Origin: an uncultured Flavobacteriaceae bacterium
GTDB taxonomy: Bacteria > Bacteroidota > Bacteroidia > Flavobacteriales > Flavobacteriaceae
Reading direction: 5' to 3'
Assembly (NCBI GenBank): GCA_947497145.1
Contig: CANMFQ010000030.1
Location: 1-46,185, forward strand
DNA length: 46,185 nt
The notes under the pieces are model-generated. The model did not search any database. It was not told where the DNA came from and was given only the letters and a program-made list of their open reading frames with translations. This document shows positions 1-46,185 of the stretch, piece by piece (within the stretch, counting starts at the first letter, position 1; the number at the start of each line of letters is the position of its first letter). The position numbers were made by a program, and so were the translations under genes.

Positions 1-2
1 AA

Positions 3-68
3 AAATGTAGCACTACTAAAAAAGAGAAAGCTCAAAAACCATATTTTAAAAAAGGCTTACAAAAATAA
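3..68 (+). CDS. C-terminal tail of an unidentified gene cut by the window edge
   Basis: An open frame enters from the left edge and ends at TAA 66-68. Its last 21 residues are lysine-rich and end in KKGLQK. The Rhs core fragment of the next cassette begins in the same frame straight after this stop, so the junction looks like a recombination scar. By analogy with the other cassettes this may be the end of an immunity gene, but nothing in the residues identifies it. Confidence 0.35.
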   Translation, partial: KCSTTKKEKAQKPYFKKGLQK

Positions 69-956
69 GCCCTTAACGGTACTGAACATCCGTATAAATA
101 TCAAGGTGTAGAGTTGGAAGAAAGTTTAGATTTGAATCTATACGAAATGGAGTTTAGACTGTATGACCCAGCTATTGCAAGGTTTACTTCTATTGACCCA
201 CTTGCTGAAGAGCGCGACTGGCTGACCCCATATAATTTTGTACAAAATAACCCAGTTACCAGAATTGACCCATCAGGTCTATTAGATGACTATGGTTTAG
301 ACCAAGATGGCTACGTAACATTGTTACAGAAAACAAATGACAATTTTGATAGGCTATATTCCGTTACTACTGATGATGATGGTAATTTAGTCAAAGACGA
401 TAATGGAGAAGTAATAAAAAATGATACAGATGGTGATGGTGCTGTAAGTGAGAACGATTATGTTCAGGTAGATAAAGACAACCCTGAAAGCGAAACCATT
501 ATTTCTGATTTGTCAACCAAGACAGCCAAAGGTAATAGCTATGGAACTACAAAATCTGTAGATGATGCTGTTAATGTTTTTAAGTTTGCCGTTGATAATT
601 CTAATGTTGAATGGTCATTAAGTAATTTTAGTAATGGTACTAACCTATTAAATACAAAACATCTGAAAAGCAGAGTGACACAAGGAGAAAGATTAGGATT
701 GTCAGGTCTTAACATAAACACATTAAGGTTGGGCATGCATAGTCATCCAAATGGAGGCGTCAAAGGACCATCTGCTCAAGAAAGATTGTATTCCGCTGCT
801 GATAATTTTAAAATTCAACTTTCTATTTATCATAAAGGGAATCAAACATTTTATCCTTATAGTAAGAGGCAAGGCATTGTGAGGAGAGGTGTTAAGAAAG
901 TTCAAACTGCGGAAGAATTAAGAAAGTCTTTTTATAGAAGATATAAAGGAAATTAA
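69..956 (+). CDS. Orphan Rhs C-terminal cassette with JAB/JAMM-like toxin domain (Toxin-JAB1 type)
   Basis: The frame opens at the stop at 66-68. It carries only the end of an Rhs core (YDPAIARFTSIDPLAEE, then the IDPSG junction near 261-275) before a variable toxin tail. No ATG precedes the core; the first possible start is a TTG at 114, so this is probably a silent, 5'-truncated cassette. The tail opens with a DYGLDQDGYV segment and an acidic loop rich in Asp and Gly (DTDGDG, near 423-440) that resembles a calcium-binding loop. It then shows HSHP at 738-749 and SAAD near 792-803, the HxH...SxxD pattern of JAMM metalloproteases. This layout matches the JAB-like toxins of polymorphic toxin systems. 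The lipoprotein gene 12 bp downstream is the likely immunity partner. Family assignment is from motif memory, not a search. Confidence 0.75.
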   Translation, partial: ALNGTEHPYKYQGVELEESLDLNLYEMEFRLYDPAIARFTSIDPLAEERDWLTPYNFVQNNPVTRIDPSGLLDDYGLDQDGYVTLLQKTNDNFDRLYSVTTDDDGNLVKDDNGEVIKNDTDGDGAVSENDYVQVDKDNPESETIISDLSTKTAKGNSYGTTKSVDDAVNVFKFAVDNSNVEWSLSNFSNGTNLLNTKHLKSRVTQGERLGLSGLNINTLRLGMHSHPNGGVKGPSAQERLYSAADNFKIQLSIYHKGNQTFYPYSKRQGIVRRGVKKVQTAEELRKSFYRRYKGN

Positions 957-968
957 AACAAAGTAGAT

Positions 969-1439
969 ATGAAATATACGTTTATATTATTATTAAGTGT
1001 AAGCATTGCATGCTCTCAAAATCCAAGCGAGAATATCGCAAGCGAAACTTTTAAAACAGAACTTGATATATTAATTAATTATCTTAATTCAAAAAAATCC
1101 AAGGTGAAATTTATAGAGTTGAACATGATTAATTCTAATACCTTCTCCTTAATTCCTTCTGAAGCATTTAGCAAAGAACATTCAAAAGGATATTTTCTTT
1201 ACAATGGGAAATATATTGTTTTGGATAAAAAAATGGGTGATAAAATAACTGAAAAATTGATAGGTATTAACTTGAAAGACTCTAAATTGATAGATTGCAG
1301 TGAGTGTAGATATGAAGAATCGGAAGATTACATTGACCCTGTTGATTTTTTCATCTATGGATATAATGATAATCTGTTTACAATAAAAAGTGGAGGAATA
1401 GATGATATCAAAACATATGTAAAGGTAAGAAGCAGGTAA
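969..1439 (+). CDS. Putative immunity lipoprotein for the JAB-like toxin
   Basis: This 156-aa protein starts at an ATG 12 bp after the toxin stop. The N-terminus is a lipoprotein signal peptide: a charged start, a hydrophobic run, and a lipobox SIAC with Cys about residue 15. The mature part has no domain I recognise; it is Lys/Glu-rich, with a CSEC pair near residues 112-115. Its place directly behind the toxin tail is the usual immunity position in Rhs cassettes. Anchoring in the envelope would imply that the toxin is met in the periplasm rather than the cytoplasm. The function is inferred from context only. Confidence 0.6.
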   Translation: MKYTFILLLSVSIACSQNPSENIASETFKTELDILINYLNSKKSKVKFIELNMINSNTFSLIPSEAFSKEHSKGYFLYNGKYIVLDKKMGDKITEKLIGINLKDSKLIDCSECRYEESEDYIDPVDFFIYGYNDNLFTIKSGGIDDIKTYVKVRSR

Positions 1440-1462
1440 TATTCTTTAACAAATTAAAAAAA

Positions 1463-1521
1463 ACCTGCTGGTCCTAGTATGCGCCAGCGCTCGTTTGTAA
1501 CGAGTGCCGTCAACAGTAAGC
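1463..1521 (+). repeat. Inter-cassette hairpin repeat, type I, short copy
   Basis: It contains the shared core from the CCTGCTGG start through the hairpin CTCGTT-TGT-AACGAG at 1490-1504, followed by TGCCGTCAACAGTAAGC. Related copies lie at 2771, 5081, 9571 and 9774. This copy stops after the AGTAAGCC segment and then joins another Rhs fragment. Confidence 0.8.
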
Positions 1522-1555
1522 CTACCCAAAGACCAACATAGAAATACTCACTATA

Positions 1556-2287
1556 AACTATTATGATAATTATAATGCCAAATCTTCTGAAATCATTGAG
1601 GAGAATAATTATTATCCCTTTGGTCTTGAACATAAAGGATACAATTCGGTGGTGACATCAACGAACCTGGCACAGGTCTACAGGTACAACGGAAAGGAGC
1701 TGAACAATGAGCTTGGACTGGATTGGTACGACTACGGGGCAAGGAACTATGCTGCTGCTGCTGTGGGAAGATGGATGAATGTCGATCCATTAGCCGACCA
1801 ATATTATGAAACCAGCACTTACGTATACGCTTTGAACAATCCTATATTCTTTATTGATCCAGATGGAAGATCGGTTTTGGATATATTTTACATCAATACC
1901 AATGGTACGATAGAACAAGTAGAACAGGCAGGAGATCATCAGTTCTTTGCCGCAGGTTTTGTTTGGCAAAAAGGGTTTACAGAGAATCAAGCACATAATA
2001 ATTCAATTGTATGGAATTATGGAGCAGGTTTAGCAGATATGGTAAAAGAACACGGTTATAGTACCAACCTTTTTAATGACAAAACTTCTTTAGGTAAAAT
2101 GGCTCGAAATGGCTCTACTCTTGCAACTTTTCTATTAGCTTGGACTAATATAGCAAAACCTTATAAGTTAGCTGTTGGTGCTGGTGCAATATTAGGTAAT
2201 GGCTACAGGGCATTTGGAAATCATTCAGGTAGAAGTACTCAGCTTGAAAGCTCATCAAAAGTAATGTTTAAAACTATTGAAGATTAA
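1556..2287 (+). CDS. Orphan Rhs C-terminal cassette with unidentified, partly hydrophobic toxin tail
   Basis: The frame is open from 1520, and Rhs core similarity begins near 1556 (EENNYYPFGLEHKGYN, then YRYNGKELNNELGLDWYDY). Only alternative starts such as GTG 1649 are available, so this is a 5'-truncated cassette. After the FIDPDGR junction near 1852-1869 comes a tail of about 140 residues that I do not recognise. Its second half is hydrophobic and glycine/alanine-rich (TFLLAWTNIAKPYKLAVGAG), which could insert into or sit on a membrane. The next gene encodes a membrane protein, which fits a membrane-active toxin with a membrane-resident immunity protein. The mode of action is inferred. Confidence 0.65.
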   Translation, partial: NYYDNYNAKSSEIIEENNYYPFGLEHKGYNSVVTSTNLAQVYRYNGKELNNELGLDWYDYGARNYAAAAVGRWMNVDPLADQYYETSTYVYALNNPIFFIDPDGRSVLDIFYINTNGTIEQVEQAGDHQFFAAGFVWQKGFTENQAHNNSIVWNYGAGLADMVKEHGYSTNLFNDKTSLGKMARNGSTLATFLLAWTNIAKPYKLAVGAGAILGNGYRAFGNHSGRSTQLESSSKVMFKTIED

Positions 2288-2291
2288 GAAT

Positions 2292-2675
2292 ATGAAATTT
2301 TATAAAAAATATTACAAACTATTTTTAGCAGTTATTGTAATCCTTGAATTTATATCTTTTCTGATGTTAGGAAAAAGTAAAAGTTTTTTAGGTCTATTCT
2401 ATTTCTTTAGTATAGCATTTTTTATAATGATAGTATTGAATTTTTTAATAATTAGAAAAACATTAGAAAAGCCAGTAAGTTTAAGCTTGAAAAACTTAAA
2501 TATAAAGTTTTTTGGTATAGAAATGTTGATTGCAGCATTAATACCTTTACTGTTTTTCTTAAATTATGATAGGGTATTTTCAACTTTACCTGAGTTAGTT
2601 TTCAACTCATTATTTATTTTATTAGGAATCTCTCTTTTTAAAATATCAATTAATAGTCTTAAAGTTGATAATTGA
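2292..2675 (+). CDS. Putative membrane immunity protein with about four transmembrane helices
   Basis: The start is taken at ATG 2292, 4 bp after the toxin stop, rather than the overlapping TTG at 2277. The 127-aa product is dominated by about four hydrophobic segments (roughly residues 9-26, 32-50, 72-91 and 102-119). It has a Lys/Tyr-rich start and a short polar tail, with no enzymatic motif. Its position after the orphan Rhs tail and before a terminator makes it that cassette's immunity gene. Integral membrane immunity proteins are typical against pore-forming or otherwise membrane-active toxins. Confidence 0.6.
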   Translation: MKFYKKYYKLFLAVIVILEFISFLMLGKSKSFLGLFYFFSIAFFIMIVLNFLIIRKTLEKPVSLSLKNLNIKFFGIEMLIAALIPLLFFLNYDRVFSTLPELVFNSLFILLGISLFKISINSLKVDN

Positions 2676-2693
2676 TAATAAAATGAATCTTTT

Positions 2694-2729
2694 AAAAAAA
2701 AAAGCCACTTTTTCGAAGTGGTTTTTTTA
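2694..2729 (+). terminator. Rho-independent terminator after the membrane immunity gene
   Basis: The stem AGCCACTT / AAGTGG with a TTTCG-containing loop is preceded by an A-run and followed by seven T residues. It ends the toxin-immunity pair at 1556-2675. Confidence 0.85.
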
Positions 2730-2770
2730 TGCTCTAAAGTGAAGCTACATTTTTATTAAAGAAATCCGCT

Positions 2771-2900
2771 CCCCCTGCTGGTTCTAATATGCTAGCGCTC
2801 GTTTGTAACGAGTGCCGTCAACAGTAAGCTATGCGAGTAAGAAACAATAGTGAATAACAAAAGCCACAGCGGTATTTGTTGTGGTTTTCGTAGTTTAGGT
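2771..2900 (+). repeat. Inter-cassette hairpin repeat, type I, long copy
   Basis: The hairpin CTCGTT-TGT-AACGAG lies at 2798-2812. It is followed by the shared spacer, a second hairpin-like segment AAAAGCCACAG...TTGTGGTTTT (about 2858-2888) that resembles a weak terminator, and the end CGTAGTTTAGG. The same long form recurs at 9571 and 9774. The gap between 2676 and 3126 holds only the terminator and repeats. Confidence 0.8.
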
Positions 2901-3072
2901 CTCCGCTCTCCGAAGAGTATTGAGTAGGGCTGTGCGAAGTTTGCAACTTCGTACCGTCAACAGTAAGCCATACGAGTAAGAAACAATAGTGAATTACAAA
3001 AGCTACAGTAGTATTTGTTGTGGCTTTGTTTTGTAGCTAATGTGTGTGACTGCGAAGTTGCAAACTTCGCAG
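2901..3072 (+). repeat. Inter-cassette element, type II, complete copy with 19-bp terminal inverted repeats
   Basis: After a 34-bp leader (2901-2934, also at 12029 and 14116), the element runs from TGCGAAGTTTGCAACTTCG at 2933-2951 to its exact reverse complement at 3053-3071, about 139 bp in all. Each end is itself a hairpin. The interior is similar to that of type I repeats. No coding frame is present. The form resembles a MITE or a REP-like element. Confidence 0.8.
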
Positions 3073-3126
3073 AGCAGTTACAGTTATGAAGCATTAAAGT
3101 TGTACAATTAGCAGTTTTACCAATGA

Positions 3127-3405
3127 AATCAAAAAAAGATAAAAATATGTGATGGAGATAGAACTGCCGCTCACGAATTTGGAGCTCATATGTTGAATCT
3201 TAAAGATTCTAATGGTGTTTTTGATCTTTTAAGAAGTGGAGGCTTTGGTTCTAATGTTACCACGAAACAGTTGAAGGCAACTATTATCATAGTACAAAAA
3301 TACGAGAATAGGATTAACAGAGGAACTAACTATGATGTTAGAATGTATAAACTTTATAAAATAAAACGCCTAAACGCTGGATTAGCTCACCCATTGCTTG
3401 ATTAA
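3127..3405 (+). pseudogene. Toxin-tail remnant with an HEFGAH metallopeptidase-like motif, no Rhs core
   Basis: The frame is open from 3127 (stop at 3124-3126) and begins abruptly with CDGDRTAAHEFGAHMLNL. HEFGAH at 3172-3189 sits where zinc peptidases carry HExxH, and the following MLNLKDS resembles the Gly-Leu-x-Asp run after that motif, but there is one extra residue between Glu and the second His. The first ATG (3190) lies after the motif, so translation from it would omit the active site. The rest is basic, like many toxin tails. It is probably a displaced toxin end stripped of its core. The peptidase call is tentative. Confidence 0.45.
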
Positions 3406-3416
3406 TAGGATAGACT

Positions 3417-3587
3417 ATGTTAAAAAAAATATTGATAATATTACTTCTCTTAGTCTCAATGCTAATTTGCCACCAGATATATTGGTATTCGGCTTTAGAT
3501 GGAAATTTAACAATTTGGATTAATAATCAATCAGAAGTAGAATATATTTGGGATCAGGAATTACAGGATGAAGTCTCAAATGAATAA
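3417..3587 (+). CDS. Small membrane-anchored protein (56 aa), possible immunity gene
   Basis: ATG 3417 lies 11 bp after the toxin remnant. The product has a strongly hydrophobic N-terminal segment (MLKKILIILLLLVSMLIC) and then a polar, acidic tail ending in DEVSNE. It could be a signal-anchored protein, or a lipoprotein with Cys 18. It is followed 2 bp later by the gene at 3590, so the two are probably co-transcribed. The function is unknown. Confidence 0.5.
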   Translation: MLKKILIILLLLVSMLICHQIYWYSALDGNLTIWINNQSEVEYIWDQELQDEVSNE

Positions 3588-3589
3588 TT

Positions 3590-4117
3590 ATGGAAAAATT
3601 TATTTCAAGTATTTTGGGAGAAGAAAGGGTTATAGATAAGATTGTCAAAAAGGATAATTTTTTATATGTCTTTCACATTAACAAAAAATATTTGGAGAGT
3701 AATTTCAAAGACAATTATATAGAAATAGGAGGTGAAGGCCCTTTACTTATAAATCTTGACGATAAGAGTTATTCTTTTATAAGTGAATCAGAATTCAGTT
3801 TAGAACACTATGACCCCGAAATTTTCGGAGATATTAAGGAGATGTCATTGAATACAAGTAGCATTGTCAATAATATCGAAGTAAGAAGTCATATCAATTT
3901 TGAAGATATTGGTCTAATGCTTAAAAATGAAGGTTTTGAGTCTATTGATGAGTTTTACATTTTTAGTTATAACCCATTGAAAAATATAGAAGTTGAAGAT
4001 TATAGCGAGGGATATAAAATCATAAGTTTTCTAGTTGGTTACCTTAAAAAAATAAATGCTAATTATAGTCTGGTTAAAGAGAATCATCTTTTAATTGAAA
4101 AAGAAATAATCCATTAG
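3590..4117 (+). CDS. Putative cytoplasmic immunity protein, paralogue of the protein at 12217
   Basis: This 175-aa soluble protein is acidic and has no signal peptide. Near residue 48 it carries GGEGPLLINLDDKSYSFI, which aligns with GGRGPLRISISNKTIERI in the 172-aa protein at 12217-12735. Both end in a matching pattern where a late Lys-rich strand leads to LLIEKE or ILIERE. The same segment is reminiscent of small immunity families such as Imm35, but I cannot assign one. It follows the HEFGAH toxin remnant and the 56-aa membrane protein in a tight cluster. Confidence 0.55.
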   Translation: MEKFISSILGEERVIDKIVKKDNFLYVFHINKKYLESNFKDNYIEIGGEGPLLINLDDKSYSFISESEFSLEHYDPEIFGDIKEMSLNTSSIVNNIEVRSHINFEDIGLMLKNEGFESIDEFYIFSYNPLKNIEVEDYSEGYKIISFLVGYLKKINANYSLVKENHLLIEKEIIH

Positions 4118-4119
4118 TC

Positions 4120-4417
4120 CTTGCTATTGTTCCTGCCCCAGCTACAGTGGTTTCAAATAAAATTGAGAGTATAGTTGATGCCACCTATGTCCGATATGTT
4201 GGCCTTGCCTGGGGATGTGGGTAGAATGGAATTACAAGGAATACATTCTCAAGTGATATTTGAGGAATTTACTCTAACTCGACCTTTACAGGTACTTAGT
4301 TCAAAAGTTAATCTTGGTGCAGAAGCTGGTGCCCACCAAGTATTATCTGTTGAAATCCAAAGTTTTTCTAAAGTAAAAGAATTACCTTTAAATGTTCAAT
4401 TAAGAAAGGCACAATGA
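4120..4417 (+). pseudogene. Probable frameshifted toxin-tail remnant
   Basis: One frame runs from 4120 (LAIVPAPATVVSNKIESIVD...) to a TAG at 4222-4224. A second, overlapping frame runs from 4175 to 4417 and contains IFEEFTLTRPLQVLSS and later AEAGAHQVLS. Together they read like one toxin tail broken by a frameshift near 4200-4260. The second frame ends in an ATGA overlap with the next gene, the coupling expected of a toxin and immunity pair. There is no Rhs core. I do not recognise the toxin. Confidence 0.35.
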
Positions 4418-4647
4418 GACATATAGATAAATATTATTCCTTTTGTTATAGAGCCTTAAGTGCACCAAATGGTGCACCTAGTTACATTTACTTGGTTGAC
4501 AAAGCTAATAATATGTTGATAACCACAGATCAGACAATTTCTGAATATTACAAGGTTCCCATATATTTGTCAAATAATTCGGGTCAAGTTAGAAAAGCTA
4601 ATTATTCTTTAGAATATACTGGTCAAAATCCTAATTATTTGATTTGA
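4414..4647 (+). CDS. Small putative immunity protein (77 aa)
   Basis: The ATG at 4414 overlaps the preceding stop by 4 bp, suggesting translational coupling. The product is soluble and rich in Tyr and Asn, with no signal peptide and no domain I recognise. Its position behind the broken toxin tail is the only reason to call it an immunity protein. It might also be truncated. Confidence 0.4.
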   Translation: MRHIDKYYSFCYRALSAPNGAPSYIYLVDKANNMLITTDQTISEYYKVPIYLSNNSGQVRKANYSLEYTGQNPNYLI

Positions 4648-4708
4648 CGAGTAAAAAAGGAAAGTTAATAGGTAATTTCCGAAGATAGACTATTGCAAAA
4701 CTTAAGCT

Positions 4709-5107
4709 ATGAAAAAAATAAGGATTATATTTTTATGTCTTTTCGTTTTCATTTCTTGTGAAAACACTAAATATGAGGAGATTCATGTCATGATTGAAAA
4801 TATCGAAGACTCAATGAGTTCAGAAGATTTGGGAAAACTAAAAAACCTTTCTGAAAATACTATGAATGACGAATTTGATTATTCCATTTATTATAGAGAT
4901 AATATCTTAGTTTCAGAAAATAGTAAGTCAGATGTGCAGTTTTTTAATTCATTGGGAGTTGATAATACTAACGACATGACAAACATTCTTTTCACTGTTT
5001 TACATAGAAAACTTAACGACAAACCACTTGGTATAGAGAATTTAGTCAAGTTATCTGTGGAAGGTAAAACAATATTTAGCCCCCCTGCTGATCCTAGTAT
5101 GCGCTAA
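4709..5107 (+). CDS. Putative immunity lipoprotein, 3' end replaced by the repeat
   Basis: This 132-aa frame has a lipoprotein signal (MKKIRIIFLCLFVFISC, lipobox FISC). The mature part is acidic and unrecognised. The last residues, SPPADPSMR, are encoded by the start of the inter-cassette repeat at 5081, whose copy at 1463 would read similarly. The natural C-terminus therefore seems to have been lost in a recombination that joined the repeat to this gene. No toxin tail lies directly upstream. Confidence 0.5.
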   Translation: MKKIRIIFLCLFVFISCENTKYEEIHVMIENIEDSMSSEDLGKLKNLSENTMNDEFDYSIYYRDNILVSENSKSDVQFFNSLGVDNTNDMTNILFTVLHRKLNDKPLGIENLVKLSVEGKTIFSPPADPSMR

Positions 5108-5130
5108 CGCTAGTTTGTAACTAGTGCCGT
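5081..5130 (+). repeat. Inter-cassette hairpin repeat, type I, short copy with a compensated stem
   Basis: The hairpin here is CTAGTT-TGT-AACTAG (5110-5124). It differs from the CTCGTT/AACGAG of other copies by a C-G pair changed to A-T, so pairing is kept. The spacer then changes from CAACAGTAAGC to ACTGAGTATGC and joins Rhs core sequence. Confidence 0.8.
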
Positions 5131-5148
5131 ACTGAGTATGCAAATAAC

Positions 5149-5478
5149 GATGCCAACGGGAATATGACTCGTGATTTAAATAAAGATATCACCAATATCA
5201 CCTACAATCATTTAAATTTACCAACTCGGGTACATTTTGGAGCAAGTAGCAGTAGCAGTAAAGACATTTACTATACCTATGATGCTACAGGCACTAAAAT
5301 AGAAAAGAAGGTGCAAAATGGTGGGTACTACCAAGATATTACGCTTTACGCAGGTAATATGATATATAGTGGAAATACACACCCATCTGATGGCTATATG
5401 AATTTACAATTTTTCAATACCCCCGAAGGCTATGTGGAACCCAAAAACCCTGAAAATCTTGGTGAAGGGTATAACTAT
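5149..5478 (+). repeat. Long direct repeat within Rhs core, copy 1
   Basis: As far as I can read by eye, 5149-5478 matches 10326-10655 base for base (about 330 bp), after which the two diverge. It encodes the Rhs core from DANGNMTRDL to GEGYNY. Such identity between cassettes with different tails points to recent duplication or gene conversion. Confidence 0.85.
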
Positions 5479-6435
5479 ATTTATCAATATAAAGACCATT
5501 TAGGGAATGTTAGACTGTCCTACTCGGATAATAATAATGACGGGGTAATTACGGCTTCTTCTGAAATTGTGGAAGAAAACAACTACTATCCTTTCGGGCT
5601 TGAGCACAAAGGTTACAATAATGTCGTGAACGGAGAGGAGAATAATTACCAAACCTTCCAAGGTCAAGAAATCTCAAAAGAGCTTGGTTATAATATTTTA
5701 GAATTTAGATTCAGGCACTATGACCCATCAATAGGTAGGTTTTTTACGGTAGATCCCTTAACGGAACAATATACCGATTGGGGCCCATATGTTTTTAGTG
5801 GAAATAGAGTAATTGACGCACGGGAACTAGAGGGTCTAGAGCCACACTCTGTACATAAAACGCTAAATGGTGCAGCAACTAACTTTGGACAACAATATAA
5901 TGGGAGGTCTATTATTAATGGGGTAGAATATAGTTCTAGATTTTATTCTTCTACTAGAAATGGAGTTACTACATATTCGTATGTGGAACCATTGGAAGGT
6001 AGTGGTTATGGAGTGGGCATACCTGACCCGAGCACTATTCCTGAAGGAGGCACTAATGCTGGAGATATTCATTCTCATGGAGATGACGAAGTTGAAACGA
6101 TTGAGGGAGAAACCGATGCTGATAATGTTCCATCTGACCAAGATATTCAAAGTACTATAGAAGGAGGTTTGCCTTCGTTCGTAGTTACACCTAGCGGAAC
6201 AGTCCAAAGGGTAGACCCCAATACAGGAGAAGTTTCTGTAGTTTCAACGGATGTACCAAGTGACCCGAAAAGCCCTAAACGAACAAATTCAATAAACCCT
6301 TCATTAGAACCCTATGTTCCATCAAGACCCAAAGTTACACCTGTTAACATAACGCCTAGAGGGATTACTCCCGTGCGAATTGATACGCCAAATATTGATG
6401 AGCTTTTAAATGGAGGGGGAACTATAAAACAGTAA
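5149..6435 (+). CDS. Orphan Rhs C-terminal cassette with DUF4329 (JAMM-like) toxin domain
   Basis: The frame is open from 5125 and Rhs core begins near 5149; the first ATG is 5164 (423 aa). The core covers about residues 1-225, with DHLGNVRLSY and HYDPSIGRFFTVDPL. The tail has the order of a DUF4329 domain: a Tyr/Ser-rich strand region, then AGDIHSHG (His303, His305) and PSDQD (Ser324, Asp327), then FVVTPSGTVQRVDP. HxH...SxxD is the JAMM metal-site pattern. A Pro-rich stretch ends the protein. An NTF2-fold immunity gene follows 7 bp downstream. The cassette is fused to an inter-cassette repeat in place of a normal gene start, so it is probably silent until recombined. Confidence 0.75.
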   Translation, partial: DANGNMTRDLNKDITNITYNHLNLPTRVHFGASSSSSKDIYYTYDATGTKIEKKVQNGGYYQDITLYAGNMIYSGNTHPSDGYMNLQFFNTPEGYVEPKNPENLGEGYNYIYQYKDHLGNVRLSYSDNNNDGVITASSEIVEENNYYPFGLEHKGYNNVVNGEENNYQTFQGQEISKELGYNILEFRFRHYDPSIGRFFTVDPLTEQYTDWGPYVFSGNRVIDARELEGLEPHSVHKTLNGAATNFGQQYNGRSIINGVEYSSRFYSSTRNGVTTYSYVEPLEGSGYGVGIPDPSTIPEGGTNAGDIHSHGDDEVETIEGETDADNVPSDQDIQSTIEGGLPSFVVTPSGTVQRVDPNTGEVSVVSTDVPSDPKSPKRTNSINPSLEPYVPSRPKVTPVNITPRGITPVRIDTPNIDELLNGGGTIKQ

Positions 6436-6442
6436 AGTTATT

Positions 6443-6772
6443 ATGAGAAATCTTATTATTTACTTATCACTATTTGTTTTAGCTGTAAATGTATCATGTG
6501 CTCAACTCAAAGCAAATGAAAGTAAAACTATTCCAGAACAAAAAGCAGGCATAGTTAAAACCCCCGAAACTGCTATTAAGATTGCAGAGGTTTTATGGTT
6601 TTCCATCTATGGAGAGAAAATTTATAATAGTAAGCCTTTTAAGGCAAAACTTATTAAAGATGATGAGATTTGGTATGTGGAGGGAACTCTAAATACAGAT
6701 AAAGGAGGTGTTCCTTTTATGGAAATCCAACGGAAAGATTGTAAGATTCTAAAGTTTGGACATGGAAAATAG
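6443..6772 (+). CDS. NTF2-fold immunity lipoprotein
   Basis: The 109-aa product has a signal peptide with lipobox NVSC. It then has a compact domain with TPETAIKIAEVLWFSIYGEK, KPFKAKL, EIWYVEGTL, GGVPFMEI and a final KILKFGHGK. This order matches the NTF2-fold immunity family (Imm-NTF2-2 type), which is often found next to Rhs toxin tails in Bacteroidota. It is separated from the DUF4329 toxin by 7 bp and followed by a strong terminator, so the pair forms one unit. The lipoprotein signal places it in the envelope. Confidence 0.75.
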   Translation: MRNLIIYLSLFVLAVNVSCAQLKANESKTIPEQKAGIVKTPETAIKIAEVLWFSIYGEKIYNSKPFKAKLIKDDEIWYVEGTLNTDKGGVPFMEIQRKDCKILKFGHGK

Positions 6773-6778
6773 TAAATC

Positions 6779-6808
6779 AAGAAACCGCCCAATGAGGCGG
6801 TTTTTTAT
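6779..6808 (+). terminator. Rho-independent terminator after the NTF2-fold immunity gene
   Basis: A GC-rich stem AACCGCC / GGCGGTT with a short CAATGA loop is followed by six T residues. It overlaps the end of the - strand XRE fragment. Confidence 0.85.
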
Positions 6809-7021
6809 TGCGCGAGTTTTTGGGTAAGGTCTGCCTTCAGCACGAAAGCCGAAAGAAAGTCCTTTACGGTTTCCTTTTGTTTGCTCGATAATTTTTGCGC
6901 CTTGTTGAAGAGGGAGAGCAGGTCGGAATCTTCAAAAATATCCTGTGCGATGTTCTCGCCATGCACCAATCTATCGAGAGAAATCTCCAAGACTTCCGCC
7001 ATGCGCTTTGCCACTCTCAAC
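6805..7021 (-). pseudogene. C-terminal fragment of an XRE-family regulator
   Basis: Read on the - strand, the frame ends with RVAKRMAEVLEISLDRLVHG followed by about 45 residues with KAQKLSSKQKETVKDFLSAF. This resembles the last helix of a Cro/C1-type helix-turn-helix domain plus the dimer tail of small XRE regulators. The N-terminal half is missing; upstream the sequence changes to a transposase remnant in another frame. It is not expected to be functional. The exact joint lies near 7015-7030. Confidence 0.5.
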
Positions 7022-7204
7022 CAATGATTTGACCATTCCCTCAAGTATCTGAAAACGATACTTGGGTGTGAAAACAATGTGATAGTCACATTTGTAATAC
7101 ACATGTGTTAATTTTCTATATTTACTCATCTTAAAAAGTTTTAGTTGAGCAAAGCTAAAAAATGGCAGAGCCTTTAAAACATGACCACCGTCAAAGACGG
7201 TGGT
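7022..7204 (-). mobile_element. Remnant of an IS200/IS605-family element: tnpA start and end hairpin
   Basis: From ATG at 7129 on the - strand the sequence reads MSKYRKLTHVYYKCDYHIVF followed by TPKYRF, the conserved N-terminus of TnpA Y1 transposases. The similarity ends near 7025 at the XRE fragment, so the catalytic Tyr is absent. Upstream of the gene start, at 7184-7204, is a perfect 9-bp hairpin (ACCACCGTC, AAA loop, GACGGTGGT), placed as expected for the subterminal hairpin of the left end. The other end was not found in the window. Confidence 0.75.
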
Positions 7205-7212
7205 TTTTCAAT

Positions 7213-7277
7213 GAGAAATAAAAGCCACAGCAGTATTTGTTGTGGTTTTCGTAGTTTAGGTCGCCACTCCAAATAAA
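7213..7277 (+). repeat. 3' part of the type I inter-cassette repeat, joined to Rhs core
   Basis: It carries AAAAGCCACAG...TTGTGGTTTTCG and GTTTAGGTCGCCACTCC, the same as 9873-9929, and leads directly into the Rhs core fragment. The 5' hairpin half is missing, probably displaced by the IS200 insertion. Confidence 0.75.
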
Positions 7278-9062
7278 TTGTTTAATTTTAGTATCGCATA
7301 TAACCAAGGGGAGCATCCATTGTACAACGGCAATATAGCACAAACCAAGTGGCGCGAAGCCAACCAAGACAAAAGCCTTAGGAGGTATGACTATGAGTAC
7401 GATGCATTGAATAGACTAACAACAGCAACCGATAATTTGAACCATTATACCCTTTCAGAGCTTATTTATGATAAAAATGGGAATATAGGCAAACTATACC
7501 GTAGGGGTAATGATGCTTCATCACCAACATCCCCCAATTACAACGAAATTGACAAGCTAACCTACCAGTACGATGCCGGCAACAAACTACTTGCGGTAAC
7601 CGATACAGCGTATAGTCTATTTGCAGACGAAGGTTTTAAAGATGGTAATAAAAGTGGTAATGACTATACCTATGATGCCAATGGGAATATGACTCGTGAT
7701 TTAAATAAAGGCATAAAAGGAGCAACAACTTCCGAAAAAGGTATCACCTATAACCACCTAAACTTACCTGTAACCGTGAAAATAAATGATGGTAGCGCAC
7801 ATAATGGCACTATAAATTATGTGTATGATGCAACAGGGGTGAAGCTTAAAAAAATAATATCAGGTACAAGCAATGGCATTACCGACTATGCTGGTAACTA
7901 TATCTATGAGAACGGTAATTTGCAGTTCTTTAATCACACAGAAGGGTATGTTGAACCTAAGAACTCTGACAACCTAACCCAAGGATTCAATTACGTTTTC
8001 AACTATATAGACCACTTAGGGAACGTTCGACTTAGTTATACCGATGCAAATGGTGATGGCGATATTACCACCAATGAAATCGTAAAAGAATCGAATTATT
8101 ATCCCTTTGGATTGGAGCATAAAGGCTACAACAACAATGTAAGTCCACTTGGAAATTCTAGAGCAAAGAAATTCAAGTATAATGGTATTGAACAAGAAGA
8201 AGCCTTAGGGCTTGACCTTTATGAAATGAAGTTTAGACAGTATAACCCTGCAATTGGAAGGTTTACCTCTATCGACCCTGTGACGCATTATTCGCAGTCA
8301 ACTTATGCTGCATTCGACAATAATCCGATTTTTTGGGCTGATCCTTCTGGAGCTAATTCAGTTTATAACTGGTATACTAATAGATATGAGGACGAAGATG
8401 GAAAAGAGGTAAGTTGGGAAAGTGTTCAGGCAGAATATGGTATTGGGAATAATTCTGGAAATACAGATAATGACACGAGTGGAGATGCTAATGACTTAGC
8501 ATCATTAACTGGTGATAATTTCGCTCTGCAAAGCTACCCAGACAAAATAGATTTTGTAAACACATACTCTAAAGAAGAGAAAGAAAAATTCCTGAATAGT
8601 ATAATAGAATGGTTCGGTCATATTGACAAATATGGTGGCGATGTACATCCGGGATCAATCATTGATTTTTATGCAGATTTAACTCCCGAGAATGAGAAGT
8701 ATGAGGAAGACTTTTGGACAAGAATTAGCAAAAGTATTCTAGGGTACGAAGGACACACAAGCGTTCACATTAAAGTTGGTGACAATACCGTAGAAATAGG
8801 ATATCTAAATGACGTCCAAACTAATGCTGACAAATATAGTGCTACTAATGTTAAATTTGTGGGTGGAGTTACATTTATGGAAGGTAAAAACACAAATGCG
8901 TATAAAATAAGTATTAAAAATAGTGGCGGATTTAATAATGGGGCCGATATTATATATATGAATTTTAAAGGCAAAAATAAACAGTTATATAATCAAATTA
9001 TGAAAAGAATAAAAGCCTATAAGCCTTATAAGGCAAAAATGATACCTCATAACAAACAATAA
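7278..9062 (+). CDS. Orphan Rhs C-terminal cassette with unidentified toxin tail
   Basis: The frame is open from 7260; the track begins at a TTG (7278) with FNFSIAYNQG. There is no ATG before the core, so the cassette is probably silent. Core motifs follow in order: YNGNIAQTKW, YDYEYDALNRL, DKNGNI, DYTYDANGNMTRDL, DHLGNVRLSY, ESNYYPFGLEHKGY, and the end FTSIDPV plus WADPSG near residue 345-355. The tail of about 240 aa has a pre-toxin linker (EDEDGKEVSWESVQAEYG), then EWFGHIDKYGGDVHPG and GYEGHTSVHIKVGDNTVEIG. A Gly-His-Thr followed by a beta-strand pair recalls papain-like NlpC folds, but no Cys fits, so I leave it unassigned. An envelope lipoprotein gene follows after 6 bp. Confidence 0.65.
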   Translation: MFNFSIAYNQGEHPLYNGNIAQTKWREANQDKSLRRYDYEYDALNRLTTATDNLNHYTLSELIYDKNGNIGKLYRRGNDASSPTSPNYNEIDKLTYQYDAGNKLLAVTDTAYSLFADEGFKDGNKSGNDYTYDANGNMTRDLNKGIKGATTSEKGITYNHLNLPVTVKINDGSAHNGTINYVYDATGVKLKKIISGTSNGITDYAGNYIYENGNLQFFNHTEGYVEPKNSDNLTQGFNYVFNYIDHLGNVRLSYTDANGDGDITTNEIVKESNYYPFGLEHKGYNNNVSPLGNSRAKKFKYNGIEQEEALGLDLYEMKFRQYNPAIGRFTSIDPVTHYSQSTYAAFDNNPIFWADPSGANSVYNWYTNRYEDEDGKEVSWESVQAEYGIGNNSGNTDNDTSGDANDLASLTGDNFALQSYPDKIDFVNTYSKEEKEKFLNSIIEWFGHIDKYGGDVHPGSIIDFYADLTPENEKYEEDFWTRISKSILGYEGHTSVHIKVGDNTVEIGYLNDVQTNADKYSATNVKFVGGVTFMEGKNTNAYKISIKNSGGFNNGADIIYMNFKGKNKQLYNQIMKRIKAYKPYKAKMIPHNKQ

Positions 9063-9068
9063 TTTTAG

Positions 9069-9566
9069 ATGAAATATTTTACATTATTTTTATTACTATT
9101 TTTTTTCTTTTCATGTAAAAATAAGCAGAATGAAAACTCTGATATAGTTTCATTAGGCATGTTAGGGAATTGGTCTAGTTATCAAGATAAATCATATTAT
9201 GAGTATTTCTTTACAGAAAACTACATGTATACTTATAATCCAAATGCGGGGAGTGTTTTTCAATATGATTATGTTTTTAGGCAGGACTCTATTTTTTTAC
9301 ACGATACCCGACCTGAATTTAAAGATGAACCTTATAATTATTACGATAAGGTTTTGAAAACAGATTCACTAGAAATTATTTTAGAAACAAAATCTCTGAT
9401 TAGGATTAAGGGGACAAATACTTTGGAAAGTTTTGTAAATAAAGAAATAGATCATAAAACTTTTGATACATATGGTAAACATAGGCAGAATCTTGTTATT
9501 CCTTTGGATAGTTTACTTAAATGGTCTGGTGAATCAATAAATCTAGACAACCTTGATAAGTATTAA
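9069..9566 (+). CDS. Putative immunity lipoprotein, lipocalin-like start
   Basis: The 165-aa protein opens with a hydrophobic signal and lipobox FFSC. The mature part begins LGMLGNWSSYQ, then alternating aromatic strands (YYEYFFTENYMYTYN, YDYVFRQDSIFLHD), a pattern of small beta-barrels such as lipocalin-like domains. It lies 6 bp after the Rhs tail and is the candidate immunity protein. The fold is a guess from strand pattern; the role is inferred from position. Confidence 0.55.
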   Translation: MKYFTLFLLLFFFFSCKNKQNENSDIVSLGMLGNWSSYQDKSYYEYFFTENYMYTYNPNAGSVFQYDYVFRQDSIFLHDTRPEFKDEPYNYYDKVLKTDSLEIILETKSLIRIKGTNTLESFVNKEIDHKTFDTYGKHRQNLVIPLDSLLKWSGESINLDNLDKY

Positions 9567-9570
9567 ATCG

Positions 9571-9707
9571 CCCCTAGCTGCCGCCCGAATGAGTGAATGC
9601 TAGCGCTCGTTTGTAACGAGTGCCGTAAACAGTAAGTCCCGCGAGTAGTAAACAATAGCGAATAGCAAAAGCCACAGCCGTATTTGTTGTGGTTTTCGTA
9701 GTTTAGG
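9571..9707 (+). repeat. Inter-cassette hairpin repeat, type I, long copy
   Basis: The hairpin CTCGTT-TGT-AACGAG is at 9606-9620, followed by TGCCGTAAACAGTAAG, the CCACAG...TTGTGG segment and GTTTAGG. It differs from the copy at 2771 at scattered positions. Confidence 0.8.
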
Positions 9708-9747
9708 TGTATCCCTCCGAGCAACTTGAATACCAGCACTAACAATT

Positions 9748-9763
9748 CCCCCTTTGAAGGGGG
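9748..9763. repeat. C-run/G-run palindromic hairpin common in Bacteroidota intergenic DNA
   Basis: CCCCCTTTGAAGGGGG forms a 7-bp stem with a 2-nt loop and is followed by CTAGGGGGATGT. From memory, this motif is widespread in Bacteroidota genomes and is not specific to this locus. Confidence 0.6.
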
Positions 9764-9773
9764 CTAGGGGGAT

Positions 9774-9922
9774 GTGCTCCAGCTGGCGCCCGAATGAGTG
9801 AACGCTAGTGCTCTTTTGTAACGAGTGCCGTCAACAGTAAGCCATGCGAGTAAGAAACAATAGCGAATAACAAAAGCCACAGCGGTATTTGTTGTGGTTT
9901 TCGTAGTTTAGGTCGCCACTCC
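9774..9922 (+). repeat. Inter-cassette hairpin repeat, type I, long copy joined to Rhs core
   Basis: The hairpin is CTCTTT-TGT-AACGAG at 9811-9825 with one mismatch. The rest matches the copy at 2771 and continues through GTTTAGGTCGCCACTCC into the Rhs core at 9930, exactly as at 7213-7277. About 60 bp separate it from the copy at 9571. Confidence 0.8.
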
Positions 9923-9929
9923 AAATAAA

Positions 9930-11672
9930 TTGTTTAATTTTAGTATCGCATATAACCAAGGACTGCATCCATTGTATAACGGCAATATAGCAGAAACCAA
10001 GTGGCGCTCAGCCAACCAAGACAAAAGCCTTAGGTCATATGACTATGAGTACGATGCATTGAATAGACTAACAACAGCAACCGATAATTTGAACCATTAT
10101 ACCCTTTCAGAGCTTATCTACGATAAAAATGGGAATATTGGAAAACTATACCGTAGAGGTAATGATGCTTCATCACCAACATCTCCCAATTATAACGAAA
10201 TTGACAAGCTAACTTACCAGTACGATGATGGTAACAAACTACTTGCGGTAACCGATAGGGCACCAACTTCACATGCAAATGAAGGCTTTAAAGATGGCAA
10301 TAAAAGTGATATTGACTATACCTATGATGCCAACGGGAATATGACTCGTGATTTAAATAAAGATATCACCAATATCACCTACAATCATTTAAATTTACCA
10401 ACTCGGGTACATTTTGGAGCAAGTAGCAGTAGCAGTAAAGACATTTACTATACCTATGATGCTACAGGCACTAAAATAGAAAAGAAGGTGCAAAATGGTG
10501 GGTACTACCAAGATATTACGCTTTACGCAGGTAATATGATATATAGTGGAAATACACACCCATCTGATGGCTATATGAATTTACAATTTTTCAATACCCC
10601 CGAAGGCTATGTGGAACCCAAAAACCCTGAAAATCTTGGTGAAGGGTATAACTATGTGTATCAATATAAAGACCATTTAGGGAACGTGCGACTCACATAC
10701 GCAGATAGCAATAAAGATGGTACAATCGACGCTTCCACGGAGATAATAGAGGAGAATAACTACTATCCCTTTGGAATGTTGCACCGAGGGTATAACAATG
10801 TGGTTACTTCCACTAATCCCGCACAGGATTACAAGTACAACGGAAAAGAACTCAATGATGAGCTTGGGTTGGATTGGTACGATTACGGATGGAGAAACTA
10901 TGATGCCGCATTGGGCAGATGGATGAACGTGGATAACCTTGCAGAGGATTATTATGACTTTTCCCCTTATACTTATGTTTCAAACAGCCCAATGGTATTC
11001 ATAGATCCTGATGGACAGAGAATAGTATTTGGTTTCAAAAAGGACAAGGAAGGAAATAGGCAGGGAGAGCAGGCTGTCAAGGACAACATCAATTCTGGAC
11101 TTGGCGGTGGTGGCTTCGCACAGATAGATTCAGATGGTAACCTTACCATAAACATCACCGATGAGCAAAAGACAAACCTTTCTGAGGGGCAGGCAGCATT
11201 TTTGGGAGTTCTGGAAGAGGGAATCAATGCAGTTGATTCGGAAGGCAACAGTGTGGACGTGAACATTGGCGTCTCTGTTGGAAGCGAAAGTGTGGTAATA
11301 GGTAGTTTTTCCGCAGAAGAAATAGATATCCAGGACATCAATGCTCTTGGTAATGGAGAAGCACTAAACCAGAATTCTGCCTTAGGTCATGAAGTTAAGG
11401 AACAGTTCGAAAAGCAAGTCAATGGACAGCAAAGACCTGAAGCCCATCAAGCAGGTATAGATGCTGAAAAGGCAATTACTGGTTTTACAAGGGGAAATGA
11501 TACTAGAACAAATGAAAGTCGGGAAACAGTAACAAGAAGAGGAAGGTCTGGTCGCGGCAGGGTAACTTATACAACTCGTTCCTATGATGGGTCAATAAGG
11601 TTCACCAGGGGCAATAGAACAGTTGACGAGAAAATTAAAGTTAGAAGAGGAAACGTAGTTCCAAGAAATTAA
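9930..11672 (+). CDS. Orphan Rhs C-terminal cassette with putative metallopeptidase tail (HExxE)
   Basis: This is the longest Rhs fragment here (580 aa from a TTG at 9930; no ATG precedes the core). The core covers about residues 1-362, ending SNSPMVFIDPDGQ. The tail has a Gly-rich linker and then NSALGHEVKEQFEKQ (His487, Glu488, Glu491), followed by PEAHQAGIDAEKA (His506, Glu513). His-Glu with later Ala-His and Ala-Glu resembles zinc-peptidase toxin domains of Rhs proteins in this phylum, although a classical HExxH is absent. The last 60 residues are strongly basic (repeated Arg-Gly). Codon use in the tail is richer in G and C than neighbouring tails, suggesting a separate origin. A lipoprotein gene follows 5 bp later. 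Confidence 0.65.
   Translation: MFNFSIAYNQGLHPLYNGNIAETKWRSANQDKSLRSYDYEYDALNRLTTATDNLNHYTLSELIYDKNGNIGKLYRRGNDASSPTSPNYNEIDKLTYQYDDGNKLLAVTDRAPTSHANEGFKDGNKSDIDYTYDANGNMTRDLNKDITNITYNHLNLPTRVHFGASSSSSKDIYYTYDATGTKIEKKVQNGGYYQDITLYAGNMIYSGNTHPSDGYMNLQFFNTPEGYVEPKNPENLGEGYNYVYQYKDHLGNVRLTYADSNKDGTIDASTEIIEENNYYPFGMLHRGYNNVVTSTNPAQDYKYNGKELNDELGLDWYDYGWRNYDAALGRWMNVDNLAEDYYDFSPYTYVSNSPMVFIDPDGQRIVFGFKKDKEGNRQGEQAVKDNINSGLGGGGFAQIDSDGNLTINITDEQKTNLSEGQAAFLGVLEEGINAVDSEGNSVDVNIGVSVGSESVVIGSFSAEEIDIQDINALGNGEALNQNSALGHEVKEQFEKQVNGQQRPEAHQAGIDAEKAITGFTRGNDTRTNESRETVTRRGRSGRGRVTYTTRSYDGSIRFTRGNRTVDEKIKVRRGNVVPRN
10326..10655 (+). repeat. Long direct repeat within Rhs core, copy 2
   Basis: It matches 5149-5478 over about 330 bp by eye. 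Downstream the two cassettes switch to different tails. Confidence 0.85.
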
Positions 11673-11677
11673 ATAGT

Positions 11678-12019
11678 ATGTTCATGAGATTATTTAGTCG
11701 TTCGTTACTGTTATTACTCCTATGTTCTTGTGCTGCAAAAAAATCTGAGCATAAATCAGCTAGCAGCATCTATGAATCACAGATTACCGTAGTGGAAAAA
11801 TTTCTTGACGGAAAAAAAATAAAAGGCACTGGTCTGACCGATGCAATACTTTTTTTGGAAGAATTGACTAGTATTGATTCAGAAGTTGGTGATGGATTCG
11901 TTGACACTTATGAACCAACCTTAAAAAACGTGAAAGATTGGAATGAGTGGTATAAATCTAATAAACATCTTCTATACTGGGACGAGTCAGAGCAGAAAGT
12001 AAAATTGAAAAAAGAGTGA
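11678..12019 (+). CDS. Putative immunity lipoprotein
   Basis: The 113-aa product starts at ATG 11678 (ATG 11684 is equally possible) and has a Leu-run signal with lipobox LCSC. The mature part contains GLTDAILFLEELTSI and ends with a tryptophan-rich segment, DWNEWYKSNKHLLYWDES. I have seen the W-x-W-Y pattern in small periplasmic proteins but cannot name a family. Its position 5 bp after the Rhs tail marks it as the immunity candidate for the HExxE toxin. Confidence 0.6.
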   Translation: MFMRLFSRSLLLLLLCSCAAKKSEHKSASSIYESQITVVEKFLDGKKIKGTGLTDAILFLEELTSIDSEVGDGFVDTYEPTLKNVKDWNEWYKSNKHLLYWDESEQKVKLKKE

Positions 12020-12028
12020 GAAAAGCCA

Positions 12029-12165
12029 CTCCGCTCTCCGAAGAGTATTGAGTAGGGCTGTGCGAAGTTTGTAACTTCGTACCGTCAACAGTAAGCCATG
12101 CGAGTAAGAAACAATAGTGAATTACAAAAGCTACAGCAGTATTTGTTGTGACTTTGTGTTGCAGC
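12029..12165 (+). repeat. Inter-cassette element, type II, left part
   Basis: It includes the 34-bp leader, the hairpin GAAGTT-TGT-AACTTC (12064-12078) and a 75-bp segment (12091-12165) repeated at 12747-12821 with one visible difference. The right terminal repeat is missing here and appears instead at 12834. Confidence 0.8.
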
Positions 12166-12181
12166 TATTATACTATCTTTG
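12154..12181 (+). promoter_or_regulatory. Probable promoter for the orphan immunity gene
   Basis: TTG at 12154-12156, a 17-nt spacer, then TATCTTTG at 12174-12181 match the Bacteroidota TTG/TAnnTTTG promoter. The -33 part lies inside the repeat and the -7 part just outside it, 36 bp before the ATG at 12217. Confidence 0.6.
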
Positions 12182-12216
12182 AAACGCTTTTAGACAGTAA
12201 TGATTAATAACTCTTT

Positions 12217-12735
12217 ATGGAGGAGGAAGAAATAGATAATTTAATAAAAATAATGTTAGACGACAATGAAGTCGTTTTAAAGAAATATTTTCATGAAGGA
12301 AGTATTTATGTTGACACTGTAAGTAAAGACTTTGTCCCAGATGATGATAGGTATGCCACTGTAGGTGGTAGGGGACCTTTGAGGATAAGTATATCAAACA
12401 AAACAATAGAAAGAATCCATTATTTAGACTTTCCCTCAGAGCTAATCGAGGAGAAACCTACGCCTTCAATCGAGGAAATAATAGAAAAAGCTGCAAATAG
12501 AAGGTATATAAACGAAAAAGATATTGTGGATTTTTTACTTAATGTAGATGAGAATGGCCATTCAAATGACGAATCATATCACATTAACGAATTTGACAGG
12601 GAACTTATAGGGTTGGAGTTCAACAATAAAGAGCTTGAAAATAGATTTAGGGACTTTTTTAATAGAATTGGGGTTAAATTTTTAATTGATAAACCTTCTA
12701 AAATTTTGATTGAAAGAGAGCTTCCCGATTCTTAG
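12217..12735 (+). CDS. Orphan cytoplasmic immunity protein, paralogue of the protein at 3590
   Basis: This 172-aa soluble protein lacks a signal peptide and has an acidic N-terminus. It shares the GGxGPLxIxxxxK block and the C-terminal IxIERE pattern with the protein at 3590-4117. No toxin or Rhs core lies upstream. Instead, the gene sits between two 75-bp direct repeats and has its own apparent promoter. An orphan immunity gene of this kind would protect against toxins of related neighbours. The immunity role is inferred from the paralogue and the locus. Confidence 0.55.
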   Translation: MEEEEIDNLIKIMLDDNEVVLKKYFHEGSIYVDTVSKDFVPDDDRYATVGGRGPLRISISNKTIERIHYLDFPSELIEEKPTPSIEEIIEKAANRRYINEKDIVDFLLNVDENGHSNDESYHINEFDRELIGLEFNNKELENRFRDFFNRIGVKFLIDKPSKILIERELPDS

Positions 12736-12746
12736 TATTTGATTGC

Positions 12747-12856
12747 GTAAGCCATGTGAGTAAGAAACAATAGTGAATTACAAAAGCTACAGCAGTATTT
12801 GTTGTGACTTTGTGTTGCAGCCAATGTGTGTGACTGCGAAGTTGCAAACTTCGCAG
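12747..12856 (+). repeat. Inter-cassette element, type II, right part
   Basis: It starts with the 75-bp direct repeat (12747-12821) and ends with the palindromic terminal repeat at 12834-12856 (10-bp stem, GCA loop). With the left part at 12029 it makes one element split by the immunity gene. Confidence 0.8.
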
Positions 12857-12925
12857 AGCAGTTTCTTTGATTAAAGAACTTCAACAAATAAAAGCTAATA
12901 AATCGACCAGTTTAAAAGAGTATTC

Positions 12926-13043
12926 CCAGCTCTGCGAAGGTGTGCTGTGAGTAAGGCTTAAAGCCTTGCGTAACTGCAAATAAGATGGTAGTAGGTTTAC
13001 CAGTATACCAGTATCGGCTTGTAGGAGCAGGTATCAAACTACC
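12926..13043 (+). repeat. Structured repeat, type III, copy 1
   Basis: It begins CCAGCTCTGCGAAGG and ends GGTATCAAACTACC. Inside is a hairpin AAGGCTT-A-AAGCCTT, and GGTAG near 12987 can pair with the final CTACC. The second copy is at 13905-14014. Together they bracket a recombinase remnant and the antitoxin/ParE module. Confidence 0.75.
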
Positions 13044-13124
13044 TACCAATTTAACACAGGATTTAATGTGCTGACTTCACAGATAATTAAGAAATAGAAA
13101 AAGTACAATGAAAAGGCAGAGAAT

Positions 13125-13274
13125 ATAAAGCAAATCAGAGCATTAATTACAAATTAGTTAGAACCATACAACTTACGAAAGGTACAATATTTAGCAGAAC
13201 ATAAATACATAAGTTCTACGGAAAGATATGTACAAAACGATTTAGTGTATCGAAAGTCTGTACGAAACGAATAA
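13125..13274 (+). pseudogene. C-terminal remnant of a tyrosine recombinase
   Basis: The + strand frame reads IKQIRALITN, a stop at 13155-13157, then YNLRKVQYLAEHKYISSTER and YVQNDL. This corresponds to the end of tyrosine recombinases, where HxLR/GH...(S/T)TxxY carries the catalytic His and Tyr. The Gly of the usual GH is Ala-Glu here. No N-terminal or core-binding part is present. It is likely debris of an integrase that once acted at or near this locus. Confidence 0.6.
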
Positions 13275-13355
13275 CACCTATCATCCATCCATTTAGTTAA
13301 AGTAAAAATCTAGGGAACAAAAATTGTATCTTTACGATAAGAAAAAGAAAATCTT

Positions 13356-13589
13356 ATGTCAGCTTTAGATTTAAGAAATACAGTCAAAGAGTATGTAAAC
13401 ACCGCAGATATAAGGCTTTTAAAAATGATAAAAGCATTAGCTGAAAGTTATCAAAATGATGAACAAGAACTTAGGTTAAGTGAAGAGCAATATAAAATGA
13501 TTGACAAACGAAGAGAAGGCCATTTAAAAGGCGAAAACAAATCTTTTACTTGGGAACAAGTCAAACAAAATGTAAGAAACTCCAGTTAA
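13356..13589 (+). CDS. Antitoxin of a ParE/RelE-type module (addiction-module antitoxin family)
   Basis: The 77-aa protein has an N-terminal helical part and the C-terminal signature LSEEQYKMIDKRREGHLKGE...SFTWEQVK, typical of the short 'unstable antitoxin' family paired with ParE/RelE toxins. TATCTTTA near 13328 is a near match to the Bacteroidota -7 box. The partner toxin gene follows after 4 bp but carries a stop codon, so this antitoxin is probably left without an active toxin. Confidence 0.75.
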   Translation: MSALDLRNTVKEYVNTADIRLLKMIKALAESYQNDEQELRLSEEQYKMIDKRREGHLKGENKSFTWEQVKQNVRNSS

Positions 13590-13593
13590 GTAG

Positions 13594-13884
13594 ATGACAT
13601 ATATTTTGGAAGTTAAGAATGAAGCTAATTTAGAAATCATTGAAGCTTATCTTTATTACGAAGGAAAACGAAGGGGATAAGGCGAAGAATTTTTAGAGCA
13701 TTTAGACACTTATTTTGAAAGAATTACAGCAAACCCAAAACACTTCCCACAAAAGAGAGAACCATATCGAGAAGCATTTATAAAGCGTTTTCCGTTTTTG
13801 ATTATTTATGAAATAGAGAAAGACAGAGTGATTGTTTATGCTGTTTTTAATACTTGGCAAAACTCAGAAAAGAAAAAGAAATAA
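13594..13884 (+). pseudogene. ParE/RelE-family toxin gene inactivated by a nonsense codon
   Basis: From ATG 13594 the frame reads MTYILEVKNEANLEIIEAYL, then YYEGKRRG, then TAA at 13678-13680. It continues in frame as GEEFLEHLDTYFERITANPK and on to FIKRFPFLIIYEIEKDRVIV, ending at TAA 13882-13884. The full 96 residues cover the whole ParE/RelE fold. In relatives the residue at the stop is commonly Leu, so a single TTA to TAA change would explain it. Otherwise the sequence looks well preserved, suggesting a recent loss. Confidence 0.8.
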
Positions 13885-13904
13885 TCTACGCAAACAAAAT
13901 CAAA

Positions 13905-14014
13905 CCAGCTCTCCGAAGGTGCGCCGTGAGTAAGGTTTATATCCGTACGTAACTGCAAATAAGATGGTAGTAGGTCTACCGGTATCGGCTTTCAGGAGCA
14001 GGTATCAAACTACC
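13905..14014 (+). repeat. Structured repeat, type III, copy 2
   Basis: It is the counterpart of 12926-13043. The internal arm is changed to AAGGTTTATATCCGTACGT and no longer pairs perfectly, while the outer GGTAG...CTACC pairing is kept. Confidence 0.75.
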
Positions 14015-14115
14015 TTTCTGATGTTACAGTAGCAATACTGTAGTGTGAAGCGAGAAAGGAAAAGGCTTTGTACAGGAGTCAAGTATGGGTAAAAGAGATG
14101 AGCGAAAGCGAACCA

Positions 14116-14149
14116 CTCCGCTCTCCGAAGAGTATTGAGTAGGGCTGTG
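14116..14149 (+). repeat. 34-bp leader segment of the type II element, third copy
   Basis: CTCCGCTCTCCGAAGAGT and the following TATTGAGTAGGGCTGTG also occur at 2901 and 12029. CTCTCCGAAGAG can form a small hairpin. The terminal palindrome does not follow here; this marks the right edge of the repeat-rich region. Confidence 0.75.
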
Positions 14150-14349
14150 TCTAGCTCTGATTACTCAAATAAAGCCGTTTTTTTGGTAATTTCCTGTCTG
14201 GTATCATTCCTGATTTGGTTAATAATCCATATAAGTAAGACTTACTGATTTTTACAAATGTCTCACAATTGAATTTTAGTTTGCCACACGCTGCTATAAG
14301 CAGTATTTTTAACCGCCATTAAAGCCTCATGCCTAAGTTTTAACTCACA
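14150..14349. other. Junction between the cassette array and housekeeping genes; no gene seen
   Basis: There are stops in all frames. On the - strand, broken phrases such as KFNCETFVKISKSYLYGLL read like protein debris, but I cannot assign them. Confidence 0.4.
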
Positions 14350-14379
14350 ATGTGGTTTTTAATATATTATTTTTCAACA

Positions 14380-15162
14380 ATGCAAAAGCAACGATTTTAT
14401 TACGTAATACACCTTCAGTTTTTAGGTTTTCGCTATAGCGGATGGCAAAAACAACCCCAGCAAAAGACCATAGAGTCTATGCTTATAAAAACCTTAAAAT
14501 TTATAGCTCCCAACCAGCAGTTTAAAATTTTGGGAGCAGGAAGAACCGATGCAAAAGTATCTGCATTAGAGGCAGCTTTTGAATTGTTTATTGATGAAGC
14601 TATTGTTGATAAGGCTAAATTTTTGGCGTTGTTTAATAAAAACCTTCCGCCAGATATTCGAGTGCTTTCAATAAAGGAAGTACCTAAAGAGTTTAATATT
14701 ATTCAGCACAGTAAAACTAAGGAATATGTATACCTATTTTCTTACGGAGAAAAAAACCATCCTTTTTGTGCACCATTTTTAGCAAATATCCTTGAAGACT
14801 TGGATATTGCTTTAATGCAAAAAGCAGCGCGATTATTTGAAGGAATGCATGATTTTTCTACCTACACTGCGCGTATGCAGGAGAATACAGTGGCGGTGCG
14901 CAGTATTGATTCTTGTGAGTTGCGAGAAAATACAATTTTACAAGCCAATTTTTTTCCAAAAAAAAGTTATGCGCTTCATGTAAAAGGACAAGGCTTTATG
15001 CGCTACCAAATTCGCATGATAATGGGAGCTCTACTACAATTGGGTAGTGGAGAATTGACATTTGAAGACATAGAAAAATCCTTAGAGCCAAATAATTTAA
15101 TTCAACTGACTTACGTAGCTCCAGGTTCAGGCCTTCTCTTGCATACACTAGAGTTTGCATGA
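14380..15162 (+). CDS. truA: TruA-family tRNA pseudouridine synthase, divergent
   Basis: The start is placed at ATG 14380 (MQKQRFYYVIHLQFLGFRYSGW), where TruA similarity begins, rather than ATG 14350. The 260-aa protein shows the catalytic loop GAGRTDAKVSA with Asp57, the later VRSID segment and the GQGFMRYQIRMIMGALLQLG block, all in TruA order. Canonical TruA has GRTDxGVHA; here the Gly-Val-His is Lys-Val-Ser. The enzyme is expected to isomerise uridines in the tRNA anticodon arm. The altered loop means it may be a second TruA-like enzyme rather than the main one. Confidence 0.8.
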   Translation: MQKQRFYYVIHLQFLGFRYSGWQKQPQQKTIESMLIKTLKFIAPNQQFKILGAGRTDAKVSALEAAFELFIDEAIVDKAKFLALFNKNLPPDIRVLSIKEVPKEFNIIQHSKTKEYVYLFSYGEKNHPFCAPFLANILEDLDIALMQKAARLFEGMHDFSTYTARMQENTVAVRSIDSCELRENTILQANFFPKKSYALHVKGQGFMRYQIRMIMGALLQLGSGELTFEDIEKSLEPNNLIQLTYVAPGSGLLLHTLEFA

Positions 15163-15251
15163 TTGACTTATGTAAGAGTGTAACGAAATTTATAACAAGT
15201 AATTATTTGAAAAATCATACCATTTTGAGTGTTAAAAAGAGGATATAAACT

Positions 15252-16049
15252 ATGCGACGATTAAAAAAAATAGGGATTGGACTTGGTGTTGTGTATCTAT
15301 TGCTAGTAGCTTTAGTCTATATTTTTCAAGAAAGACTCATTTTTTTTCCTTCCAAATTACCTATAGATCACACCTATAGTTTTGTTCAACCCTTTGAAGA
15401 ATTCTTTTTAGCTGCTGCTGCTGATGCACAGCTAAATGCCGTTCATATAAAAAACAATTCAACAAAAGGAGTTGTACTTTATTTTCACGGTAACTCAGGT
15501 AATATTTCGCATTTGGGGCGTAAAGCCGATTTGTTTACAAAGCATGGTTATGATGTCATTTTAGTAGATTATAGAACCTATGGTAAGAGCACAGGTGCAA
15601 TGACCGAACAAGCATTGTATGATGACGCACAACTCTTTTATGATTACGCGCTTAAAACCTATGCAGAAAATGAAATACTCGTATACGGTAGGTCGTTAGG
15701 TACTGGTATAGCTTCTTATGTAGCGGCTAATAACAACCCATGCCGCCTTATTTTAGAATCTCCTTTTTCAAGTGCTGTAGATTTAGGAAAACATCGTTTC
15801 CCTTTTATACCAGTGGCATGGTTATCAGAATTTCGTTTTCCTTCAACCGAATATATGAAAAGTGTTCAATGCCCAGTTTACATTTTTCATGGAAATGCTG
15901 ATAAAGTGATTCCGTATTCATTTTCTCAACAGCTCTACACCGCTATTCCGGGAGTTGGTAAAAAATTATTTACTATTGAAAATGGCGGACATAATGACCT
16001 GCAAAATTATGCTGCTTTTAACAGGGGTATGATTGAGGCTTTAAAATAG
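15252..16049 (+). CDS. Membrane-anchored alpha/beta hydrolase (ABHD13/BEM46-like)
   Basis: The 265-aa protein has an N-terminal membrane segment (about residues 8-24), then a serine hydrolase domain. Visible features are YFHGNSGN (oxyanion-hole loop), DYRTYGKS, the nucleophile elbow YGRSLGTG, HGNADKVIP with the acid Asp, and GGHNDL with the catalytic His. The order and the N-terminal anchor match the BEM46/ABHD13 group. The substrate is unknown. It stands alone between truA and the convergent cys operon. Confidence 0.85.
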   Translation: MRRLKKIGIGLGVVYLLLVALVYIFQERLIFFPSKLPIDHTYSFVQPFEEFFLAAAADAQLNAVHIKNNSTKGVVLYFHGNSGNISHLGRKADLFTKHGYDVILVDYRTYGKSTGAMTEQALYDDAQLFYDYALKTYAENEILVYGRSLGTGIASYVAANNNPCRLILESPFSSAVDLGKHRFPFIPVAWLSEFRFPSTEYMKSVQCPVYIFHGNADKVIPYSFSQQLYTAIPGVGKKLFTIENGGHNDLQNYAAFNRGMIEALK

Positions 16050-16085
16050 TTTTATACCCAGAATATGTCTATTTATACTGCTACG

Positions 16086-16113
16086 ATTAAAAAAAACACA
16101 CGTTATAACGTGG
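16086..16113 (-). terminator. Terminator for the cysE-cysM operon
   Basis: CACGTTATAACGTG (16099-16112) is a perfect 14-bp palindrome. On the - strand it is followed by a run of eight T residues, just past the cysM stop. Confidence 0.75.
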
Positions 16114-16125
16114 CAAAAGTGTATA

Positions 16126-17010
16126 CTAATCAAACAAACCAGAAGACAAATAGCGGTCACCTCGGTCACATACTATAGAAACTATGGTGCCACTTTCAAG
16201 GGTGCTCGCTAAACGTAAGGATGCAGTAGCAGCACCTCCGCTACTCATACCTGAAAAAATACCTTCTTCAGTAGCGAGCCTGCGTGCCATTTCACGAGCT
16301 TCTTCTTCACTAACTTCCAAAACCTGATCTACTTTATCAGCATTGAATATTTTAGGAAGGTAGGCTTCTGGCCATTTACGAATACCAGGAATTCTAGCAC
16401 CATCTTTGGGTTGCACTCCAACAATTTCAATTGCTGAATTTTGCTCTTTTAAATAGGTAGACGTACCCATAATGGTTCCGGTAGTACCCATAGCCGAAAC
16501 AAAATGCGTTATTTCTCCCTTAGTATCTTCCCAAATTTCTGGGCCTGTAGTTTTGTAGTGGGCTTGCCAGTTATCATCGTTAGCAAATTGGTTTATCATA
16601 GAAAAACCTTCATTTTTCACTTTAGCATCAGCATAATCTCTAGCACCTTCAATACCAACGTCAGCAGGGGTAAGGGTTACTTTTGCTCCATAAGCGCGCA
16701 TGGTTTGTACACGTTCTTTGGTAGAATTTTCGGGCATTACAAGCTCAATGTTTAGCCCGTAAATACCTGCAATCATGGCTAAAGCAATACCTGTATTACC
16801 ACTTGTTGCTTCTATTAATTTTGAATTTTTATCAAAATCGCCACGTTCTAGCCCGCTTTTAATCATGTTAAATGCAGCACGATCTTTAACACTTCCGCCA
16901 GGGTTGTGACCTTCCAATTTGAAAAGTAATTTCACCTTAGGATTGGTATTTAAAACTTTTGATACGACCAGAGGGGTATTCCCAATTAAATCAAGCAAAC
17001 TATGAGACAT
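16126..17010 (-). CDS. cysM: Cysteine synthase, CysM type
   Basis: This PLP enzyme makes cysteine from O-acetylserine and sulfide. The 294-aa protein opens SLLDLIGNTPLV, carries the PLP lysine in NPGGSVKDRA (Lys42), the phosphate-binding loop EATSGNTGIA, and the late GMSSGGAATAS loop. At 294 residues it is slightly short, as CysM proteins are. It overlaps the 3' end of the serine acetyltransferase gene by 11 bp, so the two enzymes that make O-acetylserine and use it are translated from one message. Confidence 0.93.
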   Translation of the reverse strand: MSHSLLDLIGNTPLVVSKVLNTNPKVKLLFKLEGHNPGGSVKDRAAFNMIKSGLERGDFDKNSKLIEATSGNTGIALAMIAGIYGLNIELVMPENSTKERVQTMRAYGAKVTLTPADVGIEGARDYADAKVKNEGFSMINQFANDDNWQAHYKTTGPEIWEDTKGEITHFVSAMGTTGTIMGTSTYLKEQNSAIEIVGVQPKDGARIPGIRKWPEAYLPKIFNADKVDQVLEVSEEEAREMARRLATEEGIFSGMSSGGAATASLRLASTLESGTIVSIVCDRGDRYLSSGLFD

Positions 17011-17794
17011 TCGGTAGTGTTTTTATTTTTATTTCAGGTGTATGAAAGACTGTAGAATTTGGCGGAACAGATTCCGTAAGCCAAGCATTACCACCAATTA
17101 CGGAGTTTTCACCAATTATGGTATTGCCTCCCAAAATAGTAGCATTTGCATAAATGGTCACATTTTTTTCAATGGTAGGATGCCGTTTTGTTTGCTGCAA
17201 ATGTTTAGCCACAAACAAGCCGCCTAAAGTAACCCCTTGGTAAATTTTTACATGATCTTTAATGATAGCAGTTTCACCAATAACAACACCTGTACCATGA
17301 TCTATATGAAAAGAATCACCTATCACTGCACCAGGGTTTATATCAACACCTGTTTGTCTGTGCGCATACTCAGTCATTAAACGCGGTACTAGCGGGAAGC
17401 CAACTTTATATAATTCATGTGCCAAACGGTAAATAGCAATGGCATAAAAGCCTGGGTAAGCCATATAAACTTCTTCAATAGATAAGGAAGCGGGGTCACA
17501 GGTAACCGTAGCTTCGGCATCTAAATTTAAACGCTGAAGTACATTTGGCAACTTTTCTACATAGTTTTCCCAAAGTTTTTTACAAGGCTTTTGTGTGTCC
17601 CAGCAGGCTAAATCGACCAAAACATCAAAAGTAGCCTCTAGCTTGTCAAGATTTTCTTTAACGGGAGTTTCTATGTCAAATAGGGTATAAAATAGAAGGT
17701 TTGTAAATACTTCTGTTTTTTCTTTTAACTGATACCGTAAATTGGGTTGTATCTTATGTTGATTGATTTGTTGTATAATTCTTGCTTTATCCAT
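17000..17794 (-). CDS. cysE: Serine O-acetyltransferase (EpsC/CysE type)
   Basis: It acetylates serine with acetyl-CoA, the first step of cysteine synthesis. The 264-aa protein has an alpha-helical N-terminal part and a left-handed beta-helix of hexapeptide repeats: TGVDINPGAVIGDSFHIDHG, TGVVIGETAIIKDHVKIYQG, then VTLGGLF. The His in DHGTGVVIG is the catalytic position of the family. The C-terminus lacks the short Ile tail of enterobacterial CysE and is of the long EpsC form. It is first in the operon, with cysM overlapping its end. The gene at 17889 is divergent, leaving about 95 bp for both promoters. Confidence 0.92.
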   Translation of the reverse strand: MDKARIIQQINQHKIQPNLRYQLKEKTEVFTNLLFYTLFDIETPVKENLDKLEATFDVLVDLACWDTQKPCKKLWENYVEKLPNVLQRLNLDAEATVTCDPASLSIEEVYMAYPGFYAIAIYRLAHELYKVGFPLVPRLMTEYAHRQTGVDINPGAVIGDSFHIDHGTGVVIGETAIIKDHVKIYQGVTLGGLFVAKHLQQTKRHPTIEKNVTIYANATILGGNTIIGENSVIGGNAWLTESVPPNSTVFHTPEIKIKTLPNVS

Positions 17795-17888
17795 AGACTT
17801 AGTAGATTATGTCAAAATTAAACAATATTCTAAAAGAAGCACTTTTAAATGGCTAACTTTAGCTAAAATTTATAATCAATACTGTAGT

Positions 17889-18569
17889 ATGCAACATGAA
17901 AAGGTTTCGAAAGATGTTTTTGCATTTTTAAGGAAATTAGAAAAAAATAATAATAGAGAGTGGTTTACAGCCCATAAAGAAACGTTTAAAGACATTGAAG
18001 CACAGGTTAAAGTTTTTTTTACTGCACTAGCAGAAGAAATGAAAATGCATGATGAGATAGAGCGGGTAAAAATATTTAGAATATACAGAGATGTACGTTT
18101 CTCAAAAAATAAAACGCCCTACAAAATTAACTTATCAAGCTCTCTTAGTAGGGCAGGAGCACGATTGAGAGGCGGGTATTATATTCACATTCAGCCGGGC
18201 GGTAGTTTTATAGCAGGAGGTTTTTGGCAACCAAATAAAGAAGACCTTTTTCGCATACGCAAAGAACTAGAACTCGATGCGACTGAATTTAGAGCTGTAA
18301 TTGAAGCAGAAGTATTTAAAAATATTTGGGGTGATTTGGTTGGTGACGAAGTAAAAGTAGCCCCTAAAGGCTTTGATAAAACACATGAAAATATTGATCT
18401 TATAAAAAAGAAACAATTCGTTTTTATTCGCAATTTTACAGACGACGAAGTATTGGATGCCAATTTTAGCAGTCAGATAATTGATTCGTTTAAGGGCATA
18501 AGACCTTATTTTGATTTAATGAGCGATATACTCACTACAAACCTAAATGGAGAATCACTTTTAGACTAA
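17889..18569 (+). CDS. DUF2461 family protein
   Basis: The start is set at ATG 17889, where family similarity begins; the upstream extension to 17763 overlaps cysE. The 226-aa product shows the family order: FAFLRKLEKNNNREWFTAHK near the start, RIYRDVRFSKNKTPYK, GGYYIHIQPGGSFIAGGFW, and a C-terminal KG/F...D segment. The biochemical role of this widespread family is not known. Its end overlaps the convergent gene at 18561 by 9 bp. Confidence 0.85.
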   Translation: MQHEKVSKDVFAFLRKLEKNNNREWFTAHKETFKDIEAQVKVFFTALAEEMKMHDEIERVKIFRIYRDVRFSKNKTPYKINLSSSLSRAGARLRGGYYIHIQPGGSFIAGGFWQPNKEDLFRIRKELELDATEFRAVIEAEVFKNIWGDLVGDEVKVAPKGFDKTHENIDLIKKKQFVFIRNFTDDEVLDANFSSQIIDSFKGIRPYFDLMSDILTTNLNGESLLD

Positions 18570-18968
18570 AACGGGCTTTTCAAAAAACTGTATATGGTCT
18601 TGTATTCTGGTAATGACCATATTCATCATGCGTTTATTTAAGGCTGATGAGTTATTGATATACAATTCATATTCTTCTACGGTAAAGTGACCAATGATCA
18701 TACCTTTTAAAGAATTTCTAAATTTTATATCTTTTTGAATGGCATGAGCGATATAATTAATGCGTTTTTCAAAGCCTAACTCGTAGAAAGCATTCTTGCG
18801 TTTTACAATGTAGTTTTGAAATGCGTGCAGAAACAAATCGTTTTGCAGTAAGATAATTGGGCGTAGCGTTTGGTTTTGAAAACGCTCTTCATCACTCATA
18901 TTATCATTGATTTTCGCCGATGAAATGAGGGGGCGAATTTTTTTTAGACTGTGAGATCTTTCATTCAT
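18561..18968 (-). CDS. Conserved hypothetical protein of Flavobacteriia
   Basis: The 135-aa protein is soluble and helical, with SDEERFQNQTLRPIILLQND, FELGFEKR-like and RNSLKGMIIGHFTVEEYELY segments. I recognise it as a conserved Flavobacteriia protein sometimes labelled glyoxalase in databases, but no glyoxalase metal residues are visible and I give no function. Confidence 0.7.
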   Translation of the reverse strand: MNERSHSLKKIRPLISSAKINDNMSDEERFQNQTLRPIILLQNDLFLHAFQNYIVKRKNAFYELGFEKRINYIAHAIQKDIKFRNSLKGMIIGHFTVEEYELYINNSSALNKRMMNMVITRIQDHIQFFEKPVLV

Positions 18969-19116
18969 CGTTTCAAATTTTTATAAAGATAGGTATTAAG
19001 TAAAGTACGATTTAAGCCGATTATTTTAGTTTTTAACGGGGTTATGAACAAAGGTTTGTTATGAAAACAAATTACCGTAGTTTTAAAAAAAATATACTCC
19101 TGCATAACGTAGGATA

Positions 19117-20028
19117 ATGAATACTATTGTCATGAAATTTGGAAAAGTAGCGCAACCTGAACTTATTGATTTTACCCTGCCTAATGATCATCCTGATACT
19201 GCGATTGTTTTGGCAAAACATAAAACAGCAGCAGCGCCAAAGGTTTTTGTTGGTTGTGCAAAATGGAATAAAAAAGACCTAAAGAATTTTTATCCCAAAG
19301 GCACTAAAGATGAATTAACGTATTATGCGTCTCAATTTAATAGTATAGAATTAAATGCTACATTTTACAGGATATTCTCAGCCGAAACTTACCAAAAGTG
19401 GAATGATAAAACGCCTACTAATTTTAAGTTTTTTCCAAAAATAGTTCAGAATGTGAGTCATTTAAGACGGTTAAATGATGAGGCTTACCCTGTTTTAAAT
19501 GAGTACCTTAATGCAACTTCAAACCTAAAAGATAAACTAGGAACTATTTTTTTACAATTGCACAGTAATTTTGGACCAAAAAACTGGGATAGAGTAGAAC
19601 GTTTGGTCTCTTATTGGCCAAAAGAATACCCATTGTCAATAGAATTCCGGCATACTGATTGGTTCAATGATGAGCAAGTAGCTCAAGAATTATATCATCT
19701 TCTTGAAGAAAACAATATTTCAAACACCCTTGTTGATACAGCAGGTAGACGCGATCTTGTGCATATGCGTTTAACTAATAATGAAGCTTTCATTCGTTTT
19801 GTTGGTGCCAATCACCCAACAGACTATGACCGTTTAGATGCATGGGTTGAAAAATTATCAAATTGGGAGCAGATAGGTTTACGTAACATTCATTTCTTTG
19901 TGCATCAGCATATGGAATTAGAGTCTCCGTTACTTTCGAGCTATTTTATTGCTAAGTTGAATGCAAAATTGGGCTGTAATCTTCAAATTCCTAAAACGCT
20001 TCACAATTCGGACGGAACATTGTTCTAA
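19117..20028 (+). CDS. DUF72 (YecE-like) family protein
   Basis: The 303-aa protein follows the DUF72 TIM-barrel layout: VFVGCAKWNKKDLKNFYP, then FNSIELNATFYRI, FKFFPKIVQNVSHLRRL, LGTIFLQLHSNFGP, LSIEFRHTDW and RFVGA. The start may be ATG 19117 or ATG 19132. These proteins are widespread and uncharacterised. It is followed after 41 bp by a thioesterase gene on the same strand. Confidence 0.88.
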   Translation: MNTIVMKFGKVAQPELIDFTLPNDHPDTAIVLAKHKTAAAPKVFVGCAKWNKKDLKNFYPKGTKDELTYYASQFNSIELNATFYRIFSAETYQKWNDKTPTNFKFFPKIVQNVSHLRRLNDEAYPVLNEYLNATSNLKDKLGTIFLQLHSNFGPKNWDRVERLVSYWPKEYPLSIEFRHTDWFNDEQVAQELYHLLEENNISNTLVDTAGRRDLVHMRLTNNEAFIRFVGANHPTDYDRLDAWVEKLSNWEQIGLRNIHFFVHQHMELESPLLSSYFIAKLNAKLGCNLQIPKTLHNSDGTLF

Positions 20029-20069
20029 AATCATTTTCTATAGTAATTTTGTAGTCTAAATCATACAAT

Positions 20070-20465
20070 ATGAGATTTCACACAAGAAAATGGGTAAAAC
20101 CAGAAGATTTAAATGCTAACGAAACTTTATTTGGAGGTACACTATTAGCTTGGATAGATGAAGAGGCAGCCCTTTACAGCATTATTCAATTAGAAAATAA
20201 AAGGGTAGTAACTAAATATATCTCTGAGATTAATTTTATGAGTACCGCCAAACAAGGCGACATAATTGAAATTGGTATTGAGGTAGTCAAATTTGGAAAA
20301 ACCTCTTTAACTCTCAATTGTGAGGTAAGAAATAAGATGAATAGAGAGACTATAGTTACCGTTGATAATATCATCATGGTAAATTTAGACGAAGACGGCA
20401 AGCCTCAACCACATGGTAAAACCAAAGTTGAGTATGTAAAAGATAGGTTGATGGATGAGGATTAA
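20070..20465 (+). CDS. Acyl-CoA thioesterase, hotdog fold (YciA/BACH-like)
   Basis: The 131-aa protein has the hotdog signature NANETLFGGTLLAWIDEEAA, where Asn and Asp are the catalytic pair, then VVTKYISEINFMSTAKQGD and VDNIIMVNLDEDGKP. It should hydrolyse acyl-CoA esters as a multimer in the cytoplasm. Its stop abuts the end of the convergent dipeptidase gene. Confidence 0.88.
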   Translation: MRFHTRKWVKPEDLNANETLFGGTLLAWIDEEAALYSIIQLENKRVVTKYISEINFMSTAKQGDIIEIGIEVVKFGKTSLTLNCEVRNKMNRETIVTVDNIIMVNLDEDGKPQPHGKTKVEYVKDRLMDED

Positions 20466-21755
20466 TTATCCTTGTCCGAGGCGTTTTGCTACCGCCTGAA
20501 CTTCATCTAGAACACGAAGGAGATTTTCACCCCATAATTTCGCAATTTCTTCTTCGGTATACCCACGTTTTACGAGTTCTAAGGTGACATTGAATGTTTC
20601 TGAGGCATCAGACCAACCTTCAATACCGCCACCACCATCAAAATCAGAACTAATACCAACGTGGTTAATACCGATAAGTTTTACCATATAATCAATATGG
20701 TCTACAAAATCGGCAACATCAACAGCAGGAGGCATATTCGCCATTGTTGAAGCTTTTGTATCAACAATTTTTTTTATCGCCGTATATTGTTCAATATACG
20801 CATCGCGTTCATTTTTTGGCATAGCCATAACAGCTTTTCGGTCTAAATTTTCAACACCCAAGGAATCCATTACCGCTTTTTCAATTTCTTTTAATTTGTT
20901 ATTACGAGCTTCAATTTTCTCCGTATTTAGATAAGAATCGAGTGCTACGGTTTGCACTACACCGCCATTTTCTTTCATTAAAAGGAGTTGTTCGTCATCT
21001 AAATTTCTGCTATGATCACACAATGCCCTAGCTGAAGAATGTGATGCAATGATAGGCGCTTTAGACAAGGCTATCATTTGCTTCATAGCTTCTTTAGAAG
21101 GGTGAGAAACATCAATCATTATACCTAGTCTATTCATTTCTTTTATAGCTTCTTTACCTAAATCACTTAAGCCATTATGCAACCATATACCGTCTGCTTC
21201 GCCTGTGTTAGAATCAGAAAACTGACTATGGCCATTGTGCGCCAATGAAATATAGCGTGCGCCCAGTTTATGGTAGACCTCAAAGTTTGCCAAATCAGTG
21301 CCTATAGGATAGGCATTTTCAACGCCTATCATGGCTACTTTTTTTCCTTGAGCATCAATTTTTCTGACATCTTCTGATGTTAAGGCTAGGGCTATTTCAT
21401 CAGGAGCTATTTCTTCACAAAGGCGATGTATTGCATCAAATTTTGCCAAAGCATTTTCTTTCGCTTTTTCATAGCCTTGGTCATTTAATGAGTCTTGCCC
21501 TGTATATACAATTAACCATGTGACATCTAAACCACCTTCTTTCATTTTAGGAAGGTTTACTTGAGTATCTAATCGTTGGGTGTAATTAACACTATCAGTG
21601 AAGTTTTTGACATTGATATCGTTATGGGTATCAATGGTAATCACTTTTTCATGAATTTGTTTTGCTCGTGTTTCTAAGCTAATCTCTTTTTTAGGCTGCT
21701 TTTCTGCACAGTTTATTAAAAGAAAGCTACTCAGCAATAATGCTATTATTTTCAT
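20466..21755 (-). CDS. Membrane dipeptidase, peptidase family M19, lipoprotein
   Basis: The start is taken at the internal ATG 21755 because it begins a lipoprotein signal (MKIIALLLSSFLLINC); the longer frame from 21821 adds an unrelated 22 residues. The 429-aa enzyme has the M19 zinc residues in TIDTHNDI, the bridging Glu in MIGVENAYPIG, SLAHNGHSQFSD, IDVSHPSKEA, IASHSSARAL and GISSDFDGGGGIEGW. It cleaves dipeptides, including some with D-residues, probably at the periplasmic face. It is not clearly in an operon. Confidence 0.9.
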   Translation of the reverse strand: MKIIALLLSSFLLINCAEKQPKKEISLETRAKQIHEKVITIDTHNDINVKNFTDSVNYTQRLDTQVNLPKMKEGGLDVTWLIVYTGQDSLNDQGYEKAKENALAKFDAIHRLCEEIAPDEIALALTSEDVRKIDAQGKKVAMIGVENAYPIGTDLANFEVYHKLGARYISLAHNGHSQFSDSNTGEADGIWLHNGLSDLGKEAIKEMNRLGIMIDVSHPSKEAMKQMIALSKAPIIASHSSARALCDHSRNLDDEQLLLMKENGGVVQTVALDSYLNTEKIEARNNKLKEIEKAVMDSLGVENLDRKAVMAMPKNERDAYIEQYTAIKKIVDTKASTMANMPPAVDVADFVDHIDYMVKLIGINHVGISSDFDGGGGIEGWSDASETFNVTLELVKRGYTEEEIAKLWGENLLRVLDEVQAVAKRLGQG

Positions 21756-21934
21756 CGTAAAGAAATTTGTATACCTACAAATTAAGGCATTTGACAACAC
21801 AAATGGAAGTCTATAGAACATTTAATTGTTCGCTCCACTATAAATGGGCAATTTTAAGTGAATTTCAACGGATTACCCCAAAAGAGTATCTGTGTTTTAC
21901 ATTCATTATTTACTAACTTTTCAAATTCCTAAAA

Positions 21935-23710
21935 TTGAAACCCAAAGACCTACTTTCTCAATTATTGCAATTTGAGTATTCGCTAAACAATTTGTCATTA
22001 GAAAAATTGAATACGGTACATGCGCTATCTTTAAAAAAGTCGTTTAAGATTTTTAGAAGTGCTATTGTTGACAAAATATATCAATTGTCAGAGATAACCG
22101 CAATTGATAATTCAGATGCCGTTGCTTTTCAATTAAACTTAACTTCAAAAGAAGTGACAACTATTTCAGCGGCTTACAGAGACAAGCAGTTTGTTAAAAT
22201 TAACGATGAAGTTGTTGCTGTACTTAAAGAAATTGTTGCTTATGTTGATAGTTTAAAGCACGATAAACTATCTGAATATCAATATGAATACATTGTAGGT
22301 ATTAAAAACGCTTCAAAATCATTGATAGAAGTTGTTTATTTAATACAAGACTACACAAAGCAATCGTTAAAAAATGCTTCAGTAAATTTTGTTGATTTCA
22401 ATTTAGAAAACTTATTAAAGAATGTAGAGAATATCTGTACGATTTTATTATTAAACAAACCTACAAAACTGAAATTAAGCATAGATAAAACGGTTCCAAA
22501 GGTACTACAAGGCAATCCGTCAAAACTCACAGAAATACTATTAAATATTTTGGTGAATGCACTAAAATTTATGAAGCATGGGAGTATTGGTTTACATGTT
22601 TCTCTTGAAGAAGTAGATTTAAGTAGCTGTGTTTTAAAATTTAATATGGTTGGTATAGTAGCGGGTATTTCTAAAAGTCATTTAAAACTGGTTTTTAATG
22701 ACAATGAGCCCTACGGTAATACAAATGAGGTTTACGACAGCATTTCTAAACTGAGCATTGCTAAGCAAATTATTGAAAGCGAAGGAGGCAGAATTGATAT
22801 TGCTAACGAATTGGAACACGAAACGACATTTTCTTTTTTATTGCCTTATTTTTTGGCAAGTAAAGAGGCAACTAAACGAATGGGCGACAAGTTGACTGAG
22901 CTAAAAGAGCATCGATCTTTAAAAAATGCCAATATTTTGGTATACGAAGACGATTTTATGCTGCAAAAAATAATACAGCAGCAGCTGGCTTCATGGCAGT
23001 GTTACCCTCATATTGTTGATGACAGGCTTTACGCTATGCACATACTCGAAAACACGAAGATAGATATAGTATTGTTGAGTGCAAATGTACCTTATTTGAA
23101 CAGTTATGAAATTGTAAAGCGCATACGTAATCATAAAAACGAACAGTTAAGGAATACGCCAATAGTTGTATTGATAAATGGTGTTTCTATTCAAAACTTT
23201 GAAAAAGGCATAACATATAAAATTAACGATTGCGTATCAAAACCCTATGTGTTGGATGAGCTGAAATCTATATTGCTTAAAAATTTGCCACAAAAAAATA
23301 CGGTTATGGCGTTAGAATCAAAACGAATCAATTCAGAAAAAGATGCGTTTAATGATGTGAAAAAAATTAATCTTGTGACAATTTTAGAAGATTGTTTGGG
23401 GCAGGTGGACTGGCTAGAAGAGCTCATTACAAGTTATAAGGAAAATGCGCTCGAATTTATAGGTGTTATGCGTGTTAATATTGAAAATGAAGGAATGAAA
23501 GAGATAGCGCTGGCTGCCCAAAAGGTAAAATGCGGTTTGGCTATGATGGAATCTGAAAACCTGCATAATATTGCTGAGCAAATAGAAAAAATTTGCAAAA
23601 CAGATGGTGATGTAAAACATCTAACATTTTTATTTGACTGTTTTGTAAAAGAGTATGTGTTAGTGGCTGACGCAATTGAAGAACAAATACAGGTACTGAA
23701 GAAAACCTAG
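21935..23710 (+). CDS. Degenerate hybrid sensor kinase (HisKA/HATPase/REC/HPt) lacking all phosphotransfer residues
   Basis: The 591-aa frame is intact and begins at a TTG. The order is a helical N-terminus, a HisKA-like dimer region (about 80-150), HATPase (about 185-305), receiver (331-450) and HPt (480-585). Every key site is altered. The H-box reads INDE (Asn90-Asp91-Glu92) where Ser-His-Glu is expected. The N-box keeps Asn204 and Asn208, but the G1 Asp is Gly240 and the GLGL box is ISKL. The receiver keeps Glu338, Asp339, Asp340 and Lys436, but its phosphoacceptor Asp is Ser382. The HPt His is Gln529 (AAQKVKCG). It has no signal peptide or membrane helix. A kinase or phosphorelay role is unlikely; a scaffold or protein-interaction role is possible. 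Alignment was by eye. Confidence 0.8.
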   Translation: MKPKDLLSQLLQFEYSLNNLSLEKLNTVHALSLKKSFKIFRSAIVDKIYQLSEITAIDNSDAVAFQLNLTSKEVTTISAAYRDKQFVKINDEVVAVLKEIVAYVDSLKHDKLSEYQYEYIVGIKNASKSLIEVVYLIQDYTKQSLKNASVNFVDFNLENLLKNVENICTILLLNKPTKLKLSIDKTVPKVLQGNPSKLTEILLNILVNALKFMKHGSIGLHVSLEEVDLSSCVLKFNMVGIVAGISKSHLKLVFNDNEPYGNTNEVYDSISKLSIAKQIIESEGGRIDIANELEHETTFSFLLPYFLASKEATKRMGDKLTELKEHRSLKNANILVYEDDFMLQKIIQQQLASWQCYPHIVDDRLYAMHILENTKIDIVLLSANVPYLNSYEIVKRIRNHKNEQLRNTPIVVLINGVSIQNFEKGITYKINDCVSKPYVLDELKSILLKNLPQKNTVMALESKRINSEKDAFNDVKKINLVTILEDCLGQVDWLEELITSYKENALEFIGVMRVNIENEGMKEIALAAQKVKCGLAMMESENLHNIAEQIEKICKTDGDVKHLTFLFDCFVKEYVLVADAIEEQIQVLKKT

Positions 23711-24063
23711 TACTAGCTTATTAAGCCTCTTAAAATTAGATTATAAATCATCTTTATTCCTTTTAAAATAGCTTTTGATACCACTTACATATGTTGTTTA
23801 CGCCCAGTATGACTAGAAACCTACAGAGTTTGTAAAAAGTAGTTATACGATAAAGAGCACAAAAAAACAGTTGTTAAAGCTTTGCAGAATAAGCGCTGAT
23901 TTGCAAACAAAGTGATTTTGTTATTTCACAACATAATTATATAAGTACACCACAATTTATTGTTTTGAGTGCTCAATCTTTATAATTTTACTTGTATAAC
24001 GGTTAGAACTTATTATTTCGTTCTTTCAAAGATTGAAAATATTAACCCAAATCAATTTAAATT
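23711..24063. other. Intergenic region; no gene seen
   Basis: About 350 AT-rich bases. The last 100 bases, with TTTTGAG near 23965 and TAATTTTA near 23987, may hold the promoter of the two mini-genes, but the match to the Bacteroidota consensus is weak. Confidence 0.4.
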
Positions 24064-24162
24064 ATGCTTTACGATACCTACGGCGAAGAGTACCTACATT
24101 TTCTTCAAGAATTAAACGAGATTTTAAGTGTAAATGAATTAGTTGAATTAGACTATATGTAG
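24064..24162 (+). CDS. Small protein A of a tandem pair (32 aa)
   Basis: ATG 24064 to TAG 24162. The product is acidic, with a helical block EEYLHFLQELNEIL followed by SVNELVEL. The second small gene 33 bp downstream encodes a product of matching layout (xAYMNFIESLNEIL then TDSEINKL). The pair ends in a strong terminator and so is probably transcribed. No known family comes to mind. Confidence 0.6.
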   Translation: MLYDTYGEEYLHFLQELNEILSVNELVELDYM

Positions 24163-24195
24163 TCTAATTCAAGTCATCTTAAAAACCCCAAATCT

Positions 24196-24297
24196 ATGTC
24201 AAATCAAAGATCAGACAATGCTGCCTACATGAATTTCATTGAAAGTTTAAATGAAATTCTTACCGATTCAGAGATCAATAAATTAAGCTATTCCTAA
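24196..24297 (+). CDS. Small protein B of a tandem pair (33 aa)
   Basis: ATG 24196 to TAA 24297. It shares the pattern Y-x-x-F-x-x-x-LNEIL with small protein A, at the same spacing, then a short second helix with a related xxEhxxL pattern. The N-termini differ. Conservation of length and helix between tandem copies supports real coding. Confidence 0.6.
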   Translation: MSNQRSDNAAYMNFIESLNEILTDSEINKLSYS

Positions 24298-24317
24298 CAG
24301 CTTTAGCAATCGGTAAT

Positions 24318-24355
24318 AAAAATCACCTTCATGCCTAGCAAGAAGGTGATTTTTA
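24318..24355 (+). terminator. Rho-independent terminator after the two small genes
   Basis: The stem AAAATCACCTTC / GAAGGTGATTTT with an 11-nt loop ends in TTTTT. It can serve the small genes on the + strand; because of its flanking A and T runs it may also stop rpoD-direction readthrough. Confidence 0.85.
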
Positions 24356-24388
24356 GATTTATCACCTATTGTTATATGGGCTATAAGT

Positions 24389-25252
24389 TTATCCTAAATA
24401 TGTTTTAAGCAGTTTGCTTCTTGAATTATGTCTAAGTTTTCTAATTGCCTTTTCACGTATTTGTCGCACACGCTCACGAGTTAAATCAAAGGTCAACCCT
24501 ATTTCTGCGAGTGTCATTGATTGCTGATCGCCAATACCATAATATAATTTAACCACATCAGCCTCTCTCGGAGATAAGGTTTCAAGAGCTCTAACAATTT
24601 CAGTATTTAATGATTGTTGCATTAAATCTCTGTCTGGTCTTGGAGATTCACTAGATCGTAAAACGTCATAAAGGCTAGAATTTTCTCCTTCTCTCAAAGG
24701 GGCGTCCATAGAAACGTGTCTTCCCGAGTTTTTCATTGACTGTTTTACTTCACTAACAGTCATTTCTAGTTCTTTTGCAATTTCCTCTGGTGATGGGGGG
24801 CGCTCATGCGCTTGTTCTAAATAAGAAAATGTTTTTTTAATTTTATTTATTGATCCAATTTTATTTAAAGGAAGACGTACTACTCTTGATTGTTCGGCTA
24901 ATGCTTGTAGTATTGATTGACGAATCCACCAAACGGCATAAGATATGAATTTAAAACCTCTTGTTTCATCAAAACGTTTGGCAGCTTTTACAAGCCCTAA
25001 ATTACCTTCATTGATTAAATCAGGTAACTTTAATCCTTGATTTTGATATTGTTTTGCAACAGAAACAACAAAACGTAGGTTTGCTGTTGTTAATTTTTCA
25101 AGTGCCCATTGATCTCCAGTACGAATACGCTGAGCTAATTCCACTTCCTCACTAGCATTTATTAAATCAATTTTACTTATATCTTGCAAGTATTTATCTA
25201 ATGATTTTGATTCACGATTTGTTACCTGCTTGATAATCTTTAGTTGCCTCAT
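24389..25252 (-). CDS. rpoD: Primary sigma factor RpoD/SigA, short Bacteroidota form
   Basis: The 287-aa protein opens [20 protein letters not shown], the typical start of the Bacteroidota primary sigma factor, which lacks long region 1.1. Region 2 is clear ([20 protein letters not shown], then [14 protein letters not shown]), followed by region 3 and region 4 with the helix-turn-helix [20 protein letters not shown]. It directs RNA polymerase to TTG/TAnnTTTG promoters. The strand is opposite to the two small genes, whose terminator lies 34 bp beyond its stop. Confidence 0.95.
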
Positions 25253-25751
25253 ATAACTATAATTAATTGGATTTGAAAGTTCTACAAGAACTCATAATAA
25301 CTTTTTTTTATCTATTTTCCAAGAGTGTATGCATATTCTTTTACAGAACTTATCAGAAATGCTGTCAATTTTGGTGTAAATATGAAGTGTTTTTGTACCG
25401 AAAATAAGGCGTCAATAATGTTAATTACAACCTATTTATTGGTTGTTACGGCGAAATAATTTTATTATCTAACCCTTTATCTGTAACACTTTTTTGAGGT
25501 GAATTAAAAAATGATTATTTCTTATTTTAGTTAAAAAATCTATTAAAAGAGAGTGGTAATATGGCATTCTACTGCGGGAAACTGTATACTTTTAAAAATT
25601 TTAGTAGATGGGTTTAATTAAATAGATTGAAACGCCCTATTTTTGAAAAAGCTATAAAACCTACTGAGATAGTAAAGTAATGCTATTCCGCTCGTGAACG
25701 TCCTCAAAATTGAATTATGTGAAAATAGCGAATTGGGAATAAAGAAAATAT
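25253..25751. other. Intergenic region between rpoD and the DUF6155-like gene; no gene seen
   Basis: About 500 AT-rich bases between divergent genes, with stops in all frames. It must hold the rpoD promoter and that of the 25752 gene; I could not place either with confidence. Confidence 0.4.
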
Positions 25752-26261
25752 ATGAGCAAAAGAGCACTTCAAAAATACCTAATTGATTTAAAAAAGAAAG
25801 AGCTAGAAGAGCAGCTTTTAGATTTATACATGCGTTTTCCTGTGGTTAAAGAATATTATGATTTTGTCTTTAATCCAAAGGAAGATAAAATGGTGCAAGA
25901 AGCTAAAACAAAAATTTCAAACGAGTATTTTCCTTTAAAGCGAAAACGGCCAAAAGCAAGACGATCTGTAGCTCAAAAATACATTAAGCACTTTATTAAA
26001 CTTGGAGTTGATGCGCATTTGATAGCTGATGTGATGCTTTTTAATTTAGAAATTGCGCAATCGTATGCTTTTGAAAAAAATGTACCCGATGCATTTTATA
26101 AGAGTATGTCGAACTCATTTGCCGAAGTTGTGCACTATGTTTCAGTGAATGGATTGCTAGATGAATATAAAGATAGAATTGTAAAAATTTATACCATTAC
26201 ACAAGAAGAATGCTGGCTTTTTCAAGAAAATTTTAATAGAGCATTAGATTTAATAGACTGA
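25752..26261 (+). CDS. DUF6155-like conserved protein
   Basis: The 169-aa protein begins MSKRALQKYLIDLKKKELEE, then QLLDLYMRFPVVKEYYDFVF and NPKEDK, the hallmark of this family as I recall it. It is soluble and helical, with a basic stretch (PLKRKRPKARRS) in the middle. The role is unknown. The dehydrogenase gene starts 2 bp after its stop, so they form an operon. Confidence 0.7.
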   Translation: MSKRALQKYLIDLKKKELEEQLLDLYMRFPVVKEYYDFVFNPKEDKMVQEAKTKISNEYFPLKRKRPKARRSVAQKYIKHFIKLGVDAHLIADVMLFNLEIAQSYAFEKNVPDAFYKSMSNSFAEVVHYVSVNGLLDEYKDRIVKIYTITQEECWLFQENFNRALDLID

Positions 26262-26263
26262 TT

Positions 26264-27193
26264 ATGAGTATAGTAATTATACGACAAGATGGAAAAATAG
26301 GGGTGTGGAAAGCAGCTTTGCAGCAAGCAGCACCCGAAATTAAGGTGTATAGCTATTTAGAAGACCATCCAAAAGACGAAATTGAGGTGGCTTTAGTATG
26401 GAAACATCCATCAGGAACCCTGTCGCAATACCCTAATTTAAAGTATATAGCATCAAGTGGGGCAGGGGTCGATTTTATAATTGAAGACAGCGACATCCCC
26501 AAAGATATCCCCATAACTAGGGTGGTAGATGGTTTTTTGGCGAGTGACATGGCTGAGTATGTGATTGCTGTTATTTTTGCCTACCTCAAAAATCTAAACA
26601 CCTATAAAATAGCGCAAACAAAATCAATTTGGAAGCCCAAACCTTATCAGCGTATTTCAGATTTTACCGTCGGAATATTAGGTTTAGGAGCCCTTGGGCA
26701 AGTTTTAGCTAATGATTTGGTTCGCTTTGGGTTTAAAACCCAAGGATGGAGTGCTTCTAAAAAGGCCATAAAAGGTGTTACAACCTATGCTGGAAATGAG
26801 GAATTATCTCATTTTTTGGCTAAAACTGAAATTCTTGTCTGTTTGCTTCCTTTAACCAAAGAAACAAGGGGTATTCTTAATAAGCCTTTATTTGAGCAAT
26901 TACCAAAAGGAGCACACATTATTAATGTGGCTAGGGGAGGGCACCTTGTAGATACCGACCTTATTGAAATGATTGATAATGGGCATTTATCTGGTGCTAG
27001 TTTGGATGTTTTTCATCAAGAGCCATTACCACCAGAACACCCTTTTTGGCAGCATGAAAACATCAATATAACGCCGCATTATGCCAGCGTATCAGATACA
27101 GCATCGGTAGTACCGCAAATTGTTGAAAATTATAAGCGTTGTCAAAATAATGAATCTTTGCTTAATGTAGTTTCTATGGTGAAGGGGTATTAG
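26264..27193 (+). CDS. D-2-hydroxyacid dehydrogenase, glyoxylate/hydroxypyruvate reductase A type
   Basis: The 309-aa enzyme has the NAD(P)-binding GLGALGQ motif, the substrate-side SSGAGVDFI loop with the catalytic Arg in NVARGGHLVD, the Glu in DVFHQEPLPPEHPFW, and the catalytic His in ITPHYAS. The WQHENI and PEHPFW features are those of GhrA-like reductases, which reduce glyoxylate and hydroxypyruvate. It lies just upstream of the SusC locus but ends 280 bp before it, so a link is not established. Confidence 0.87.
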   Translation: MSIVIIRQDGKIGVWKAALQQAAPEIKVYSYLEDHPKDEIEVALVWKHPSGTLSQYPNLKYIASSGAGVDFIIEDSDIPKDIPITRVVDGFLASDMAEYVIAVIFAYLKNLNTYKIAQTKSIWKPKPYQRISDFTVGILGLGALGQVLANDLVRFGFKTQGWSASKKAIKGVTTYAGNEELSHFLAKTEILVCLLPLTKETRGILNKPLFEQLPKGAHIINVARGGHLVDTDLIEMIDNGHLSGASLDVFHQEPLPPEHPFWQHENINITPHYASVSDTASVVPQIVENYKRCQNNESLLNVVSMVKGY

Positions 27194-27378
27194 GGGGGGA
27201 TGCTTAATCAAAACTACTGCCATTATATAGGTTAATGAAGGTTGGCTATGTTGTTTAGGCTTATAATTTTAGATTATAGGTTCATTCTTTTAATGGTTGA
27301 TAATAGCGATATCTTTAAAATTGTCACAAAAAAGTAAATATAAGTTAATTTATTTTTGCTATTATTGCTGTGTAAATA

Positions 27379-27396
27379 AACTAAACCGATTTAGTT
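27379..27396. promoter_or_regulatory. LacI-type operator palindrome upstream of susC
   Basis: AACTAAACCGATTTAGTT is an inverted repeat with 7-bp arms around CCGA. The central TAAACCGATTTA resembles the AAACCGGTTT core bound by LacI-family regulators. It lies 77 bp before the susC ATG, in the 279-bp gap 27194-27472, which holds nothing else that I recognise. Confidence 0.6.
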
Positions 27397-27472
27397 AATG
27401 AAGTAAGATGTAAAATTTTGTATGAATTGAGTTAGTATCCCTTTAAAATAATAGTAATCTAAAATCAACCTT

Positions 27473-30400
27473 ATGGAAAAAAAACCAAAACCACCAACAA
27501 ACATTATAGTCATTTTTCTTTTGGCTGCGATGTTATTAACGCCACAAATTCGTGCTGCTGAGATACTGAATATAAGTACATCAAAGACGATAGCCAGTTC
27601 ATATCCCAGTGCTAATGTTCTTTTTTTACAAACTGCCGTTTCAGGAAAGGTTAAAGATAATAATGGAAATCCTTTACCTGGGGCAAGTATTGTAGAAAAA
27701 GGAACAACCAACGGGGTACAGACCGATTTTGATGGTAATTTTTTAATCGAATTGTCTGATGAAAATGCCATTTTAATTGTTTCATATATAGGGTATACTA
27801 CCCAAGAAGTGGAAATAGCTGGCAAAAGTATTATCAATATAAGTTTAGAAGAAAATGCTGCCAGCTTAGATGAAGTTGTGGTAGTTGGCTATGGTACTTC
27901 AAAAAAGAGCGAGATTACAGGTGCTGTTGGTGTTGTCTCTAGTGAAGAACTATCAAGACAACCAAGTGTAAATGCTTTGCAAAATTTAAGGGGTAAAGTA
28001 GCAGGGGTTTCTGTATTTTCAAATTCTGGTGCTCCTGGCGGCAACAACAACGTGATCATTAGAGGCGTGGGAACTATTAATGCATCTACCTCACCTCTTT
28101 ATGTTGTTGACGGTATACAGGCAGATAATATCGATTATTTAAATCCTAGTGATATTGAGAGTATTGAAGTGCTAAAGGATGCCTCATCGGCTGCAATCTA
28201 CGGAGCTCGTGGAGCAAATGGTGTCATCTTGGTTACGACACAGTCTGGTTTAAAATACGATGGTACAGTAGTTGAATATTCATCAAACCTTAGCTTCGGT
28301 ACATTAGCTAAAAAGAAAAATCCTCTGTACAATGCTATGAATGCAGAAGAATTCTTGGAGGTACAAAGAATTTCTTATGAGAATATTACCTATTTTGATC
28401 CTAGTGCAACACCGCAACAACTAGCATTAGATAATCCGCTACTTTTTAATCCTGATGGTAGTCCCATATACGATACCAATTGGGAAAAGGAGACGACAAG
28501 AACGGCTATCTCACATGATCATCATATTAGTATTAGATCTGGTAGTGAAAAATCAAGTACAGGCTTATTTTTGAATTATACCGATCAAGAGGGAATTTTC
28601 TTAAACTCTTACTTGAGACGTGCCGATGCTAAATTCACTTACAATACAAAATTAAACGACCGACTTTCTATAGGTTCTATTCTACGATTAAATCATGTAT
28701 GGGAAAACGAACCACTGGTTGAAGGATTTGGAACAGACCCCGCCGCTCGTACTATAATAGAATATGCACCTATTTTCCCTGTAAGATTTCCTGATGGTAC
28801 TTACTCAAATTCTACATCGGCTAGTCTTGCTGGTACAGGACTACTTTTAGAAGCGGGACCTAACCCTGTATCGGTTCTTGAGGAAGTTGAAAACCTTACT
28901 AATCGTATTAACCTTGAAGGAAATGTATTCGCCGATTTTAAAATTTCACCTGACCTTACCTTTAGATCACAATTTGGTGTTACCCATAGAACGCGAAAAA
29001 ATCGTTACTATGCACCCACTTTTATATTTGGCACAGGTGCTCCTGATGGCAACGCTCGGGTAATTCATGGGTCAAATACCTTTTGGCAGAATGAAAATTT
29101 CTTAACCTATGACAAAACGGTAAACAAAAGTAATTTTAAAGGCGTTTTAGGAGCAAGTTGGTCTGGCTACAGTGAAGATGAATTTGTTAGTGAGGTTAGA
29201 GGCTTTACTGATGACTTTTTTAAATATAACAGTTTACAAGCTGGTTCTAATACACTACCAGCACGATCAGGTTATAAAGATTGGTCAATGAATTCCTATT
29301 TCTTCCGGGGTAACTATACTTATGATGATAAATATAGCGTTACTGTCACCGGTCGTCTTGATGGTTCCTCTCGATTTGGATCAGCAAATAAATACGGATT
29401 CTTTCCCTCTACAGGAGTTTCATGGTTTGTTTCAAAAGAAGATTTCTTAAAAGATTCAGAAACAATAAACAGCTTAAGGCTAAGAGCTTCTTATGGTGAA
29501 GTTGGTAATACAGATATTGGTTCGTATACATCATTGGCAACGGTAGGCTCTGGCACAACTCTTATAGGTGGTGCTTTACAATCAACTAGTCAATTGAATC
29601 GCTTGGCTAATCCTAATCTTAAATGGGAAAGAAGTGGGCAACTAAATGTAGGTTTTGATTTTAGTGCCTTTGATAATGTTTTAACTATAGGAGCAGATTA
29701 TTACTATAAATTGACTACCGATTTAGTGCTAGATCGCCCAATACCCTCTACAGCGGGCTTCACGACTATTGTTGATAATATAGGATCGGTTTCTAACAGA
29801 GGGATTGATCTTTTAATAGCAACCAGAAACATAGAAAGGGATAATTTTTCATGGAATACCTCTTTTTCAGTAAACTATAATAAAAACCGAGTAGAGGCAT
29901 TAGGTGAGAATGATGAAGATATATTTCCTGGACCTAACTTTGTAGATGGTAGTCAAACCATTCTACGGGTTGGTGAGCCAGTTAGCTCATTTTGGGGATT
30001 AGAACGATTAGGTATCTATGGTACAGATGAGGTTGAAGAGGCTGCGGCTGTTGGTAAAATTCCGGGGCAAATAAAGCGTAGTGCAGAGCGTAAGATCATA
30101 GGAAATGGTTTACCAGATTACAGAGGTAGTTTGGTGAATAGGTTTAGACTTGGTCAGTTTGATGCCATTGTTGATATGCAATTTTCTATTGGGGCAGATG
30201 TACTTCAGCAATTTGTAACCACAGCAGAAGATCGGCAGGCTTTAACCAATGGTTTTAGAACACAATTGGTTAATGGATGGACACCTACAAATCAAGATAC
30301 AAATATTCCAAGAATACGTAACACGGCACTATCAGGTCAAGATTTAGCGGTAGACAGCCAATGGGTTGCTGATGGGTCTTACCTAAGAGGTAATTTACTT

Positions 30401-30628
30401 TCATTGGGCTATACGTTTACGGATAGTTTTCTTGATGCCACAGGCTTAAAGTTTGTTCGCTTTAATGTAAGTCTTGAGAATGCTTTTATAATTCAGTCTA
30501 AAGATTTTAAAGGATATGACCCTGAAGCTAATGGTCTTAATGACGGAAGTAACTTCGGTCAAAATATATCCTTTTATTCCTATCCTAAAGCCAGAACTTT
30601 CAGTTTAGGATTAAACGTAAAATTTTAA
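27473..30628 (+). CDS. susC: SusC/RagA-family TonB-dependent outer-membrane transporter
   Basis: The 1051-aa protein has a signal peptide (hydrophobic residues 11-28), a carboxypeptidase-regulatory-like domain (about 58-135, SGKVKDNNGNPLPGASIVEK), the TonB box region SLDEVVVVGYGTSKKSEITG, the plug with LRGKVAGVSV and GARGANGVILVTT, and a 22-strand barrel ending SLGLNVKF. It forms a gated pore with the SusD partner 15 bp downstream and imports oligosaccharides across the outer membrane using TonB energy. The neighbouring GH38 gene suggests mannosides as substrate. It is first in the locus, after a LacI-type palindrome. Confidence 0.95.
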   Translation: MEKKPKPPTNIIVIFLLAAMLLTPQIRAAEILNISTSKTIASSYPSANVLFLQTAVSGKVKDNNGNPLPGASIVEKGTTNGVQTDFDGNFLIELSDENAILIVSYIGYTTQEVEIAGKSIINISLEENAASLDEVVVVGYGTSKKSEITGAVGVVSSEELSRQPSVNALQNLRGKVAGVSVFSNSGAPGGNNNVIIRGVGTINASTSPLYVVDGIQADNIDYLNPSDIESIEVLKDASSAAIYGARGANGVILVTTQSGLKYDGTVVEYSSNLSFGTLAKKKNPLYNAMNAEEFLEVQRISYENITYFDPSATPQQLALDNPLLFNPDGSPIYDTNWEKETTRTAISHDHHISIRSGSEKSSTGLFLNYTDQEGIFLNSYLRRADAKFTYNTKLNDRLSIGSILRLNHVWENEPLVEGFGTDPAARTIIEYAPIFPVRFPDGTYSNSTSASLAGTGLLLEAGPNPVSVLEEVENLTNRINLEGNVFADFKISPDLTFRSQFGVTHRTRKNRYYAPTFIFGTGAPDGNARVIHGSNTFWQNENFLTYDKTVNKSNFKGVLGASWSGYSEDEFVSEVRGFTDDFFKYNSLQAGSNTLPARSGYKDWSMNSYFFRGNYTYDDKYSVTVTGRLDGSSRFGSANKYGFFPSTGVSWFVSKEDFLKDSETINSLRLRASYGEVGNTDIGSYTSLATVGSGTTLIGGALQSTSQLNRLANPNLKWERSGQLNVGFDFSAFDNVLTIGADYYYKLTTDLVLDRPIPSTAGFTTIVDNIGSVSNRGIDLLIATRNIERDNFSWNTSFSVNYNKNRVEALGENDEDIFPGPNFVDGSQTILRVGEPVSSFWGLERLGIYGTDEVEEAAAVGKIPGQIKRSAERKIIGNGLPDYRGSLVNRFRLGQFDAIVDMQFSIGADVLQQFVTTAEDRQALTNGFRTQLVNGWTPTNQDTNIPRIRNTALSGQDLAVDSQWVADGSYLRGNLLSLGYTFTDSFLDATGLKFVRFNVSLENAFIIQSKDFKGYDPEANGLNDGSNFGQNISFYSYPKARTFSLGLNVKF

Positions 30629-30643
30629 ATAAAAAATTGAATC

Positions 30644-32209
30644 ATGAAAAAAATAATAAAAATACTAGCAGTAGCCACGTTCTCTTTGGTTATCTGTTCT
30701 TGTGAAGATTTTCTTGAAGAAACCCCAAGAAATGAGATTTCTTCAAATCAGTTCTTTAATGAACCAGACGATGTACTATCTGCAGTAAATGCACTTTATG
30801 CCGAAGGAGCATTAAATAGATATATCACTGGTGATTTTCAAATTAATCAAGGAATGGGCGGTTATTTGTCTGGCCTTTTTTCAGACGAACGTACGGAGCG
30901 TATAGGACCAGCAGAAGCCAATACGTTAACCTTGAACGCTAGTAATTTAGATCAATATTTATTTGGCTACTGGAGTAATGTTTATCAAATTATTGGAAGA
31001 GCAAATAACGCAATCAAATTTATTCCTGACGTAGCAGGTCTTTCAGAAGCCGAAGCCAATCAACTATTGGCAGAAGCAAGATTTTTTAGAGCGTTCAATT
31101 ATTTTGCGATTGTAAGAGATTTTGGTGATGTTCCCCTTGTATTAGAGCCTACAGAAAATGTTGATGATGTTCTGGGTACACGTACACCTTCAGCAGAGGT
31201 ATATGAGGCTATAGTCACCGATCTTGAGTGGGCATTGAATAATGGAGGCTTAGCAGATGTTACCATGCCCAATAATGGATTTCGAATTACAAAAGGTGTT
31301 GTTGCAGCGGTTTTAGCAAATGTAGAACTTCAGCGCGCTGGGTTTCCTGTTCAAGTAGGATCGGCAAGCTATACAAAGGCGGCTACGGCAGCCAGAACGA
31401 TTATTAATAGTGGCCAATATGCACTTATTTCTAATGGTAGTACACCAGAAACCAGTGCTTACAATGTATTGCGCACCTCAGAGAATGAGGCAGAACATAT
31501 TTTTGTATTGGAATTAGATGCGCAACTTCGTCAATCACCCTATATCTCATGGTCGTCTCCAAGGGGAGCCAATGCGCCTGGGGCACTTTTAGATCCTTAT
31601 GTAGCGTATTTACCCAATGAACAGTATGTAGACTTTTATGATGCTGATGAAGATCTTAGAATACAGAATAGACAGTTATGGTTTACATCAATTAATAGAG
31701 ATGGTGTAGAATATCCCTTTCCTGATGGTGTTTACGGACCCTATACATGGTTTGATGAAGTAGGGTTATTTGAAACGGGTAGAGGAGGAGACGATTTAAA
31801 CATCAGTCTTTATTCTGAAATATTACTAATTGCTGCCGAAGCTATTGCGGAAACCGAAGGGGTAACAGCTGAAGCAATTGGGTACCTAGCTGATGTGAGA
31901 AGTAGGGCTGCAATGTCAATGACAAGAGACGCTATAGTTACAGAATTGAGTGGTTTATCAAAAGAGGCTTTTGTTGAAGAGGTATGGAAAGAAAGATTAC
32001 GAGAGTTACCATTACTATTTAAAATTTGGCCTGATGTTCAACGAACACGAAAGTATCCGGTATCACCAAGCCCTGGAGAAATAAATTTTGTTGATGTTAT
32101 TGGGCATACAAGTCCGTTTAACGCCACATTTGAAGAAAAACATTTGCTATTACCTATCGCTACCACAGTGCGACAACGAAACCCAGAAATGACAGGTAAT
32201 GGATACTAA
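30644..32209 (+). CDS. susD: SusD/RagB-family glycan-binding lipoprotein
   Basis: The 521-aa protein starts with a lipoprotein signal (lipobox ICSC) and then CEDFLEETPRNEISSNQFFN, the usual SusD start. TPR-like helices follow (QLLAEARFFRAFNYFAIVRD, then FGDVPLV), and the late ISLYSEILLIAAEAIA and EEVWKERLRELPLLFKIWPD blocks are in SusD order. It caps the SusC pore at the cell surface and binds the glycan. A terminator hairpin lies about 60 bp after its stop. Confidence 0.95.
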   Translation: MKKIIKILAVATFSLVICSCEDFLEETPRNEISSNQFFNEPDDVLSAVNALYAEGALNRYITGDFQINQGMGGYLSGLFSDERTERIGPAEANTLTLNASNLDQYLFGYWSNVYQIIGRANNAIKFIPDVAGLSEAEANQLLAEARFFRAFNYFAIVRDFGDVPLVLEPTENVDDVLGTRTPSAEVYEAIVTDLEWALNNGGLADVTMPNNGFRITKGVVAAVLANVELQRAGFPVQVGSASYTKAATAARTIINSGQYALISNGSTPETSAYNVLRTSENEAEHIFVLELDAQLRQSPYISWSSPRGANAPGALLDPYVAYLPNEQYVDFYDADEDLRIQNRQLWFTSINRDGVEYPFPDGVYGPYTWFDEVGLFETGRGGDDLNISLYSEILLIAAEAIAETEGVTAEAIGYLADVRSRAAMSMTRDAIVTELSGLSKEAFVEEVWKERLRELPLLFKIWPDVQRTRKYPVSPSPGEINFVDVIGHTSPFNATFEEKHLLLPIATTVRQRNPEMTGNGY

Positions 32210-32266
32210 ATATCTACGTATCAAAAACCTTCTATTTAAGATTGTTAGTTTGAGTTAGTTTTTTCA

Positions 32267-32301
32267 ATCAGGGATGTTTAATTACTATCCATCCCTGATT
32301 T
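32267..32301 (+). terminator. Terminator or attenuator after susD
   Basis: An 11-bp perfect stem (AATCAGGGATG / CATCCCTGATT) with a 13-nt loop is followed by TTTAT. It may reduce readthrough from susCD into the enzyme genes. The remaining gap to 32525 shows no gene. Confidence 0.8.
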
Positions 32302-32525
32302 TTATAGAATTGATAATTTAAAAATTTATATGTAGTAGTCCATTAGTAAGTTTTATTCATCTAACAATGCATTTTTAGTTGTTTGATAGATACTAGTATT
32401 ATTAGAATTCAATGATTAAGAAATAAATCTAAAATCATTAATATATTCTTAATAAGACAGATAGGAATTCTTACTGAGTAAAAAAGATTAAAATAATTGG
32501 CGTAACTGATAAAATTGAATCAAAA

Positions 32526-35432
32526 ATGAAATTGAAATTGCATTTAGTACTATTGTGTTTGGTATCGAGTATTTGTTTTGCTCAAACAACTCAAGCTGAA
32601 AAAACGATATTATTTGAATATATTAAACCATATGAATATGTTGAAGTAGAAAACATGATATTAGCCAAGGCTTTATTGACAAAAGGAACTGGTGAAGTTT
32701 ATAAAAAAGTGATTTTTGAAAATGGACGTGTTGCCAAAATTGAACGAATTGGAGATAAATTCTCGGTTTGGCTTCCAGTAATTGGCGAACCTGAAATAAT
32801 TGAGATTGTAGCAACGAACAAAAAAAAGAGTAAGAAACAACTTTTTACACCATTGGTCACCTCTAATTGGGACTATTTTAAAGAAGGTACTTTTCATATC
32901 ATATCCTCATCACACCAAGATATAGCATGGATGGATACTCCTGAATATTGTAGACATGAAAGAATAAATGATATTATTATTCCAGCATTAGATGTAATGA
33001 AAACAGATGATGCGTATCATTTTGGAATGGAGCAGGCATTAAATTTAAAAGAATTTATTGAAGCCCACCCTGAAAGAAAAGACGAAGTAATAAACCGCTG
33101 CAAAGAAGGACGATTTACTTGGGGAGCTACTTATAATCAACCTTATGAAGGTGTTCAGATGGGTGAACAACTCATTCGAGAAATGTATTTTGGAAAAAAA
33201 TGGATTAAAGATAATTTTAAAGGATGTGATACCAAAACAGCATTTAATACTGATGTACCTGGGCGAACCTTGCAGTTTCCTCAAATTTTAGCAAAATCAG
33301 GTGTAGAAAATCTATTTGTGTCTAGGATGAAAGAAGGGTTTTATGATTGGCAATCGCCCGACGGGTCATCTGTACTAACCTATACGCCGGGTAATTATGG
33401 TTGGGCGGTAATGTTCTATAGATTATTTGAAACAGATGCTATAGAATCTATGCATAAACTACAGAATAGGGTGAAAATGTGGAGTGATTATTACAGGAAA
33501 CATAATTTGCCACCACACTTTGCCATAGTCATTAGTAATGATGCATCTGGACCAAATAATTATGGGAAAATTGTAAATGAATGGAATGCAATAGTAAATC
33601 ACGTAGGTTTAAAAATACCCAAGCTAAAACATGCTACGGTTACTTCTTTTATGAACGAAGTAAATAAACCAGAAGCTATGTTTCCTGTTTTAGAAGGTGA
33701 TAGGCCAAACATTTGGTCTTACATACATGGCCCTGCACATCACAAAGCAATTACTGCATCTAGAAAAGCTGGTAGAATGTTGCCCTCAGCTGAAATATTT
33801 AGTACTGTAGAAGCATTAATTCATAATTCATTTGATAGCTACCCCAGTAAGGAACTTTCCATGGCTTTTGAAGAATCAATTTACCCTGATCATGGTTGGG
33901 GCGGTAAAAATGGACATATTACAGATAGTATCTTCAGAAGTAAACTTGAATATGCAGCAAATGAATCTGATAGAATGATTAAAAAGTCATTGCATGCCAT
34001 TTCTAATCAAATTAATACTGAAAAAGCTAATGCTATTATTGTGTACAATGATTTGTCATGGGAACGCAATGGTATTGCTTCTATTCAAATTGATAATCCA
34101 GAAAAGTATCACGTTGTTAATAGTGATAAAAACGTTGTGCCGTCGCAGCTAGTAAGTGAAAATGGTGAAAAACGTATACATTTTGTTGCTAATAATATAC
34201 CTTCATTGGGTTATAAGACTTTCTATTTGGTAAAGGGAAAAGTGAAGTACAAAGCAGATAAAATAGTAACGCCAAATTACCTACAAAATGATTTTTATAC
34301 GATGCGATTAGGTGATGGAGGTATTACAGCTTTGTATGATCGTACGTTACAAAAAGAAATCATAAAAAGCACAAAATTTTCAGGTGGAGATGTGCTTACT
34401 TTGGAATACTCAGGTAATGGTGCAGGTGAGTTTACTCAAATGACCAAGCCTGAAATGAAAGGTGTTTTTGTAGCTAATGGAAAATCGTATAATGCTGGTT
34501 TTGATATAACCAGCGAACATGTTTCTCAATGGCGAATTGTAAATGATGGAAATGTTTTTACGCAATATGAGAACAAGACAGCTTTTAAGCATACACAGAT
34601 TGTTCAAAAAATAAAAGTATTTCATCATGAAAAAAAAATAGATGTATCAGTTGACATGATAGGGTGGGATGGAACTCATAATCGAGAATTTCGTTTGGCT
34701 GTTCCACTAAACATGAATGATGCGAAAATAAAATATGAAGTGCCTTTGGCTATTGCTGAAGTTGGTAAAACAGAAATGAAAGAAGCTCCAAAAGGTTGGG
34801 CTTGGGGTGGTACTTACGATAGCAAACCATCAACCATTCATCCGCGAGAAGTACTAAATTACATTGCTGCTGAAACTAATGATTTTGCGGTAACTATGGC
34901 CACTGATGTAGCTCTAGCCGATTGGATTGATCCTACACGCGAAGCTGTTGACTATCCCGTTTTGCAAGGCCTTTTAATCGCTTCACATAAAAGCTGTCAT
35001 GGAGAAGGAAATTGGTATCATCAAAAAGGGAATCATCATTTTGATTTTTCTATTTCATCCCATAGACCAAGTGACAAGCTATCATATCAGTTTGGTACAT
35101 CATCAAATCATCCATTTAGAACAATTTTAAAAGCAAAAACAAATGAAAATGCCAAACTCCCAAGTGCTATGAGCTTTTTTAATGTATCAGATTCCATGGT
35201 AAGAATAAGCACTATAAAAAAGAGTGAAAATGACAATAACGTTATTCTTAGATTGGTCGAAATGGAAGGTGAAAATAAAAAAGTCACCGTAGGATGTTCA
35301 TCACCATTTAAACAGTTGATTAAGACAAACTTAATTGAAGAAGAAGTTGGTAATACAAAACAATCTGGTAAAAATATTGAAATAGAAATAGGTAATAATG
35401 CTATAGAAACATATAAGTTGGTTTTTGAGTAA
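32526..35432 (+). CDS. Secreted glycoside hydrolase family 38 alpha-mannosidase
   Basis: The 968-aa protein has a signal peptide (cleavage near SSICFAQ). The GH38 catalytic domain starts near residue 120 with ISSSHQDIAWMDTP (His130, Asp132, zinc ligands). It then has the nucleophile region AFNTDVPGRTLQFPQILAKS with Asp243, and GPAHHKAITASRKAGRM. A long C-terminal beta-rich part follows (HDIAWM-type enzymes share it). GH38 enzymes release alpha-linked mannose with a retaining mechanism. NTDVPG replaces the common QIDPFG, so linkage specificity may differ. It is the first enzyme after the terminator behind susD; the cupin gene follows after 47 bp. Confidence 0.87.
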   Translation: MKLKLHLVLLCLVSSICFAQTTQAEKTILFEYIKPYEYVEVENMILAKALLTKGTGEVYKKVIFENGRVAKIERIGDKFSVWLPVIGEPEIIEIVATNKKKSKKQLFTPLVTSNWDYFKEGTFHIISSSHQDIAWMDTPEYCRHERINDIIIPALDVMKTDDAYHFGMEQALNLKEFIEAHPERKDEVINRCKEGRFTWGATYNQPYEGVQMGEQLIREMYFGKKWIKDNFKGCDTKTAFNTDVPGRTLQFPQILAKSGVENLFVSRMKEGFYDWQSPDGSSVLTYTPGNYGWAVMFYRLFETDAIESMHKLQNRVKMWSDYYRKHNLPPHFAIVISNDASGPNNYGKIVNEWNAIVNHVGLKIPKLKHATVTSFMNEVNKPEAMFPVLEGDRPNIWSYIHGPAHHKAITASRKAGRMLPSAEIFSTVEALIHNSFDSYPSKELSMAFEESIYPDHGWGGKNGHITDSIFRSKLEYAANESDRMIKKSLHAISNQINTEKANAIIVYNDLSWERNGIASIQIDNPEKYHVVNSDKNVVPSQLVSENGEKRIHFVANNIPSLGYKTFYLVKGKVKYKADKIVTPNYLQNDFYTMRLGDGGITALYDRTLQKEIIKSTKFSGGDVLTLEYSGNGAGEFTQMTKPEMKGVFVANGKSYNAGFDITSEHVSQWRIVNDGNVFTQYENKTAFKHTQIVQKIKVFHHEKKIDVSVDMIGWDGTHNREFRLAVPLNMNDAKIKYEVPLAIAEVGKTEMKEAPKGWAWGGTYDSKPSTIHPREVLNYIAAETNDFAVTMATDVALADWIDPTREAVDYPVLQGLLIASHKSCHGEGNWYHQKGNHHFDFSISSHRPSDKLSYQFGTSSNHPFRTILKAKTNENAKLPSAMSFFNVSDSMVRISTIKKSENDNNVILRLVEMEGENKKVTVGCSSPFKQLIKTNLIEEEVGNTKQSGKNIEIEIGNNAIETYKLVFE

Positions 35433-35479
35433 TAATGCTTTACCTAAGTAGCATAACCAATTAATAAATGTACACATAA

Positions 35480-35905
35480 ATGAATTTGATACAATCTTAC
35501 ACAATAGAAAAAAAGGGCTTTTTTCCAGTATTAGTAAGAGATAGTTGGCAAGTTGGAGTATTAAATTATACGGATGCGTTTCATATTACCGCCTTGAATA
35601 GCCTACAAATACACCAAAAAACAGCTCGATGCTTTGGTTTACTAAAAGGTCAGGCAGTTTTGATAGCAATGGATACTAGTAATCAAAAATCTAGTTTTAA
35701 AATAGTACCCATGCAAAGAGGAGTCTCTTACAATATTCCTAAAAATACGAGGTATGCTATTGCAATGGAAGAAGGTACTAAAGTATTTACGGTTGAAAAG
35801 CAGCAAACGCATTTAACCGATGTAGCCTATTACCCTTTGCATGAAAAGGAATTAACAACTATTCGATTACAACTTAATAAGCAAACAAAAAACAACAATG
35901 AATAA
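35480..35905 (+). CDS. Cupin-like protein 1, metal-site residues lost
   Basis: The 141-aa protein is a small cupin-type beta barrel and a paralogue of the protein at 38223. Both share a Gly-Trp/Ser-Trp start block, an xHxKT...LxKGxAxLIA strand pair and NIPxNxxxxIAMExGxxVF. In this copy the putative metal ligands are missing: Asp-Glu after HxKT is Ala49-Arg50, and the second-motif His is Tyr92. It overlaps the RraA-like gene by 8 bp, so the two are coupled. It may bind a sugar or regulate its paralogue rather than catalyse. Confidence 0.65.
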   Translation: MNLIQSYTIEKKGFFPVLVRDSWQVGVLNYTDAFHITALNSLQIHQKTARCFGLLKGQAVLIAMDTSNQKSSFKIVPMQRGVSYNIPKNTRYAIAMEEGTKVFTVEKQQTHLTDVAYYPLHEKELTTIRLQLNKQTKNNNE

Positions 35906-36602
35906 CAGTCAACCATTATGGGCGAATGATGCCGAACTTTTTCAAATAGCCAAAAAAGAGTTGTTTGTGGCATTAGTAGGAGATGTTCTTGACAAATTAG
36001 GGTATGAACATCAATTTTTACCGCCAAACATTAAACCTTTGAATGCAGATTTTGTGCTTATTGGAAGAGCTATGACGGTTTTAGAAGCAGATGTTTTTGA
36101 AGAAGCGTCACAAACAACCAAAAACCCTTTAATGAAAAAACCTTTTGGGCTCATGTTTGAAGCTTTAGACAGCTTAAAGCCTAATGAAGTATATATCTGC
36201 TCAGGCTCATCTCCCAACTATGCACTTTGGGGTGGTCTAATGAGTACACGTGCTCTAAAACTGGGGGCTGCAGGTGCCGTCCTTGACGGTTGGTCTAGAG
36301 ATACTAATGAAGTACTTAAACTCAATTTTCCTACTTTTTCTTTTGGAGGGTATGCTCAAGACCAAGGACCTAGGGGTAAGGTTATTGACTACCGTGTTCC
36401 TATTGAAATTAAGGGGACTAGAATTAATCCTGGAGATATTATTTATGGGGATAGAGATGGTGTTCTTGTGGTGCCTAAAGAAGTGGTAACAGCTGCTTTT
36501 GTTGGGGCTATTGAGAAAGCTCGTGGAGAGCAATTGGTTAAAAAAGCTCTAGAAAATGGTATGAGTACCGTAGAGGCCTTTCAAAAATTTGGGATAATGT
36601 AA
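35898..36602 (+). CDS. RraA-like protein (HMG/CHA aldolase superfamily)
   Basis: The 234-aa protein belongs to the RraA/4-hydroxy-4-methyl-2-oxoglutarate aldolase fold: VGDVLDKLGY near the start, ALWGGLMSTRALKLGAAGAV, the catalytic block VLDGWSRDTNEV with Arg and Asp, and PGDIIYGDRDGVLVVPKEVV. In class II aldolases of this fold, that Arg-Asp pair and a divalent metal cleave 2-keto acids to pyruvate. Its place in a locus that would make 2-keto-3-deoxygluconate makes an aldolase role worth testing. The ribonuclease-regulator name RraA should not be taken as function. Confidence 0.8.
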   Translation: MNNSQPLWANDAELFQIAKKELFVALVGDVLDKLGYEHQFLPPNIKPLNADFVLIGRAMTVLEADVFEEASQTTKNPLMKKPFGLMFEALDSLKPNEVYICSGSSPNYALWGGLMSTRALKLGAAGAVLDGWSRDTNEVLKLNFPTFSFGGYAQDQGPRGKVIDYRVPIEIKGTRINPGDIIYGDRDGVLVVPKEVVTAAFVGAIEKARGEQLVKKALENGMSTVEAFQKFGIM

Positions 36603-36702
36603 GTAGTGTTTGGTCGGAAACACTCAAATTGTAAAAAATCATCTATTCCCAAGCAGACACTAAACAAGCTATGATAAAGCATTATTAAACAAAAATTAAG
36701 TA

Positions 36703-38169
36703 ATGAAAACTAAAAACTTCAACTCCAACTATTTATTAGGAATAAGCTTTGTGTCAACAATAGGAGGCTTCCTTTTTGGGTATGATACCGCCGTTATTTC
36801 AGGATGTAATTCCTTTTTAGAACAGCACTTTGAGTTATCAGCTTCTATGCTGGGTTGGGTAGTTTCATCTGCTTTATTAGGTACTATTTTTGGATGTATT
36901 GTGGCTGGTAGTATTACCGATAAAATTGGTCGTAAAAAAGCACTGATTTTAGCTGCTTTGTGTTTAACGGTTTCTGCTATTGGCTCCATGCTACCTCCTC
37001 AGTTTTTAGGAAATATAGAGAATGCCTATTGGCTTACTTCAGATGTGGATACCGCATTTAACGTATTGATAATAGTACGCATAATTGGCGGTATTGGGGT
37101 TGGTATTACCTCTGTAGTAGCGCCCATTTATATCTCAGAACTTTCATTACCCAAAAGTAGAGGGAGAATGGTGTCTTTATACCAGCTATCTATAACTTTA
37201 GGTATCTTATTGGCTTTTCTAATAGATTGGCTGGTACTCACCAATGCAGGAGATGGCGCAGGTGTAATAGCAACAGAGTCTTCTGGTTTTTTTCAGTGGT
37301 TATTTGTAGATGAAATATGGCGTGGTATGTTTGGTACTGAAATACCAATTGCCTTGTTATTTTTGATATTACTCTTGGTAGTACCAGAAACACCAAGATG
37401 GCTTATTTCAAAAGGAAGGTATGATGAGGCTGAGGCGATTATGGTAAAAACAAATGGGCAAGAGTATGCGCAAAAGCAAATGGCCGAAATAAAAGCCGAG
37501 GTTAAAGCAAAAGACATTGGTATTGGAGAATTGTTAAAACCGTTTTTAAGAGTCCCCTTATTAATTGGTGTACTGCTACCCATGTTTGCTCATTTAAGTG
37601 GTATTGCCGCTATTATGTATTTTGCACCTAACATTATTAATGAATCCATAGAAAGTGTAGAAAGTTCCTTTTTAGGAGCGGTTTTGGTAGGGGTTGTAAA
37701 TAGCGCATTTACCTTTGTAGCCATTTTTAATATTGAAAAATTTGGGCGCAGAAAGTTATTACTCATTGGTGTTGTAGGGGCATTTATATCACTCACTGGC
37801 GTAGGTGTTCTATTTGCTATAGGTTCCCAATATGTAATTATTCCATTATTACTGTATGTAGCCAGTTTTGCATTTTCTTTAGGGCCTATTGTATGGGTTA
37901 TTATTAGCGAAATATTTCCGACACGCATTCGTGGTTTTGCCGTTTCTATTGGCAGTTTTGCATTAATGACTACAGGTTTTTTTATCACCTTAACCAACCC
38001 TATTTTAATTGAAAAAATTATGCCTTCAGGCACCTTTTTTGTCTATGCGGCAATGACCTTACCAGCTATTTGGTTCATTTGGAAATTTGTGCCGGAAACA
38101 AAAGGAAAAACACTAGAAGAAATACAGAAATATTGGCGTGATAATCGGCTAGTTAAAAATAAACATTAA
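36703..38169 (+). CDS. MFS sugar transporter (sugar porter family, XylE/GalP-like)
   Basis: The 488-aa protein has about 12 transmembrane helices and the sugar-porter signatures GGFLFGYDTAVISGC, DKIGRKKA between helices 2 and 3, VVPETPRWLISKGR after helix 6, and PETKGKTLEEIQ after helix 12. These porters move a monosaccharide with protons and do not phosphorylate it. In this locus mannose is the likely substrate, arriving in the cytoplasm as the free sugar. Confidence 0.92.
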   Translation: MKTKNFNSNYLLGISFVSTIGGFLFGYDTAVISGCNSFLEQHFELSASMLGWVVSSALLGTIFGCIVAGSITDKIGRKKALILAALCLTVSAIGSMLPPQFLGNIENAYWLTSDVDTAFNVLIIVRIIGGIGVGITSVVAPIYISELSLPKSRGRMVSLYQLSITLGILLAFLIDWLVLTNAGDGAGVIATESSGFFQWLFVDEIWRGMFGTEIPIALLFLILLLVVPETPRWLISKGRYDEAEAIMVKTNGQEYAQKQMAEIKAEVKAKDIGIGELLKPFLRVPLLIGVLLPMFAHLSGIAAIMYFAPNIINESIESVESSFLGAVLVGVVNSAFTFVAIFNIEKFGRRKLLLIGVVGAFISLTGVGVLFAIGSQYVIIPLLLYVASFAFSLGPIVWVIISEIFPTRIRGFAVSIGSFALMTTGFFITLTNPILIEKIMPSGTFFVYAAMTLPAIWFIWKFVPETKGKTLEEIQKYWRDNRLVKNKH

Positions 38170-38222
38170 GACACTATATAAGTAGAAATGTACATGCATA
38201 ATTATGAATCTATATTGAAAAT

Positions 38223-38657
38223 ATGATAGAAACATTTGTTGTAAAGGATAAAGGATATCACCCTGTGATTATTGATAATGGTTGGCAAATGGCGCACCTA
38301 AACTATACAGAAGAGCAAGATATTGAGCAAATTACACGCTTAGATGTTCATTTGAAAACGGATGAGGTTTTTGTGTTGATAAAAGGTAATGCAATACTTA
38401 TTGCAGCGGATATTGTACATGAAGAGCCCCTATTTGAAGTGAAATTAATGAAACCGAATACGATATACAATATTCCTCAAAATATGTGGCATAATATTGC
38501 AATGGAAGCAGGTAGTGAAGTCTTTATTGCCGAAAAATCAAACACTCATATCGCTGATTGTAAACATTTTGAATTAAATGAAAGAAAACAAGAAGAATTG
38601 AAAAGTATGGTTAAAGCACTTTTTAATTCAGTTAACCATATACAACACCCCTCGTAG
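38223..38657 (+). CDS. Cupin-like protein 2, putative metal site intact
   Basis: The 144-aa paralogue of the protein at 35480 keeps a plausible cupin metal site: His43, Asp47 and Glu48 in DVHLKTDEVFVLIKG, and His90 in NMWHNIAMEAG. The fold recalls small cupins that act as sugar isomerases, mutarotases or dioxygenases; none can be chosen from sequence. The SDR gene begins 1 bp after its stop, so it is part of the same transcript. Confidence 0.7.
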   Translation: MIETFVVKDKGYHPVIIDNGWQMAHLNYTEEQDIEQITRLDVHLKTDEVFVLIKGNAILIAADIVHEEPLFEVKLMKPNTIYNIPQNMWHNIAMEAGSEVFIAEKSNTHIADCKHFELNERKQEELKSMVKALFNSVNHIQHPS

Positions 38658-38658
38658 T

Positions 38659-39459
38659 ATGACAAAAATAAATTTATCAGGAAAAAATGCCTTAGTAACT
38701 GGCGGTAGTCAAGGTATTGGAGCAGAAATATGTAGAAAATTAGCGTCTTGCGGTGCAGCTGTTTTTATAAACTTTTATAGTAATGAAGCAAAAGCAGCAA
38801 TGCTAGCCAAAGAAATAGCAACTAATTATGGTGTAAAAGTAGCCTATGGCGGTGCTAATGTAGCAGATGCAAGGCAGGTAAAGGAAATGTTTACCCAGAT
38901 GGATAAGGAGCTAGGTACTATAGATATTCTAGTGAACAATGCAGGCAGCGAAAGTATTGCTCATGTATTGGATTTGGAAGAAGAAGAATGGGATAGGGTA
39001 GTGAACATTAATCTAAAAGGGCCTTTTTTATGTTCGCAACAGGCGGGTAAAAGAATGGGGGTGATAGGAAAAGGTGTGATTATAAATATTTCTTCCATTC
39101 ATGATAAAGTACCTAGAAAAGGATTGATTCATTATTGTGCGGCCAAAGCAGGTTTAAAAATGTTTTCAAAATGCCTTTCATTAGAATTGGCTGATAAAAA
39201 TATACGGGTAGTTTCGGTAGCTCCTGGCGCTATTGAAACTAATATGAATAAAACAGAGATTGAAGCATTTGGTAAGGAAAAATTTGAAAAATGGATTCCT
39301 CAAGGAAGAATAGGAAATGTAACCGATGTAGCCAATACAGTAGCTTTCATGGCTAGTGATTTAGCAGACTATATTAATGGTGCCGATGTGTACATTGATG
39401 GTGCGTATATGAACCATACTATTCAATATGACCCAAGAATTCCCAAATTAAAAAAATAA
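38659..39459 (+). CDS. SDR oxidoreductase, glucose-1-dehydrogenase-like
   Basis: This classical 266-aa short-chain dehydrogenase has TGGSQGIG (cofactor loop), NNAGS, the catalytic Ser145/Ser146, Tyr159 and Lys163. The phrase ISSIHDKVP...IHYCAAKAGLKMF and the end VYIDGAYMNHTIQYDPR closely follow glucose 1-dehydrogenases, which have ISSVHE...HYAASKGG and a DGGMT...YPSFQ end. An aldose 1-dehydrogenase would oxidise the free sugar to the aldonolactone, the substrate of the lactonase encoded 32 bp downstream. A fructuronate/mannonate reductase role is an alternative. Confidence 0.82.
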   Translation: MTKINLSGKNALVTGGSQGIGAEICRKLASCGAAVFINFYSNEAKAAMLAKEIATNYGVKVAYGGANVADARQVKEMFTQMDKELGTIDILVNNAGSESIAHVLDLEEEEWDRVVNINLKGPFLCSQQAGKRMGVIGKGVIINISSIHDKVPRKGLIHYCAAKAGLKMFSKCLSLELADKNIRVVSVAPGAIETNMNKTEIEAFGKEKFEKWIPQGRIGNVTDVANTVAFMASDLADYINGADVYIDGAYMNHTIQYDPRIPKLKK

Positions 39460-39491
39460 ACTTCGCTACAATCACTAAAAGCGCTACACAA

Positions 39492-40550
39492 TTGAAAAGT
39501 ACATTTTACATAGGAAGTTATACGCAAGAAGGTACTCCTGCTAAAAAGCCTAAAGGGCAAGGAATTGGTTGTTTTTCATTTAATTTGGAGACTGGCCAAG
39601 TAGATTTGCTGTATTATGTAGCACAACGAAACCCAAGTTATATTGTAATTTCAGAAAACAAAAAATATCTATACGCTTTAGAAGAAATGGAGGAACACTT
39701 AAGCCCAAAGGTGTTTGCATACAGTATTGATACTTCTGGAAGACTTACCTATATAAATGCACAAAAATTGAAAGGAGATTATGCCTGTCACCTTGCAATT
39801 GTTGAAGGCCACTTAATTGTAGCTAACTATATGTCTGGAAATGCCGTGGTATTCCCAATTCAAAAAAATGGTTGTATTGCTTCTCATCACCAAATGATAC
39901 AGCATATAGGTAAAGGAATTAATAAAGAGCGCCAAGAAGCAGCACATATGCATATGGTATGTCCTTATAAAAAAGGCTATATGTTTTTAGTAGATTTAAG
40001 CTTGGATAAAGCCAATGCCTATCAATTAGAAAACGGTACAAAAACATGGAATGCCGTTCCTAAATTAGATATAACTATTGAATCTGGCGCAGGTGCCCGG
40101 CATATGGTTTTTGATGCTAGTAAAACTTACGCATTTGTTTTAAGTGAACTTACAGCAACCATTTTTGTACTAAAAAAAGAGGCTACTGTATTTAAGCAAA
40201 GGCAAAAGATAGCTGCCCTGCCTCCAAATTATAAAGGCAGTTTTGGTGCAGCAGCAATTAGACTTCATCCAACAGGAAAATTTTTATATGCTTCAATTCG
40301 TGGCGCTGATACCATAGCAATTTTTAGTGTAGATAAAAAAAATAAAAATTTAACATGCCTCGGTTTCCAAGCAACACTAGGAAATACGCCGCGTGATTTT
40401 AATATTCATTCTTCTGGAGATTGGTTAATTGTAGCAAATCAGGATTCAGATACAATAGTTGTTTTTAAAATTAACCAAGAAACAGGCATGTTAGTGCAAA
40501 AAAGCGTCAAGTGTGTTAAAACTCCAGTAAATATTACTTGGCTTGATTAA
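39492..40550 (+). CDS. Seven-bladed beta-propeller lactonase (6-phosphogluconolactonase-like family)
   Basis: The start is a TTG at 39492; no ATG lies between the SDR stop and the first conserved strand. The 352-aa protein begins STFYIGSYT, then repeats propeller blades (GCFSFNLETGQ, NPSYIVISENKKYLYALEEM, GKFLYASIRGADTIAIFSVD, GNTPRDFNIHSSGDWLIVAN), the layout of the Lactonase family. The conserved PRDF and HM (AAHMHMV) sites are present. It has no signal peptide and should hydrolyse an aldonolactone in the cytoplasm. Between the aldose dehydrogenase and the mannonate dehydratase, mannono-lactone is the expected substrate. Confidence 0.85.
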   Translation: MKSTFYIGSYTQEGTPAKKPKGQGIGCFSFNLETGQVDLLYYVAQRNPSYIVISENKKYLYALEEMEEHLSPKVFAYSIDTSGRLTYINAQKLKGDYACHLAIVEGHLIVANYMSGNAVVFPIQKNGCIASHHQMIQHIGKGINKERQEAAHMHMVCPYKKGYMFLVDLSLDKANAYQLENGTKTWNAVPKLDITIESGAGARHMVFDASKTYAFVLSELTATIFVLKKEATVFKQRQKIAALPPNYKGSFGAAAIRLHPTGKFLYASIRGADTIAIFSVDKKNKNLTCLGFQATLGNTPRDFNIHSSGDWLIVANQDSDTIVVFKINQETGMLVQKSVKCVKTPVNITWLD

Positions 40551-40594
40551 CATATGGAGAGGAAAACAAAATAAATAAACTAAAAAAACAAACA

Positions 40595-41647
40595 ATGAAA
40601 CTAGGATTTGGTCTGTATAAGCACATGCTCAACGAGCAGCATTATAAGTTTGCAAAACAATGTGGTGCTACACATTTGGTAATTCATTTAGTCGACTATT
40701 TTGGTCATAATAAAGATAATGCCGATCAACCCATAGGAGGAGAAGATGGCTGGGGAAAGGCAGGTGATAATAAAATATGGAGTTTAGATGAACTTTTAGC
40801 TATTAAAAAAGAGATAAATGCCCACGGTCTAGAATTAGAGGCAATTGAGAATTTCGATCCTGCTCATTGGCATGATATTCTGCTAGATGGCCCTAAAAAG
40901 ATCGCTCAAATGGCAGATTTAAAGCAATTGATACGCAATGTGGGCAAGGCAGGTATACCCACATTTGGCTATAATTTTTCTTTGGCAGGCGTATCGGCAA
41001 GAAATCAAGGGGCATATGCTAGGGGCGAAGCCATTTCTGTTGGTATGCATGGAGGTGATGATACGCCAATACCTAATGGCATGGTATGGAACATGGTATA
41101 CGATGACGATGCTCCAGCAGGTACCTTACCAAAAATTGACCACGATGAACTTTGGCGACGCTTACATTATTTTCTTGATGAAATTTTACCCGTTGCAGAA
41201 GAGGCTGGAGTAAAAATGGCTGCCCACCCCGATGATCCTCCATTGCCTTATGTTAGAAACACACCAAGACTAGTATATCAACCAGATATGTACCAAAAAT
41301 TAATAGACATACATCCCAGCCCGGCAAACAATCTAGAGTTTTGTTTAGGCTCTATTGCAGAAATGACGGAGGGTGATGTATACGAGGCTACAGACCAATA
41401 CAGTAAGCAAGGGAAAATTAGCTATATACATTTTAGAAATATTGTGGGAAAAGTGCCAAACTATAAAGAAGTTTTTGTTGATGAAGGCGATATAGATATG
41501 TTTAAAATACTAAATATTCTAAAGAAAAATAATTTTGATGGTGTTTTAATTCCTGACCATACGCCGCAAATGACCTGTGATGCTCCTTGGTATGCTGGTA
41601 TGGCTTACGCTATGGGGTATATGAAAGCAGCCTTACAAATGATCTGA
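40595..41647 (+). CDS. uxuA: Mannonate dehydratase (UxuA family)
   Basis: The 350-aa TIM-barrel enzyme shows AAHPDDPPLPY, NNLEFCLGSIAEM (metal-ligand Cys), SYIHFRNIVGKVPNYKEVFV (metal-ligand His), DMFKILNILKKN and LIPDHTP, all in UxuA order. It dehydrates D-mannonate to 2-keto-3-deoxygluconate. UxuA usually works in glucuronate breakdown, but no uronate isomerase is present here; instead an aldose dehydrogenase and lactonase precede it. The Cys, His and Asp metal site looks intact. Confidence 0.88.
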   Translation: MKLGFGLYKHMLNEQHYKFAKQCGATHLVIHLVDYFGHNKDNADQPIGGEDGWGKAGDNKIWSLDELLAIKKEINAHGLELEAIENFDPAHWHDILLDGPKKIAQMADLKQLIRNVGKAGIPTFGYNFSLAGVSARNQGAYARGEAISVGMHGGDDTPIPNGMVWNMVYDDDAPAGTLPKIDHDELWRRLHYFLDEILPVAEEAGVKMAAHPDDPPLPYVRNTPRLVYQPDMYQKLIDIHPSPANNLEFCLGSIAEMTEGDVYEATDQYSKQGKISYIHFRNIVGKVPNYKEVFVDEGDIDMFKILNILKKNNFDGVLIPDHTPQMTCDAPWYAGMAYAMGYMKAALQMI

Positions 41648-41773
41648 ACAAATACTTGATACCTCATAGTAAAATCAGAAGCATAATTTGCAGGTAAAAA
41701 AACTCAAGATGAGTTCAATAACAGTAATACCTATGAACCAAAATACTACTAAAAATAACTAAATGAGACCAAA

Positions 41774-43162
41774 ATGAAAAGAAGAAAATTCATTAAAACT
41801 ACTGGTAGCTATAGCCTATTGCTTAGTAGTACAGGAGCATTGACTTCCTTTAAAAACCCTATGTTTTCTGACGAAACCCAAATACAAGAGCAAGCTTTTG
41901 CAGCTTTTGATCGATTTAAAGAAGTATGGGATTTTAAAGATTTTTGGAAGCGTGGAAACACTTTTGATGCCTGCCTTACTTTTATGGATGCTGTACAACA
42001 ACAGTGGCCAGAACACAAAAAAGTTAAAAAAATGCAACGAGAAGTAAAAGAAATGTTAGCCAAAAATCTAACGTTCTTTCACAGTTATAACCCTGGTGAA
42101 TTATGGGCGGATGATTTTGGATGGTGGGGACTTATGGCACTCAATGCACGAAAGCATTTATTAAAATTAGGCGAAAAGGATCTTGCTGATACCTATTTAA
42201 AATTATCTACAGATTTATGTTGGGAATATAAAAAGAAAACGGCTTATGATCATTCAAATGCAGGTATACCTGTTGTACATGGCTGTCGCAATGGTGATGC
42301 TAACGGGCAAAGTAGAGGTGTTAAAAATACGGTAACCAATGTATTGTTGTTTTTACTTTCCTCGCGAATTTACCGGTTAACCTTAGCTGAGAATATTTCG
42401 GATAATGAAAAATACTTGGATATGGCTTATCGGCAGTGGAAATGGTTTGATGATTGGTTTTCCTCTTATGAGTTTGAATATTTAAAAAATACCTCCCCCT
42501 CTGGTGCACTTGTTCAAGAGCGACCTATGGCATTTTTTGAAGGTTCAAATTACCAAGAAAAAATACACCCACCATGGGCGCCAGGTTGGGTTTGGACAGG
42601 AGATCAAGGTATGCTAGTAGCAGCCCTTGTTGATATGCTTGCCATAAGAAAGCCCTTGGCCAATTTTATAGCAAAAAAGAATTTGGATCCTAATTTTAAG
42701 CCAGCGCAGTTTGAAAATAAAATACGAACCCTTATCAAAATGCTAGGCAATGGTATTCAAACAGCTTTTGTTGCTGAGGTAGATGGTATTGTACGTGAAG
42801 CTCCTTGCTTATCTAGTTTTGGACCACAACATGGTAATGATTATATTGCTGGACGTGGTATTCTGTTACGCTATGTAGGTACTGATGAGATTAAAAAGCT
42901 GCTGGGCGTAAATCTTACTCCTGCAATTACAAAAACCGTAACAGCACTATGGAATACGCGCAACAAGGCTAATAATCAATTTAGCCCCGAATTTACTTCT
43001 GCTGAAAACGATAGCGCCTATGTGAAACAATTTGAAAAGTTATGGGGACTGGCAGATGACGTACACACCTGGGATCTTAAAAAAATGAAAGAACAAAACC
43101 GATTAGGGGTTTGCCAAGCCATTGGCTTAGATACTATAGGCGCTGCTATAAGGGCGATTTAA
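41774..43162 (+). CDS. Tat-exported GH76-like (alpha-mannanase-type) protein
   Basis: The 462-aa protein opens MKRRKFIKTTGSYSLLLSST, a twin-arginine signal (RRKFIK). The mature part has the alternating helices of six-hairpin glycosidases: ELWADDFGWWGLMALNARKH with an Asp-Asp pair as in GH76, TNVLLFLLSSRIYRL, YRQWKWFDDWF, and APGWVWTGDQGMLVAALVDM, matching the WTYNQG block of GH76. GH76 enzymes cut alpha-1,6-mannan. Similarity is at motif level only, so another six-hairpin family (for example GH88/105-like or an epimerase) is possible. It ends the locus at a shared terminator. Confidence 0.65.
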   Translation: MKRRKFIKTTGSYSLLLSSTGALTSFKNPMFSDETQIQEQAFAAFDRFKEVWDFKDFWKRGNTFDACLTFMDAVQQQWPEHKKVKKMQREVKEMLAKNLTFFHSYNPGELWADDFGWWGLMALNARKHLLKLGEKDLADTYLKLSTDLCWEYKKKTAYDHSNAGIPVVHGCRNGDANGQSRGVKNTVTNVLLFLLSSRIYRLTLAENISDNEKYLDMAYRQWKWFDDWFSSYEFEYLKNTSPSGALVQERPMAFFEGSNYQEKIHPPWAPGWVWTGDQGMLVAALVDMLAIRKPLANFIAKKNLDPNFKPAQFENKIRTLIKMLGNGIQTAFVAEVDGIVREAPCLSSFGPQHGNDYIAGRGILLRYVGTDEIKKLLGVNLTPAITKTVTALWNTRNKANNQFSPEFTSAENDSAYVKQFEKLWGLADDVHTWDLKKMKEQNRLGVCQAIGLDTIGAAIRAI

Positions 43163-43191
43163 GACAGGTATTGGATAAATCCATCTAGGGT

Positions 43192-43234
43192 AAACAAACA
43201 AAAAACCACAACATGCGTGTGGTTTTTGTTTGTT
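43192..43234. terminator. Bidirectional terminator between convergent genes
   Basis: A long stem (ACAAACA and A-run, then ACCACA paired with TGTGGT and the T-run) with loop ACATGCG has A and T runs on both sides. It can end both the sugar locus and the - strand OmpA-like gene. Confidence 0.9.
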
Positions 43235-43248
43235 ACTAAGTGGTTGTA

Positions 43249-44022
43249 TTACTTAGCTTGTTTCATACTTTCTTTAACCTTCAAATAAAACTCATCGTAT
43301 TTTGGATGAATTTTTATGACAACACCCTCTTTTAAATTACCATCTTTGCCCAAAGCTGTAATGCGTTCAGGAGCAATTGACAGTTTTTGAAAGGCGCTAC
43401 TAATAGCAGCGGCTTGCTGAGCAGGTAACTCCAGATTACCCGTCATACTAAGTCCTTCAATAGTGACCGCCATACCGGGGTTGGCTATTAAAATTTGACC
43501 AATTTTTTCCACCCATGGTTCTGCATCTTTTTTTATTGTAGTACCCGTATCACTGCCAAAAAGGGTTTGCAAATCTGAAGAAATAATTACCATACCATTA
43601 GAAACGCCAATCTTAGCATCTTCCCCTAAGGTTTGTTTGGCATTGGTTAATACGATAAGCGCTGTAGAGTCATTTTTGGCGAGCAATTCATGAATGCCTT
43701 TTAGTTGTTGTTCCTTTTCTTTCAGACTTTCCATGGCTTTGTTCATGTTGTCTGAATTTTTGGCTGAGACCTCAGTAAAGCTCGTTAAACTCTTCATCAT
43801 AGAAGTGTTAGCATCTTGAAGCTCTGTTACTTGAGCCTTAAAAGATTCAGCTTCTATTTTGGCTACTTTTTCATTCTTTTGAGCTTCAAATAACGCTTCT
43901 TTTACCTTCGCTAATTTCTTTTTTAAAATATCTACTTCATAAATTAAGTCACTCTTTTTTTGCGCCTGTAGGGCTGTTGAACAACAAAGAATAAAAAGGA
44001 AGGGGAGTATAATTTTTTTCAT
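43249..44022 (-). CDS. Periplasmic coiled-coil protein with degenerate OmpA-like domain
   Basis: The 257-aa protein has a signal peptide (cleavage near ALQAQ), a long charged coiled coil (about residues 25-115, Lys/Glu heptads), and a C-terminal domain of OmpA/MotB layout: a strand with MVIISSDLQTLFGSD, then AEPWVEKIGQILIANPGMAV, TIEGLS, and QQAAAISSAFQKLSI with APERITALGKDG. The usual peptidoglycan-contact Asp and Arg (NxxLSxxRA) are not clear, so peptidoglycan binding is uncertain. Confidence 0.7.
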   Translation of the reverse strand: MKKIILPFLFILCCSTALQAQKKSDLIYEVDILKKKLAKVKEALFEAQKNEKVAKIEAESFKAQVTELQDANTSMMKSLTSFTEVSAKNSDNMNKAMESLKEKEQQLKGIHELLAKNDSTALIVLTNAKQTLGEDAKIGVSNGMVIISSDLQTLFGSDTGTTIKKDAEPWVEKIGQILIANPGMAVTIEGLSMTGNLELPAQQAAAISSAFQKLSIAPERITALGKDGNLKEGVVIKIHPKYDEFYLKVKESMKQAK

Positions 44023-44100
44023 CTAGTACGTTTAATTTTTTGGTTTTTTTAGTTCGGTGTAATCGCAAAAATATAGTATTTGGTTGATTCAATGAAATGC

Positions 44101-45651
44101 TTAGCCACCTAAGTACTTACAATCGTATAATTTTTGCATTCCATCAAAATCAACCTTTGTTTTGTTATAGCCATAAGTAGTGCGCAGGTTTCGCGATAAA
44201 TCGATGTCATCTACATTTACTTGTATGTCATACATGGAAAACTGGCAAGGATGCTCATAGCCTGCAGCATGGGTGATCTCTATAAATTCTTTTCGAAAAG
44301 TTTTAAAATACTGCGCCAAACGTTCTGATTTTAGGGGAACATTAATACCACTTTGTCGCCATTTACTTTGCGTTGCTATTCCTGCGGGACATTTATTGGT
44401 GTGACAAACCTGTGCTTGTATGCAACCAATACTCATCATAGCTTCACGGGCAACATTAATACAGTCAACACCCATTGCAAATGCCATGGCAGCTTTTGCC
44501 GGAAAGCCTAGTTTTCCACTACCTACAAAAACAATACGGTGCGTAAGATTTCGTTTCTGAAACACCTTATATAGGGCAGAAAAACCGTAAACCCATGGTA
44601 ATGAAACATGGTCTGCAAATGACGGGGGAGCTGCACCAGTACCACCTTCACCACCATCAACAGTAATAAAATCTGGGCCTTTGCCAGTTTCAACCATAAT
44701 ATCTGCCAATTCCTCCCATTGGTTTAATTTTCCTATAGCCCCTTTTAGTCCAACAGGTAAACCAGTAGCTTCTGCAATAGTCTCAATTAATTGCATCAAT
44801 TCATGAACATTACTAAAGGCTTTGTGTGTCGCTGGCGAGAGTACATCTTTACCTACTTCAACACCTCTAATTTCAGCAATTTCTTGGGTTATTTTTGCCC
44901 CTGGCAGCACACCCCCTTTTCCTGGTTTGGCTCCTTGTGATAATTTAATCTCTATAGCCTTTATGCAAGGGTTGTCTTGTACAAGTTGTACCAGTTTTTC
45001 TATGGATAAATTACCATCCGCAGAACGTACCCCAAAATACCCTGTGCCAAAATGAAAGATGACATCGCCTCCTTGTTTGTGATAGGAAGACAAACCACCT
45101 TCACCGGTATTATGATAGGCATTTGCTTTGGCTACACCTTTATTCATAGCCTCTACAGCGGCTGCTGAAAGCGAACCAAAGCTCATAGCAGAAACGTTAA
45201 TAACCGATGCCGGACGGTACGGTTTTTTACGTTTATTGTATGCGCCCATTACCTTTGCACATGGAATAAAATCTTTGTGATGATTATTTGGATGCGCTTC
45301 AGGAGGTTGAAACGCCATCATTTGGTTTTTTACAAAAATATGCTGATGCGCATAAATATCACGGTCTGTACCAAAACCCTCGTAGTTATTTTCTTTTTTT
45401 GCCGAAGCATAAATCCAACCTCTTTCAATACGATTAAAGGGTAGCTCCTCACGGTTATTAGCAACAAAATACTGTCGCATTTCGGGACCTATACTTTCTA
45501 GCCAATACCGCAAATGCCCCACAATAGGGTAGTTGTGCGAGATGGTATGTGATTTTTGTATGAAAATATCGCGAATAGCAACAACCAAAAGAATAACCAG
45601 TAGCCATACCCACCAGCTTATTTGCGTGAAAAATTCTAATACTTGATTCAA
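44101..45651 (-). CDS. FMN-binding glutamate-synthase-family protein, membrane-anchored
   Basis: The 516-aa protein has an N-terminal transmembrane helix (WWVWLLVILLVVAIRDIFI) and then the glutamate synthase FMN domain: SAMSFGSLSAAAVEAMNKG, GEGGLSSYH, QGAKPGKGGVLPGAKITQEI, DVLSPATHKAFSNVHELMQL, DFITVDGGEGGTGAAP, and the 3Fe-4S cysteines in CIQAQVCHTNKCPAG. It lacks the amidotransferase and C-terminal GltB domains. Stand-alone proteins of this group are common in Bacteroidota; the substrate and electron partner are not settled. It is 78 bp from the OmpA-like gene. Confidence 0.88.
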   Translation of the reverse strand: MNQVLEFFTQISWWVWLLVILLVVAIRDIFIQKSHTISHNYPIVGHLRYWLESIGPEMRQYFVANNREELPFNRIERGWIYASAKKENNYEGFGTDRDIYAHQHIFVKNQMMAFQPPEAHPNNHHKDFIPCAKVMGAYNKRKKPYRPASVINVSAMSFGSLSAAAVEAMNKGVAKANAYHNTGEGGLSSYHKQGGDVIFHFGTGYFGVRSADGNLSIEKLVQLVQDNPCIKAIEIKLSQGAKPGKGGVLPGAKITQEIAEIRGVEVGKDVLSPATHKAFSNVHELMQLIETIAEATGLPVGLKGAIGKLNQWEELADIMVETGKGPDFITVDGGEGGTGAAPPSFADHVSLPWVYGFSALYKVFQKRNLTHRIVFVGSGKLGFPAKAAMAFAMGVDCINVAREAMMSIGCIQAQVCHTNKCPAGIATQSKWRQSGINVPLKSERLAQYFKTFRKEFIEITHAAGYEHPCQFSMYDIQVNVDDIDLSRNLRTTYGYNKTKVDFDGMQKLYDCKYLGG

Positions 45652-46185
45652 ATTAATATTGTTTTAATGTTTGGATAGTATAAACCGCTGATGCTTTCTG
45701 TTTAACTCTTGTAATGATTGAAAAACAAATTACGTCTTTGCCAAATTTAAGAAATCTATAGGCATTGGTAAAACTTCTTAGGTTTAATGTAGCCAAATAC
45801 CTTATGGTCATGGAAGTGTCTATTGGAGCGGAATACACTTTTTTGTAGTTTATGTTGTTCTGTATCAGTACAGTATTCATTAAAGTCCTACATGGGTGTA
45901 CATTTTCGTTGTTTTGAAAGAGTTATGCCCCCAAGGTAACTGAATAAGGCTCGTCGCATCGCAATCTCCATAGTATCGGCAAAGTTGCTGGTTCAGTTAA
46001 CACCGCCGTCATGTTTTGGTGTATCGAGCACATGGAGGCTTAGTTGAACTAAACCTAAAGGTAGCTTGATTCTTGTATTTAAGAATTCTTCACGACCTTT
46101 AGGATAGAAATAATCTTAAACCCTAAAATTATGAAAAAAAAGTAGTACTCTAATTGAAACAGCCTGTGAATCAGTACCAAATTTT
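45652..46185. other. Right-end region without a recognised gene
   Basis: About 530 bases. A 75-codon - strand frame (45653-45880) has no family features and I do not accept it. An ATG near 46130 meets a stop after three codons. The only clear structure is the hairpin at 46054-46103. Confidence 0.5.
46054..46103. repeat. Long imperfect hairpin with two stacked stems
   Basis: CCTAAAGGT (46054-46062) pairs exactly with ACCTTTAGG (46095-46103). Inside, ATTCTT (46069-46074) pairs with AAGAAT (46081-46086) around GTATTT. It has no T-run like a terminator. It could be a structured RNA or the end of a mobile element. Confidence 0.5.

Follow-up and report, generated by a model that had tools for sequence, protein, structure and literature searches.

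A candidate non-phosphorylating mannose pathway in a putative alpha-mannoside utilisation locus of an uncultured Flavobacteriaceae bacterium

We analysed a 46,185-nucleotide stretch of DNA (the window; contig CANMFQ010000030.1, GenBank assembly GCA_947497145.1) from an uncultured Flavobacteriaceae bacterium. Six genes named in a preliminary description were confirmed in position and in their single direction, and all six exceed the Pfam gathering scores of their families (Table 1). Inside the same run we identified three further genes, two for small cupins and one for an RraA-like protein with a class II aldolase fold. Intergenic gaps from the GH38 to the GH76-like gene range from -8 to 126 bp, and a SusC/SusD pair lies upstream of the run. 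Terminator-like patterns are not in excess in the region (10 found versus 10.7 expected from shuffles). The adjacent SusC/SusD pair and the glycoside hydrolases point to a polysaccharide-utilisation locus (PUL), with SusD assigned from weak model matches and position. The gene set is not a chance neighbourhood, as other genomes also have it in full or in part. The cluster of a glyoxylate-reductase-like gene at 26264-27193 has no member in the 80 related loci compared, and we therefore place this gene outside the cassette.

Table 1. Genes and features of the locus, in window coordinates.
Feature	Position	Strand	Evidence
SusC/RagA TonB-dependent outer-membrane transporter, 1051 aa	27473..30628	+	TIGR04056 801 bits vs cut-off 368
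SusD-like protein, 521 aa	30644..32209	+	NanU and SusD models weak, far under cut-offs; position directly 3' of SusC
GH38 family alpha-mannosidase-like enzyme, 968 aa	32526..35432	+	Pfam Glyco_hydro_38N E 7e-29; PDB alpha-mannosidase E 2.1e-8
Cupin-like protein 1, small, 141 aa	35480..35905	+	34% identity to cupin 2; no Pfam family
RraA-like protein, 234 aa; proposed 2-keto-3-deoxy-aldonate (KDG) aldolase	35898..36602	+	Pfam RraA-like PF03737 E 1.3e-32, 113.5 bits
MFS sugar porter, 488 aa; proposed inner-membrane mannose importer	36703..38169	+	Pfam Sugar_tr over gathering score; TIGR00879 338 bits vs cut-off 238
Cupin-like protein 2, small, 144 aa	38223..38657	+	AlphaFold mean pLDDT 91.4; nearest fold PDB 3d0j, TM 0.90
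SDR, 266 aa; proposed NAD(P)-dependent D-mannose 1-dehydrogenase	38659..39459	+	Pfam adh_short over gathering score
7-bladed beta-propeller lactonase, 352 aa, TTG start; proposed mannonolactonase	39492..40550	+	Pfam Lactonase E 1.7e-88; PDB 3fgb E 2.3e-50
Short UxuA-clade protein, 350 aa; proposed D-mannonate dehydratase giving KDG	40595..41647	+	Pfam UxuA E 4.5e-54
GH76-like enzyme, 462 aa	41774..43162	+	Pfam Glyco_hydro_76 E 2.9e-9
Two-way terminator-like hairpin, 3' of run	43201..43227	.	consensus scan

The Pfam match of the GH76-like enzyme (37.4 bits, cut-off 25.9) spans residues 54-227 only, and a PDB sequence search at E values up to 1 returned no GH76 chain. The MFS porter scores 396 bits against the XylE model, under the cut-off of 608. 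Mannosylglycerate (digeneaside) was considered as the specific mannoside; the GH38 enzyme scores 81.5 bits against a mannosylglycerate hydrolase cut-off of 1138, which speaks neither for nor against this candidate. The fold search with the second cupin returned a function-unassigned protein first and then cupins of many roles, and these matches indicate no single function.

The UxuA-like protein scores 184 bits against Pfam PF03786 (cut-off 23.7). It reaches 123.4 bits against the NCBIfam uxuA equivalog TIGR00695, under the cut-off of 199.6, and is therefore a member of the Pfam family and not of the equivalog. Its predicted fold is a TIM barrel whose five best Foldseek PDB chains are all mannonate dehydratases (E 1.5e-20 to 1.5e-16), followed by an epimerase (E 5.1e-12). 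Residues H211, C250, H279, D321 and H322 align with 3ban and are invariant in 26 sequences; we take them to be the metal-site residues (His, Cys, His, Asp-His). The alignment also places an Ile where solved mannonate dehydratases have an Arg preceding the PDH motif. We propose that this short UxuA-clade enzyme dehydrates D-mannonate to 2-keto-3-deoxygluconate (KDG), with the locus context in its favour.

The catalytic Ser-Tyr-Lys residues of the SDR (S146, Y159 and K163) are invariant in 14 sequences, as are E98 and H148, and its NNAG-x-E and SSIHD motifs presumably resemble those of glucose dehydrogenase. None of its 25 best NCBIfam matches is over its cut-off (PRK07231 gives 213.5 bits, cut-off 215), and the D-mannonate oxidoreductase model is absent from these 25. 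A PDB profile search did not identify the substrate, as chains of FabG and of glucose dehydrogenase obtained similar scores and could not be separated. We count this tie against the route proposed below, together with the Arg-to-Ile replacement and the sub-equivalog score of the UxuA-like protein. D-mannose may be the substrate of the SDR.

We compared 81 loci, namely the window and 80 fetched loci, which were the top-ranking ones out of 396 and are not mutually independent. They comprise 48 loci with a window-type SDR (oxidative), 7 glucuronate-type loci and 26 of the 81 that fit neither module. The short UxuA clade is common to two upstream modules, consisting either of the distinctive SDR, usually with the lactonase, or of glucuronate isomerase with another SDR. 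The MFS porter is present in 45 of the oxidative loci, the GH38 cluster in 41 and the GH76-like cluster in 16. Lactonase genes occur in 36 of the 48 (the other 12 have no lactonase of the window's cluster, which we count against the route proposed below) and in none of the 7 glucuronate-type loci, and genes of the GH38, GH76-like or GH92 clusters in 44 of 48 versus 0 of 7. In the glucuronate-type loci, a short UxuA 74-78% identical to that of the window is accompanied by an Nramp-like gene and by an SDR unlike the window's; 6 of the 7 also have UxaC, whose presence is part of how the group is defined. These loci are nested in a clade whose other members are oxidative or unassigned (supports 96/86 and 99/97), and the tree is compatible with a single module swap as well as with repeated ones. 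Glucuronate and oxidised mannose would converge on D-mannonate.

In three genomes, divergent UxuA relatives (54-57%) adjoin another SDR and an SMP-30 lactonase, both of other families than those of the window; the best model for one of these SDRs (L041) is 'aldose dehydrogenase', under its cut-off. As a control, we inspected the vicinity of 23 other UxuA-family genes, in stretches somewhat shorter than those of the loci (about 3.3-4.2 kb versus about 4 kb). RraA, window-type SDR, lactonase and GH38 were each found in 0 of the 23, UxuB-type SDR in 14 and UxaC in 8. Across a class-wide sample of 395 genomes, RraA (E 1e-40) occurs in 3, a UxuA-like protein (E 1e-60) in 4 and both in 2, numbers too sparse for a co-occurrence test.

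Given the gene content and order of the locus, their conservation, the predicted fold of the UxuA-like protein and the swapping of modules, we propose that this is an alpha-mannoside PUL with its own non-phosphorylating (Entner-Doudoroff-like) mannose pathway, a reading that we consider likely and for which we infer every substrate, reaction and cell compartment. SusC/SusD would import mannosides, the GH38 and GH76-like enzymes would release mannose, and the MFS porter would carry it into the cytoplasm. The SDR would oxidise D-mannose to mannonolactone, which the propeller lactonase would open to yield D-mannonate. From this the short UxuA-clade enzyme would form KDG, and the RraA-like enzyme would probably cleave the KDG to pyruvate and glyceraldehyde.

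The route via D-mannonate had been put forward in the preliminary description. It is strengthened by the module swap, by the presence of mannosidase-family genes with the oxidative but not the glucuronate-type module, by the occurrence of a KDG-kinase-like gene and a KDPG aldolase gene in a subset of loci, and by the second SDR and lactonase pair beside divergent UxuA. On the other side, the 25 best models for the SDR all fall under their cut-offs and do not establish its sugar, the RraA-like gene had been overlooked, and the accompanying argument from absent genes fails genome-wide. UxaC, kinase and isomerase are indeed absent from the locus, as is the canonical glucuronate layout of UxaC and fructuronate reductase beside UxuA. 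Other contigs of the same genome encode UxaC and a second UxuA accompanied by a UxuB-type SDR, and they give one match for phosphomannose isomerase, three for the ROK family and two for the KDPG aldolase family. The argument is therefore weak, and we dropped the absence-based case against the glucuronate or mannose-6-phosphate routes.

The same chemistry might instead act on another aldose: a sugar other than mannose would be released, and the UxuA-like and RraA-like proteins would use some other aldonate and the keto-deoxy acid derived from it. The divergence of the GH38 and GH76-like enzymes, the SDR that models do not resolve and the Ile near the UxuA active site would fit this. So would the CoA-transferase, enoyl-CoA hydratase and solute-binding-protein genes found in about 30 of the 80 loci, which are superfluous to the mannose route and left unexplained by it. 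However, the same UxuA clade adjoins UxaC in six loci, where mannonate is expected, and the oxidative module is repeatedly accompanied by gene clusters from three mannosidase families, so we regard another aldose as unlikely. Similarly improbable is a uronate route with an incidental lactonase, in which the SDR reduces D-mannuronate or D-fructuronate to D-mannonate: mannonate is also reachable from these uronates, uronate catabolism is the classical role of UxuA, and six related loci combine short UxuA with UxaC and an SDR, but the window-type SDR is far from the SDR beside UxaC (27-33% identity, other motifs) and from the genome's own UxuB-type SDR, which passes the D-mannonate oxidoreductase model (303 versus 281 bits), it is accompanied by the lactonase and alpha-mannosidase-family genes as counted above, and a second UxuA, a UxuB-type SDR and UxaC are already present elsewhere in the genome.

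Within the preferred mannose route, cleavage of KDG by the RraA-like protein is probable and is the least secure step. The protein matches PDB 3noj, an HMG/CHA aldolase (E 5.6e-11), with the Arg-Asp pair aligned; R134-D135 is invariant in 18 sequences, and we take this pair to be catalytic in the HMG/CHA aldolase type. The RraA-like protein falls far under the NCBIfam equivalog cut-offs (PRK09262, 62 versus 179; TIGR02798, 53.7 versus 304.5), and we rejected it as an HMG/CHA aldolase proper. Relatives with 62-66% identity share runs with SDRs and enolase-superfamily enzymes, an unrelated dehydratase class (loci L128-L130), and RraA may therefore be a keto-deoxy-sugar aldolase. RraA is encoded by 46 of the 48 oxidative loci and by 4 of the 7 glucuronate-type ones; we count the three of the latter without it against the route, as we do the absence of close RraA from the three genomes with divergent UxuA.

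A nearly even case can be made, compatible with the main route, that the RraA-like protein is not the KDG aldolase. KDG would then pass to a kinase and KDPG aldolase, and RraA would have another role, for example FlDet-type dehydration and decarboxylation; FlDet, an RraA-like protein, is described in the accessible part of its report as a KDGR dehydratase/decarboxylase (PMC8563752). A KDG-kinase-like and KDPG aldolase pair is found in 7 of the 48 oxidative loci, all of which also carry RraA, and lies directly 3' of UxuA in L075 and L094; the KDPG-aldolase-family matches elsewhere in the genome point the same way. Against this, of the 41 oxidative loci that lack the pair, 39 encode RraA, its relatives occur in runs with two unrelated dehydratase folds, and the Arg-Asp pair is kept and aligned with a pyruvate aldolase. 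We tentatively suggest, as somewhat less than an even chance, that the RraA-like clade, with identities from about 62% upwards, represents a new family of 2-keto-3-deoxy-aldonate aldolases that work without phosphorylation and complete several Bacteroidota oxidative sugar pathways. Interchangeable upstream modules (UxuA or an enolase-superfamily dehydratase; aldose dehydrogenase and lactonase, or UxaC and reductase) would feed it, giving kinase-free use of mannose and glucuronate in glycan degraders.

If the route is correct, Bacteroidota of sea and soil would use glycan mannose without ATP for a kinase, bypassing mannose-6-phosphate and keeping mannose catabolism apart from the mannose-6-phosphate destined for GDP-mannose. 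Such a pathway would give a defined function, open to testing, to genes that currently carry the generic model labels FabG or glucose dehydrogenase, 6-phosphogluconolactonase, mannonate dehydratase and RraA. It would also bring to bacteria a route that has been proposed for Thermoplasma. Our literature search covered titles and the beginnings of abstracts, with most subscription papers outside its coverage; within it we found neither this pathway for a Bacteroidota mannoside locus nor a paper combining RraA and fuconate. Precedents are already known, from the available portions of the sources compared below, both for oxidative sugar catabolism encoded in marine PULs (carrageenan) and for the conversion of mannose to KDG in vitro (Thermoplasma).

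The canonical bacterial glucuronate pathway (UxaC, UxuB, UxuA, KdgK and Eda) shares the UxuA step and KDG with the proposed route, but obtains mannonate from fructuronate, without aldose dehydrogenase or lactonase. FlDet of Flavobacterium sp. UMI-01, compared by description only, is likewise a flavobacterial RraA-like enzyme with a keto-deoxy sugar acid as its substrate, but that substrate derives from an oxidised alginate monomer and is dehydrated and decarboxylated (PMC8563752). In Maribacter sp. MAR_2009_72 the mannonate dehydratase JM81_RS16615 is expressed in an arabinose PUL, which its authors read as a hint of sugar-acid metabolism; it too lies within a marine flavobacterial PUL, but by its description, the sole basis of comparison, the context is arabinogalactan/arabinose and no mannose route is proposed (PMC11036162). 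The non-phosphorylative fucose and rhamnose pathways of SAR202, as outlined in the available text, similarly join an NAD(P) dehydrogenase, a sugar-acid dehydratase and an aldolase without a kinase, but use mandelate-racemase/enolase-type dehydratases and COG3836 aldolases and not UxuA and RraA (PMC10444878). The dauABCD system of Zobellia galactanivorans, for 3,6-anhydro-D-galactose from carrageenan, is also a dedicated oxidative pathway to a 2-keto-3-deoxy sugar acid within a marine Bacteroidota glycan system, but as far as the accessible account goes it differs in sugar and enzyme families and employs a kinase (dauC) and a phospho-aldolase (PMC5698469). In the archaeon Thermoplasma acidophilum, the available account describes an in vitro cascade of AldT, ManD and the KDG aldolase Ta1157, suggested to operate in vivo, in which the lactone opens spontaneously; its course from mannose through mannonolactone, mannonate and KDG to pyruvate and glyceraldehyde, without phosphorylation, is that proposed here (PMC6901390).

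The contig belongs to a 5.1 Mb genome. Comparison of the UxuA-like protein places its nearest named relatives in the Flavobacteriaceae, Maribacter among them. The six genes named in the preliminary description (GH38, sugar porter, short-chain dehydrogenase (SDR), lactonase, UxuA and GH76-like) were all recovered as open reading frames in the same direction, and the run contains two cupins and an RraA-like gene in addition (see table). Between GH38 and the GH76-like gene, successive genes are separated by -8 to 126 bp. A SusC/SusD pair lies upstream, its SusD member assigned from weak model matches together with its position. Downstream of the run, at 43201, there is a terminator-like hairpin, a type of pattern no commoner here than in shuffled sequences. 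The cupins are small paralogues without a Pfam family that are kept in the cassette; the closest fold to cupin 2 is PDB 3d0j, a protein of unknown function.

Additional genes of the cassette
Feature	Position	Location
Cupin 1	35480-35905	inside run
RraA-like gene	35898-36602	inside run
Cupin 2	38223-38657	inside run

Matches of any kind to the UxuA query occur in 56 of the 149 genomes of the family, and full-length matches at a minimum of 55% identity in 8, including the genome studied here. Four of the other genomes (G011, G032, G050 and G044) carry large parts of the cassette; in G050 the gene order differs, and neither a lactonase nor a GH76-like gene was found within 17.7 kb. Scanning 84,980 species genomes yielded 396 relatives; retaining the best 80 of them biases the sample towards close relatives. 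Neighbouring genes were clustered at 38% identity and 60% coverage and counted anywhere in stretches of up to 10 kb on each side, many of which are cut by contig ends. Across these best 80 of 396 loci, clusters were present for RraA (58), SDRs of several kinds (56), MFS transporters (49), GH38 (45), cupins (42) and the lactonase (37). Cultured bacteria that carry the cassette include Maribacter polysiphoniae (L045) and Algibacter pectinivorans (L076). Verrucomicrobiota loci L114, L115, L119 and L121-L123 hold a short UxuA, of the clade of the window protein (65-69%), and no named partner cluster within the stretch examined.

Together with the window, these best 80 of 396 made 81 loci, which were sorted by their accompanying genes. 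The window-type SDR was recognised by an SSIHD motif or the carboxyl end YDPR, and loci were labelled glucuronate-type by UxaC without canonical UxuA, or by a companion SDR plus an Nramp-like gene. Forty-eight loci carry the window-type SDR (oxidative loci), 7 are glucuronate-type and 26 fit neither rule (RraA in 9, GH38 in 5). The oxidative loci encode RraA (46/48), MFS (45/48), GH38 (41/48) and lactonase (36/48); one, L087, additionally encodes UxaC, in a separate group with canonical UxuA. Among the 7 glucuronate-type loci, UxaC is found in 6 and the Nramp-like gene in all (both partly by definition), RraA in 4 and the lactonase in none. Cluster genes for GH38, GH76-like or GH92 enzymes occur in 44/48 oxidative versus 0/7 glucuronate-type loci (Fisher p 1.6e-6, the loci not being independent). 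A single run joins UxaC, SDR, Nramp-like transporter and short UxuA in L082, L086, L092, L095, L107 and L109.

The UxuA proteins of the glucuronate-type loci are 74-78% identical to that of the window, so both modules hold close relatives of one enzyme. We consider this sharing of one enzyme between the modules the main evidence for a route via D-mannonate, the intermediate on which breakdown of glucuronate and of oxidised mannose would converge. The tree places the 7 glucuronate-type loci in a 15-member clade (96/86) that also holds 6 oxidative loci and is itself nested in one of 28 (99/97). The module labels require three changes, only one of them forced by well-supported branches, and the exchange may have been either a single swap or several.

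Further comparative support for the D-mannonate route comes from gene neighbourhoods. Within 1.5 kb of the 80 short UxuA genes we counted RraA 15 times, the window-type SDR 19, lactonase 16, GH38 8, the glucuronate-type SDR 8, the UxuB-type SDR 2 and UxaC 0. The control surroundings of 23 other putative UxuA-family genes, with flanks counted from partial matches and hence slightly shorter, held no RraA, window-type SDR, lactonase or GH38, and held UxuB-type SDRs in 14/23, UxaC in 8/23 and the glucuronate-type SDR in 2/23. Divergent UxuA relatives (54-57%) in genomes G024, G125 and G466 are accompanied by a DUF4432 gene, an SMP-30 lactonase and a different SDR; the best model for the G125 SDR is 'aldose dehydrogenase' (271 bits, below the cut-off of 341). 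Kinase-like and KDPG aldolase clusters are both present in 7 of the 48 window-type-SDR loci, the pair lying directly after UxuA in L075 and L094 and beyond an intervening opposite-strand gene in L056 and L072. The PfkB kinase of L068 best matches a KDPG aldolase/sugar-kinase fusion model and models of 2-keto-3-deoxygluconate (KDG) kinase, though below cut-off; the gene next to it scores as a KDPG aldolase (PRK07114, 375 versus a cut-off of 275 bits).

When the UxuA-like protein was modelled with AlphaFold (mean pLDDT 79.6, with three loops of low confidence), the five PDB chains closest in structure were all mannonate dehydratases. The protein scores below the uxuA equivalog cut-off, and the Arg preceding the PDH motif of solved UxuA enzymes is Ile. 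Model and PDB comparisons did not make the SDR substrate readable from sequence, and it is possible that the SDR is a uronate reductase, notably one converting mannuronate to mannonate. CoA-transferase (31/80 loci), solute-binding-protein (30/80) and enoyl-CoA hydratase (26/80) genes have no known use in the proposed oxidation of mannose through D-mannonate. In L071, L075, L094 and others, the run itself includes, near UxuA, genes for a CoA-transferase III, an enoyl-CoA hydratase-like and a solute-binding-protein-like product. A second module of MFS, another SDR (SWDDW or SWDNW motif), CoA-transferase and GH92 recurs in L034, L050, L051, L058 and L070, and in L061 with its last gene unclustered; that of L034 includes a UxuA-like paralogue (32% identical). 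Outside the locus, the genome encodes phosphomannose isomerase, ROK-family genes, UxaC, a second UxuA and a UxuB-type SDR, and the locus thus need not be the sole mannose route.

RraA at 60% identity or more occurs in 7 of the 149 family genomes, among them all 6 whose UxuA-like gene reaches at least 76%; it was found in neither of the two genomes with divergent UxuA. In L128, L129 and L130, copies 62-66% identical to that of the window stand in one run together with SDRs and members of the enolase superfamily (MR_MLE), and L130 has an SMP-30-like gene as well; L131 shows this arrangement by weak similarity only. NCBIfam matches of the L128-L130 MR_MLE enzymes are sugar-acid dehydratases, every one below cut-off. 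The dehydratases that RraA accompanies thus belong to two different folds. This, and the alignment of its Arg-Asp pair with the HMG/CHA aldolase 3noj, suggest a keto-deoxy-aldonate aldolase. We place this assignment a little short of an even chance, because FlDet, the RraA-like dehydratase/decarboxylase of Flavobacterium sp. UMI-01, indicates that such enzymes are capable of other chemistry on keto-deoxy acids (PMC8563752), and because RraA coexists with the kinase-like/phospho-aldolase pair in 7 loci. A second, partial cassette in the same genome (L127, C16:55001-75000, at 3601-16627) comprises LacI, SusC, SusD-like, RraA (81% to the window copy), MFS, cupin, an SDR of just 150 aa and a further member of the GH38 cluster; the 20-kb stretch contains no UxuA-like gene.

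Enzymes of Thermoplasma have been used in vitro to convert mannose via mannonate and KDG into pyruvate, a route also suggested for the archaeon itself (PMC6901390), and an established oxidative monosaccharide pathway is encoded with a marine glycan system for carrageenan (PMC5698469). Mannose-rich polysaccharide utilisation loci with GH38, GH76 and GH92 are described for North Sea flavobacteria, in a report whose main text does not use the word 'mannonate' (PMC6298971). The locus would share its proposed route with the Thermoplasma scheme and its glycan-linked oxidative layout with the carrageenan system. Since both chemistry and layout have precedents, the newest part relative to known oxidative sugar systems would be the RraA-like candidate aldolase.
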